Source of the DNA: a virus
Virus record (IMG/VR): IMGVR_UViG_3300023179_000233
Coordinates: 1-40,044 of that record
Reading direction: 5' to 3' (one strand)
DNA: 40,044 nucleotides
Part shown: positions 1-40,044 of the stretch, piece after piece
How positions within the stretch are numbered: position 1 is the stretch's first letter
Layout of the letters: every line of letters begins with the position of its first letter
Made by a program: the position numbers and the translations under genes
The notes under the pieces: generated by a model
The model's input: the letters and a program-made list of their open reading frames with translations, nothing else
What the model was told of the DNA's origin: nothing
The model's database searches: none

Positions 1-113
1 TCATCAAAGTCCATCAGTGGTGGGTGCGGAATATCGTCATGCACAATCACGCCGTCTACGGCTTCAATAAACTTTCCGCATATCACGCAGTAATATCCCT
101 CGGTTTCATCCAT
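1..113 (-). CDS. Small CxxC protein (partial, runs off left end)
   Basis: The start codon lies at 113 and overlaps the end of the upstream gene by 8 bases. Only 37 codons are inside the window and no stop is reached. The visible part has a Cys-Val-Ile-Cys pair at residues 9-12 followed by a V-I-V-H-D-D-I-P-H-P stretch. Small phage proteins with a CxxC knuckle followed by an 'IVHDxxPHP' segment recur in many phages and have no assigned function; a structural zinc site is possible. The tight overlap and same orientation place it in the left-arm operon. Too short for the second half of any metal site to be seen. Confidence 0.6.
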   Translation of the reverse strand, partial: MDETEGYYCVICGKFIEAVDGVIVHDDIPHPPLMDFD

Positions 114-567
114 GATTCTTCTCCTTTAGCTTGGCTTCAATGGCTCGGGCAAATCGGTACATTCTCCGATCTTCCTCGTACCCGTTCATATCGTGTATCT
201 CCTCATCCGTCAGTCCAACCCATTCACGTGTCTCTGCTTGCTCGATGGCTTGGCGTAGTTCGTCAATCTCTTCTTGCATCCTGTTACGAATCATCCGCTC
301 AGTCACAATGCCCTCGTGATCCGGGTGTTCTTCGCAGCGCTCTTGCCATGTTTTAATCGTGTGGGTTCGTGCTTGCGCTTCGTCCCAAGATTCTCTAAGC
401 CAAGCCATCCATTCATCTCTTGTCATTGGTTTGTTTTTTGGCGGTTCCCAACTCTCACACTCACAAACATATCGTCCTGCGCTATGTGATGCGTCACGCA
501 TGAAGCCATGCGGTGCGTCGGGGTGCTCGTTACACCTTATGCTTGATCGTTCGTCTGTGTTTTCCAT
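106..567 (-). CDS. Hypothetical phage protein with C-terminal WVGLTDEEI-type motif
   Basis: A 153-residue acidic, soluble protein. The N-terminal half has several Cys and His (C12, H15, H20, C35, C37) that could bind metal. The middle (about residues 45-110) is charged and probably helical. The C-terminus has E-W-V-G-L-T-D-E-E-I followed by F-A-R-A-I-E-A-K-L-K-E-K, a module that terminates many otherwise unrelated phage hypothetical proteins. The start at 567 follows an AGAGGG ribosome site and overlaps the DUF3310 gene by 31 bases. Function unknown. Confidence 0.75.
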   Translation of the reverse strand: MENTDERSSIRCNEHPDAPHGFMRDASHSAGRYVCECESWEPPKNKPMTRDEWMAWLRESWDEAQARTHTIKTWQERCEEHPDHEGIVTERMIRNRMQEEIDELRQAIEQAETREWVGLTDEEIHDMNGYEEDRRMYRFARAIEAKLKEKNHG

Positions 568-860
568 ACATCACCCTCTTTAACCCGTTGTTCATGGACC
601 TTGACTTCTCTTTTGCCTACCAACCGCGCAATCTCGCGGTCGATATACCATCTTGCCTTTCTTAAATCTTCAATCTCTTTGCCTTTCAAAGAGGCTCTCC
701 AAAGATATTTAATAGCGTTACCTATACAGAATCCCATGTGCTCGGTAATCTGTATGCACTCCACGCCGCTAGGATGTGAAGTGTAATGTTTAGGATGATT
801 TACTGATTCGTTTGTAATTTCTTTTTGGTCTTTTGTCATTCTGTACGGGGGTAATGTCAT
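537..860 (-). CDS. DUF3310 family protein
   Basis: The protein contains V-N-H-P-K-H-Y near residue 20, then G-V-E-C-I-Q-I-T-E, G-N-A-I-K-Y-L-W-R, and L-R-K-A-R-W-Y-I. This ordered set is the signature of DUF3310, small phage proteins of unknown biochemical role often found near nucleotide-metabolism or replication genes. I chose the ATG at 860, not the in-frame GTG at 905, because it forms an ATGA overlap with the stop of the preceding gene and sits behind GGAGAGGG. Length is about 107 residues, normal for the family. Confidence 0.88.
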   Translation of the reverse strand: MTLPPYRMTKDQKEITNESVNHPKHYTSHPSGVECIQITEHMGFCIGNAIKYLWRASLKGKEIEDLRKARWYIDREIARLVGKREVKVHEQRVKEGDVWKTQTNDQA

Positions 861-1096
861 AGCCCTCTCCATCCTCTGATATCTTTTGTCCAGTGCCTTT
901 CCCACAAGTGCATAGTGCTCAATCGCGCACCGTAGTCCGTAAGTTCTGTTGTTGTGTATTTTTTTGCTTCGTGTTCTCTACCAGGACCGACCCACAAATG
1001 TCGGCTTGAATAATGTGGTAGGTACGGCACGCCACGAAGGTAGAACACAGGTTGCGGTACTGTGACCGCAATCTTGTTGAGGTTCATAATGCTCAT
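857..1096 (-). CDS. Small hypothetical protein
   Basis: A 79-residue protein with no recognised domain; it contains a Pro/Tyr-rich centre and a Trp-rich C-terminus. It is believed real because both ends are ATGA overlaps: its start at 1096 overlaps the stop of the upstream gene and its stop at 857 overlaps the DUF3310 start. A second ATG at 1087 is a possible alternative. Such four-base overlaps indicate translational coupling within one mRNA. Confidence 0.6.
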   Translation of the reverse strand: MSIMNLNKIAVTVPQPVFYLRGVPYLPHYSSRHLWVGPGREHEAKKYTTTELTDYGARLSTMHLWERHWTKDIRGWRGL

Positions 1097-1269
1097 TCCA
1101 CACCCCCACTAAGCCTGAACGCGATACGCGCTCTGTCGAGTTCTGCAATACGTTTGCGTTCCGCGATAACCTTTGGATCTTTCCAAGGGTAAGGCTGCTT
1201 GAGCAGCCTCCACTGACGCTTAAAAGTTTCAAGTACGTTAGTACTCTCGGACGTTGTTTTAATCTGCAT
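1093..1269 (-). CDS. Small hypothetical protein, charged helix
   Basis: A 58-residue protein. The frame is open further upstream, but the ATG at 1269 has a good AGGAG site and follows directly after the stop of the previous small gene, so it is preferred. The C-terminal half is a basic/acidic helix (A-E-R-K-R-I-A-E-L-D-R-A-R). The stop overlaps the next start as ATGA. No family recognised. Confidence 0.6.
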   Translation of the reverse strand: MQIKTTSESTNVLETFKRQWRLLKQPYPWKDPKVIAERKRIAELDRARIAFRLSGGVE

Positions 1270-1270
1270 C

Positions 1271-1447
1271 TTATTCTCCTGTTGGGTCGTCGGTGCGTTC
1301 TTTAAGCCATAAGATCGAGCATCGGATATGAAACAAAGCTTCCTCTGCTTGCTCTGTAGCCTTATGGTATTTACTCTCGTTAACAAGTTCGTACACTGCT
1401 TTGAGTGCCTTGTGTGCGTTATGTAAATGTTCGCTGATGTCTTTCAT
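1271..1447 (-). CDS. Small helical hypothetical protein
   Basis: A 58-residue frame read from the minus strand: it begins M-K-D-I-S-E-H-L-H-N-A and ends D-D-P-T-G-E. It is mostly charged amphipathic helix, with one Cys. Support comes from its ATGA overlap with the end of the winged-helix gene (ATG at 1447, upstream stop at 1444-1446) and from its own stop lying 1 base before the next start. No homologue recognised. Confidence 0.6.
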   Translation of the reverse strand: MKDISEHLHNAHKALKAVYELVNESKYHKATEQAEEALFHIRCSILWLKERTDDPTGE

Positions 1448-1863
1448 TCTGCGCGTCCCGCATGCAAGATGGCAGACAAACGCTTTTGCACATCTACAAG
1501 AGCCAAAAACCTAGGTCTTACTTGGCTCAATTCTTCTTCTACTTCCTTAAGTTGGTGCTGTGTTAGTGAAATAAGCCTGTCGTACGGGGTCAACGTATGC
1601 ACCGATGAACTTGATGCTTTATTTACAAACTCGTCTACAAGAGTGTCAAGAACAACTTTTTTACCAGGAGGCACTTGGGTTTCAGTAGTTGCAGCCGAGT
1701 AAAAAAACCCGTTTTTAACTACAGCGCCGGTCTCTATCAAGCGGTCAAGAACTTTATACATAGTACCGGGACGTAGCGATAACGTCTTAGCAATCTGTGC
1801 GGCCTTGAGCGGGCTGGAACGTAACATCTTAATAACTTTATCGTCATACTTAGGTTTACGCAT
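1444..1863 (-). CDS. Winged helix-turn-helix DNA-binding protein
   Basis: The N-terminal half reads as a winged-helix domain: a basic start, then K-A-A-Q-I-A-K-T-L (helix 2), R-P-G-T-M-Y-K-V-L-D-R-L-I-E-T-G-A-V-V (recognition helix and turn), and K-N-G-F-F-Y as the wing. The C-terminal part (about residues 85-139) is a probable coiled coil for dimerisation. ATG at 1863 is preferred over an in-frame GTG at 1890 because GGAAGGAG precedes it. It may regulate phage transcription, but its target is unknown; the family also includes architectural and replication proteins. Confidence 0.7.
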   Translation of the reverse strand: MRKPKYDDKVIKMLRSSPLKAAQIAKTLSLRPGTMYKVLDRLIETGAVVKNGFFYSAATTETQVPPGKKVVLDTLVDEFVNKASSSSVHTLTPYDRLISLTQHQLKEVEEELSQVRPRFLALVDVQKRLSAILHAGRAE

Positions 1864-1867
1864 GTGA

Positions 1868-2551
1868 TTAACTCCTTCCGTTATATTCACAATCGGTTAC
1901 AGGACAAAACTTCTTGCAGGTAAAGTTCTGCTTCGCGTTCCATGTATCTGAAGCAAAACACTGCTCTAATCGGTCGATCTCCGGCAACCACCGCATCCAG
2001 TACTCGTCCGACTTCTCTTGTGAGTAGTCGGCAGTCACTAGGTTTTGGGCTACCACGAAAACCAACCCTGCCTTGATGTGTGTGACGTAGGGGAAATGCT
2101 TGAACACCAACAACGACAAAAGTTCTAGCTGTTTGGTGTCGGCGTACTGAGGCTTGCCTGTTTTGTAGTCCACGATACGTGCTCTATCACCGTTGACTAC
2201 TAACAAATCAGCAATTCCTCGCACCCACACATCAGGGGCATTAAATTTACAAGGCTCAAAATATTTGGTTAGGCCCATCTCGTACTCACAGAAATGGGTT
2301 CCAGGTAATTGTTTTAGCGCGTCTAACTGCGGACGTATGAAGTCAAACTCAGGAGGCAAGTTGATATTCGATCCTACATAATCTTCAGCAGCTTTGTGTA
2401 CTGCACTACCGTAAAGCAAATGGTCTTGCGGTGGTTCGACAATATCTTTAGTGACACGTAACCTGTAGTACTTACGCGGGCACTGCTGAAATAGTGAAAT
2501 GCTGCTATAAGACCAAGTGTACTTAGCCGGTGTATTTGACTGTTGTTCCAT
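1868..2551 (-). CDS. PD-(D/E)XK nuclease, RecB/Cas4-like
   Basis: The sequence begins with S-Y-S-S-I-S-L-F-Q-Q-C-P-R-K-Y-Y, followed by G-S-A-V-H-K-A, then G-I-A-D-L-L and I-V-D-Y-K-T-G-K-P (the catalytic D and D-x-K) and K-Q-L-E-L-L (motif with conserved Gln). This order is typical of the PDDEXK_1 superfamily of RecB-like and Cas4-like exonucleases. One Cys near residue 24 and three C-terminal Cys (C-K-K-F-C-P-V-T-D-C) match the arrangement that holds a 4Fe-4S cluster in Cas4 and AddB. It probably trims DNA ends during phage replication or recombination. The start at 2551 follows GGAAAGAG; the gene overlaps the polymerase end. There is no cas1/cas2 or array nearby. Confidence 0.88.
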   Translation of the reverse strand: MEQQSNTPAKYTWSYSSISLFQQCPRKYYRLRVTKDIVEPPQDHLLYGSAVHKAAEDYVGSNINLPPEFDFIRPQLDALKQLPGTHFCEYEMGLTKYFEPCKFNAPDVWVRGIADLLVVNGDRARIVDYKTGKPQYADTKQLELLSLLVFKHFPYVTHIKAGLVFVVAQNLVTADYSQEKSDEYWMRWLPEIDRLEQCFASDTWNAKQNFTCKKFCPVTDCEYNGRS

Positions 2552-4394
2552 AACTCTTTCCATGTTTAACTTCGCAGTTCAAAGGAAGAGTCTTTGCCCA
2601 ATCAGGACGCCATCTCATGCACTCTTGCACATACGCGCATGCCTCTTCCCACTCAGCTTCCGGCGCAATGCAAGCGATGGCATCATGCACCGTCAGAACT
2701 ACCTCGTAGCGTTCAGCTACCTTTAACATTTGATGTGCGATAACACACCTAGCGAGTGCTTGACATACGTTCTCTACGACCTTACCACCGTAGATTTTTA
2801 CGTACCCGCGTTTAGTCATGTACCTGTACTGTACGCACTCCGAAACTGGTCTACCGAGAGTAGTAGCTCGTTCCACCGTAGCTTCCATGTCACGTTCAAT
2901 CTTGGGGTACTTAAGGGGCAGTCCACTTGGCATATCAAACCCAACGCCTGGAAGCAAGTTAATAGCTTGCGGCTGTCTTCCAAATGTTGTGGTCTTTAAT
3001 TCCTCAGATGACAATGCTTCTAAACATTTGTCGCCCTCTTCCCACAGTCTAGGTATATATGGATTGTATTCTCGGTATCTCTTAATAATGTATCGGGCTG
3101 TATGTAGGTTCATATCGACGCCGACCGAGTTCATATGCTTCATAAACTTTTCAGCCCCTAAACCATACCCGCATCCGAGCACTACGGTTTTTCCTATGAA
3201 CCTCATAGCGTCATCAACATGTTCAACGCCAATGTTATAAATGGTAGAAGCCATTATTTTGTATACGTCCTTACCCTCCTCAAACGCTCGAACTAAACTT
3301 GTATGGCCTGCCAACCAAGCAAGTATCCGAGCTTCAATCTGCGAAGAGTCGGAGTCGATTAGCACGTAACCGTCAGGGGCGCATATGGCTTGCTTAATCT
3401 TAGATTTGCGCGGCAGGTTCTGAAGATTCACCTTGTCGTCGCCACCCCACCTGCCAGTGTGCGCGGCATAGTACCGTAGTGGAACGGGGAGGCTACCACG
3501 AAGCGATATGTCAAGTAGCCTCTGCGTCCTTGTCTCTTCAAGCGTGGATTTTGTACCTAGCCTAGCAGCAACAGCGCACTGAACACGAGGATCAGGGTGT
3601 TCAGAAAGTGCTTTGAACCCTTCATCTGTCTTGGACATAGCGTAGGTAATCTTGCCTGTCGTTGGGCTTATCTTCATAGGCACATCGACATACCAACTCT
3701 CCAACAGTGCAGCAAACTTTACGTTGGACATTAGCACTTCTTTGGTCACGCCAGATTCTTCAAGTAGCGTTTCCTTCTGTGTTATGACTTCTTGCAGATG
3801 CTCGCGCAAGAACTTTGTATCTAGCACTAGCTTCGGCTTAGTAAACATTCTTAATGTTAGATCTATTAACTTAAGCTCACGCTTCTTAAAGTTGGCGTTG
3901 AATATTTCGTAAAGTTTATAGCAGATGTCAGTGTCGTTAGCGCAATATGATCCGTAAGCATTAAGGTCGTACCGAGAGAAATCCCTGCGGCGTTTGCCCA
4001 TAGCTAGGACTACCTCGTTGCCTTTCTGCCCTACGCCGTAGCGGTCAGCCAACTTAGACAGGCTGTTACCCGCTTCTGTGCCGTCTATGGCTCGCGCCAT
4101 GCACAGCGTATCAAGATACACAAACGGGTATATGTTATAGCGCCAAGCTAATATAGCTCCGTCAAACATCATATTGTGGGCTAAGGCGAACGAAGTGTCC
4201 CAAGGGAACTGCGACAACCACTTGGCGGTTTCTTCATGCGTACCACTGAACCACTGCGTCCTCTCATCATCAACCTTTACGCATACGCCGATAGTCTCAA
4301 AGCGCGGGTCTCGCACGTACTCCTCAGTCGTCATATTACTGAGAGAATATTCTTTATCGTAATACGATTCAAAATCAATCGTTAAGGTTGTCAT
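2523..4394 (-). CDS. Family A DNA polymerase with 3'-5' exonuclease domain
   Basis: A 623-residue replicative polymerase of the Pol I family without the 5' nuclease domain. The N-terminal proofreading domain has D7/E9 (I-D-F-E-S), the Exo II motif A-H-N-M-M-F-D-G near residue 73, and Exo III Y-C-A-N-D-T-D near 150. The polymerase domain has motif A D-S-S-Q-I-E-A-R (D349), the O-helix R398-x3-K402-x3-L406-G-C-G-Y410-G, and motif C V-H-D-A (H570, D571). The position equivalent to E. coli Phe762 is Leu, and the usual Glu after the motif C Asp is Ala. An AAGGAT site precedes the ATG, which overlaps the VRR-NUC gene by 20 bases. No helicase or primase is visible in the window. Confidence 0.96.
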   Translation of the reverse strand: MTTLTIDFESYYDKEYSLSNMTTEEYVRDPRFETIGVCVKVDDERTQWFSGTHEETAKWLSQFPWDTSFALAHNMMFDGAILAWRYNIYPFVYLDTLCMARAIDGTEAGNSLSKLADRYGVGQKGNEVVLAMGKRRRDFSRYDLNAYGSYCANDTDICYKLYEIFNANFKKRELKLIDLTLRMFTKPKLVLDTKFLREHLQEVITQKETLLEESGVTKEVLMSNVKFAALLESWYVDVPMKISPTTGKITYAMSKTDEGFKALSEHPDPRVQCAVAARLGTKSTLEETRTQRLLDISLRGSLPVPLRYYAAHTGRWGGDDKVNLQNLPRKSKIKQAICAPDGYVLIDSDSSQIEARILAWLAGHTSLVRAFEEGKDVYKIMASTIYNIGVEHVDDAMRFIGKTVVLGCGYGLGAEKFMKHMNSVGVDMNLHTARYIIKRYREYNPYIPRLWEEGDKCLEALSSEELKTTTFGRQPQAINLLPGVGFDMPSGLPLKYPKIERDMEATVERATTLGRPVSECVQYRYMTKRGYVKIYGGKVVENVCQALARCVIAHQMLKVAERYEVVLTVHDAIACIAPEAEWEEACAYVQECMRWRPDWAKTLPLNCEVKHGKSYGTTVKYTG

Positions 4395-4767
4395 TGATCG
4401 GCATCCTTATACGTTTAGGCAGTCTTCTGTCAGGAACGGTCATAGAAATTTCTACGGGTATGTACGTCGGGTCGAGGCTCGCTTGTTCTTCAAGCCACTT
4501 AACAAGCAAATCGTAGCCCACTACTTCATTGACGACAAAGGCTACCCCTTTGTGCTGTCGTATGGAATCAAGCTCTTCTTGTTGCAACGCGGTAGGTTTG
4601 TTGTCTGCCGCTTTAGTCTCAATGGCAAAAAACTTTCCGTTGACACAACCCACAAAATCGGGTACACCACTTCGCCCATAACCACCAGTGGCGGGCATAA
4701 AGAAGTATGCGTTATACCTAAATAACAGTCTCTTTATTTTTACTTTAACTTTCCCTTCAGGTGTCAT
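4375..4767 (-). CDS. VRR-NUC domain endonuclease
   Basis: A 130-residue protein matching the VRR-NUC fold of the PD-(D/E)XK superfamily: G-R-S-G-V-P-D-F (first catalytic Asp), then F-F-A-I-E-T-K-A (E-x-K), and Q-Q-E-E-L-D-S-I-R-Q-H-K-G-V-A-F-V-V-N. In phages these are stand-alone structure-specific or Holliday-junction-type nucleases. ATG at 4767 was chosen because GGAGAA lies just upstream and a promoter ends about 20 bases before it; an earlier in-frame start at 4830 would place the promoter inside the gene. First gene of the VRR-NUC, polymerase, PDDEXK operon. Confidence 0.9.
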   Translation of the reverse strand: MTPEGKVKVKIKRLLFRYNAYFFMPATGGYGRSGVPDFVGCVNGKFFAIETKAADNKPTALQQEELDSIRQHKGVAFVVNEVVGYDLLVKWLEEQASLDPTYIPVEISMTVPDRRLPKRIRMPINDNLND

Positions 4768-4789
4768 GCGTTTCTCCAAAAGTAGACTT

Positions 4790-4818
4790 AGTATAGTCCA
4801 TAGGTTTGGATAGTGCAA
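4790..4818 (-). promoter_or_regulatory. Sigma-70-type promoter for the replication operon
   Basis: On the minus strand TTGCAC is followed by exactly 17 bases and then TATACT. The predicted start of transcription is about 16 bases before the VRR-NUC ATG. The -10 box matches consensus at five of six positions; the -35 box keeps only TTG. It lies just downstream of a terminator. Confidence 0.65.
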
Positions 4819-4830
4819 GCCAAACCCCAT

Positions 4831-4870
4831 AAAAAAAGGGACAAACTGACGAGCGGTCAGAATGTCCCTT
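4831..4870 (-). terminator. Rho-independent terminator built from the 27-base palindromic element
   Basis: Read on the minus strand, an 8-base stem (AAGGGACA with TGTCCCTT), a symmetric TT/TT internal loop, a 5-base stem (CTGAC with GTCAG) and a 5-base loop are followed by a run of T. It ends the leftward unit that finishes with the gene at 4914-5798. Its core is one copy of the dispersed palindrome (4840-4866). Confidence 0.7.
4840..4866. repeat. 27-base palindromic element, copy 1
   Basis: GACAAACTGAC, spacer GAGCG, GTCAGAATGTC. Non-coding copy between the terminator-bearing gene end and the replication-operon promoter. Confidence 0.85.
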
Positions 4871-4913
4871 AAAGGGAAGCGCAGAGTTTACGTGATCTGC
4901 ACACGCAACCAAA

Positions 4914-5798
4914 CTAGGAGTCTGTGATTATATCACCTTTCACGATTATGTAAAGGTTTTCGTACCTATCATCCTGCCAACGGACACCGACATCGCGTAT
5001 AGGTTGTTTTGGTTCAACAAAAGAAAGCATGGTCATCTTCTCGATGTAAGGCGACGGTACTTCTTCCTTGCTTCGATAAGTCTCCGAAAGAACCACCACG
5101 TTTGGCTTATCGCTAACCTTGTCAATAAACACCATAGAACCATCTCGCATTTGCTGAACTACTACTACATTATGGTTCTCTACATGATTGCTTATACTTC
5201 TGACGATCTCAAAAGCAATGCAGTGTTCAGGCAGGTTATCTGATATGGGGAAGTCAGGCATATCTACTGACGTACCCGTACGCAATCCGACGATATAGCT
5301 GATAGCAGCAGCATGTGCCTTCTCTGTATCATCCAACTCTTGGCGCACGTTTCGTTGGACGTTGTATACCAAGTTGTGCATGTTATACATAGCATCTTGG
5401 TACATCTTCGACACTAGTTGGTCTACGGGTTCTGGCTTGAAGTACTCTAGTATCTTCTTGACAGCAACTTTAGCGTTAACCGTCTTAACAGAGTTTCGCG
5501 TGCCTCGCTTGTTGTTGATGTTGTTGGAGTAAATGGTATACACCCACTGCCTTCCCGCTCCACGATGGTCGATCTTGCCGTAATTTACGTAGCCAACTTT
5601 CTGAAACCCGTGGAACACGCTGACCTTATTGTAGTGGTCTACTCCCTCAACAAGCGTAACCTTGTCGCGGTCATCACGCACCACCTCAAACGTGAGTGCG
5701 GGCATCGCGTTGTACACAGTTAGCAAGAGAGATTTAAGCTCAGGGATAACCTCAAGTCTGGGCTTTTTCGAATCGTTGTTGATCGTAATCTTAAACAT
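4914..5798 (-). CDS. Hypothetical protein, 294 aa
   Basis: A soluble mixed alpha/beta protein with no family that I recognise. It starts M-F-K-I-T-I-N-N-D and contains a basic middle segment (R-G-A-G-R-Q-W-V-Y-T-I-Y then N-K-R-G-T-R-N) that could bind nucleic acid, though this is speculative. The ATG at 5798 has GGGAGAA at good spacing and lies 11 bases after the stop of the upstream gene, so it was preferred to the in-frame GTG at 5816. It is the last gene before the terminator at 4831-4870, in the same transcript as the MoxR/VWA genes. Confidence 0.75.
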   Translation of the reverse strand: MFKITINNDSKKPRLEVIPELKSLLLTVYNAMPALTFEVVRDDRDKVTLVEGVDHYNKVSVFHGFQKVGYVNYGKIDHRGAGRQWVYTIYSNNINNKRGTRNSVKTVNAKVAVKKILEYFKPEPVDQLVSKMYQDAMYNMHNLVYNVQRNVRQELDDTEKAHAAAISYIVGLRTGTSVDMPDFPISDNLPEHCIAFEIVRSISNHVENHNVVVVQQMRDGSMVFIDKVSDKPNVVVLSETYRSKEEVPSPYIEKMTMLSFVEPKQPIRDVGVRWQDDRYENLYIIVKGDIITDS

Positions 5799-5809
5799 GT
5801 TTGTTCTCC

Positions 5810-6679
5810 CTACCAATCAAAGCGTGAAAGGATGTCATCGACCTTGTTCTTGAGAGACTCCCGAACGGTGTCACTCTCTTTCACTGTCTTAGCATCAAGG
5901 TTGTATATCGACCGCTCAAGTTCTTTACGGGCGACCTCTAACTGAGGATCTCGCGTAATGTTTAACTTGTCGAGCACACCGACCAGATCAATTGCATTTG
6001 TTATTAGCGTACTGTGGAAGCCTTTAGCGTTGCCATCCTCGTCGTTACCGAGTCGGTCGGACATGTGCGACAAGCATGTATGCAGTCGGCCCCACACTTC
6101 ACGCATCGCGCCGTTGGTGCGCTCCTCGTAGTGTTTCTCATACATGGCGCATAGTTCACGATGTGCTTGCTGCCCGATGTCCACACGAAAGTCACCCGAT
6201 GTTGGCACTGGCGAAAAGGTATAGCGAAAGTCAAACTTCTTCATCACCTCCGCAAGCGGTGGGTAGTCGTCTCGGTTGAATAGCTTGCCGAGTGAAAACG
6301 CTGAGGCTGTTACCATATCATCGTAAGTAGCCTCAAAGTTATCGCGTAACCTCCGCCAGTTATCGTGATGCTCGTCGAGCCTAGACTTGAAGCCAGTCAT
6401 AAACATCTCAGAGGTCAACAGTCTTGGACCCTTGTCGGCCCAAGGAAGTGTCTGCTGGTTATACCAAAGACGGACGCGAGCAGAGTACTTGTTCCAAGCA
6501 TCGAGCGCGTTGGTTCCGGCAAGCAGATGCTTGTGGTAGTTACCCGCATTGATCTTGGTGTCGTTCTGCTGATCGACCTCTTGTGATACTTTCTTATCCA
6601 GCTTGCGAGCAGTCCAAGTTGATATGTTCAACTCGATGAGCATCGCGCTCGTTTCGATACCTACATGTACAGCGTTCAT
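5810..6679 (-). CDS. DUF3150-like protein of the MoxR/VWA cluster
   Basis: A 289-residue helical protein. Near the N-terminus it has L-N-I-S-T-W-T-A-R-K-L-D-K-K-V and A-G-N-Y-H-K-H-L-L, followed by Q-Q-T-L-P-W-A-D-K-G-P-R-L-L. From memory of the family, DUF3150 proteins share these features and sit beside a MoxR-type ATPase and a VWA protein in phages and integrated elements; the family name should be treated as likely, not certain. The AGGAGC site fixes the start at 6679. A role as partner or substrate of the ATPase/VWA pair is inferred from context only. Confidence 0.72.
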   Translation of the reverse strand: MNAVHVGIETSAMLIELNISTWTARKLDKKVSQEVDQQNDTKINAGNYHKHLLAGTNALDAWNKYSARVRLWYNQQTLPWADKGPRLLTSEMFMTGFKSRLDEHHDNWRRLRDNFEATYDDMVTASAFSLGKLFNRDDYPPLAEVMKKFDFRYTFSPVPTSGDFRVDIGQQAHRELCAMYEKHYEERTNGAMREVWGRLHTCLSHMSDRLGNDEDGNAKGFHSTLITNAIDLVGVLDKLNITRDPQLEVARKELERSIYNLDAKTVKESDTVRESLKNKVDDILSRFDW

Positions 6680-6697
6680 TGTATTGCTCCTAGTTTG

Positions 6698-6724
6698 GAC
6701 GTTCTGACTTAGTGTCAGTTTGTC
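6698..6724. repeat. 27-base palindromic element, copy 2
   Basis: GACGTTCTGAC, spacer TTAGT, GTCAGTTTGTC. It spans the stop codon of the ribbon-helix-helix gene: the TGA is part of the CTGAC arm on the minus strand. Confidence 0.85.
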
Positions 6725-6879
6725 TTGGTTTTAAGGTACTGCTTCAAAAGGAATTCGACCACCTGAGACATCGATGGTACGAACCCCAACTGGTCGGCAA
6801 GCTGAGACTGAAGATCCTCAACTTGCTGACCAACTTCTTTGGATAAACTCACGTTCATCCGATCTTGGGGTTTCTTCAT
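6715..6879 (-). CDS. Ribbon-helix-helix (CopG/Arc-like) DNA-binding protein
   Basis: A 54-residue protein with the layout of a minimal ribbon-helix-helix domain: a short strand R-M-N-V-S-L, helix A (K-E-V-G-Q-Q-V-E-D-L), a turn, and helix B (S-M-S-Q-V-V-E-F-L-L-K-Q-Y-L). Such dimers insert the beta ribbon into the major groove of palindromic operators. ATG at 6879 follows a TGGAG site; an in-frame GTG at 6909 is less likely. The gene's own stop codon lies within a copy of the 27-base palindrome, which makes the palindrome a candidate operator for it, unproven. Confidence 0.72.
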   Translation of the reverse strand: MKKPQDRMNVSLSKEVGQQVEDLQSQLADQLGFVPSMSQVVEFLLKQYLKTKTN

Positions 6880-6883
6880 GCCA

Positions 6884-8137
6884 TTACTCCACGTAAACGA
6901 CCGAACCAACTTTGGGTTGGAAGTGCTTGTTGCCGATCACGCACCAGAGCACAGGCGCACTCTCTGCCCAGGCTTCCACTTTGTGCTGAAAAAACACACC
7001 GTCCGTTAGCATGATGATTGCTTGTGGGCTGATCTGTTTCTCCTTAAGATACTTTGGTACACAATCAGGATCAGTGCCACCACCACCGGTCGGTATAGTG
7101 TTCGCCGCAAAGCTCTCCACTTCAGCACCCTTGTAGGTCTCGTGCTTGGCTACGTGCGTATCCCAATAGAGAACCTCCATGACTTCAGGGTTAAGCTCAT
7201 TACATATCGAGTTAACCTCGGAGACAAACTGAGTAAGTACTTCTCCAAAGATCGAACCCGATGTGTCGATGCCGTTAACAAAGCAGCGGGCTTTCTCACT
7301 AATCATCGTGGGCATGATGATATCCATACCGATGAACCGACGATTAGGCTTGCGCCATGTAGTCTGGTCTCGACCTAGCATCGATGACTTGAGGAACTCA
7401 CGAAGAGCAGTTCGCCAATCTACTTTGGGATGCAGAAGCTCATCGATACCGCGTGGAACATTACCTTTGAGTTTCCCTGCCAAGATAGCACCTTCACGAA
7501 GAGCGTGGTCGATGTCTCTGCTCAGCTCTTCTTTCTCTTTGGCATCCATCTGTTGAGCATTATCCCAATCGTGTTGGTCGTGCTGTTCGCCACTACCCCC
7601 GCGACGTTCTGACTGCTCGTCAGGTTGTCCCCTTGGACCTTTACCGTTGCCGTCGTTTGGACGCTTGCCTGTACCTTGACGTTTCTTGAGCAGGTCATAG
7701 ACTTGTTTAGTGTCCATGTTGCGGAACTCTTCGTCGTACAAGCCTATTCTGTTACCGTCCTTATCGACAGGGAACTCCACCACTGCGTTAATAGGATCGC
7801 AGTCCATGATTTGCAAGTTGATAACATAGTCCATTGCCACGTTAGCAAGCGGAGCGTTCTCGTCGGCAAGGTTCTTCCACGTTGTGAGGTGACGATAAGC
7901 CTTGTGCATCGCTTCGTGAATAATCACGAAGTTAATCTGCTTATCGTTAAGACGCTCCATGAACTCGCGCCCATACCATACGTTCTTACCGTCAGTCATG
8001 GCTGTGAGATAAGGATCATCCTTGACATGAACTTTGCCGATCATAAAGATGCCTGAGAACAGGCAGAAGTTCTTGTCCTTCATCAACTGGACATGGCAAC
8101 GCTCGATGCGTTGCTCTACAGTTAGCTTAGTTAGCAT
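6884..8137 (-). CDS. VWA-like metallopeptidase domain protein (DUF2201/CoxE-like)
   Basis: A 417-residue protein with two recognisable parts. The N-terminal part has a zincin-type H-E-A-M-H at residues 74-78 plus a second His nearby. The C-terminal part has a von Willebrand A fold with the metal-ion site D-T-S-G-S (291-295), G-G-T-D (Thr near 355) and L-T-D-G. Between them is a Gly/Gln/Asp/His-rich disordered linker (about 154-190) into which one copy of the 27-base palindrome falls. The partner ATPase is the next gene upstream, as is typical of MoxR-VWA chaperone systems. AGGAGAA marks the start at 8137. Confidence 0.88.
   Translation of the reverse strand: MLTKLTVEQRIERCHVQLMKDKNFCLFSGIFMIGKVHVKDDPYLTAMTDGKNVWYGREFMERLNDKQINFVIIHEAMHKAYRHLTTWKNLADENAPLANVAMDYVINLQIMDCDPINAVVEFPVDKDGNRIGLYDEEFRNMDTKQVYDLLKKRQGTGKRPNDGNGKGPRGQPDEQSERRGGSGEQHDQHDWDNAQQMDAKEKEELSRDIDHALREGAILAGKLKGNVPRGIDELLHPKVDWRTALREFLKSSMLGRDQTTWRKPNRRFIGMDIIMPTMISEKARCFVNGIDTSGSIFGEVLTQFVSEVNSICNELNPEVMEVLYWDTHVAKHETYKGAEVESFAANTIPTGGGGTDPDCVPKYLKEKQISPQAIIMLTDGVFFQHKVEAWAESAPVLWCVIGNKHFQPKVGSVVYVE
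7603..7629. repeat. 27-base palindromic element, copy 3 (inside a gene)
   Basis: GACGTTCTGAC, spacer TGCTC, GTCAGGTTGTC. It lies inside the linker-coding part of the VWA gene and is read there in a different frame (G-Q-P-D-E-Q-S-E-R-R) from the other coding copies. Confidence 0.8.
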
Positions 8138-8147
8138 TGCTATTCTC

Positions 8148-9209
8148 CTAGAATAAGTACTGGTTTTCGCGCATCCATGTAACGAATGCACCGCTTGTGA
8201 ACAGGATGTCGCGCTTATCCTTGTTCCTTGCCGCTGTGATACTGAACACCGATTGAAGCTCTTTCGGTGTGCGCTTCAGATACGTAAACCACTTGTTGAT
8301 GTTCCCCCTGTCGATCTTCTGCACCGCGCCGTAAGCCATGATGCACAGGGCCGCAGGGGATGTGGGGATCTTTGCCACTGCTGGGTCGTGCATGATCTCT
8401 TCCCACGAAGGTAGTGAGTCAGCGACCTCGACGTACGCAATCAAGTCGCGTCCTGCGTTGTCACCAATCGTGCCGCACAGCGCAGTGACTAGCGTCTCAC
8501 GGGTAAACGCACCACGTTTCTTGATGATGTGGCTGGCCTTCTCGCCGGAGCGCGGAGAGAAGTATGACCTTTGCGGATACTTGGGGTTGAAGATCAAGTG
8601 ATTCTCCGCCTGTGCAGGATCTTTGTACGATGCTAGGCAATGGGGATAAGCCCTGACCCACGCCAGAAGCTCAGGCGCAAAGTCATGCGTTGCACCGTAC
8701 TCGATGTACTGCTCTGCCGTCGGGTTAGCAACGGGGATGATTGTCATGCGGTTGATACTGTGCGACTTCATCAGATCACCAACCCCGTCGGTGCTGTTGT
8801 TACCCGCAGTTACTACGATAGTATCCTTATGCTGTTTGAACCCAGCAATCCGTCGCTCATGCAACAGCGGATGGAGCATGTTCTGCACAGCCTGTGACGA
8901 TGGCTTGGAGAACTCGTCGATGAAGATCACCAGTGGCTCACCAGTGTGGAAGCCCCAGTGTTGGTTGGGATAGAGCATGGTGGTCTGACTCTCGCGGTCA
9001 GGCATTGGTACGCCAAGATCACCGAGGTCGGTGGTGGGTGTGTCGATGTAGACCAAGCGAAACCCTGTACGCTTAGCGAGTCGGCTAGCCATTGCAGTCT
9101 TGCCAACCCCAGGCTGACCGACCAAATGCACAGCGTTGGTGGAACCGATAGCAAGAATAAGTTCTTCCGCTTCGGCTAGAGATACTTCGGCGTTAAGTCT
9201 GATTTCCAT
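8148..9209 (-). CDS. MoxR/CobS-type AAA+ ATPase
   Basis: A 353-residue AAA+ protein. Walker A is G-Q-P-G-V-G-K-T at residues 31-38, Walker B is I-F-I-D-E-F, sensor 1 is T-A-G-N-N, and N-R-M provides the arginine-finger region. MoxR-class ATPases act as hexameric chaperones with a VWA protein encoded next door, remodelling or inserting metal into a target. Here the VWA gene follows after 10 bases. The role in a phage is not established. Start at 9209 follows AGGAAAT. Confidence 0.9.
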   Translation of the reverse strand: MEIRLNAEVSLAEAEELILAIGSTNAVHLVGQPGVGKTAMASRLAKRTGFRLVYIDTPTTDLGDLGVPMPDRESQTTMLYPNQHWGFHTGEPLVIFIDEFSKPSSQAVQNMLHPLLHERRIAGFKQHKDTIVVTAGNNSTDGVGDLMKSHSINRMTIIPVANPTAEQYIEYGATHDFAPELLAWVRAYPHCLASYKDPAQAENHLIFNPKYPQRSYFSPRSGEKASHIIKKRGAFTRETLVTALCGTIGDNAGRDLIAYVEVADSLPSWEEIMHDPAVAKIPTSPAALCIMAYGAVQKIDRGNINKWFTYLKRTPKELQSVFSITAARNKDKRDILFTSGAFVTWMRENQYLF

Positions 9210-9235
9210 TGTGATTTCCTAGTTTGATAGTTTGG

Positions 9236-10195
9236 TTAGACATTCTGACTGGATGTCAGTTTGTCCTGCACTTCTTTGCTTCCGCAATACTTCACATAGA
9301 ACTCGTTGTTGTTGGTTGGGATATGTACCGTTGGATAAACCTCCTTCTTATAAAAAAGTAAGTGGGGATACTGGAACTTTAGTAGGGTACTAAACGTAGA
9401 TTTGATATCTGCGTACGAAAACATATCAAGGCGAGTAACGATGCAGAGATCAATGAACCTTTTGTATATAGCGGCGTGGTCGTTTTGCACCATAGCCGAA
9501 TCTAGCTCGGCAAAGAAAGCAGTGCGTGATGCCCTAGCTTGTTCTGCCCTAGACTGGATAGTCCAAGAGTTCAATGTCAGATAGCTCAGTTGGCGATCAG
9601 AATCCATACCGTAGAAGCTAGTGAACTTCTCGTGCGCTTCCCTATAATGCCACCTACCTTCATTGCCTAGTAGGAACAAGGCACTCTTGCAGTAGTCCAA
9701 GAACGATGCGTAGTTACTAAGCATGCGCTTCGTTTCTTTCACCCTAGCTCGGTACACAATCTTTGCCTTGGAGTCAACGAACTTTTCCTGTGCGAGGTCG
9801 TATGTGATGTAACCGTTGTCTTTGGGGATTGGATAGTTAACACCGTCCCGCCCACGTATGTGTATCACCCCGCGAACCTTACTCACGCTTGAGAAAAGAT
9901 TACTGCGACCAAACACCTCGTTTAAGAAGCATGACGTTAAGTTCGTATGATAACCACACGCATTGATGCGTATCTTGTTATCCGGTGTGAACACCACAAC
10001 AGCGTGGTCGAACAAAGACAGGATGATGCCGTTGATACCCTCTGAGATGATGCACTGTGTGTACCGACGGTTCTTGCCAAGCGGACGGCGACCTGCATCA
10101 CGACTGTTGCCTTTTAATGGCTTCACCTGATCGTGGTATCGCTTAGCGTCAAAGTAATTGATAAGGGTTGGAATACCCGCTGTTGCTAGTGCCAT
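9236..10195 (-). CDS. Hypothetical protein, 319 aa, with palindrome-encoded C-terminus
   Basis: No family recognised. The protein is soluble and mixed alpha/beta. The N-terminal third contains basic stretches (G-R-R-P-L-G-K-N-R-R) and then beta-rich sequence; the C-terminal half is helical with many aromatic residues. The last nine residues, D-K-L-T-S-S-Q-N-V, are encoded entirely by copy 4 of the 27-base palindrome, followed at once by the stop. The start at 10195 overlaps the preceding gene by 10 bases. It is probably co-transcribed with the MoxR gene. Confidence 0.75.
   Translation of the reverse strand: MALATAGIPTLINYFDAKRYHDQVKPLKGNSRDAGRRPLGKNRRYTQCIISEGINGIILSLFDHAVVVFTPDNKIRINACGYHTNLTSCFLNEVFGRSNLFSSVSKVRGVIHIRGRDGVNYPIPKDNGYITYDLAQEKFVDSKAKIVYRARVKETKRMLSNYASFLDYCKSALFLLGNEGRWHYREAHEKFTSFYGMDSDRQLSYLTLNSWTIQSRAEQARASRTAFFAELDSAMVQNDHAAIYKRFIDLCIVTRLDMFSYADIKSTFSTLLKFQYPHLLFYKKEVYPTVHIPTNNNEFYVKYCGSKEVQDKLTSSQNV
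9239..9265. repeat. 27-base palindromic element, copy 4 (C-terminal codons)
   Basis: GACATTCTGAC, spacer TGGAT, GTCAGTTTGTC. On the minus strand it encodes D-K-L-T-S-S-Q-N-V just before the stop of the 319-aa gene. Confidence 0.85.
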
Positions 10196-10443
10196 GTTAG
10201 TAGTCCTTTTGGTATGGATACGTTGTTAGTGTGTGGGTCTACGCAGTGTCCGAACGTGCTGTTGATCTCGTTAGCGACATTCTGACGGTGTGTCAGAATG
10301 TCTCGGTAGGCAGTGGTGACCACCATGATCTGCTCGATGGAAACGTCAGGATGCGCGAGCACGTTGAGCATCTTGCGCTCAAACTCGCGGATTTGTGTAA
10401 GTATCTTGAGATACTGGGACATTGCTTGGGCTTTGGTAGTCAT
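10186..10443 (-). CDS. Small helical hypothetical protein containing a palindrome copy
   Basis: An 85-residue protein starting M-T-T-K-A-Q-A-M-S; largely helical with I-R-E-F-E-R-K-M-L and then I-M-V-V-T-T-A-Y-R. Copy 5 of the palindrome is read in frame as D-I-L-T-H-R-Q-N-V in the second half. ATG at 10443 forms an ATGA overlap with the stop of the 29-aa membrane peptide gene, so it is preferred over upstream in-frame starts that would read through that gene. No function recognised. Confidence 0.65.
   Translation of the reverse strand: MTTKAQAMSQYLKILTQIREFERKMLNVLAHPDVSIEQIMVVTTAYRDILTHRQNVANEINSTFGHCVDPHTNNVSIPKGLLTWH
10276..10302. repeat. 27-base palindromic element, copy 5 (inside a gene)
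   Basis: GACATTCTGAC, spacer GGTGT, GTCAGAATGTC: the only copy whose arms are fully complementary. It is coding, in the same frame as copies 4 and 6. Confidence 0.85.
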
Positions 10444-10529
10444 TTGATTAGCCCCAATCCAAGCAGAACAACAAGCGCGATGAAGCATGCCATCATGCCG
10501 TACGCGACCCAAACGTCTTTGTCATTCAT
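10440..10529 (-). CDS. 29-aa single-pass membrane peptide
   Basis: A very short frame, M-N-D-K-D-V-W then a hydrophobic span (M-M-A-C-F-I-A-L-V-V-L-L-G-L-G-L-I) ending in Lys: one transmembrane segment. It has a GAGGAAG ribosome site, its start overlaps the upstream stop as ATGA, and its stop overlaps the downstream start as ATGA. This double coupling is the main reason to believe it. Possible small membrane-acting early protein; function unknown. Confidence 0.6.
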   Translation of the reverse strand: MNDKDVWVAYGMMACFIALVVLLGLGLIK

Positions 10530-10789
10530 AATGTTTCTTCCTCATAGATGCCTACGTTGCCTTTGTACTTATCAAATGAAGGTTCCTTCTTACTACGGCA
10601 CATTAAGCATGAGCACGGACGCCCGTGCGTGGATGCCCATTTCCCTACGCGAGCACCATCGTCGGTTGGGAAGTCCCACTGCCGCAACTTATGCTTTGCA
10701 TCGGTTTTGGCACGTTTGTCCTCGTGCCGTGTGCGAGCACGCGAGGGATTCTTCATCCACTCAAAGATCACTGGGTTGCGCTTTTTCAT
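10526..10789 (-). CDS. Small basic protein with GRPCSC-xx-C motif
   Basis: An 87-residue basic protein. It has a clustered Cys motif G-R-P-C-S-C-L-M-C-R preceded by T-H, which resembles a widespread family of small bacterial and phage proteins carrying 'GRPCSCWMCxNPR'. The Cys cluster could bind zinc. It is ATGA-coupled to both neighbours and preceded by GGAGATCAAGGA. Function unknown. Confidence 0.72.
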   Translation of the reverse strand: MKKRNPVIFEWMKNPSRARTRHEDKRAKTDAKHKLRQWDFPTDDGARVGKWASTHGRPCSCLMCRSKKEPSFDKYKGNVGIYEEETL

Positions 10790-10965
10790 TCCTTGATCTC
10801 CTCGATTGATTCAACGTCCCAAGAGCTGTCGTCAATGTGCGTTGGTTGCGTGGCTAGGAACTCAAGCTCTTGCCATGCTTTGTCTTCTGCCTCATCTCTC
10901 GACTCAGCCTCGACGGTTACGATGATGTACGACGCCCTTCTGAACTCGACTTCAAACTTTTTCAT
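10786..10965 (-). CDS. Small DpnD/PcfM-like hypothetical protein
   Basis: A 59-residue frame, M-K-K-F-E-V-E-F-R-R-A-S-Y, with V-T-V-E-A-E-S-R-D-E-A-E-D-K-A and a C-terminal acidic tail. The pattern (beta strand, V-x-V-E-A-x-x-x-x-E-A helix) resembles short DpnD/PcfM-like and related phage proteins of unknown role; this is a resemblance only. Supported by GGGAGG before the start and by ATGA overlaps at both ends. Confidence 0.65.
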   Translation of the reverse strand: MKKFEVEFRRASYIIVTVEAESRDEAEDKAWQELEFLATQPTHIDDSSWDVESIEEIKE

Positions 10966-11243
10966 CGCGTTAATCCTCCCTTGTTGTTGATGCCGATAGC
11001 CGCTTCTCTAGCGTAGTCGGCAGTGAAGAACATCGCACCCTGCTTGTGTGGGGTAAGCACACACCAGGACTTGCGAGCGAGTACAGATGCTTTCTCGCCG
11101 CAGGGCTTGCATACGGTATGTCCGTAGGCAGCGCGTTTCTTGCCGATGCCGTTGATGCGGCAGATGCGGCAGTAGCCGTTGGTGTGGGCTGGTTTAGCAG
11201 GGACATTCTGACTCGGAGTCAGTTTGTCGTCGGTTTGAGACAT
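10962..11243 (-). CDS. Small zinc-finger-like protein, first gene of the left arm
   Basis: A 93-residue protein with C-R-I-C and C-K-P-C pairs about 20 residues apart, consistent with one zinc knuckle. Residues 6-14 (D-K-L-T-P-S-Q-N-V) come from copy 6 of the palindrome, right after the start. I chose ATG at 11243 because of a near-perfect AGGAGG site; the frame stays open to ATG 11351, so a longer form of about 129 residues is possible. It is the first gene after the strong leftward promoter. Confidence 0.68.
   Translation of the reverse strand: MSQTDDKLTPSQNVPAKPAHTNGYCRICRINGIGKKRAAYGHTVCKPCGEKASVLARKSWCVLTPHKQGAMFFTADYAREAAIGINNKGGLTR
11202..11228. repeat. 27-base palindromic element, copy 6 (N-terminal codons)
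   Basis: GACATTCTGAC, spacer TCGGA, GTCAGTTTGTC. On the minus strand it encodes D-K-L-T-P-S-Q-N-V at residues 6-14 of the zinc-finger-like protein. Confidence 0.85.
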
Positions 11244-11357
11244 GGAACCTCCTAGTAGGTTGTGGTAGGCACAGGCGTAGTTATCCCCACCCCTGCGTGC
11301 CTGGGAAGGGGCAGGTGGTACTGCGTTACTGAGTTGTTGCTGTGTATTCATCAATCG

Positions 11358-11369
11358 ACCTAAAGGTCA
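11358..11369. promoter_or_regulatory. Operator-like palindrome at the leftward transcription start
   Basis: GACCT-AA-AGGTC, immediately downstream of the -10 box of the leftward promoter, where a repressor would block transcription. Only one copy is seen, so this is a suggestion. Confidence 0.4.
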
Positions 11370-11398
11370 ATTGTAGCATATAAACTATACTTTGTCAA
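11370..11398 (-). promoter_or_regulatory. Consensus sigma-70 promoter for the leftward arm
   Basis: On the minus strand: TTGACA, 17 bases, TACAAT. The -35 is a perfect match and the -10 matches five of six. It faces the left-arm gene chain and probably drives early transcription using host RNA polymerase. Confidence 0.85.
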
Positions 11399-11473
11399 GT
11401 AAGTGTCAAAAGCTCTGGAGTTGTTGTATTGTGGTATTGCAATATGGAGATTTTAGAGCGGGGCGTTTGTTGT

Positions 11474-11742
11474 AATGTATGAGAAATGTATGTAATGTAG
11501 GAAAAGAGGTTGACAAACTTTTGCCCTGTTTTCAGGGGTTGTAGCAATGTAGATAATGTATTGATCTAGAAAAGGCTGTGGCTATTTTTGGGTCAACACC
11601 TGCTGCGTCTTCTCGAAAACTGCAAAATAAATTTCGGGAATGGCTTTTTTGGGCAAAACGCCCCTACAATATATACATTATTTGTTTTCAATGACTTAGC
11701 TCACATACAATCACCTTATACATTCAAATACAATCCTACATT
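11474..11742. repeat. AATGTA/TACATT motif cluster (iteron-like)
   Basis: Five AATGTA on the plus strand at 11474, 11485, 11494, 11546 and 11555, with close spacings of 11, 9 and 9 bases, and three TACATT at 11674, 11719 and 11737. The local repetition of one hexamer in an AT-rich gap resembles binding-site arrays at origins or regulated promoters. Confidence 0.5.
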
Positions 11743-11749
11743 GCGTTGC

Positions 11750-11776
11750 GACAAACTGACACTTTGTCAGAATGTC
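11750..11776. repeat. 27-base palindromic element, copy 7
   Basis: GACAAACTGAC, spacer ACTTT, GTCAGAATGTC. Non-coding, in the divergence region; its arms are identical to those of copy 1. Confidence 0.85.
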
Positions 11777-11809
11777 GTGAAATAGGGTGTTGACAAGTCT
11801 GTGGATATG

Positions 11810-11834
11810 CGTTAAGCTGCGTAGCAGCTTAACG
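11810..11834. repeat. 11-base-arm inverted repeat
   Basis: CGTTAAGCTGC, loop GTA, GCAGCTTAACG: a perfect palindrome with a 3-base loop and no T-run on either side, so not a terminator. A TTGACA at 11790 lies just upstream, but the matching -10 is poor. Likely operator or RNA hairpin. Confidence 0.6.
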
Positions 11835-11858
11835 GTTCAGCGCAAAAATAAGAGAACA

Positions 11859-11886
11859 AGGCTACCTCGTTGACATGACCGTTCCC
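11859..11886 (+). repeat. 28-base direct repeat, copy A (activator-site candidate)
   Basis: Contains CTACCTCGTTGACATGACCG. The same 28 bases recur exactly at 12614-12641. Copy A ends 57 bases before the TATACT -10 box of the first paralogue gene. The included TTGACA is not spaced correctly for any -10 box. Confidence 0.75.
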
Positions 11887-11940
11887 CCGAAAGTCTTTAG
11901 GAGATTTTGTCATTCTAAATCTGGTTTTGATACTAGCATA

Positions 11941-11949
11941 TGGTATACT
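11941..11949 (+). promoter_or_regulatory. Extended -10 promoter, first paralogue gene
   Basis: TGG-TATACT forms an extended -10 element with no good -35, about 54 bases before the ATG at 12003. Palindrome copy 8 begins just after it, over the expected transcription start. Confidence 0.6.
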
Positions 11950-11955
11950 AGTGGC

Positions 11956-11982
11956 GACGTTATGACCTAACGTCATTTTGTC
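11956..11982. repeat. 27-base palindromic element, copy 8 (degenerate, at promoter)
   Basis: GACGTTATGAC, spacer CTAAC, GTCATTTTGTC. It differs from the consensus in both arms but keeps the 11-5-11 layout. It covers the likely transcription start and leader of the 12003 gene, an operator-like position. Confidence 0.7.
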
Positions 11983-12002
11983 AATCAACCTAGGAAAACC
12001 AA

Positions 12003-12572
12003 ATGACTACTCAATCAATCATGTTCAAAGCAGGTTCATTGTTCGCCGATAGTGAGACCAGTGCCGACGAAGCACTGGAGATCGCCGCTCGCCATCTTGG
12101 CGACAAGCCGACCTTCGAGCACTACAACGACAGCCGTGTGACCTTCGTTGATGCTTACGTCAGCCGCAAGCCGACTACTAAGGGCGACGCCGCCGATCAA
12201 GCATGGAAGCGATTCAAAGATCGCTTGGTGTTGCGTTATGCAATCGCAGTGCCACAAGCACCAAGTAAAGCCGCGACCAAAAAGCGAGCCGAGCGAACCG
12301 CAAAGCAAGACTCGCTGCTCAAGCAGTACGAAGCCGCGACTCCAGCGCAATTGACCGATATGCTTCGCAAGCAGTACGAACAGCAAGCGAAAGACCCTAG
12401 CCTTGATGATCGCAAAATCAACGAAATCAAGCAGGTTTTGAAGATCAAGACCAAAGACCAGAAAGCCGAACAAGACAAAGCACTCAAAGACTTGCGCGGC
12501 GAACTGAGCAAACTGGTCAAAGACTGTACCGACGCGGCGAAGATCAAAAAAGCGATCTCCCTGCTCAAGTAA
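12003..12572 (+). CDS. Coiled-coil hypothetical protein, paralogue 1
   Basis: A 189-residue highly charged protein. Residues about 20-75 contain a conserved block ending in A-W-K-R-F-K-D-R-L; the rest is a Lys/Ala/Gln/Glu-rich helix (K-K-R-A-E-R-T-A-K-Q) with predicted coiled coil and a C-terminal K-L-V-K-D-C-T. It aligns along its whole length with the protein at 12767, including the blocks P-T-F, K-P-x-T, A-W-x-x-F, K-Q-V-L-K-I and K-L-x-x-x-C. TAGGAAA precedes the ATG. It is followed by its own terminator, so it is a one-gene unit. Its strong, separate control suggests abundant product; function unknown. Confidence 0.8.
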   Translation: MTTQSIMFKAGSLFADSETSADEALEIAARHLGDKPTFEHYNDSRVTFVDAYVSRKPTTKGDAADQAWKRFKDRLVLRYAIAVPQAPSKAATKKRAERTAKQDSLLKQYEAATPAQLTDMLRKQYEQQAKDPSLDDRKINEIKQVLKIKTKDQKAEQDKALKDLRGELSKLVKDCTDAAKIKKAISLLK

Positions 12573-12587
12573 CCAGTCATAACCAAG

Positions 12588-12613
12588 ACCCCGACTAAAA
12601 ATCGGGGTTTTTT
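12588..12613 (+). terminator. Rho-independent terminator after paralogue 1
   Basis: ACCCCGA, 7-base loop, TCGGGGT followed by TTTTT. Confidence 0.9.
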
Positions 12614-12641
12614 AGGCTACCTCGTTGACATGACCGTTCCC
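12614..12641 (+). repeat. 28-base direct repeat, copy B
   Basis: Identical to 11859-11886. It abuts the terminator of paralogue 1 and lies 59 bases before the TATACT box of paralogue 2. Three CCTGGGT units follow at 12640, 12653 and 12664. Confidence 0.75.
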
Positions 12642-12697
12642 TGGGTTTTTCGCCTGGGTTCGGCCTGGGTAGTAGGTCATGGCATAGCGTGGCACTG

Positions 12698-12706
12698 TGA
12701 TATACT
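12698..12706 (+). promoter_or_regulatory. Extended -10 promoter, second paralogue gene
   Basis: TGA-TATACT, same architecture and distance from the 28-base repeat as at 11941-11949, with no clear -35 box. Confidence 0.6.
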
Positions 12707-12766
12707 ATATGGACAATCTGAGATTGGCTCAGATTGTAGAACCCATAACTTTATAGGAGTTATCAC

Positions 12767-13423
12767 ATGGGTAAGAAACCAGTAGCAGCAGCAGCGCCGG
12801 TTCAACCAGCGCCGGTTATCAGTGCAGTGCAGGCCGATGCAGCTTTTGCAGCCGGTGCAGGTGAAGCTCGCACTAGCTTAGCTAGAATCGAGACGGCCGA
12901 GAATTTCGCTCGGGCCTTGGGTACTAATCCAACCTTCCAGGCCTGGGAAGCAATGCGCCTGAAATGGACTGAAGGGTATCACTCAGTGAAACCCGACACT
13001 TCGAGCAATGCAGGCGACAAGGCCTGGGCTAGCTTTGCCAAGTACATGGGCGAGCTTTACGGGATTGAAAAGCCCAAGAGTACTAGCGCAGCAGCAGAGA
13101 AAAAAGCTGCAGAGCGGGAAGCTGCAAAAGGTAAGCTCGAAGAAAAGTATGAGGGCCAAGATCTAGCTCAAATCATGCAACAGATTGAAGCTCAGTACAC
13201 AAAGCTAGCTAAGAAGCCCAGTGATAAGCATACCGAGAAAACCCTGAAAGAGCTTAAGCAAATCGCCCGAATTCGGGAAGCTGAGGAGAAGGAGGAGCTT
13301 GCGGACGAAATCAAGGGATTGAAGGAGGATATCCGTAAGCTGATAACAAGCTGCAAGAACGTGGAATTGTTGCGTGAAGTACATGACACACTATCAACCG
13401 AGGAGAATGATGATGAAATCTAA
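12767..13423 (+). CDS. Coiled-coil hypothetical protein, paralogue 2
   Basis: A 218-residue protein homologous to the 12003 product. It adds an Ala/Pro-rich N-terminal extension (about 40 residues), then the shared block L-G-T-N-P-T-F, K-P-D-T-S, A-W-A-S-F, a Lys/Glu/Ala coiled coil, L-K-E-L-K-Q-I-A and a C-terminal K-L-I-T-S-C-K-N. It ends in an acidic tail. AGGAG precedes the ATG. Codon choice is more GCA- and AGCT-rich than in paralogue 1, so the two have diverged well beyond a recent copy. Function unknown; the layout suggests a self-associating or nucleic-acid-associated protein, without proof. Confidence 0.8.
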   Translation: MGKKPVAAAAPVQPAPVISAVQADAAFAAGAGEARTSLARIETAENFARALGTNPTFQAWEAMRLKWTEGYHSVKPDTSSNAGDKAWASFAKYMGELYGIEKPKSTSAAAEKKAAEREAAKGKLEEKYEGQDLAQIMQQIEAQYTKLAKKPSDKHTEKTLKELKQIARIREAEEKEELADEIKGLKEDIRKLITSCKNVELLREVHDTLSTEENDDEI

Positions 13424-13631
13424 TATCAAGGAAATCGAGCGCAAGTTGCGGGATAGGTGCTACGACATCGGCTATGAAATGAATAGTTCAATGTCGGACA
13501 TTGTTGTGAATGACACTATTTCCCCAAACGATAAAGTAGCTTATGTAATCAATATCCATGAAGCTATGAAAGCCCTGTGTACGCTAGAACGTAGAATCAA
13601 CATAGCATTAAATGCGATAAGCACTAAGTAG
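13413..13631 (+). CDS. Small helical hypothetical protein
   Basis: A 72-residue protein (M-K-S-N-I-K-E-I-E-R-K-L) made of amphipathic helices, no domain recognised. It overlaps the end of paralogue 2 by 11 bases. ATG codons at 13407, 13410 and 13413 stand in a row; 13413 has the best distance (7 bases) from AGGAG. It ends before a strong terminator. Confidence 0.62.
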   Translation: MKSNIKEIERKLRDRCYDIGYEMNSSMSDIVVNDTISPNDKVAYVINIHEAMKALCTLERRINIALNAISTK

Positions 13632-13648
13632 ACCGGCTGCACCCCATC

Positions 13649-13677
13649 AACCCCAGGCTAAACCCCTGGGGTTTTTT
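13649..13677 (+). terminator. Rho-independent terminator
   Basis: AACCCCAGG, 7-base loop, CCTGGGGTT running into a T-run. It closes the paralogue 2 unit. Confidence 0.92.
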
Positions 13678-13906
13678 GTTGCCTGGACGACCCCAGGCCT
13701 ATCGAATCCATCCAGGCCGACCCCCACCAGTACCCCACCCCCCTAAACCGACCATATAGGCTACGCCGCAGTACGCACACTGTTTTGCACATTACTCACT
13801 TAATTTTTCAAAACACCCCCCACCCCCTTGTTTTTTTCTATATGTGCTTATAATATGCGCGTTTAGAAACGCACCCCCTTAACATTTCTGGAGTCCCGTT
13901 TCCTCC
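13678..13906 (+). other. Intergenic leader before the terminase genes
   Basis: About 230 bases without a gene. The first part is rich in CCAGG/CCTGG and C-runs. A promoter and a short palindrome (GCGTTT-AG-AAACGC, 13859-13872, over the expected transcription start) follow. The nearest ribosome site, GGAG, is 13 bases before the terminase ATG, which is wider than usual. Confidence 0.6.
13828..13854 (+). promoter_or_regulatory. Promoter for the packaging/head operon
   Basis: A perfect TATAAT at 13849 with TTGTTT 15 bases upstream. The -10 is convincing; the short spacer makes the -35 uncertain. Confidence 0.6.
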
Positions 13907-14551
13907 ATGACTATTTCTATTACGCCAGATTTCGAGCATCCAGTACCTAAGTCATTCAAAGACAATAACGCAGACACACTGCGTGAAAATGCGCGGGTCG
14001 CAGCTAGGACAGCAGCCATGCTTGTTGAGCTAGGTATGCCGTTTGAAATGACTAAGGAGGATGAAGAAGCAGCGCAAAAACTGTTTCAAGAGTTTGATAA
14101 AAATAAAGGCGCAGAGAAAGAAGGCCATAACCCCCCTGCTCTATACGATGGGTCAGTATCTATTAAGTTAGCAGCTTTGCTTAACGAATACGATAAGCAA
14201 GTAGTAACTGATGCTGTTCAAGTACGTACGTTTATAACTAATCGGCTATTGGAGTTGTCGTCATGCGGCGACGCTAAAAACGAACTGCGTGCTTTAGAAC
14301 TGCTTGGAAAGATGTCTGATATCGGGGCATTTACTGAAAAAACAGAAATTACTATTACGCACCGTACTTCGGAAGATTTGCGTAAGGCTATTGAAGACAA
14401 GATTCATAGATTGCTCGGAGGCGATGTTATCGACGTAAAGCCGGTAAGCGTTGTTGAGGAGCTTGGCCTAGTGGAAATGGAACATGCAGATAAATCCGCA
14501 GGAAGTTCAGAAACTTCAGTTACTACTGAAGAATCTGCCGAACTTACCTGA
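13907..14551 (+). CDS. Terminase small subunit (putative)
   Basis: A 214-residue protein placed directly before the large terminase and overlapping it by 68 bases. The centre (about 75-150) is helical, with V-S-I-K-L-A-A-L-L-N-E-Y and N-E-L-R-A-L-E-L-L-G-K-M-S-D-I-G-A-F-T-E, the latter typical of terminase small-subunit-like proteins. No clear N-terminal helix-turn-helix is visible. The C-terminal tail is acidic and Ser/Thr-rich. It probably recognises phage DNA for packaging. Call based on the motif and on position. Confidence 0.75.
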   Translation: MTISITPDFEHPVPKSFKDNNADTLRENARVAARTAAMLVELGMPFEMTKEDEEAAQKLFQEFDKNKGAEKEGHNPPALYDGSVSIKLAALLNEYDKQVVTDAVQVRTFITNRLLELSSCGDAKNELRALELLGKMSDIGAFTEKTEITITHRTSEDLRKAIEDKIHRLLGGDVIDVKPVSVVEELGLVEMEHADKSAGSSETSVTTEESAELT

Positions 14552-16010
14552 AGCGCAATTACGTTCGCTGCTGACTGATTTAACGCAGCATGAAAGATTG
14601 AAGGCCCGTGAGACTGCGGCGTCTGACTTCATGACGTTTGTAAAACGAGTGTGGCCGTCCTTTATTGAAGGTTACCACCACAAAAAAATGGCTAAAGCGT
14701 TTGAAAAAGTAGCTGAAGGTAAGATAAAACGCTTAATCATTAATATGCCACCCCGCCATACCAAGTCTGAGTTTGCCTCTTACTTACTACCAGCTTGGTT
14801 TTTAGGTAGGTACCCAAACAAAAAAGTTATTCAGACCGCCCACACAGCAGAACTAGCAGTTGGTTTTGGTCGAAAAGTACGAAATCTTGTCGATTCTGAC
14901 GTTTATTCCGATATTTTCCCTGGGGTATCACTGCAAGCTGACTCAAAAGCTGCCGGTAGATGGAACACAAACAAGGCTGGTGAGTACTTTGCTATTGGTG
15001 TAGGAGGTGCTGTTACTGGTAAGGGTGCTGATATCCTTATTATTGATGACCCGCACTCAGAACAGGAGGCTGCATTAGCCGCAACTAACCCAGAAATCTA
15101 CGACAAAGTGTACGAGTGGTATACATCTGGACCTCGGCAGCGTTTACAGCCGGGAGGGTCAATTATTATTGTGATGACTCGGTGGGGTTTGCGTGATTTA
15201 ACAGGGCAAGTTGTTAAATCTAGCATGCAAAGAGGGGGTGATGACTGGGAAGTTATTGAATTTCCTGCAATTTTACCCTCTGGAAACCCACTTTGGCCTG
15301 AATTTTGGTCACTAAACGAACTTTCTGCGCTTCGGGAGGAGCTTCCTAACAGCAAATGGCAGGCTCAGTACCAGCAGCAGCCAACTTCTGAAGAAGGTGC
15401 CATCGTTAAGCGTGAATGGTGGAAAGTATGGGAGAAAGAAACGCCTCCGCGATGCGATTACATTATTCAATCATGGGATACAGCATTTGAAACGACTACT
15501 AGGTCGGACTATTCTGCTTGTACTACGTGGGGTATATGGACTAACGACGAAGACAACGCTCAAAACAATATTATTTTGCTTAACGTCATTAAAGCTCGTA
15601 TGGAATTCCATGAACTGAAGAAAAAAGTTATGGAAGAGTACAATGAATGGGAACCAGATACTTTAATCGTAGAGAAAAAAGCTTCTGGTATTTCGTTATA
15701 CCAAGAATTACGTAGGATGGGCGTACCGGTGCAGGAATTTACGCCAAGTAAAGGTAATGACAAGATAACTAGGCTTAATGCAGTGTCTGACATTATTGCA
15801 TCAGGCAAAGTTTGGGTGCCAAATACACGTTGGGCTGATGAGCTTGTAGATGAAATTGCTAGTTTTCCGTCCGGGGAGCATGATGACTTAGTGGATGCTA
15901 CGACGTTAGCGTTAGCTAGATTTAGAAATGGTGGTTTTTTGCGGTTGCCATCAGACCAACCTGATCCAATTCAGTACTTCAAGCGTAAAAACCAATACGC
16001 TTACTATTAG
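14484..16010 (+). CDS. terL: Terminase large subunit
   Basis: A 508-residue DNA-packaging motor. The ATPase domain has a Walker A variant P-P-R-H-T-K-S (residues 89-95) and Walker B I-L-I-I-D-D-P (184-190), with the coupling motif V-M-T-R-W-G. The RNase H-like nuclease domain begins at S-W-D-T-A-F (D331), continues with L-I-V-E-K-K-A-S-G and ends with H-D-D-L-V-D-A near 470. Length is normal for the family. It docks on the portal encoded next. Confidence 0.97.
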   Translation: MQINPQEVQKLQLLLKNLPNLPEAQLRSLLTDLTQHERLKARETAASDFMTFVKRVWPSFIEGYHHKKMAKAFEKVAEGKIKRLIINMPPRHTKSEFASYLLPAWFLGRYPNKKVIQTAHTAELAVGFGRKVRNLVDSDVYSDIFPGVSLQADSKAAGRWNTNKAGEYFAIGVGGAVTGKGADILIIDDPHSEQEAALAATNPEIYDKVYEWYTSGPRQRLQPGGSIIIVMTRWGLRDLTGQVVKSSMQRGGDDWEVIEFPAILPSGNPLWPEFWSLNELSALREELPNSKWQAQYQQQPTSEEGAIVKREWWKVWEKETPPRCDYIIQSWDTAFETTTRSDYSACTTWGIWTNDEDNAQNNIILLNVIKARMEFHELKKKVMEEYNEWEPDTLIVEKKASGISLYQELRRMGVPVQEFTPSKGNDKITRLNAVSDIIASGKVWVPNTRWADELVDEIASFPSGEHDDLVDATTLALARFRNGGFLRLPSDQPDPIQYFKRKNQYAYY

Positions 16011-16019
16011 GAATAAATC

Positions 16020-18554
16020 ATGGCTACAAGTAGTTTTTTTGACAAGTCGTTAAACCAAGCGCCGATGGGGCTATCGGATCGAGATGAACTTGAAGAAAGC
16101 CCAGGCATTGAGATCGAGATTGAAGATCCTGAGTCTGTAGCTATTGGGTTGGGCGGCTTGGAAATTGTAATTGGCAAAGAAAAAGATGATATTGGCGATG
16201 AGGATTTTAATGCCAATCTTGCCGAAGAAATGGACGAGAAAGAGCTAGCTACGCTGGCTAATGATCTGTGCGGCGATTTTGATGATGATATCTCATCCCG
16301 TAAAGATTGGATGCAGACATTTGTTGATGGATTAGATTTGCTTGGTTTAAAGGTTGAAGACCGCACAGAACCTTGGCCTGGAGCTTGTGGCGTGTACCAC
16401 CCATTGCTGACAGAAGCAGTTGTTAAGTTTCAGTCAGAAACAATTATGGAAACTTTCCCAGCATCAGGGCCAGTGCGCTCTAAGATTATTGGGGAAGAAA
16501 CTAAAGAAAAGAAAGAGTCTGCTATGCGTGTGCAGGCAGATATGAATCACCAGCTTACCGATGTGATGGTTGAGTACAGGCCAGAACACGAGAAAATGTT
16601 ATGGGGGTTGGGGCTGTCAGGTAATGCATTTAAAAAGGTCTACTATGATCTGCGGCTGGGTCGGCAAACTTCAATGTATGTATCAGCGGATGATCTTGTG
16701 GTGCCCTACGGCGCTGCCAATATTGAGACTTCTGAACGTGTTACGCATGTGATGCGTAAGACTAAAAACGAGTTACAGCGTCTGATGGACGCAGGGTTTT
16801 ATATTGATATTGAGCTTGAAGATCCGACGGATTCACTTGATGAGGTTGAGAAAAAGATTGCAGAGAAAATGGGGTTCAGGGCTACAACGGACTCGCGGTA
16901 CAAAATCTTAGAGATGCACGTTGACCTGGATCTGCCAGGATTTCCAGATAAAGATGAGGATGGGAAAGAAACCGGATTGGCTGTTCCTTATGTAGTGACA
17001 ATTGAAAAATCAAACGGCAAGATTCTTTCTATCCGAAGAAACTGGAACCCAAGCGATGAGCTAAAACAAAAACGCCAGCACTTTGTTCACTATGGGTATA
17101 TCCCAGGTTTTGGCTTTTATTACTTTGGTTTGATCCATTTAATCGGTGGGTTTGCTAAGTCGGGTACATCTATCCTTCGTCAGCTTGTTGATGCTGGTAC
17201 ATTATCAAACCTCCCCGGTGGTTTTAAGACAAAAGGCATGCGTACGAAGGGGGATGACACTCCATTTTCCCCTGCTGAATGGCGCGATGTCGATATTGGC
17301 TCAGGCACACTTAAAGACAACATCATGCCGCTCCCGTACAAGGAGCCTTCGCAGGTGTTGGCAGCACTCATGGATAAGATCATTGATGAAGGCAGACGGT
17401 TTGCGTCGGCTGCTGATCTCAAGGTCTCGGATATGTCCGCTCAGTCCCCAGTTGGGACTACGCTAGCTATATTAGAGCGTACATTAAAAGTGATGTCTGC
17501 TGTTCAGGCACGGATTCACTATTCGATGAAGCAGGAGTTTAAGCTCCTGAAAGAAATTATTGCTGACTATACGCCGGAAGAGTATGGCTACGAGCCGGTT
17601 GATGGCAGACCCAAAGCTAAAAAGTCTGACTACGACAACGTCGATGTAATCCCTGTTAGCGACCCTAACGCTGCGACAATGAGTCAGAAGGTTGTGCAGT
17701 ATCAAGCAGTCCTTCAGTTGGCGCAGACCGCACCGCAGTTATATGATTTACCGTATCTCCATAGGCAAATGCTTGAAGTTCTTGGCATCAAAAACGCTGA
17801 GAAACTCGTGCCGATGGAGGACGATATGAAGCCGGTCGATCCGGTTTCGGAAAACATGGACTTGTTTACAAACAAGCCCGTCAAGGCGTTTATCTACCAA
17901 GATCACGCCGCACACATCACAGTGCATATGTCTGCACTGCAAGACCCCGTTACTGCACAAATTCTTGGCCAGAGTCCAAACGCTCAAGCCATGCAAGCAG
18001 CATTTATGGCGCACATTGCCGAACACTTTGCGTTCCAATACCGTAAAAACATTGAAGAGAAACTTGGGGTTCCCTACCCTGCACCCAACGAAGAAATGCC
18101 CAAAGAGTTGGAGGTCGAGGTCTCTCGCCTTGCCGCAGCAGGTGCTCAGAAACTGTTGCAGGCTAACCAAGCGATGGCCCAGCAAGCGCAGGCTCAACAG
18201 CAAGCGCAAGATCCGATTGTGCAGATGCAGCAACAAGAGCTTCAGTTACAGGCTCAGGAGTTACAGCGCAAAGCACAAAAAGATCAAACCGACGCACAGC
18301 TAAAGGCAGCTCAGATTGAGACCGAGCGTATGCGTATTCAGTCGCAGATGGAGCTTGATGGTGCCCGTCTTGGGGCGCAAATTGCCAAAGATCAAACGGA
18401 GCAAGAGTTCCAGCAAGGTGTTGAAGCCGTACGCAATGAGATTGAAGGTACTCGGATTGGGGTGGATATTGCTAAGAATATTGCTGCAATGCAGCAACAA
18501 CGTGAGCAGGCTACCCAGCAAGCAGTGCAGTCAAAAGGGAAAACTAAAGAATGA
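16020..18554 (+). CDS. Portal protein, large with Gln-rich C-terminus
   Basis: An 844-residue protein following terL. The N-terminal 100 residues are very acidic. The core has W-P-G-A-C-G-V-Y-H-P-L-L-T-E-A, then G-L-G-L-S-G-N-A-F-K-K-V-Y-Y, and later K-V-S-D-M-S-A-Q-S-P-V-G-T-T, which fit the large podovirus-type portal family. Residues about 700-840 form a long Gln/Ala coiled coil, as in the barrel of P22-type portals. AGGA precedes the ATG. The dodecamer forms the DNA channel and head-tail vertex. Confidence 0.93.
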   Translation: MATSSFFDKSLNQAPMGLSDRDELEESPGIEIEIEDPESVAIGLGGLEIVIGKEKDDIGDEDFNANLAEEMDEKELATLANDLCGDFDDDISSRKDWMQTFVDGLDLLGLKVEDRTEPWPGACGVYHPLLTEAVVKFQSETIMETFPASGPVRSKIIGEETKEKKESAMRVQADMNHQLTDVMVEYRPEHEKMLWGLGLSGNAFKKVYYDLRLGRQTSMYVSADDLVVPYGAANIETSERVTHVMRKTKNELQRLMDAGFYIDIELEDPTDSLDEVEKKIAEKMGFRATTDSRYKILEMHVDLDLPGFPDKDEDGKETGLAVPYVVTIEKSNGKILSIRRNWNPSDELKQKRQHFVHYGYIPGFGFYYFGLIHLIGGFAKSGTSILRQLVDAGTLSNLPGGFKTKGMRTKGDDTPFSPAEWRDVDIGSGTLKDNIMPLPYKEPSQVLAALMDKIIDEGRRFASAADLKVSDMSAQSPVGTTLAILERTLKVMSAVQARIHYSMKQEFKLLKEIIADYTPEEYGYEPVDGRPKAKKSDYDNVDVIPVSDPNAATMSQKVVQYQAVLQLAQTAPQLYDLPYLHRQMLEVLGIKNAEKLVPMEDDMKPVDPVSENMDLFTNKPVKAFIYQDHAAHITVHMSALQDPVTAQILGQSPNAQAMQAAFMAHIAEHFAFQYRKNIEEKLGVPYPAPNEEMPKELEVEVSRLAAAGAQKLLQANQAMAQQAQAQQQAQDPIVQMQQQELQLQAQELQRKAQKDQTDAQLKAAQIETERMRIQSQMELDGARLGAQIAKDQTEQEFQQGVEAVRNEIEGTRIGVDIAKNIAAMQQQREQATQQAVQSKGKTKE

Positions 18555-18745
18555 ATTCTCAAGTTTTAGAGTATTTGATTAAGCGTTGCCATGACGAAGA
18601 AAGCCATTTGGCCGAAACTTTAGGGCAAGGTTTAGCAAAGGACCACGCTGATTATCGCCATCAGTGCGGGATTATTAGAGGTTTGGCAATGGCGAGACAA
18701 ATGCTAATTGATGTAGCAGAAAGGATGGAAAACGACGATGAGTGA
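18551..18745 (+). CDS. Small helical hypothetical protein
   Basis: A 64-residue helical protein starting M-N-S-Q-V-L-E-Y-L. Starts in an ATGA overlap with the portal stop and overlaps the co-chaperonin start by 8 bases, so it is translationally coupled within the head operon. Function unknown. Confidence 0.78.
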   Translation: MNSQVLEYLIKRCHDEESHLAETLGQGLAKDHADYRHQCGIIRGLAMARQMLIDVAERMENDDE

Positions 18746-19139
18746 ACTCCTAGTAGGGTCTACAAGCGGCTCTGCGACGGTACTACCTGAAACCGCCGAA
18801 GAAAAAGCTCGACAACTGCCCGATCCGTCAGGCTATCGAATCTTGTGTGGCATCCCAGAGATTGAAGACAAGTTTGATAATGGTCTGATTAAAGCTGACG
18901 TAACTATGCACCACGAGGAATTGCTTACAACGGTGCTGTTCGTTATCAAGATGGGGCCAGATGCGTACAAAGACGAGAAGCGATTCCCGTCGGGGCCGTA
19001 TTGCAGAACAGGTGATTTTATATTGGTTCGCCCCCATGCAGGCACACGGTTAAAGATTCATGGCCGTGAATTTCGCATCATTAACGATGATTCTGTCGAG
19101 GGGGTCGTAGAAGATCCTCGCGGTATTAGTCGCTCATAA
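18738..19139 (+). CDS. GroES-like co-chaperonin (putative)
   Basis: A 133-residue beta-rich protein. Its second half follows the cpn10 order: G-Y-R-I-L, a glycine-bordered strand with V-L-F-V-I-K-M-G-P, a G-D-F-I-L-V-R-P strand, then K-I-H-G-R-E-F-R-I-I-N-D-D-S-V-E-G-V-V-E. An N-terminal extension of about 30 residues is not part of the fold. The segment after G-L-I-K-A-D may be the mobile loop. Known phage co-chaperonins (such as T4 gp31) cap host GroEL for folding capsid protein; the position between portal and capsid genes fits that. The assignment rests on a short pattern, not on an alignment. Confidence 0.75.
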   Translation: MSELLVGSTSGSATVLPETAEEKARQLPDPSGYRILCGIPEIEDKFDNGLIKADVTMHHEELLTTVLFVIKMGPDAYKDEKRFPSGPYCRTGDFILVRPHAGTRLKIHGREFRIINDDSVEGVVEDPRGISRS

Positions 19140-19149
19140 GGAGTTAATT

Positions 19150-20082
19150 ATGTCCGAAGCAACTAAAAAAGAAGCTGAAAATCAAATTGAAATTGAGATT
19201 GAAGACGACACGCCCCCGGAAGATCGCGGGCGGCAACCCATGCCGGAAGATCTTGTCAAAGAGTTAGAAAATGACGAACTTGAAGAGTATTCCGATAAGG
19301 TAAAAACCCGTCTCAAGCAGATGAAGAAGGTCTGGCACGATGAGCGCCGTGAGAAAGAACGTGTTCTTCGTGAACAGCAAGCTGCCATAGAAATAGCACA
19401 GCGGTTACAGAATGAAGTGGCGCATTTACGCGCTAAATCAGCCAATGATAACTACACGCTAATTAAATCTGCAACAAGTGCTGCGGAATTGGAGCTGCAG
19501 AAAGCTGAACGTGAGTATAAAGAAGCTTATGAGGCGGGGGATTCTGATCGCCTTGTAGAAGCGCAACGAACACTCAATGATGTTAATTTCAAATTACAAC
19601 GTTTGAAATCTGTAAAACCGCCTACGGAAACTGTACAAAATACAGAAAGTAGTGTAAATTATTCTCAACCGCAGCCACAAACTCCACGGTTAGACCCTAA
19701 AACTGATTCATGGCGTAGACAAAATACGTGGTTTGGATCAGATGATGAGATGACTGCAGCCGCTCTAGGTTTAAACAACAAGCTACTTAGAGAACGTGGT
19801 CAGGCTTTTGAGGGCACCGATGAGTATTGGCAAATCGTTGATAAGACGATGCGTAAAAGATTCCCCGAATATGATTGGGGAGATGAACCTGCTGAGGGAG
19901 CGTCAAGAGCTTCTCAGACACGGACAAATAAACCAGCTACTGTTGTAGCGCCGGTTTCACGTAGTACGGCCCCCACAAAGGTCAGACTAAAAGATTCTCA
20001 GATTGCCATTATCAAAAAGATGGGTATTACACCTGAGCAATATGTTAATGAAATGCTGAAACTGGAGCGTGCAAATGGCTGA
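19150..20082 (+). CDS. Putative scaffolding/capsid assembly protein
   Basis: A 310-residue, strongly acidic N-terminus (I-E-I-E-I-E-D-D) followed by a long coiled coil (about 50-160), a disordered Gln/Pro segment, and a basic C-terminal helix (R-L-K-D-S-Q-I-A-I-I-K-K-M-G) that could bind capsid subunits. This arrangement and its place upstream of the capsid gene are typical of scaffolding proteins. AAGGAG precedes the ATG. No protease is seen nearby. Confidence 0.7.
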   Translation: MSEATKKEAENQIEIEIEDDTPPEDRGRQPMPEDLVKELENDELEEYSDKVKTRLKQMKKVWHDERREKERVLREQQAAIEIAQRLQNEVAHLRAKSANDNYTLIKSATSAAELELQKAEREYKEAYEAGDSDRLVEAQRTLNDVNFKLQRLKSVKPPTETVQNTESSVNYSQPQPQTPRLDPKTDSWRRQNTWFGSDDEMTAAALGLNNKLLRERGQAFEGTDEYWQIVDKTMRKRFPEYDWGDEPAEGASRASQTRTNKPATVVAPVSRSTAPTKVRLKDSQIAIIKKMGITPEQYVNEMLKLERANG

Positions 20083-20524
20083 AAATCGTTTAACTCGTGA
20101 TGTTGAAAACCGTGAGCGCAGTAATCGTCCGAAACAATGGAAACGTGCTGATGTCCTTCCTGAAGTAGAGCCAATGCCTGGATATACACCACGCTGGGTA
20201 CGTGTGTCTTCATTAGGGAAAGCTGACCCCAAGAATGTCTCTGCCAAACTCAGAGAAGGGTGGGAGCCAGTAAGGATCGAAGAGCAACCGAACCTGAAGT
20301 TTATGCGCGACGAAAACAGCCGGTTTAAAGACAATATCGAGATCGACGGGTTGTTACTCTGCAAAATCCCCGAAGAGTTTGTTGAACAGCGTAAAGCGTT
20401 TTTCAATAAAGTTACTAAGGACAACATGGATGCTGTAGATAGCAGCTTTATGAGAGAGAGCGACTCTCGTATGCCACTCTTTGCTGAGAAGCGTACAAAA
20501 GTGTCGTTCGGTAAAGGAACTTAA
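20075..20524 (+). CDS. Head-region structural protein (unknown)
   Basis: A 149-residue protein. It contains W-V-R-V-S-S-L-G-K-A-D-P-K-N and a R-E-G-W-E-P-V-R block, seen in conserved head-cluster proteins of uncultured marine and freshwater phages. ATG at 20075 with GGAG seven bases away was preferred to GTG at 20069. It overlaps the scaffold gene by 8 bases. Function unknown; position suggests a minor head component or assembly factor. Confidence 0.72.
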   Translation: MAENRLTRDVENRERSNRPKQWKRADVLPEVEPMPGYTPRWVRVSSLGKADPKNVSAKLREGWEPVRIEEQPNLKFMRDENSRFKDNIEIDGLLLCKIPEEFVEQRKAFFNKVTKDNMDAVDSSFMRESDSRMPLFAEKRTKVSFGKGT

Positions 20525-20542
20525 TCTTTAACGAGGTCAAAA

Positions 20543-21418
20543 ATGGCATATCCTGTTATTGACGCTCCCTACGGTTTTAAAGCTATTAATGAGCTTAATG
20601 GCCTACCGTACGCAGGAGCAACAAGACAGTTCCCGATTGCCCGAAGCTATGCGACTAGTCTGTTTTACGGAGATCTAGTTCAACTTCAGACAGACGGAAC
20701 TTTGATTCTAACGTCTTACTCTGCCGCTTCCAGCCCCACTTCGGTGATTGCTGGTGCAATTGGCGTGTTTGTTGGTTGTCAGTTTACTAACCCAACAACT
20801 AAGCAACTTCAGTTCTCGCAGTATTATCCTGCTAGCACTGCTGCTGACGACATCCTGGCTTTTGTTGTGGATGATCCATCTGCTCTGTTTAAAGTTGTTA
20901 TGGTTGGTCAAACTTCCAGCGAAAGCAATACTGCCTCTACGGTTGGCTACGCTAACCAGTCGTTTATTGGAACTAACGTGTACGCGGTTACCGGTGTTGC
21001 TGGTAGCACTACTACGGGCAATTCTAAGATGGCTGTTTCGGGTGACGGTCCTACCAACGGTACAGGTAACGTCCGTGTCGCTTCTAGTTCGTTGCCATTC
21101 CGTGTTGTGGCTGTTGTGCCTGAAACTGCTTATGCCGTAACCGGTACGGGCACTTCTGCAAGCACGACAATTACTCTGGACGCTGCCGTTACTGGCCTTC
21201 AAGCTGGTATGGCTGTTATTTGTCCCGCAGCTTCTGCTGGTGGACAACCAGGGAACTACAACTACGTTACTAATGTTAACGGCACTACTGTTACTGTTGG
21301 CAAAACGCTCACGGCTTCTACCGCAGGGTCTCAGTTTACCTTTATTGGTTATCCTGAAGTTCTTGTTAAGTGGAACCAGGGCTGGCACAGCTATCAGTAC
21401 GCTACTGCGCTTGCATAA
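20543..21418 (+). CDS. Head decoration-like structural protein
   Basis: A 291-residue Thr/Ser/Gly/Val-rich beta protein starting M-A-Y-P-V-I-D-A-P-Y-G, a start shared by virion proteins of many uncultured aquatic phages. It includes G-D-L-V-Q-L near residue 50 and a late insert with S-T-T-I-T-L-D-A-A-V-T-G that resembles an Ig-like or surface domain. Immediately before the capsid gene. Most likely a decoration or minor capsid protein; not proven. Confidence 0.7.
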   Translation: MAYPVIDAPYGFKAINELNGLPYAGATRQFPIARSYATSLFYGDLVQLQTDGTLILTSYSAASSPTSVIAGAIGVFVGCQFTNPTTKQLQFSQYYPASTAADDILAFVVDDPSALFKVVMVGQTSSESNTASTVGYANQSFIGTNVYAVTGVAGSTTTGNSKMAVSGDGPTNGTGNVRVASSSLPFRVVAVVPETAYAVTGTGTSASTTITLDAAVTGLQAGMAVICPAASAGGQPGNYNYVTNVNGTTVTVGKTLTASTAGSQFTFIGYPEVLVKWNQGWHSYQYATALA

Positions 21419-21429
21419 GGGGAATTTAA

Positions 21430-22338
21430 ATGGCTATTTCACGCGCACAACTACTGAAAGAGCTTCTCCCCGGCCTGAACGCATTGTTCGGCTTGGAGTA
21501 TGCTCGCTATGGCGAAGAGCACAAGGAAATCTACGAAACCGAGACTTCCGAGCGTTCGTTTGAAGAGGAAACCAAACTGTCAGGCTTCTCCGCCGCTCCG
21601 GTGAAGAACGAAGGCAGTGCGATGGCCTATGACAACGCGCAAGAAGCTTGGACCGCTCGTTACGTCCATGAGACTATCGCTCTGGGGTTCTCGCTGACCG
21701 AAGAGGCTATCGAGGACAACCTGTACGACAGTCTTGCTAATCGCTACACCAAGGCTCTTGCTCGCGGTATGGCATATACCAAGCAGACCAAGGCTGCTGC
21801 AGTTCTTAACAACGGCTTCAATACTGCCTATACCGGTGGTGATGGCGTCGCTTTGTTCTCGACAGCACATCCTCTGATCTCTGGTGGCACCAACAGCAAC
21901 ACGCCCGCAGTTGCGGCTGACCTTTCTGAAACATCGTTGGAAGCAGCGGTTATTCAGATTGCAGCGTGGACTGATGAACGTGGTCTGTTGATTGCAGCTC
22001 GTCCGAAGAAGTTGATTATCCCGTCTGCATTGCAGTTCGTTGCAACCCGTATCCTGGAAACAGAATTGCGTGTTGACACGGCAGACAACACAATCAACGC
22101 CTTGAAGAATAATGGTTCGATCCCAGAGGGTTACACCATTAACCACTTCTTGACCGATACGGACGCATGGTTCCTTACGACTGACGTACCCAACGGTATG
22201 AAGCACTTTGTCCGCGCCCCGATGACACAGGGAATGGATGGAGACTTCGACACCGGAAACGTTCGTTATAAGGCCCGTGAGCGTTATTCTTTTGGCTGGT
22301 CTGATCCGCTTGGGATGTTCGGTTCGCCCGGAGCCTAA
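21430..22338 (+). CDS. Major capsid protein (Mu gpT-like, HK97 fold)
   Basis: A 302-residue protein. It has features of the Mu-like major head subunit: an N-terminal helix, then Y-E-T-E-T-S-E-R-S-F-E-E-E, the E-loop region, G-F-S-L-T-E-E-A-I-E-D-N-L-Y near residue 95, G-V-A-L-F-S-T-A-H-P near 140 and P-K-K-L-I-I-P near 195. AAGGGG lies ahead of the ATG. Codon use is more GC-rich and uniform than in its neighbours, as expected for the most highly expressed virion protein. A terminator follows at once. Confidence 0.93.
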   Translation: MAISRAQLLKELLPGLNALFGLEYARYGEEHKEIYETETSERSFEEETKLSGFSAAPVKNEGSAMAYDNAQEAWTARYVHETIALGFSLTEEAIEDNLYDSLANRYTKALARGMAYTKQTKAAAVLNNGFNTAYTGGDGVALFSTAHPLISGGTNSNTPAVAADLSETSLEAAVIQIAAWTDERGLLIAARPKKLIIPSALQFVATRILETELRVDTADNTINALKNNGSIPEGYTINHFLTDTDAWFLTTDVPNGMKHFVRAPMTQGMDGDFDTGNVRYKARERYSFGWSDPLGMFGSPGA

Positions 22339-22347
22339 TGGCGCACG

Positions 22348-22373
22348 AAAAGGGGGTTGCAAAACCCCCTTTT
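22348..22373 (+). terminator. Rho-independent terminator after the capsid gene
   Basis: AAAAGGGGGTT, loop GCAA, AACCCCCTTTT. It lies 10 bases after the capsid stop codon. Confidence 0.9.
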
Positions 22374-22384
22374 CTATTTATAAT
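22357..22384 (+). promoter_or_regulatory. Promoter overlapping the capsid terminator
   Basis: TTGCAA (covering the terminator loop), 16 bases, then a perfect TATAAT at 22379. It would restart transcription for the tail block. Confidence 0.6.
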
Positions 22385-22393
22385 AGAATTATT

Positions 22394-22452
22394 CCGGGGT
22401 TAGCCCGGTGTATTAGACAGTCCCGGCTGACGACATGCAGACTAATACACCG
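22394..22452 (+). ncRNA. Structured 5' leader (candidate cis-regulatory RNA)
   Basis: Just downstream of the TATAAT promoter. A small hairpin CCGGG-GTTAG-CCCGG (22394-22408) overlaps the start of an 11-base stem CGGTGTATTAG / CTAATACACCG (22406-22416 with 22442-22452) that encloses 25 bases, within which CAG and CTG can pair. The two stems are partly exclusive. The coding start is 20 bases after the stem. No known riboswitch class recognised. Confidence 0.55.
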
Positions 22453-22472
22453 ATATCGCATGTGAGGATCTA

Positions 22473-22880
22473 ATGGCAAATACAACCTTTAGCGGCCCAG
22501 TCACTTCAGACAACGGGTTCGTAGGTAATATCACGGGCAACATTACAGGTAATGTAACGGGCAACGTAACGGGTAACATTACTGGCGACGTTTTTGCGTC
22601 GGTTCAAAGTTTAAGCGGTGCTGGGGCGGTTAACCTCACCGATATGTTTACCTCCCTTACCACCACAGGTGCTGCTCAAGCTTTAACTTTAGCTAACGGG
22701 ACTGTTGGGCAACTTAAAATTATTACCCATACGGTAGATGGTGGCTCTGCTATTCTTACTCCTACAACGGCCCTTGGTTTTACAACCATGACATTTACTA
22801 ATGCTGGCGACACCATTACACTGGTATATACATCAGCAGGATGGGCTATCGTCGGTAACAGAGGCGGTACTGTAGCCTAA
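22473..22880 (+). CDS. Virion structural protein with N-terminal GN(I/V)TG repeats
   Basis: A 135-residue protein. Residues 18-39 are five tandem G-N-I-T or G-N-V-T tetrads ending in G-D-V, likely a beta-solenoid-like stalk; the rest is a beta-rich Thr/Ala/Gly domain. No membrane segment. GAGGAT precedes the ATG, with the structured leader before it. Compact beta proteins of this sort are common fibre, decoration or spike components in uncultured phages. Confidence 0.68.
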   Translation: MANTTFSGPVTSDNGFVGNITGNITGNVTGNVTGNITGDVFASVQSLSGAGAVNLTDMFTSLTTTGAAQALTLANGTVGQLKIITHTVDGGSAILTPTTALGFTTMTFTNAGDTITLVYTSAGWAIVGNRGGTVA

Positions 22881-22893
22881 TTAGGAGTACAGC

Positions 22894-23175
22894 ATGGCTA
22901 TGCAATATGATGTTTCTGCGGCGCATACAGAAGCTACAGGCACGCTAATTAACTCACGGACTCGCGTGAAAGGGTATCACTGCATATCAGGTGGTACTGC
23001 TGGCGATGTAATTTTTCGTGATGGCGGATCAGGCGGCACCACACTTTTACAGTTTAATATTGGGACAGGCACACAGCCAGTCACAATGTTAATTCCTGGC
23101 GAAGGAATTTTGTTTAGTACTAACGTTCACGTAACGCTTCCTGCAACAGCAAAAATCACGGTGTTTTATGGCTAA
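22894..23175 (+). CDS. Small beta-rich structural protein
   Basis: A 93-residue protein starting M-A-M-Q-Y-D-V-S-A-A-H, with G-D-V-I-F-R-D-G-G-S-G-G and a final A-K-I-T-V-F-Y-G strand. All-beta pattern, in the structural block, AGGAG before the ATG. Function not recognised; small virion component is likely. Confidence 0.68.
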   Translation: MAMQYDVSAAHTEATGTLINSRTRVKGYHCISGGTAGDVIFRDGGSGGTTLLQFNIGTGTQPVTMLIPGEGILFSTNVHVTLPATAKITVFYG

Positions 23176-23422
23176 GTCTCCGGCATGGCAAAGGAAAGAA
23201 GGCAAAAACCCAAAAGGTGGCCTTAACGCAAAAGGCCGTGCTTCTTATAACGCAGCCAACCCAGGCAAACCTGGGTTAAAAGCGCCGCAACCTGAAGGCG
23301 GTCCACGCAAGAAGTCATTCTGCGCCAGGATGGAAGGCATGAAAAAGAAACTTACGTCATCTAAAACGGCTAATGATCCTAATAGCCGGATAAATAAATC
23401 CTTAAGAGCATGGAAGTGTTAA
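23168..23422 (+). CDS. Small basic protein, conserved phage family (DUF6321-like)
   Basis: An 84-residue Lys-rich protein with G-K-N-P-K-G-G-L-N-A-K-G-R-A-S-Y-N and K-S-F-C-A-R-M-E-G-M-K-K-K-L-T-S, ending S-R-I-N-K-S-L-R-A-W-K-C. These blocks form a well-conserved family in aquatic phages; I believe it is DUF6321, but the number is uncertain. Overlaps the previous gene by 8 bases. Possibly DNA- or virion-associated. Confidence 0.82.
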   Translation: MAKSPAWQRKEGKNPKGGLNAKGRASYNAANPGKPGLKAPQPEGGPRKKSFCARMEGMKKKLTSSKTANDPNSRINKSLRAWKC

Positions 23423-23671
23423 ATGGACCCGATGATTATTTGGAATCTCATTACTTCTGTTCTGGTGGGGCTTGTCATGTTTATGCTCAAAAATTCTCAT
23501 GATGAACAACAGCGTATCCAGATTCTGCTAAATAAAACCCGTGAGGAAATAGCCCGTGATTTCATTACTCGCGCAGAAGTGCGTCAAGACCTTGAAAAAA
23601 TTATGGAACGATTTGATGCAGGCTTTGAAAGGCTTGAGTCTAAGATTGACGCGCTTGCTAAGAAGGGGTAA
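23423..23671 (+). CDS. Single-pass membrane protein with coiled coil
   Basis: An 82-residue protein with one N-terminal transmembrane helix (I-I-W-N-L-I-T-S-V-L-V-G-L-V-M-F-M-L) and a charged coiled coil from about 30 to 80. It begins on the base after the previous stop. Similar small phage proteins occur near lysis or virion genes; role unknown. Confidence 0.75.
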   Translation: MDPMIIWNLITSVLVGLVMFMLKNSHDEQQRIQILLNKTREEIARDFITRAEVRQDLEKIMERFDAGFERLESKIDALAKKG

Positions 23672-23673
23672 AG

Positions 23674-23967
23674 ATGCCAGCAGTCAGTGAGAAGCAAAGA
23701 AGGTTTATGGAAGCTGTAGCACATAACCCAAAGTTTGCAAAAAAAGTTGATGTCCCTCAATCCGTTGGAAAGGAATTTACGATGAAAAAGATGAACATGG
23801 GCGGTATGTCCGAGTCCAAAATGGGCGCTGTGAAAACTGCCGCTCCTAGCCGTGATGGTGTTGCTATGAAGGGTAAAACCAAAGGCACCATGATTACGAT
23901 GGCCGGTAACAAAGGCATGAAAAAGGGCGGTAAGGTCAAGAAAATGGCCTACGGCGGTAAGTGCTGA
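23674..23967 (+). CDS. Small basic protein (DUF3008-like N-terminus, KGGK tail)
   Basis: A 97-residue protein. N-terminus P-A-V-S-E-K-Q-R-R-F-M-E-A-V-A-H-N-P resembles the DUF3008-type motif of small bacterial and phage proteins. The second half is a Lys/Gly/Met-rich tail with M-K-K-G-G-K-V-K-K-M-A-Y-G-G-K-C. AAGGGG precedes the ATG. Basic tail suggests interaction with DNA or acidic virion surface; unproven. Confidence 0.72.
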   Translation: MPAVSEKQRRFMEAVAHNPKFAKKVDVPQSVGKEFTMKKMNMGGMSESKMGAVKTAAPSRDGVAMKGKTKGTMITMAGNKGMKKGGKVKKMAYGGKC

Positions 23968-23968
23968 G

Positions 23969-24361
23969 ATGATGGCTTCACGCGGCATGGGGGCCATACG
24001 TGCCTCCAAAATGCCTAAACCCGTAACTAAATCGCGTCGGGATGATACTGACTTTACGATGTTTGCTAAGGGCGGTATGTCGCGGGTAAAAGCTGCGGGA
24101 CCATTTATTAAGGGCGACAAGTACATGAAGTTCTCAGAAAAAGGAGAACCGATTGGTATGGAACCCATAAAGAAAATGAAGTCAGGTGGCGAGTCCCGTG
24201 TAAACGAAGCTGGTAACTACACCAAGCCTGGAATGCGTAAATCGTTATTCAACAGCATTAAAGCTGGGGGTAAGGGTGGTGCGCCGGGACAATGGTCAGC
24301 CCGTAAAGCTCAAATGCTTGCCTTGAAGTACAAGCAGAAGGGCGGGGGTTACCGCGATTGA
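23969..24361 (+). CDS. Basic protein with DUF5872-like domain
   Basis: A 130-residue protein. The N-terminal half carries K-G-G-M-S-R-V-K-A-A-G; the C-terminus has K-P-G-M-R-K-S-L-F-N-S-I-K, then G-K-G-G-A-P-G-Q-W-S-A-R-K-A-Q-M and K-Q-K-G-G-G-Y-R-D. This last block is a very conserved domain in aquatic phages, DUF5872-like as far as I recall. Two adjacent ATGs (23969, 23972). Function unknown. Confidence 0.8.
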   Translation: MMASRGMGAIRASKMPKPVTKSRRDDTDFTMFAKGGMSRVKAAGPFIKGDKYMKFSEKGEPIGMEPIKKMKSGGESRVNEAGNYTKPGMRKSLFNSIKAGGKGGAPGQWSARKAQMLALKYKQKGGGYRD

Positions 24362-24603
24362 AAGCGCCGCAGCAGTCCTTAAAAAATTGGACTGACCAGA
24401 AATGGAGGACCAAGAGTGGCAAACCTAGCACACAGGGTTCAAAAGCAACTGGCGAACGGTATCTCCCATCGGCGGCAATCAATTCTCTTACACCTGCAGA
24501 ATACGCTGCGACAACAAGAGCTAAACGCGCTGGAAAACGTGCGGGTAAACAATTTGTTAAGCAACCAAAAGGTATTGCTGCTAAAACTGCGAGGTTTCGA
24601 TAA
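24358..24603 (+). CDS. Conserved small basic phage protein, TTG start
   Basis: An 81-residue protein with S-L-K-N-W-T-D-Q-K-W-R-T-K-S-G-K-P-S-T-Q-G-S and R-Y-L-P-S-A-A-I-N-S-L, then Y-A-A-T-T-R-A-K-R, a signature found in marine and freshwater phages. The start is TTG at 24358, overlapping the previous TGA; a GGGCGGGGG run is upstream. No in-frame ATG exists before the conserved part, so TTG is required. Confidence 0.78.
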   Translation: MKAPQQSLKNWTDQKWRTKSGKPSTQGSKATGERYLPSAAINSLTPAEYAATTRAKRAGKRAGKQFVKQPKGIAAKTARFR

Positions 24604-24860
24604 TGGCTAAATCATTTCCTGATCTTAACGACGACGGTAAAGTAACCAAGGCTGACGTACTAAAAGGTCGTGGTGTAGAAGGTTTTAAAAATGGTAAATT
24701 TATTCAAGCTGCTATTAAAAAACCTGGAGCACTACGCGAACAGCTTGGTATCAAAGGCAAAAAGCCAATTCCTGCAAAAATGCTTGATAGGGCTACAAAA
24801 GCTCCGGGTAAGCTAGGCCAAAGGGCTAGGCTTGCTAAGACGCTTAGAGGGATGAAGTGA
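24603..24860 (+). CDS. Basic protein with EF-hand-like loop
   Basis: An 85-residue protein. Residues 7-18, D-L-N-D-D-G-K-V-T-K-A-D, form a canonical dockerin/EF-hand calcium loop (D7, N9, D11, D18). The rest contains I-K-K-P-G-A-L-R-E-Q-L-G and K-L-G-Q-R-A-R-L-A-K-T-L, a common small module of phage and bacterial proteins. TAATG overlap with the previous gene. Calcium binding is inferred; the module's role is unknown. Confidence 0.8.
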   Translation: MAKSFPDLNDDGKVTKADVLKGRGVEGFKNGKFIQAAIKKPGALREQLGIKGKKPIPAKMLDRATKAPGKLGQRARLAKTLRGMK

Positions 24861-25567
24861 CCACTACTTCAGGTACAACAGCCTTTAATCTCGATCTAAA
24901 CGAGATTATTGAAGAGGCTTACGAGCGATGTGGAATAGAGGTGCGTACTGGATACGAGCACCGTACGGCCCGTCGCTCAATGAACTTGATGTTTACCGAG
25001 TGGGCTAATCGAGGCATTAACCTGTGGACGATTGAGCAAGGGCAAATTGCTTTAACTACAGGCACTATTACATACAACTTACCTGTTGATACCGTTGACC
25101 TAATTGAGCAAATAATTCGTACCCAGACGGGTATTCCTCAGACAGACATCAATATCAGTCGTATTTCGGTTGATACATACGCTACGATCCCCAATAAAAA
25201 CGCTCAAGGTAGGCCAATTCAGGTCTGGATTAATAGGCAGTCAGGGGTACTGACGCCTACTGGAATTGCATATCCAACGATTAATGTTTGGCCTTGTCCA
25301 GATCAAGATAACTACTACACCTTTGTCTACTGGCGACTACGCCGCATGCAGGACGCTGGTGGCGGTGCAAATATCCAAGACGTACCGTTTAGATTTATCA
25401 ATTGTTTGGCTGCTGGGTTGGCGTACTACATCTCTATGAAGATTCCAGAAGCAGCTCAACGTATACCTCTATTAAAGCAGATTTACGACGAGCAGTTGCA
25501 GCTTGCGCTTGATGAAGATCGTGAAAAAGCTCCGTTGCGTTTAGCCCCAAGACAGTTGTTCTTCTAA
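24857..25567 (+). CDS. Head-tail adaptor/connector protein candidate 1
   Basis: A 236-residue soluble protein with L-D-L-N-E-I-I-E-E-A-Y-E-R-C-G near residue 11 and N-L-M-F-T-E-W-A-N-R-G-I-N-L-W-T near 43, matching tail-completion or adaptor proteins of podovirus-like environmental phages (P22 gp4 is a functional analogue). Later segments are beta-rich, with a C-terminal helix. GTG start overlaps the upstream TGA. It probably sits under the portal ring. Confidence 0.72.
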   Translation: MTTTSGTTAFNLDLNEIIEEAYERCGIEVRTGYEHRTARRSMNLMFTEWANRGINLWTIEQGQIALTTGTITYNLPVDTVDLIEQIIRTQTGIPQTDINISRISVDTYATIPNKNAQGRPIQVWINRQSGVLTPTGIAYPTINVWPCPDQDNYYTFVYWRLRRMQDAGGGANIQDVPFRFINCLAAGLAYYISMKIPEAAQRIPLLKQIYDEQLQLALDEDREKAPLRLAPRQLFF

Positions 25568-25568
25568 C

Positions 25569-25991
25569 ATGCCTAATCGGTTCGCATCAGGTAAATATGC
25601 TATATCGCAGTGCGATAGATGTGGCTTTCGGTATAAACTGAAGGAACTACGTGGGCTTGTCATTAAGACTAAAAACGTCAATATTCTTGTCTGTAATAAT
25701 TGTTGGGAACCCGATCAACCGCAGTTGCAGTTAGGTATGTATCCTGTGGACGATCCACAGGCTTTGCGTAATCCCCGCCCTGACACAACATATCGAGTAG
25801 CTGGTTTAAATGGGTTGCAGATTAATACATCTTCGACTCAATTAGGTAGCGGAGATCCCTCTGGTGGTAGTAGAATTATACAGTGGGGATGGGCACCCGT
25901 AGGCGGGGCGAGAGCTTACGATACGGGCATAACACCTAATAATCTTGTGCTTGGTATCACGCTAGGCACTGTTACTGTAAATGTCACATAG
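25569..25991 (+). CDS. Zinc-ribbon virion protein (putative)
   Basis: A 140-residue protein. Two pairs, C-D-R-C near 15 and C-N-N-C-W-E near 42, make a zinc ribbon, followed by D-D-P-Q-A-L-R-N-P-R-P-D and a beta-rich tail. This combination is widespread in uncultured aquatic phages between adaptor genes. Starts 1 base after the previous stop. Function unknown. Confidence 0.75.
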   Translation: MPNRFASGKYAISQCDRCGFRYKLKELRGLVIKTKNVNILVCNNCWEPDQPQLQLGMYPVDDPQALRNPRPDTTYRVAGLNGLQINTSSTQLGSGDPSGGSRIIQWGWAPVGGARAYDTGITPNNLVLGITLGTVTVNVT

Positions 25992-26000
25992 GAGTTTGTG

Positions 26001-26207
26001 ATGGATAAGAAAGACTTAGCACAAGACAAGAAAACCGCAGCTACGGCTGTGCATAAGCACGAGAAGCATATGCATCCTGGCAAAGCACTTACTAAAATGC
26101 GTAAGGGCGGTAAAACCAACCTCGAAATGAAGAAGTTGGGGCGTAATCTTGCCAAAGTTGCTAATCAGAAATCGCCTTCTTTTAAGTACAAGATGGGGGC
26201 AAAATAA
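26001..26207 (+). CDS. Small His/Lys-rich basic protein
   Basis: A 68-residue protein with V-H-K-H-E-K-H-M-H-P-G-K and R-K-G-G-K-T-N-L-E-M-K-K-L-G-R-N. ATG at 26001, six bases from AGGAG, is chosen over GTG 25998. The His cluster could bind metal. One of several K/G/M-rich proteins here; family recurrent in phages, no function. Confidence 0.74.
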   Translation: MDKKDLAQDKKTAATAVHKHEKHMHPGKALTKMRKGGKTNLEMKKLGRNLAKVANQKSPSFKYKMGAK

Positions 26208-26473
26208 TGGCTAAGTTCAGTAAAAAGTTGATGGGTAAGGAAGTAGGCCAAGCGCCTGTATACGCTGAACCACACACGATGGACGGTAAAGCTGGCACAG
26301 ATATTAGTAAGTCTGGATATTTGGGCGGTAATCGTCTGAAAGCTTCTGACGTTAACATGTCGGTTGGGAATATCCAACGGTTTAACTACCCTGAGCCAAA
26401 AACTACCGGTACTAAAATGCGCGGTACAGGGGCGGCTACCAAAGGTCTAATGTCTAGGGGTCCGATGGCGTGA
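26207..26473 (+). CDS. Small basic Gly/Lys/Met-rich protein
   Basis: An 88-residue protein of the same kind, with A-G-T-D-I-S-K-S-G and G-T-K-M-R-G-T-G-A-A-T-K-G near the C-terminus. TAATG overlap with its upstream neighbour and GTGA overlap with the next. No function known. Confidence 0.72.
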   Translation: MAKFSKKLMGKEVGQAPVYAEPHTMDGKAGTDISKSGYLGGNRLKASDVNMSVGNIQRFNYPEPKTTGTKMRGTGAATKGLMSRGPMA

Positions 26474-27159
26474 ATTACGCTACCCTTTTTAAGACGATTC
26501 AAGGTTATTTAGAAAATGACTTTCCGGCATTTGTCGGAGTAGATTCGTCTGGGTCGGGTACAGCTTCATTTACTGCTAAGCAACAAATTGATACGTTTAT
26601 CACACAAGCGGAAAAACGTATCTACAACTCGGTGCAGTTCCCTCAATTTAGAAAGAACCAGACAGGATCTATGACGGGTAGCAATAAGTATCTTGCTATG
26701 CCTGATGATTTTTTGGCGGTTTATGAGTTAGCGTTAACCAACCCGACCACAAGCGAGTATGAGTATTTACTCAACAAAGACGTTAGTTATATACGGGCGG
26801 CGTATCCTAACCCTTCTACTACTGGCGTACCTAAGTATTACGCGCTTTTTGACGAGAATACGTTAATTCTTGGACCTACTCCAACGTCGAGCTACGCTGT
26901 AGAACTACATTATTTTTACTACCCACAGTCGATTACAGTGGCCGCATCCGGCACTACTTGGCTGTGCGATAACTTCGATATGGCCGTGCTGTATGGTGCG
27001 TTGATAGAAGGTTATACCTTTATGAAGGGTGAGGCGGATGTCATTGCTATCTACTCCAAGCGTTACGAAGAAGCCATGATCCTTGCTAAACGTCTTGGCG
27101 ATGGTATGGACCGCCGTGATGCCTACAGGTCTGGTCAAGTCAGGATGTCGGTGAACTAA
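26470..27159 (+). CDS. Head-tail adaptor candidate 2 (gp4-like)
   Basis: A 229-residue protein with F-I-T-Q-A-E-K-R-I-Y-N-S-V-Q-F-P near residue 46, L-A-M-P-D-D-F-L-A-V near 75 and L-C-D-N-F-D-M-A-V-L-Y-G-A-L near 172. These match the phage adaptor family (P22 gp4 or podovirus tail-tubular-A-like) that extends the portal. GTG start at 26470 overlaps the upstream TGA. Confidence 0.78.
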   Translation: MNYATLFKTIQGYLENDFPAFVGVDSSGSGTASFTAKQQIDTFITQAEKRIYNSVQFPQFRKNQTGSMTGSNKYLAMPDDFLAVYELALTNPTTSEYEYLLNKDVSYIRAAYPNPSTTGVPKYYALFDENTLILGPTPTSSYAVELHYFYYPQSITVAASGTTWLCDNFDMAVLYGALIEGYTFMKGEADVIAIYSKRYEEAMILAKRLGDGMDRRDAYRSGQVRMSVN

Positions 27160-27587
27160 TGGCTTTTACTGGCAACTACACATGTAACTCCTTCAAGCAA
27201 CAACTGTTTGAAGGAGATTTTGATTTTTCGTTGACTACTGCACAGACTTTTAAGATAGCTCTGTACACCAATGATGCCACACTTGACCAGACTACGACGG
27301 CTTATACGAGTACAGGAGAGGTTGTGGCTACGGGTTATTCGGCTGGTGGCGAACTTATCACCCCTTCACTTGCTTTTGATAGTACCAACGGCGTTACTTA
27401 TGTTGACTTTACTAATGCTTCTTGGTCTGGTGCTTTCACTGCTCGCGGAGCTTTGATCTATAAAGTTGGTAGCGGCAATCCAGCAATTTGTGTTCTTGAT
27501 TTCGGTTCAGACAAAACTTCAACGACTACGTTTGTGGTTGAATTTCCCCCTAATACCAGCACTGGCGCATTAATAAGGCTTGCTTGA
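27159..27587 (+). CDS. Beta-rich virion protein (tail region)
   Basis: A 142-residue beta protein (S-F-K-Q-Q-L-F-E-G, T-F-K-I-A-L-Y-T, G-A-L-I-Y-K-V-G). It belongs to the same general type as the 28455 product: both have 'FK(I/M)AL(Y/F)' near the N-terminus and a long beta domain. Likely a tail or fibre-base component. TAATG overlap upstream. Confidence 0.72.
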   Translation: MAFTGNYTCNSFKQQLFEGDFDFSLTTAQTFKIALYTNDATLDQTTTAYTSTGEVVATGYSAGGELITPSLAFDSTNGVTYVDFTNASWSGAFTARGALIYKVGSGNPAICVLDFGSDKTSTTTFVVEFPPNTSTGALIRLA

Positions 27588-28453
27588 TGTTTACTTCTTT
27601 TCATTCCGACCCGCCGACAGTTGTAATCGCCCCTATTCCACCCAAAGATGAAGAAACTTGGGTAGCTGCTGAAGAAGTGGAGATGGAAGGGTCTTTAAAC
27701 ATAGACCTAGAAACACTTAAAAACAACGTTTCACACAATATCAGGCTGGGGTTTCAGCAGATTACGCCTCATCCGACTAATGAAACAGAAGTCATGATTG
27801 TTGGGGGCGGACCCTCACTTGCCGAACATATCGGCACCATCAAACAGCTTCGGCAGCAGGGCGTAAAACTTATCACGTTAAACAATGCGTATCAGTACTG
27901 TATTGACCACGGTCTTTTACCTTCTGCTTATTTTATGGTTGATGGGCGTGAGTTCAACAAACGCTTTTTAACGGCAATTATCCCGACTTGTAAATACTTT
28001 TTATCCTCTCAATGCCATCCATCTGTGTTTGAGGATATGCCCAAAGAACAGACTTATATCTGGCATACAGGTGCAGAAGAAATTCAAGAACTTCTAGCAA
28101 CCGAGTACAAAAACTGGTATGCTGTTCCAGGCGGTTCTACAGCATTGCTAAGAGCCATACCTATGTTTAGAATGCTAGGGTTTAAACGGTTTTACATCTT
28201 TGGGTGTGATTCCTGTTTAGAAGACGGTAAGCATCACGCTTACGCGCAAGCAGAAAACGACGGTCTTCCAGTTGTGCCTGTAAAAGTCGGTGAAAAGATT
28301 TTTTACTGCCACCCTTGGATGGTCTCGCAAGCTAGAGAATTTATTGATTTAATTAAATGCATGGGTGATGTCATGGAGCTTCAAATCTATGGCGGGTTAC
28401 TTCATCAGATTCTAGTCACTGGGGCGTCAAACGCTGATATTAAGGAGTATTGA
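27587..28453 (+). CDS. DUF115-like (MptE/glycosyltransferase-like) protein
   Basis: A 288-residue protein. It has V-G-G-G-P-S-L near residue 73, then L-I-T-L-N-N-A-Y-Q-Y near 100, Y-F-M-V-D-G-R near 118, and a late A-V-P-G-G-S-T-A-L-L-R-A and F-Y-I-F-G-C-D. DUF115 proteins (6-hydroxymethylpterin diphosphokinase MptE-like, and the flagellin-modifying MAF type) share the G-G-G-P-S-L nucleotide site. A role in modifying sugars of virion or host, or nucleotide chemistry, is possible; substrate unknown. ATG at 27587 overlaps the upstream TGA (TGATG). Confidence 0.78.
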   Translation: MFTSFHSDPPTVVIAPIPPKDEETWVAAEEVEMEGSLNIDLETLKNNVSHNIRLGFQQITPHPTNETEVMIVGGGPSLAEHIGTIKQLRQQGVKLITLNNAYQYCIDHGLLPSAYFMVDGREFNKRFLTAIIPTCKYFLSSQCHPSVFEDMPKEQTYIWHTGAEEIQELLATEYKNWYAVPGGSTALLRAIPMFRMLGFKRFYIFGCDSCLEDGKHHAYAQAENDGLPVVPVKVGEKIFYCHPWMVSQAREFIDLIKCMGDVMELQIYGGLLHQILVTGASNADIKEY

Positions 28454-28454
28454 A

Positions 28455-28901
28455 ATGGCCGCTTCCGCATGGCAACTTTATAATGACGCTAAACGATACC
28501 TTGGTAACGGTACGATTCAGCTTGGCGTTAACAACTTTAAGATGGCACTTTTTAGAAGTGCTAGTAATACATCAACATTTACGTTGAGTACTTTTGCTTC
28601 ATTAACTAATGAGATTTCCGCGACTGGCGGGTACGTTTCTGGTGGTAAGGCACTTGTACCGGCAACGGGGCAGTGGACCACCGGTGCTTCTGCTAAGCAA
28701 ATGAAGTTCACTTACTCTACAGTAGGTTTAACTTTTACGGCTTCTGGCGCTCCCTTGACAAACGTTAAATACGCAGTAATTTATAATTCCGCAGGTAAAC
28801 TTCTTTGTTTCTGCCAGCTTTCTTCTTCGCAGTTCACGGTATCTTCTCCAAATACGTTGACGGTGCTGCCTGCTGCAACGGGTGTGTTTACTCTTACCTA
28901 A
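28455..28901 (+). CDS. Beta-rich virion protein, related to the 27159 product
   Basis: A 148-residue Thr/Ser-rich beta protein with F-K-M-A-L-F-R-S-A-S-N near 28 and V-K-Y-A-V-I-Y-N near 103. Same layout as 27159-27587, probably an ancient paralogue. AAGGAG precedes the ATG. Likely tail/fibre-associated. Confidence 0.72.
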   Translation: MAASAWQLYNDAKRYLGNGTIQLGVNNFKMALFRSASNTSTFTLSTFASLTNEISATGGYVSGGKALVPATGQWTTGASAKQMKFTYSTVGLTFTASGAPLTNVKYAVIYNSAGKLLCFCQLSSSQFTVSSPNTLTVLPAATGVFTLT

Positions 28902-28913
28902 TAAGGTGTCGCT

Positions 28914-29912
28914 GTGGCGACAAACCAATCCGGCTGGGGACGAGGTAGTTGGGGGTCGTATGAATGGGGGGTGGGCGTACTCATCACACCAGATACTGGC
29001 GCTCTTGTTGCCGCTGGAGTAGCACCGACTGTATCGCGTAGTAGTGTTATTACGCCAACAACTGGGGCTATTAGTTTAGTAGGTATTGCACCAAGTCCAT
29101 ACATATCTACACCGATAACAACACAAACTGGGGCTGCTAATTTTGCTGGGTTTGCTCCAAATCTATTAATAGATTATCGTGTACAACCAGCGGCAAATGA
29201 TTTAATTTTTGCTGGGGCTGCCCCTTCATTAGCTTCAACCACTAGCCCTAATACTGGGGCGGCGATTTTTGCTGGTAACACTCCACTTGTAGTTACCGGA
29301 ATTGTCATACAACCTGCTAGTGGGGCCGTAAACATAGCAGGTGTAACCCCAGAAGTTCGTTTAGATTTTTTTATTACTCCAGCAAGTAATGGTTTAGTAT
29401 TTACCGGCAATGCGCCGGTACTTGAGCGTAGTCAAATAATTATACCTAATACCGCCGCAGTAGTAGTTGCTGGCGTAGCTCCGTCAATTCTCGATGGGCG
29501 TGTTGCAATTCCAGGAACCGCAAGCCTAACAACAACGGGCGCTGCACCAAGTTTAGCTGCTACGATACAACCAGATACAGGCGCAGTAGCTGTTCAAGGA
29601 TATGCTCCTACATCAAGTACGGGTGAAGTTGTAACACCTACTGGCGGTGCAGTAATAGTAGGATCAGCGCCTAGTGTAGTTGTTAGAGGTGCAGTTGTTA
29701 ACCCCACTACAGGCGCACTTGCTTTGGTTGGGGTTGCCCCAACTATTTCAGTTTCTTTTGTAATTAAACCTGCTTCCGGTGTATTGAATTTTGTGGGTTC
29801 ACAACCTACAATCAACAATCCAAACTGGGTAGTTGTCAATGACGCTCAAACCGCAAACTGGGTATCTATTAATGACGCGCAAACACCCAATTGGGTACCG
29901 GTAGCCGCATAG
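28914..29912 (+). CDS. Fibre-like protein of thirteen PxTGA repeats
   Basis: A 332-residue protein. After a Trp/Gly-rich start (S-G-W-G-R-G-S-W-G), residues about 24-306 consist of 13 units of 20-22 residues, each close to (I/V)-x-P-x-T-G-A-x-x-x-x-G-x-A-P. The C-terminus repeats N-D-A-Q-T-x-N-W-V. The regular beta pattern points to an elongated repeat fibre. GTG start after AAGGTG. Directly precedes the big fibre gene. Confidence 0.78.
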   Translation: MATNQSGWGRGSWGSYEWGVGVLITPDTGALVAAGVAPTVSRSSVITPTTGAISLVGIAPSPYISTPITTQTGAANFAGFAPNLLIDYRVQPAANDLIFAGAAPSLASTTSPNTGAAIFAGNTPLVVTGIVIQPASGAVNIAGVTPEVRLDFFITPASNGLVFTGNAPVLERSQIIIPNTAAVVVAGVAPSILDGRVAIPGTASLTTTGAAPSLAATIQPDTGAVAVQGYAPTSSTGEVVTPTGGAVIVGSAPSVVVRGAVVNPTTGALALVGVAPTISVSFVIKPASGVLNFVGSQPTINNPNWVVVNDAQTANWVSINDAQTPNWVPVAA

Positions 29913-29921
29913 AGGTGAATC

Positions 29922-32387
29922 ATGACCGTAAACCGCACTACACTCCTTGATCTTCCATTACCTGTTACAGGTACTGAAACTACGACTTGGGGCGATATTA
30001 CTAACTATGGGTTGACTGAATATCTTGATATTGCGATTGCTGGGTCGCTAAGTCTTACTACTGATGCTGACGTTAATTTAGCGACAACAGAAGGTAATTC
30101 TTCTGGCACAAATATAACCTCAACAACCGCTCAGTACATGGTGCTTAACTGCACAGGAGCGCGTACATTAACTCGTAATATCAACGCACCTAAGCAAAGC
30201 AAGCTCTACGTTGTTATTAATGCAACCACAGGTGGTTTTAGCGTGGTACTTAGAGGGGGTCCGACATCTCCAACAACAGGTGTAACGGTTACTAACGGCA
30301 CTCAAGTATTGTGTGCATGGAATGGGTCAGATTTTGTTGTGGTAGGTGCTGTCGGTAATGTCACCGCCTCTGGAAACAACGCCTTTACAGGTGCAAATAC
30401 TTTCTACAACGCCACGGGCCAGACTTTTGCGCCAGCTTCAACAAACGATGGGATCATTGTTTTAGGTCGTGCAGGGGGTTCTTCTTCGTATCGTGTGACT
30501 CTATCACCGACAACTTTATCTGCAAGCAGAACTTTAACACTTCCTGATGCTACAGGCACCGTACTTACTACTGCTGCTGCGGTAACAGTGGCGCAAGGCG
30601 GCACAGGCGCAACCACACTCACCGCAAACAACGTCATTTTAGGTAACGGCACTTCAGCCGTTCAGTTTGTAGCGCCGGGGTCTAACGGGAATGTTTTAAC
30701 GTCTAATGGTACGACTTGGACTTCTGCTGCTGCGGGAGCCACCCTATCCGGCCAAACCGACTCTGGCTCACCTTATGAAACCTCACTTGGCTACCAAGCC
30801 GGTAATGTTTCTACGGGCGTAAACAATACGTTTGTGGGGTATCAGGCTGGGTTAGTAAATAGTACGGGAACGAGAAATACGGCGGTTGGTCATAGTAGTC
30901 TTTATACTAATACAACGGGTGCAAATAATGCAGCATTAGGTGATACGGCTCTTTACAGTAACACTTCCGGTGGAAACAACACAGCTATTGGAAAATCCGC
31001 ATTAGCTACTAATACAACAGGAAGTTTTAATATCGCACTTGGTGGTCAAGCATTACAGTTTAATACAACCGCAAATTTTAACACCGCATTAGGTTATAAC
31101 GCTCTTGGCTCAAACACCACCGCATCAAACAACACAGCAGTTGGCTATGGAGCCTTAGATACAAATACGACGGGTTATTACAATTCAGCTGTTGGTGTTG
31201 ATGCGCTTGGGGTTAATACAACTGGTTCGTTTAACGCTGCGTTTGGGGGTTTTGCATTAATTTCAAACACCACCGCAAATTATAACACAGCATTTGGTTA
31301 CGCCTCCCTCTACGCAAATACAACCGGATATGAAAATACCGCAGTTGGTTATCAAGCTTTAGATGCGAACACAACGGGTGTTTATAATGTAGCTGTTGGT
31401 ACTAATGCTCTAGGGGCTAATACGACAGGGCAGTTCAATTCCGCTTTTGGATCGCAGGCATTACAATATAGTGTTACTGGAAGTAGTAACGCTGCGTTTG
31501 GGATGTCCGCATTGAGTTCAAATACAGGTAGTTTTAATTGTGGATTTGGCTCAAACACTTTAAATGCTAATTCAGGAAGCTCGAACTGTGCGTTTGGGTA
31601 TCAATCACTATATCAAAATACTTCAGGAAATACTAATACAGCTTTAGGTGTTACATCGCTTTATGCAAATACTACCGGCTCAAACAATGTTGCGTTAGGT
31701 AATAGCGCCTTATATACAAATACTACGGCATCTTATAATGTAGCTATTGGGCCGCAGTCTCTTAGGCTTAATTCAGTCGGAGAATATAATACGGCTATTG
31801 GTGCTTTTGCTTTATATAGCACAACCGGTAGCAGCAATATCGGAATAGGAAATTCAGCAGGGTTTACATTAACCTCTGGCTCCAACAACATCATTATTGG
31901 TACCAGTGCAAGCGCATCCTCAACCACCGTATCTAACGAAGTAACACTTGGCGACACCAGCATTACAAGCACCCGTCTGCGTGGCATGGTGCAGCTTAAC
32001 GCTGCGATGTTTGAACAGGCTACCGTATCGGCTACAGCAGCAACAGGCACAATTAACTACGACACAAGAACCCAATCGGTTCTGTACTACACAAGCAATG
32101 CAAGCGGTAACTGGACGCTGAATATCCGTGGTGCATCGGGTGTTAGCTTAGACAGCATCATGTCCACAGGGCAATCCATTACGGTAGCTTTCCTAGTCAC
32201 TAACGGTGCAACGGCTTACTATCAATCAGCCTTCCAAGTAGATTCTGCATCAGTCACTCCCAAGTGGCAAGGCGGCACAGCACCTACAGCAGGTAACGCA
32301 AGCTCGATTGATGCTTATGTGATTACCGTGATTAAGACAGGCAGTGCCACGTTCACTGCATTGGCTTCACAGACCAAGTTTGCTTAA
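29922..32387 (+). CDS. Tail fibre with YadA-head-like repeats
   Basis: An 821-residue fibre. N-terminus (1-120) starts L-L-D-L-P-L-P-V-T-G-T-E-T-T-T-W-G-D and is the virion-attachment part. Around 225-285 lie A-Q-G-G-T-G-A-T-T and S-N-G-N-V-L-T-S-N-G-T-T-W, common in phage fibres. Residues about 286-665 are roughly 23 copies of a 17-residue unit like T-A-V-G-Y-x-A-L-x-x-N-T-T-G-x-x-N, a left-handed beta-roll as in trimeric autotransporter (YadA) heads. The C-terminal 150 residues look like a trimerising cap domain. Confidence 0.88.
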   Translation: MTVNRTTLLDLPLPVTGTETTTWGDITNYGLTEYLDIAIAGSLSLTTDADVNLATTEGNSSGTNITSTTAQYMVLNCTGARTLTRNINAPKQSKLYVVINATTGGFSVVLRGGPTSPTTGVTVTNGTQVLCAWNGSDFVVVGAVGNVTASGNNAFTGANTFYNATGQTFAPASTNDGIIVLGRAGGSSSYRVTLSPTTLSASRTLTLPDATGTVLTTAAAVTVAQGGTGATTLTANNVILGNGTSAVQFVAPGSNGNVLTSNGTTWTSAAAGATLSGQTDSGSPYETSLGYQAGNVSTGVNNTFVGYQAGLVNSTGTRNTAVGHSSLYTNTTGANNAALGDTALYSNTSGGNNTAIGKSALATNTTGSFNIALGGQALQFNTTANFNTALGYNALGSNTTASNNTAVGYGALDTNTTGYYNSAVGVDALGVNTTGSFNAAFGGFALISNTTANYNTAFGYASLYANTTGYENTAVGYQALDANTTGVYNVAVGTNALGANTTGQFNSAFGSQALQYSVTGSSNAAFGMSALSSNTGSFNCGFGSNTLNANSGSSNCAFGYQSLYQNTSGNTNTALGVTSLYANTTGSNNVALGNSALYTNTTASYNVAIGPQSLRLNSVGEYNTAIGAFALYSTTGSSNIGIGNSAGFTLTSGSNNIIIGTSASASSTTVSNEVTLGDTSITSTRLRGMVQLNAAMFEQATVSATAATGTINYDTRTQSVLYYTSNASGNWTLNIRGASGVSLDSIMSTGQSITVAFLVTNGATAYYQSAFQVDSASVTPKWQGGTAPTAGNASSIDAYVITVIKTGSATFTALASQTKFA

Positions 32388-32398
32388 GGGGTAATGAG

Positions 32399-33742
32399 AT
32401 GCCTTTGCTCGGAACAAGGGGTGCTGCGTCTGCTAAGGGTTTTGGATTTACTAATTTGGTAAGTCTCGGTGGTCCGCATTGGTTTATGACACAAAATAGA
32501 GGAACTAGCAATTATTTGCAGGTTGATGTCAGTGGTCTGACTGTAGACTCGGCATTTAATGTTTATACGAATGGTTTCTCAATGCCTTCTAGTAATCTCC
32601 AAGCTTTTCAGATTTTCAAAATCGATAAAACAGGAACGGTTCAATGGCAAAGAAACCTATCTGCTTCAAGTACTACATATGTAGCACAAGGAAATGATAT
32701 TACGTTTGATTCTTCTGGAAATCTTTATTTGACTGGTATTAGTGAAGTAACTGGCTCCGGCAGTTATTTTCTTACGTTGGTAAAATATGATAACTCTGGC
32801 ACTCTTTTATTTCAAAGGCAATACAACTGGGGACTTGAGTACGGATATTCTGGTAAAGTTAGGGTAGACAGTTCAGGAAATATCTATGTAGTGTCTAAAT
32901 CAAATAACCTCGGCGGCACTATTAAAATACAAAAATTTGATAGCTCTTTAGTAAAACAATGGGAGCGATCATACAATGATACTTTTTCACCGACAATAAA
33001 TGCGGGGGGGTTTTCTTTAGCCTCGTCTGGAAATCTTTATATATCTGGGTCTGGTGTTGCAGCTCCAACATACACTAATTACCCTGTTCTTTTGAAATAT
33101 AATAGCTCTGGTGTTTTGCAATGGCAAAGAAATCTTACTGGAGCGTCTAACAGTACTTATTTTACCACAGGTAATGCCGTAGACAGTTCCGAAAATGTAT
33201 ACGTTTGCGGCCAGATCAATAATGGTAGTAGTGCTAATATACTAATAGCTAAATATAATTCTAGCGGAACTTTGCAATGGCAGCGTCAGTTAGCCGGGGC
33301 CAGCACCAGCGAGGCGCAAGGACTAGCATTAGATTCCTCTGGCAATGTGTATGTTGCAGGCACATCAAGTTCCACGGGTGTTGTTGTTAAATATAACAGT
33401 TCAGGAACAATTCAATGGCAAAGAAATATCGGCAACAGTAGCGGTGTGCTTGGAGGAGCTATGTTTGTTGATGCAAACGGGGATATTTACCCATCATACT
33501 TAATCTATACAGGAGCTTACACACCATTAATTAGTAAGCTCCCAAGCGACGGTTCAAAAACTGGAACATACACCGTCGGCTCTCAAACAATAACTTATGC
33601 GGCTTCCTCGTTAACAGGTTCTACCCCTTCTCTCACAGAGACAACTCCAACTTTAACTGATGCTTCGTCTTCCAGCACAGTTGTAACTACGACGCTTACA
33701 AGCGGGACCACATCTTATACTACGAGTTTAGGGACGGTATAA
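32399..33742 (+). CDS. Seven-bladed beta-propeller tail protein (SBBP-type repeats)
   Basis: A 447-residue protein. Seven repeats of about 45-50 residues carry D-S-S-G-N-(V/L/I)-Y-(V/L)-x-G and K-Y-N-S-S-G-x-x-Q-W-Q-R-N, typical of SBBP beta-propellers. A low-complexity Ser/Thr tail (about 395-447) follows. It sits between the fibre gene and a chaperone-like gene, so it is probably a receptor-binding or fibre-tip protein. Start follows AAGGGGTAATGAG. Confidence 0.8.
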   Translation: MPLLGTRGAASAKGFGFTNLVSLGGPHWFMTQNRGTSNYLQVDVSGLTVDSAFNVYTNGFSMPSSNLQAFQIFKIDKTGTVQWQRNLSASSTTYVAQGNDITFDSSGNLYLTGISEVTGSGSYFLTLVKYDNSGTLLFQRQYNWGLEYGYSGKVRVDSSGNIYVVSKSNNLGGTIKIQKFDSSLVKQWERSYNDTFSPTINAGGFSLASSGNLYISGSGVAAPTYTNYPVLLKYNSSGVLQWQRNLTGASNSTYFTTGNAVDSSENVYVCGQINNGSSANILIAKYNSSGTLQWQRQLAGASTSEAQGLALDSSGNVYVAGTSSSTGVVVKYNSSGTIQWQRNIGNSSGVLGGAMFVDANGDIYPSYLIYTGAYTPLISKLPSDGSKTGTYTVGSQTITYAASSLTGSTPSLTETTPTLTDASSSSTVVTTTLTSGTTSYTTSLGTV

Positions 33743-33744
33743 AT

Positions 33745-34137
33745 ATGAGCGCATACATTAAACTTTCTACAATGGAATATCCACGTCATATAGGTGATAT
33801 TCAAATTGATCCTTCTGGAGAAAATGACTACGCAAAAGTAGAGTGGGTGGACCCTCCGTCATTTAATCGTGATATTGAATATCTTATTGAGGATCTGCCT
33901 ATTAAAACGGAAGAAGGCTGGCTTATGAGATGGTCAGTCATAAAATTTCCTTTTGAAATGCTTGCCGAAAAAATCAGGAGAGACCGCACTCAAAGGCTCA
34001 AGGATTCCGACTGGACGCAAGTAGCTGACGCACCTGTAAATCAAGCCGCATGGGCTACCTACCGACAAGCCCTGCGTGACGTACCCACCCAAGCGGGATT
34101 CCCTTGGGATATTCAATGGCCTACTAAACCGGAGTAA
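33745..34137 (+). CDS. Tail fibre assembly/chaperone-like protein
   Basis: A 130-residue protein whose C-terminus has R-D-R-T-Q-R-L-K-D-S-D-W-T-Q, A-W-A-T-Y-R-Q-A-L-R-D-V-P and G-F-P-W-D-I-Q-W-P. This set is shared by small proteins encoded after phage fibre genes, including tail assembly chaperone-type proteins. Starts 2 bases after the propeller gene stop. Probably assists folding or attachment of the neighbouring fibre. Confidence 0.8.
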   Translation: MSAYIKLSTMEYPRHIGDIQIDPSGENDYAKVEWVDPPSFNRDIEYLIEDLPIKTEEGWLMRWSVIKFPFEMLAEKIRRDRTQRLKDSDWTQVADAPVNQAAWATYRQALRDVPTQAGFPWDIQWPTKPE

Positions 34138-34140
34138 ATA

Positions 34141-34380
34141 ATGGAAAACCAAACACCAGAGCAAATTGCACAGCACTACAAGGCTATGCTGGATTCAGTC
34201 AATCTCATTAACGATGTGATTGCTGGCACTCAAATGCAGAACGAATCAACTGCTGAAAAGAAAGCATGTGTAAAGCGTAACGTAGAGCATCTTGAGATTA
34301 TGTTAGCCAAGGACTTTTGGACTAACGAGAACATGGCGTCTTCCAATGCCGCAGTTACTGCGGGTAAAGCGTATATGTAA
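34141..34380 (+). CDS. Small helical protein of the fibre/lysis block
   Basis: A 79-residue protein, mostly helix, with V-K-R-N-V-E-H-L-E-I-M-L-A-K and D-F-W-T-N-E-N. Similar short proteins accompany fibre-assembly genes in other phages. Its stop is adjacent to the next ATG (34381). Function unknown. Confidence 0.72.
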   Translation: MENQTPEQIAQHYKAMLDSVNLINDVIAGTQMQNESTAEKKACVKRNVEHLEIMLAKDFWTNENMASSNAAVTAGKAYM

Positions 34381-34866
34381 ATGTTTGATCTTCTGTCAGG
34401 CGGTCTCCTTGGCTCCATCTTTGGTGGGTTGTTCAGGCTCGCGCCTGAGATCCTAAAATTCTTAGATAAAGCCAATGAGCGCAAACATGAACTGTCCATG
34501 TTCCAACTCCAGACCGACCTTGAAAAACTCAGGGGCGAATTTAGAGTGGAGGAAAAATATGTTGATTACTCTATTCAGCAACTGGACACCATTAAATCGG
34601 CCTTTCAAGAGCAGGCTGAAACGGCTAAATCTGCGGGTTGGTTTGTTTCTGCTATCTCTGCCTTGGTTCGGCCCGGTATTACTTGGGCTTTGTTCTTCAT
34701 GTACGCGGCAGTCAAGGCGGCTGCGCTTGTTATCGCGTTTCAGACAGGTGCAAACTGGGTTGATGTCGTGACCAAGGTTTGGGATGAAGATGATTTTGGG
34801 GTGTTTACAATGTGCCTCACATTCTGGTTTGTTGGTCGCAGCATAGAAAAATACCAAAAGTCGTGA
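34381..34866 (+). CDS. Holin-like membrane protein (GTA holin 3TM-like)
   Basis: A 161-residue protein. After a Gly/Leu-rich start that may be a first membrane helix, there is a charged coiled coil (about 30-75) and then hydrophobic helices: S-A-I-S-A-L-V-R-P-G-I-T-W-A-L-F-F-M-Y-A and D-F-G-V-F-T-M-C-L-T-F-W-F. The R-P-G-I-T-W motif and coiled coil resemble the gene-transfer-agent 3-TM holin family. It overlaps the endolysin by GTGA. It would permeabilise the inner membrane for lysis. Confidence 0.8.
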   Translation: MFDLLSGGLLGSIFGGLFRLAPEILKFLDKANERKHELSMFQLQTDLEKLRGEFRVEEKYVDYSIQQLDTIKSAFQEQAETAKSAGWFVSAISALVRPGITWALFFMYAAVKAAALVIAFQTGANWVDVVTKVWDEDDFGVFTMCLTFWFVGRSIEKYQKS

Positions 34867-35333
34867 ATGAAGAGGCAAAAGCGATAGCAAGAGATGTACT
34901 CATCAAGCCCTTTGAAGGGCTAGCTAAACGTCTGCCTGATGGAACCGTAACCTCTTATCCCGACCCCGGAACCAAGGGGCATCCGTGGACTATTGGTTGG
35001 GGAGCTACCGGCCCTGATGTTCAGCCAGGAACTATTTGGACTATGCAACAGTGTGAAGATGCCCTAGATCATCACATTAATTACTTTTATGTAGGACTTT
35101 GCAAACTTAGTCCAACGCTTTCAAAAGCTTCCCCGCGACGCATTGCTGCAGCAACAAGCTGGGCGTACAATTGTGGGTTAAGAAATTACAGGATTTCCAC
35201 GTTCAAAAAACGTATTGATGCGGGGGATTGGGATGGTGCAGCCGATCAATGTTTATTGTGGAATAAAGCTGCTGGAAGAGTTCTCCCCGGACTTACCCGC
35301 CGCCGTGCGGCAGAAGCTGCCATGATGAGGTGA
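34863..35333 (+). CDS. Endolysin, GH24 lysozyme (muramidase)
   Basis: A 156-residue lysozyme of the T4/P22 type. Catalytic Glu18 lies in I-K-P-F-E-G-L; D34 in Y-P-D-P-G and T43 in W-T-I-G-W-G complete the Glu-Asp-Thr triad. A-T-S-W-A-Y-N-C-G and the final G-L-T-R-R-R-A-A-E are family blocks. I use the GTG at 34863, which overlaps the holin stop as GTGA, since an earlier GTG (34812) would be inside the holin gene. There is no signal peptide, so it depends on the holin. No Rz/Rz1 pair was seen. Confidence 0.94.
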   Translation: MNEEAKAIARDVLIKPFEGLAKRLPDGTVTSYPDPGTKGHPWTIGWGATGPDVQPGTIWTMQQCEDALDHHINYFYVGLCKLSPTLSKASPRRIAAATSWAYNCGLRNYRISTFKKRIDAGDWDGAADQCLLWNKAAGRVLPGLTRRRAAEAAMMR

Positions 35334-35336
35334 TTA

Positions 35337-37220
35337 ATGCCGTTCCTCAAGCTCAATTTTCGCCCAGGGGTTAACAGGGACCAGACTAGCTATTCAGGTG
35401 AAGGTGGCTGGTATGAGTGCGACAAAATCCGGTTTTTCTCAGGCTACCCACAAAAAATAGGTGGATGGATTAAATATACGCCGACAGCATTCGTTGGGGT
35501 ATGCAGACAACTTTGGAATTGGATTACCTCTCAAAGTGATAACCTGCTTGCGTTAGGCACCGATAAAAAAGTCTACATCGAGACAGGTGGTGTCTACTAC
35601 GACATCACACCACTTAGGACAACGCTTACATCTCCGGCTACAGATAACTGCATTAGTACAACTAATACTTCAAAAACGGTTACTTTTACCGTGGTTAACC
35701 ACGGATGCCAAACAGGAGATTACGTCACGATTTCCGGGGTTACGGGCAACCCAGGGGGCATACCAAACGCTGAGATTAACGCCGAGCATGTAGTCACGGT
35801 GCTTACCTCTAGCACTTTTACGATTACTGTTACCACTGCGGCTACGTCTACTACGTCTTCTCAAGGCGGTACGGCTATATCAATCGCCTGCCAAATAAGC
35901 CCCGGATATAGAAGCACGACGTTTGGCTATGGCTGGGGTACAAGTGCTTGGGGTGGGGGTCCTTGGGGTCTAGCTGGTTCAACGCCTGTTGTATTACTTC
36001 AGCGTGATTGGTGGTTTGACAACTTCGATAACGACCTCGTAATGAACATCCGAAAGGGTGCTATTTACTACTGGGAGCGGGGTACGCTCACCAGTCCAGC
36101 AACAGCTTTAGCTAATCGTGCTGTATTGCTGTCCTCACTTACCGGCGCACAAAATGTGCCAAATGTTGCTATGCAGGTGCTTGTATCTCAGAACGATAAG
36201 CACTTACTTGCGTTTGGCTGTCAGCCTTATGGTGGTTTGTCTACCGACTACGACCCCCTACTTATTCGTTGGGCTAACCAAGATGAACCTCAAAACTGGA
36301 GACCTTCGTCGCTTACATCGGCTGGGTTTTTGAGAGTATCCAGAGGTTCTGAAATTATTCGGGCTTTGGCAACACGCCAAGAGATCTTGGTATGGACTAA
36401 CTCTAGTATGTATTCGCTACAGTATCTTGGTACAACGGATGTCTTTGGTATCCAGGAATTAGCCGATAACATCTCTATTATTGGGCCGCGAGCAGTAGCT
36501 ACGGCTAATAACGTCGCTTATTGGATGGGGCAGGATAAGTTCTATGTCTACTCCGGTCAGGTGCAAACGCTGCCGTGTACCCTACGTCAGCATGTATTTA
36601 AGAACATAAACTTTAACCAAACCGACCAGATTGTATGCGGGACTAACGAAGGCTATACAGAGATCTGGTGGTTCTACCCAAGTGCTAATTCAGAGTGGAA
36701 TGACAGCTACGTTATCTTTAACCATCTTGAAGGGGCTTGGTATTATGGGACTATTGTACGTACAGCATGGCTAGACACTGCGCTCAGAGGTAACCCTTTT
36801 GCTTGCCAAACACTGGAAGCCGACGCTGATGGGTATACGCTTGAGCATGAAGTTAGTGTGAATGATGACGGCGCTCCTATGGTGTCCTACCTTCAATCTG
36901 CCGATTTTGACCTTGGAGACGGCGAGCAGTTTATGCTGACTAGAAGGCTGCTACCGGACTTTAACTTCACCGAATCAACAGCCCAAGACCCAACGGTGAC
37001 GCTAACAATGCGTCCTAAGAGGTTTTCAGGAAGTGCCTATACGAACACGGCATCGGACACTCAAAATGTAGTCGAGGCTTCAGTAGGTACGTACACGGAG
37101 CAGGTGTTTATCCGTGCTCGTGGTAGGCAAATGGCGCTAAAAGTAGCGTCTGAAGATCTTGATGTGCAGTGGCAGTTGGGTTCGCTTCGTCTCGATGTCC
37201 GACCAGACGGTAAGAGATAA
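35337..37220 (+). CDS. Large tail/stabilisation protein (P22 gp10-like role)
   Basis: A 627-residue beta-rich protein. It starts P-F-L-K-L-N-F-R-P-G-V-N-R-D and has G-G-W-Y-E-C-D-K-I-R-F near 24 and P-Q-K-I-G-G-W near 38, a start conserved in uncultured podovirus-like phages. A segment V-V-N-H-G-C-Q-T-G-D-Y-V-T-I-S near 117 looks like an inserted small beta domain. The C-terminal half has many Trp/Tyr beta strands. Probably a tail hub/packaged-DNA stabilisation protein; assignment by position and start, not by alignment. Confidence 0.72.
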   Translation: MPFLKLNFRPGVNRDQTSYSGEGGWYECDKIRFFSGYPQKIGGWIKYTPTAFVGVCRQLWNWITSQSDNLLALGTDKKVYIETGGVYYDITPLRTTLTSPATDNCISTTNTSKTVTFTVVNHGCQTGDYVTISGVTGNPGGIPNAEINAEHVVTVLTSSTFTITVTTAATSTTSSQGGTAISIACQISPGYRSTTFGYGWGTSAWGGGPWGLAGSTPVVLLQRDWWFDNFDNDLVMNIRKGAIYYWERGTLTSPATALANRAVLLSSLTGAQNVPNVAMQVLVSQNDKHLLAFGCQPYGGLSTDYDPLLIRWANQDEPQNWRPSSLTSAGFLRVSRGSEIIRALATRQEILVWTNSSMYSLQYLGTTDVFGIQELADNISIIGPRAVATANNVAYWMGQDKFYVYSGQVQTLPCTLRQHVFKNINFNQTDQIVCGTNEGYTEIWWFYPSANSEWNDSYVIFNHLEGAWYYGTIVRTAWLDTALRGNPFACQTLEADADGYTLEHEVSVNDDGAPMVSYLQSADFDLGDGEQFMLTRRLLPDFNFTESTAQDPTVTLTMRPKRFSGSAYTNTASDTQNVVEASVGTYTEQVFIRARGRQMALKVASEDLDVQWQLGSLRLDVRPDGKR

Positions 37221-37222
37221 CG

Positions 37223-37993
37223 ATGGCACTTGTTGGGTTTAGAGCACCTGCCCTGCCGTTGCCGCCTCCCCAGTATGATGTTAGGCAACAAAATGAGTTG
37301 TTACGTGCGCTTCGTCTGTATTTTAACCGTTTAGATTCGCTTTCGCCTAATGAGTCCCAGTCTTATAAAGCCAATTCATTTATTGGGGGTACGTTCAAAG
37401 GTACAGGTATAGAGGGAACTTCCATATCTGGGTTTGGTAATGGGCTTGAACTCCCGTATGCCATGTTGATGTCAAATGCAGATCAAACAAATGCTGGCAC
37501 AACTTCTGAAAATCTTTTGACCTACAACCAAGTTGTGCTCAATAACGGTGTGCGGGTACTAAATAACAGCCAGATACACTTCACGTATCCTGGACAGTAC
37601 CTAGTGACGTTCACACTTCAAGTGACTAATCGGGGTAACAGTCCTGCTGAATTTGAGGTTTGGGCTAAAAATACTGGGACTAACTACCCACTAAGTAATA
37701 CAAGGTTTGATTTACCCCAGAGAAAAAGCGGTACGATTTGGTCTCATATTGTCCCTGCAATAACTGGCATCTTTACCGTCAATGACAATGAATACCTAGA
37801 GATAGCTTGGTGGTCTGATAGCGTAAACGTTTATATTGAACATTACGCGGCAGGGACTAGCCCAACTAGGCCAGAAATACCTTCGGTCATACTAACTGTG
37901 TCTTGGGTGTCTGCCCTTCCCGCTCGTTTTGCGGTACCATTTACAGGTGCGGCTACATTTGCTGGCTCTGCGCCTACCGTTACTATAGCGTGA
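37223..37993 (+). CDS. Virion protein with jelly-roll-like core and PFTGA tail
   Basis: A 256-residue protein. Pro-rich N-terminus and a helix (Q-N-E-L-L-R-A-L-R-L-Y-F-N-R-L), then a beta domain with T-Y-P-G-Q-Y-L-V-T-F-T-L-Q-V near residue 125, like C1q/TNF-type jelly rolls in phage structural proteins. Its last residues, P-F-T-G-A-A-T-F-A-G-S-A-P-T-V, repeat the unit of the 28914 protein. Start 2 bases after the previous stop. Confidence 0.72.
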   Translation: MALVGFRAPALPLPPPQYDVRQQNELLRALRLYFNRLDSLSPNESQSYKANSFIGGTFKGTGIEGTSISGFGNGLELPYAMLMSNADQTNAGTTSENLLTYNQVVLNNGVRVLNNSQIHFTYPGQYLVTFTLQVTNRGNSPAEFEVWAKNTGTNYPLSNTRFDLPQRKSGTIWSHIVPAITGIFTVNDNEYLEIAWWSDSVNVYIEHYAAGTSPTRPEIPSVILTVSWVSALPARFAVPFTGAATFAGSAPTVTIA

Positions 37994-38001
37994 GATAAAT
38001 T

Positions 38002-40044
38002 ATGGCTAGATCCGCTGACCAAATTCTTACAATGTTGCCCTCCGATTGGGGTAGATACGACGCTAAACAAAAAGTTGATTGGTACAACGCTAACGGAGTT
38101 ACGCCTGCTGAAATCTTATCTGTTGACCCCACTGCAAACGACCCCACTGCTTATCCGGGCCTTAATGGAAGAACTGCTCTTGAATATATGGAGCAAGAAC
38201 TTGGGTATACGGTGGGCCTTGCAAATATGGCCCTGGAAATGGCAGTTGGTAAATTGGGTACAGATTTACGGTACGACGTTAACAATGATGGAAGAGTAAC
38301 TTCTATTGATGCAAGATTAATTTCTCAAGGCACCCCGCTTAGGACAACTACACCTACACCTACACCTACACCTACACCTACACCTACACCTACACCTACA
38401 CCTACACCTACACCTACACCTACACCTACAGACACAACTACAGGTACAACTACAGGTACAACTACAGGTACAACTACAGGCACAGGTGTAACTTCTCTAC
38501 TACCATTTGGTAATGCTAAATATGCTTGGAATCCTACAGATAACTTAACTATAAAACAAAATCTAGTACGAAAGATGCTAGATGACGGCTATACAAAAGC
38601 TGCTATTAGATCTGAACTTACTAGATTAGAGCCTGATTCTTCTGCCTTAACTGAAGCTAACTTTAATTTATTAGGGTTGGGTCCAGACACAACTACAGTC
38701 ACAGGTGGTGGAGCTACCGATACAGTCACAGGTGGTAAGGCTACCGATACAGTTAAATCTACTGGTGGTACGTCATACACTATTGGCGGCGTAAAGTGGG
38801 ATACGGCTGCGGATCTCGACACCAAAAAAGGTTATATACAAACGCTTTTAAATACAAAAGATCCAACCACGGGGAAGAACTACACTCCTGCGGCGTTACA
38901 AACAATTTTGAGTGCATTAGACCCAACTAGTGCAACTCCAGAAAATTTTGATCGTTTAGGTATTAAGGATACGGGTGCAATAGATGCAGATACACAAAAG
39001 CTAATAGATGAAGCTAAAAATGCTGCTACTGCTGGGGTAAACGATCAAATTGCTAAAGCTGTAGCAGAAGCTAGAAGTGGGCTAGTACCTGCTGGAAAAT
39101 TCAATATTGCTGGTCTTGAGTGGGATACTAAAGCTGGAGTAGATACTAAAAAAGGGTATGTAAGCACAATCTTAAATACCAAAAATCCAGCTACCAATAA
39201 GAACTATACGCCTGCTGAAGTTAGAGCTATCTTAAGCTCACTAGACCCAACTAGTGCAACTCCAGAAAATTTTGATACTTTAGGTATTAAGGATACGGGT
39301 GCAATAGATGCAGATACACAAAAGCTAATAGATGAAGCTAAAAATGCTGCTACTGCTGGGGTAAACGATCAAATTGCTAAAGCTGTAGCAGAAGCTAGAA
39401 GTGGGCTAGTACCTGCTGGAAAATTCAATATTGCTGGTCTTGAGTGGGATACTAAAGCTGGAGTAGATACTAAAAAAGGGTATGTAAGCACAATCTTAAA
39501 TACCAAAAATCCAGCTACCAATAAGAACTATACGCCTGCTGAAGTTAGAGCTATCTTAAGCTCACTAGACCCAACTAGTGCAACTCCAAAAGCTTTCGAT
39601 CTTTTAGGTATTCCTGATACTAGCGAATTAGATGCTTTAGCGCAGCAAGAACGTGAAAGACTTCTTGTTGCAGACGCTCGCGCTGGGTATACAAAGTCTG
39701 GTACTTACAATATTGGCGGTGTTCAGTGGGATTCTTCTACAGATTTAAAGACCAAACAGGGGTATGTATCAGACATCCTAAAGGCAACGAACCCTTATAC
39801 CGGAGCTAAATACACACCAGCGGAAATACGTGCAGTCTTAACTGCGTTAGATCCTAGTAGTGCTACTGAAGCTAACTTTAAGTCATTAGGTATCGGGCAA
39901 CCTACAACTACAGGTACAACTACAGGTACAACTACAGGTACAACTACAGGTACAACTACAGGTACAACTACAGGTACAACTACAGGTACAACTACAGGTA
40001 CAACTACAGGTACAACTACAGGTACAACTACAGGTACAACTACA
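38002..40044 (+). CDS. Giant repeat protein with dockerin-like loop (partial, runs off right end)
   Basis: At least 681 codons are open with no stop. Residues 92-103 (D-V-N-N-D-G-R-V-T-S-I-D) form a dockerin-type calcium loop. Then come a (Thr-Pro)13 linker and a Thr-Thr-Thr-Gly linker, followed by at least five copies of a 60-residue unit with (Y/F)-(T/N)-I-(G/A)-G-(V/L)-x-W-D, K-x-G-Y-(V/I), Y-T-P-A and L-D-P-(T/S)-S-A-T; two are joined to a helix (A-K-N-A-A-T-A-G-V-N-D-Q-I-A) as near-identical 108-residue copies. The window ends inside a second Thr-Gly linker. The layout suggests a very long surface or internal virion protein. Confidence 0.7.
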   Translation, partial: MARSADQILTMLPSDWGRYDAKQKVDWYNANGVTPAEILSVDPTANDPTAYPGLNGRTALEYMEQELGYTVGLANMALEMAVGKLGTDLRYDVNNDGRVTSIDARLISQGTPLRTTTPTPTPTPTPTPTPTPTPTPTPTPTPTDTTTGTTTGTTTGTTTGTGVTSLLPFGNAKYAWNPTDNLTIKQNLVRKMLDDGYTKAAIRSELTRLEPDSSALTEANFNLLGLGPDTTTVTGGGATDTVTGGKATDTVKSTGGTSYTIGGVKWDTAADLDTKKGYIQTLLNTKDPTTGKNYTPAALQTILSALDPTSATPENFDRLGIKDTGAIDADTQKLIDEAKNAATAGVNDQIAKAVAEARSGLVPAGKFNIAGLEWDTKAGVDTKKGYVSTILNTKNPATNKNYTPAEVRAILSSLDPTSATPENFDTLGIKDTGAIDADTQKLIDEAKNAATAGVNDQIAKAVAEARSGLVPAGKFNIAGLEWDTKAGVDTKKGYVSTILNTKNPATNKNYTPAEVRAILSSLDPTSATPKAFDLLGIPDTSELDALAQQERERLLVADARAGYTKSGTYNIGGVQWDSSTDLKTKQGYVSDILKATNPYTGAKYTPAEIRAVLTALDPSSATEANFKSLGIGQPTTTGTTTGTTTGTTTGTTTGTTTGTTTGTTTGTTTGTTTGTTTGTTT
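38350..38427 (+). repeat. (ACACCT)13 microsatellite, Thr-Pro linker
   Basis: Thirteen exact six-base units coding for alternating Thr and Pro. Prone to slippage and phase-preserving length change. Confidence 0.95.
38434..38481 (+). repeat. Four 12-base units, Thr-Thr-Thr-Gly linker
   Basis: ACAACTACAGGT repeated four times, the last unit ending in GGC. The same unit recurs at the right end of the window. Confidence 0.95.
38921..39568 (+). repeat. Two near-identical 324-base tandem repeats
   Basis: Units 38921-39244 and 39245-39568 differ, as far as I can see, only at one codon (CGT versus ACT, two bases near 38953 and 39277). Period 324 bases equals 108 codons, so the frame is kept. Synonymous sites are also identical, indicating a very recent duplication or continuing homogenisation. 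Confidence 0.93.
39904..40044 (+). repeat. 12-base tandem repeat at the right end
   Basis: ACAACTACAGGT in 11 full copies plus 9 bases, cut by the window end. All are exact. The end of the sequence inside such an array may reflect an assembly break. Confidence 0.95.

Follow-up and report, generated by a model that had tools for sequence, protein, structure and literature searches.

What are the 27-base palindromes scattered along one arm of this viral genome, and what, if anything, reads them? An initial annotation of the window, which is a whole IMG/VR virus record of 40,044 bp, had reported eight such sites. Scanning with the pattern GACAAACTGAC-N5-GTCAGAATGTC and allowing up to three mismatches, we recovered precisely these eight, where 100 dinucleotide shuffles gave an expectation of 0. 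The reported anatomy was also correct: the 11-5-11 layout is invariant in the window's sites, all spacers differ, and most copies carry a non-complementary AA/AA step in their arms. The copy at 10276 is a perfect palindrome, while that at 11956 is degenerate, with three mismatches. A relaxed two-fold pattern revealed a ninth, weaker copy at 12712-12738 (GACAATCTGAG attgg CTCAGATTGTA), orthologous to sites in the related loci L043 and L044. The claim that no copy lies in 1-4800 or in 12-40 kb therefore holds for full sites and fails for this weak one, and the range of the palindrome is corrected to about 4.8-12.75 kb. Only isolated half-sites with one mismatch (e.g. at 27139) occur in the remainder of the window; a similar frequency in shuffled sequence or a spread across the right arm, named as what would refute the element, was not seen. 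Within their range the copies are spaced regularly, about 1 kb apart over some 8 kb. An exact search with the pattern returned 32 stretches in viral contigs and three matches in bacterial and archaeal genomes totalling 257 Gb, about chance level by our own rough estimate, on which ground we rejected a bacterial origin of the palindrome.

The copies lie in and around the leftward replication arm, which encodes DNA polymerase A, an exonuclease, a MoxR-type AAA protein and a DUF2201/VWA protein; the rightward structural arm encodes terminase, portal and major head protein. Copy 1 (4840..4866, + strand) is the leftward operon's final site and sits within an intrinsic terminator, in leftward reading GGGACATTCTGAC-N5-GTCAGTTTGTCCC-TTTTTTT. 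Copy 2 (6698..6724, -) lies between the ribbon-helix-helix (RHH) gene and the gene at 5810-6679, with the RHH stop codon falling inside it. Four copies occupy coding sequence: copy 3 (7603..7629, -) in a hypervariable linker of the DUF2201/VWA gene, copy 4 (9239..9265, -) as the nine C-terminal codons (DKLTSSQNV-stop) of ORF 9236-10195, the perfect copy 5 (10276..10302, no strand assigned) within ORF 10186-10443 (DILTHRQNV), and copy 6 (11202..11228, -) as codons 6-14 of the first leftward ORF (10962-11243). Copy 7 (11750..11776, +) is intergenic, about 350 bp upstream of a predicted leftward early promoter (11370..11398, -; TTGACA-17-TACAAT, 11/12). The last two appear to be degenerate operators: copy 8 (11956..11982, -) lies just downstream of a TATACT -10 box and 47 bp upstream of the start codon at 12003, and copy 9 (12712..12738, +) lies downstream of another TATACT, 55 bp upstream of the start codon at 12767.

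The scan of related phages that the initial annotation had suggested gave a clear answer. Of 80 IMG/VR loci fetched with the VWA protein, some 50 have 4-11 copies each, restricted to a replication arm of about 9 kb, and a reversed control pattern had no match in these loci. A scan of one whole 70.5-kb record (G004) found nine copies, all within the roughly 9 kb covered by its locus L045. Most of the phages that lack the window's motif have a dispersed palindrome of their own with a comparable layout, namely GACAwwCTTAC in L058/L069, GACAwTCCTAG or AACAwwTCCGC-like motifs in the clade L077-L094, and further private motifs in more distant loci, with shuffles yielding one or two members for the best-supported sets. 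In L101, L103, L109 and some other distant loci no palindrome set rose above shuffles. The nearest cultured phages, picked by terminase, were searched over their first 30 kb: DSL-LC04, 023Pt_psg01 and HTVC027P have no comparable palindrome family, and HTVC023P has one AT-rich poly-A match and otherwise none. A literature search for dispersed palindromes in lytic phages gave no match.

Is the palindrome read as DNA, or does it act as a hairpin in RNA? Across 209 non-redundant sites, positions 5 and 6 pair at frequencies of 0.36 and 0.30, where independent halves predict 0.39 and 0.30; there is no excess of G-U pairs, and the AA/TT step occurs in its two orientations 13 and 14 times, showing no orientation bias. 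Positions 7 and 11 are more symmetric than this, as would suit a dimer with preferences that vary from phage to phage. The operon's final site behaves differently. In 32 of 45 related loci a T-run comes after it, forming an intrinsic terminator, and its outer flanking positions pair in 86% and 71% of cases and positions 5-6 in 62%, whereas at other sites positions 5-6 pair in 31% and 27% and the outer flanks in 36% and 22%, near chance. Because the halves vary independently everywhere outside this last site, we regard the palindromes as two-fold DNA-binding sites; the earlier preference for protein binding over simple hairpin formation stands for the sites generally, and at the operon's end the site serves in addition as an intrinsic terminator. 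It is very improbable that the whole set works as RNA hairpins in the operon transcript, for processing, translation control or termination. That most sites lie in transcribed sequence and that the terminator has paired flanks would suit such a role, but a covarying stem is absent except at the terminal site, two sites abut -10 boxes, and the palindrome has no match in Rfam. Less credible still, and in our view with next to no chance of being right, is a mobile selfish palindrome. Copies set in frame within ORFs are what such an element might leave. However, when orthologous genes were compared with their flanks, 575 of 577 pairs retained the site and the other two differed in having a 6-bp spacer, so that no empty site was seen, the palindrome is not mobile and the selfish element that the initial annotation had entertained is contradicted; motifs change in place instead. 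A site within a CCGCCG repeat tract has a spacer of 6 bp in L010 and of 5 bp in L022 and L028.

The copy within the VWA gene gives a closer view of this conservation. It keeps the same frame in the orthologues that carry it, while the surrounding linker differs in both length and sequence. The Asp codon in the site reads GAC in all 30 cases (51% elsewhere in these genes) and the Ser codon reads TCA, likewise in all 30 (19% elsewhere), figures that overstate independence, since similarity to the motif was the criterion for picking the sites and the phages are relatives of one another. Such apparent synonymous constraint within a gene supports the reading of the site as an operator. The VWA protein (6884-9209) stands beside the MoxR-type AAA ATPase in the phage replication operon, and its homologues are present in many large phages.

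As candidate binder we propose the family formed by two paralogues at 12003..12572 (+; 189 aa, Lys-rich) and 12767..13423 (+; 218 aa). The family is present once or twice in nearly all loci that have sites and cover the region. Upstream of most family genes a palindrome begins about 44-70 bp before the ATG, often beside a TATAAT-like box; with up to one mismatch, TATAAT occurs on the gene side of 13 of 20 promoter operators in clade A, compared with 17 matches at 173 other sites, both sides counted. A minority of family genes have a poor upstream palindrome with at least five mismatches. In the clade L077-L087 the gene is single and inverted, and here too the clade's own palindrome type stands upstream of its start. 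We weighed a heterodimer of the two paralogues as an explanation for the AA/TT asymmetry and set it aside as unnecessary, because clade B is equally asymmetric with a single gene copy. The protein models are all-helical (pLDDT 93 for the second paralogue, and 85). They found nothing below E 0.001 in a PDB and viral fold search, the family has no significant match in Pfam or PHROG, the 12767-13423 protein has no tblastn match in 50,697 phage records, and single-protein searches with the family gained few extra loci. The binder is likely to be a new all-helical protein family, to judge from gene context and comparison. The two proteins first suggested as binders, a winged-helix protein (1444-1890) and the RHH protein (6715-6888), fare poorly, both being undetectable in most site-bearing phages, although the RHH protein has 57 aa and divergence could hide its homologues. 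The distant relatives L115, L116, L118, L121, L096, L097 and L107 have other private dispersed palindromes (e.g. AAAgTTATA-4) and lack a clear homologue of the family.

Motif and family protein switch together between close relatives. L087 shares 96-97% DNA identity with L085/L086 over most of the arm, and the sole long protein replaced between them is the family protein (33-38% identity); at orthologous sites the cores change between CCGC and CCTAG within flanks that are 91-99% identical. Both flanks could be aligned at three orthologous positions (7067/7232 and 10022/10187 in L085 and L087; 10496/4515 in L086 and L092), only a few L085/L086-L087 sites being comparable. In the aligned cores eight of ten inner positions differ and two are shared, whereas the flanks are 91-100% identical, their differences clustering in the first 10 bp adjoining the site. 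Among 82 ORF sets in the clade, the family protein is the only one whose identities divide the motif types with no overlap, with a within-type minimum of 52% identity and between-type values of 30-37%; for the runner-up, a 71-aa ORF that itself contains a site, the ranges overlap. Two loci are mixed. L082 has a CCTAG-type gene with its own operator, yet five dispersed sites of CCGC type, and L092 carries both motif types in one contig; these may be recombinants caught mid-switch or chimeric assemblies.

Building on what was computed (the sites and their confinement, two-fold DNA-type recognition, placement at promoters, conservation in place and co-switching), we propose, with a probability of roughly 0.6, that the palindromes serve as operators for the phage-encoded family protein, forming an autoregulated network, in an apparently lytic phage, that would resemble the stoperators of cluster A mycobacteriophages. 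The suggestion of an operator for a phage protein had been made in the initial annotation, and half-site independence, synonymous constraint, the promoter operators and co-switching with one protein support it. We infer that the family protein binds the sites and dimerises: each subunit of the dimer, which might also pair the two paralogues, would recognise one 11-bp half-site, and the 5-bp spacer would go unread. At the family's own promoters the operator, which covers the start site or lies immediately beyond it, beside the -10 box, would provide negative feedback. The other copies, in genes, at gene junctions and in the operon terminator, lie along the leftward operon away from its main promoter, and protein bound there would most likely block RNA polymerase as a roadblock or aid termination. 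As the protein accumulates, it would then switch off the early and replication genes, much as happens with mycobacteriophage stoperators. On sequence grounds, comparison gives good support to binding by the family protein; the case for a simple roadblock is weaker, because the sites, unlike stoperators, show no orientation bias. Counting against the proposal are the lack of a recognised DNA-binding fold in the family model, the absence of a palindrome from the predicted leftward promoter, the few family genes with a poor upstream palindrome and the mixture of motif types in L082 and L092.

The main rival of roadblock action is DNA architecture, in which the same protein and sites would serve to organise DNA, the dispersed copies bridging the arm, compacting it or tagging it to be replicated or packaged. 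The even spacing of about 1 kb and the presence of sites within genes, free of orientation bias, speak for it, as may the long C-terminal helices of the model, which could bridge sites; we judge it unlikely, however, given operators at the binder's own promoters and a terminal site fused to an intrinsic terminator, both of which point to transcription. Rather more doubtful is a different binder, from phage or host, with the 12003/12767 family as merely one regulated gene. The missing fold match leaves room for this, and small ORFs in variable segments of the L085-L087 pair partly remain as candidates, but the other conserved proteins among the 82 ORF sets fail to track motif type, the poor detectability of the RHH and winged-helix proteins counts against them too, and a host protein would leave different motifs in near-identical phages unexplained.

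Among known systems the nearest is the stoperator network of cluster A mycobacteriophages such as L5 and Bxb1, in which many sites are dispersed per genome, some in promoters and most in transcribed regions; stoperators are asymmetric 13-mers read by a monomer, and their motif differs by subcluster along with the repressor (PMC6550527, PMC9283540). The window phage and its relatives likewise have many dispersed sites, most of them away from promoters, and a motif that varies with the proposed binder between related phages. They differ in that the sites are palindromic 11-5-11 elements free of orientation bias and confined to one arm, the protein is all-helical and unrelated to the HTH immunity-repressor family (no Pfam, PHROG or fold match), integrase and ParA were not found in the related records searched, and the motif switches between phages that are 96-97% identical. 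The centromere sites of phage N15 are inverted repeats scattered in early regions of the phage genome and so resemble ours in dispersal, but here a matching partner protein is lacking and copies fall within coding sequences and a terminator. Operators of the lambda CI/Cro type are two-fold and overlap the regulator's own promoter, as the proposed ones do; here some ten copies extend over 8 kb, most off promoters, with no helix-turn-helix match. Rickettsia palindromic elements are palindromes tolerated in frame within ORFs, a position shared by several copies here, which differ in being 27 bp long, not mobile and fixed at orthologous positions.

Searches of related records for integrase/resolvase (PF00589, PF00239; 0/18) and ParA (PF13614; 0/13, control positive 14/14) were negative, and a lytic lifestyle is likely, although the records may be incomplete. 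The partition site offered by the initial annotation is not borne out, ParA being absent from the 13 records searched, and the layout, with copies about 1 kb apart over some 8 kb and within genes, is against an origin site. An AT-rich intergenic stretch at 11380-11745, with repeated AATGTA-like words between divergent gene blocks, is a possible replication origin.

More tentatively, and at somewhat less than even odds, a new DNA-binding fold may run an operator network throughout the genomes of lytic aquatic phages, with diversifying selection driving replacement of the regulator and then rapid rewriting of its sites in place; such selection could perhaps be escape from the regulator of a co-infecting relative. 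Near-identical phages that differ in both regulator and motif offer a natural experiment in which to follow a change of specificity in a transcription factor and its scattered sites, and L082 and L092 may represent intermediate states of switching. The system suggests that stoperator-like control extends beyond temperate mycobacteriophages, and gives a testable function to a family for which Pfam, PHROGs and 50,697 phage records contain no significant match.

Two further features lie in the structural arm and at the record's right end. A GroES-like co-chaperonin gene (18738-19139) lies downstream of the portal gene, as in related pelagiphages. A 12-bp tandem repeat array with the unit TACAGGTA occupies 39909-40044, near the right end, and two more units of this type are found at 38439-38460, about 1.5 kb from the array.
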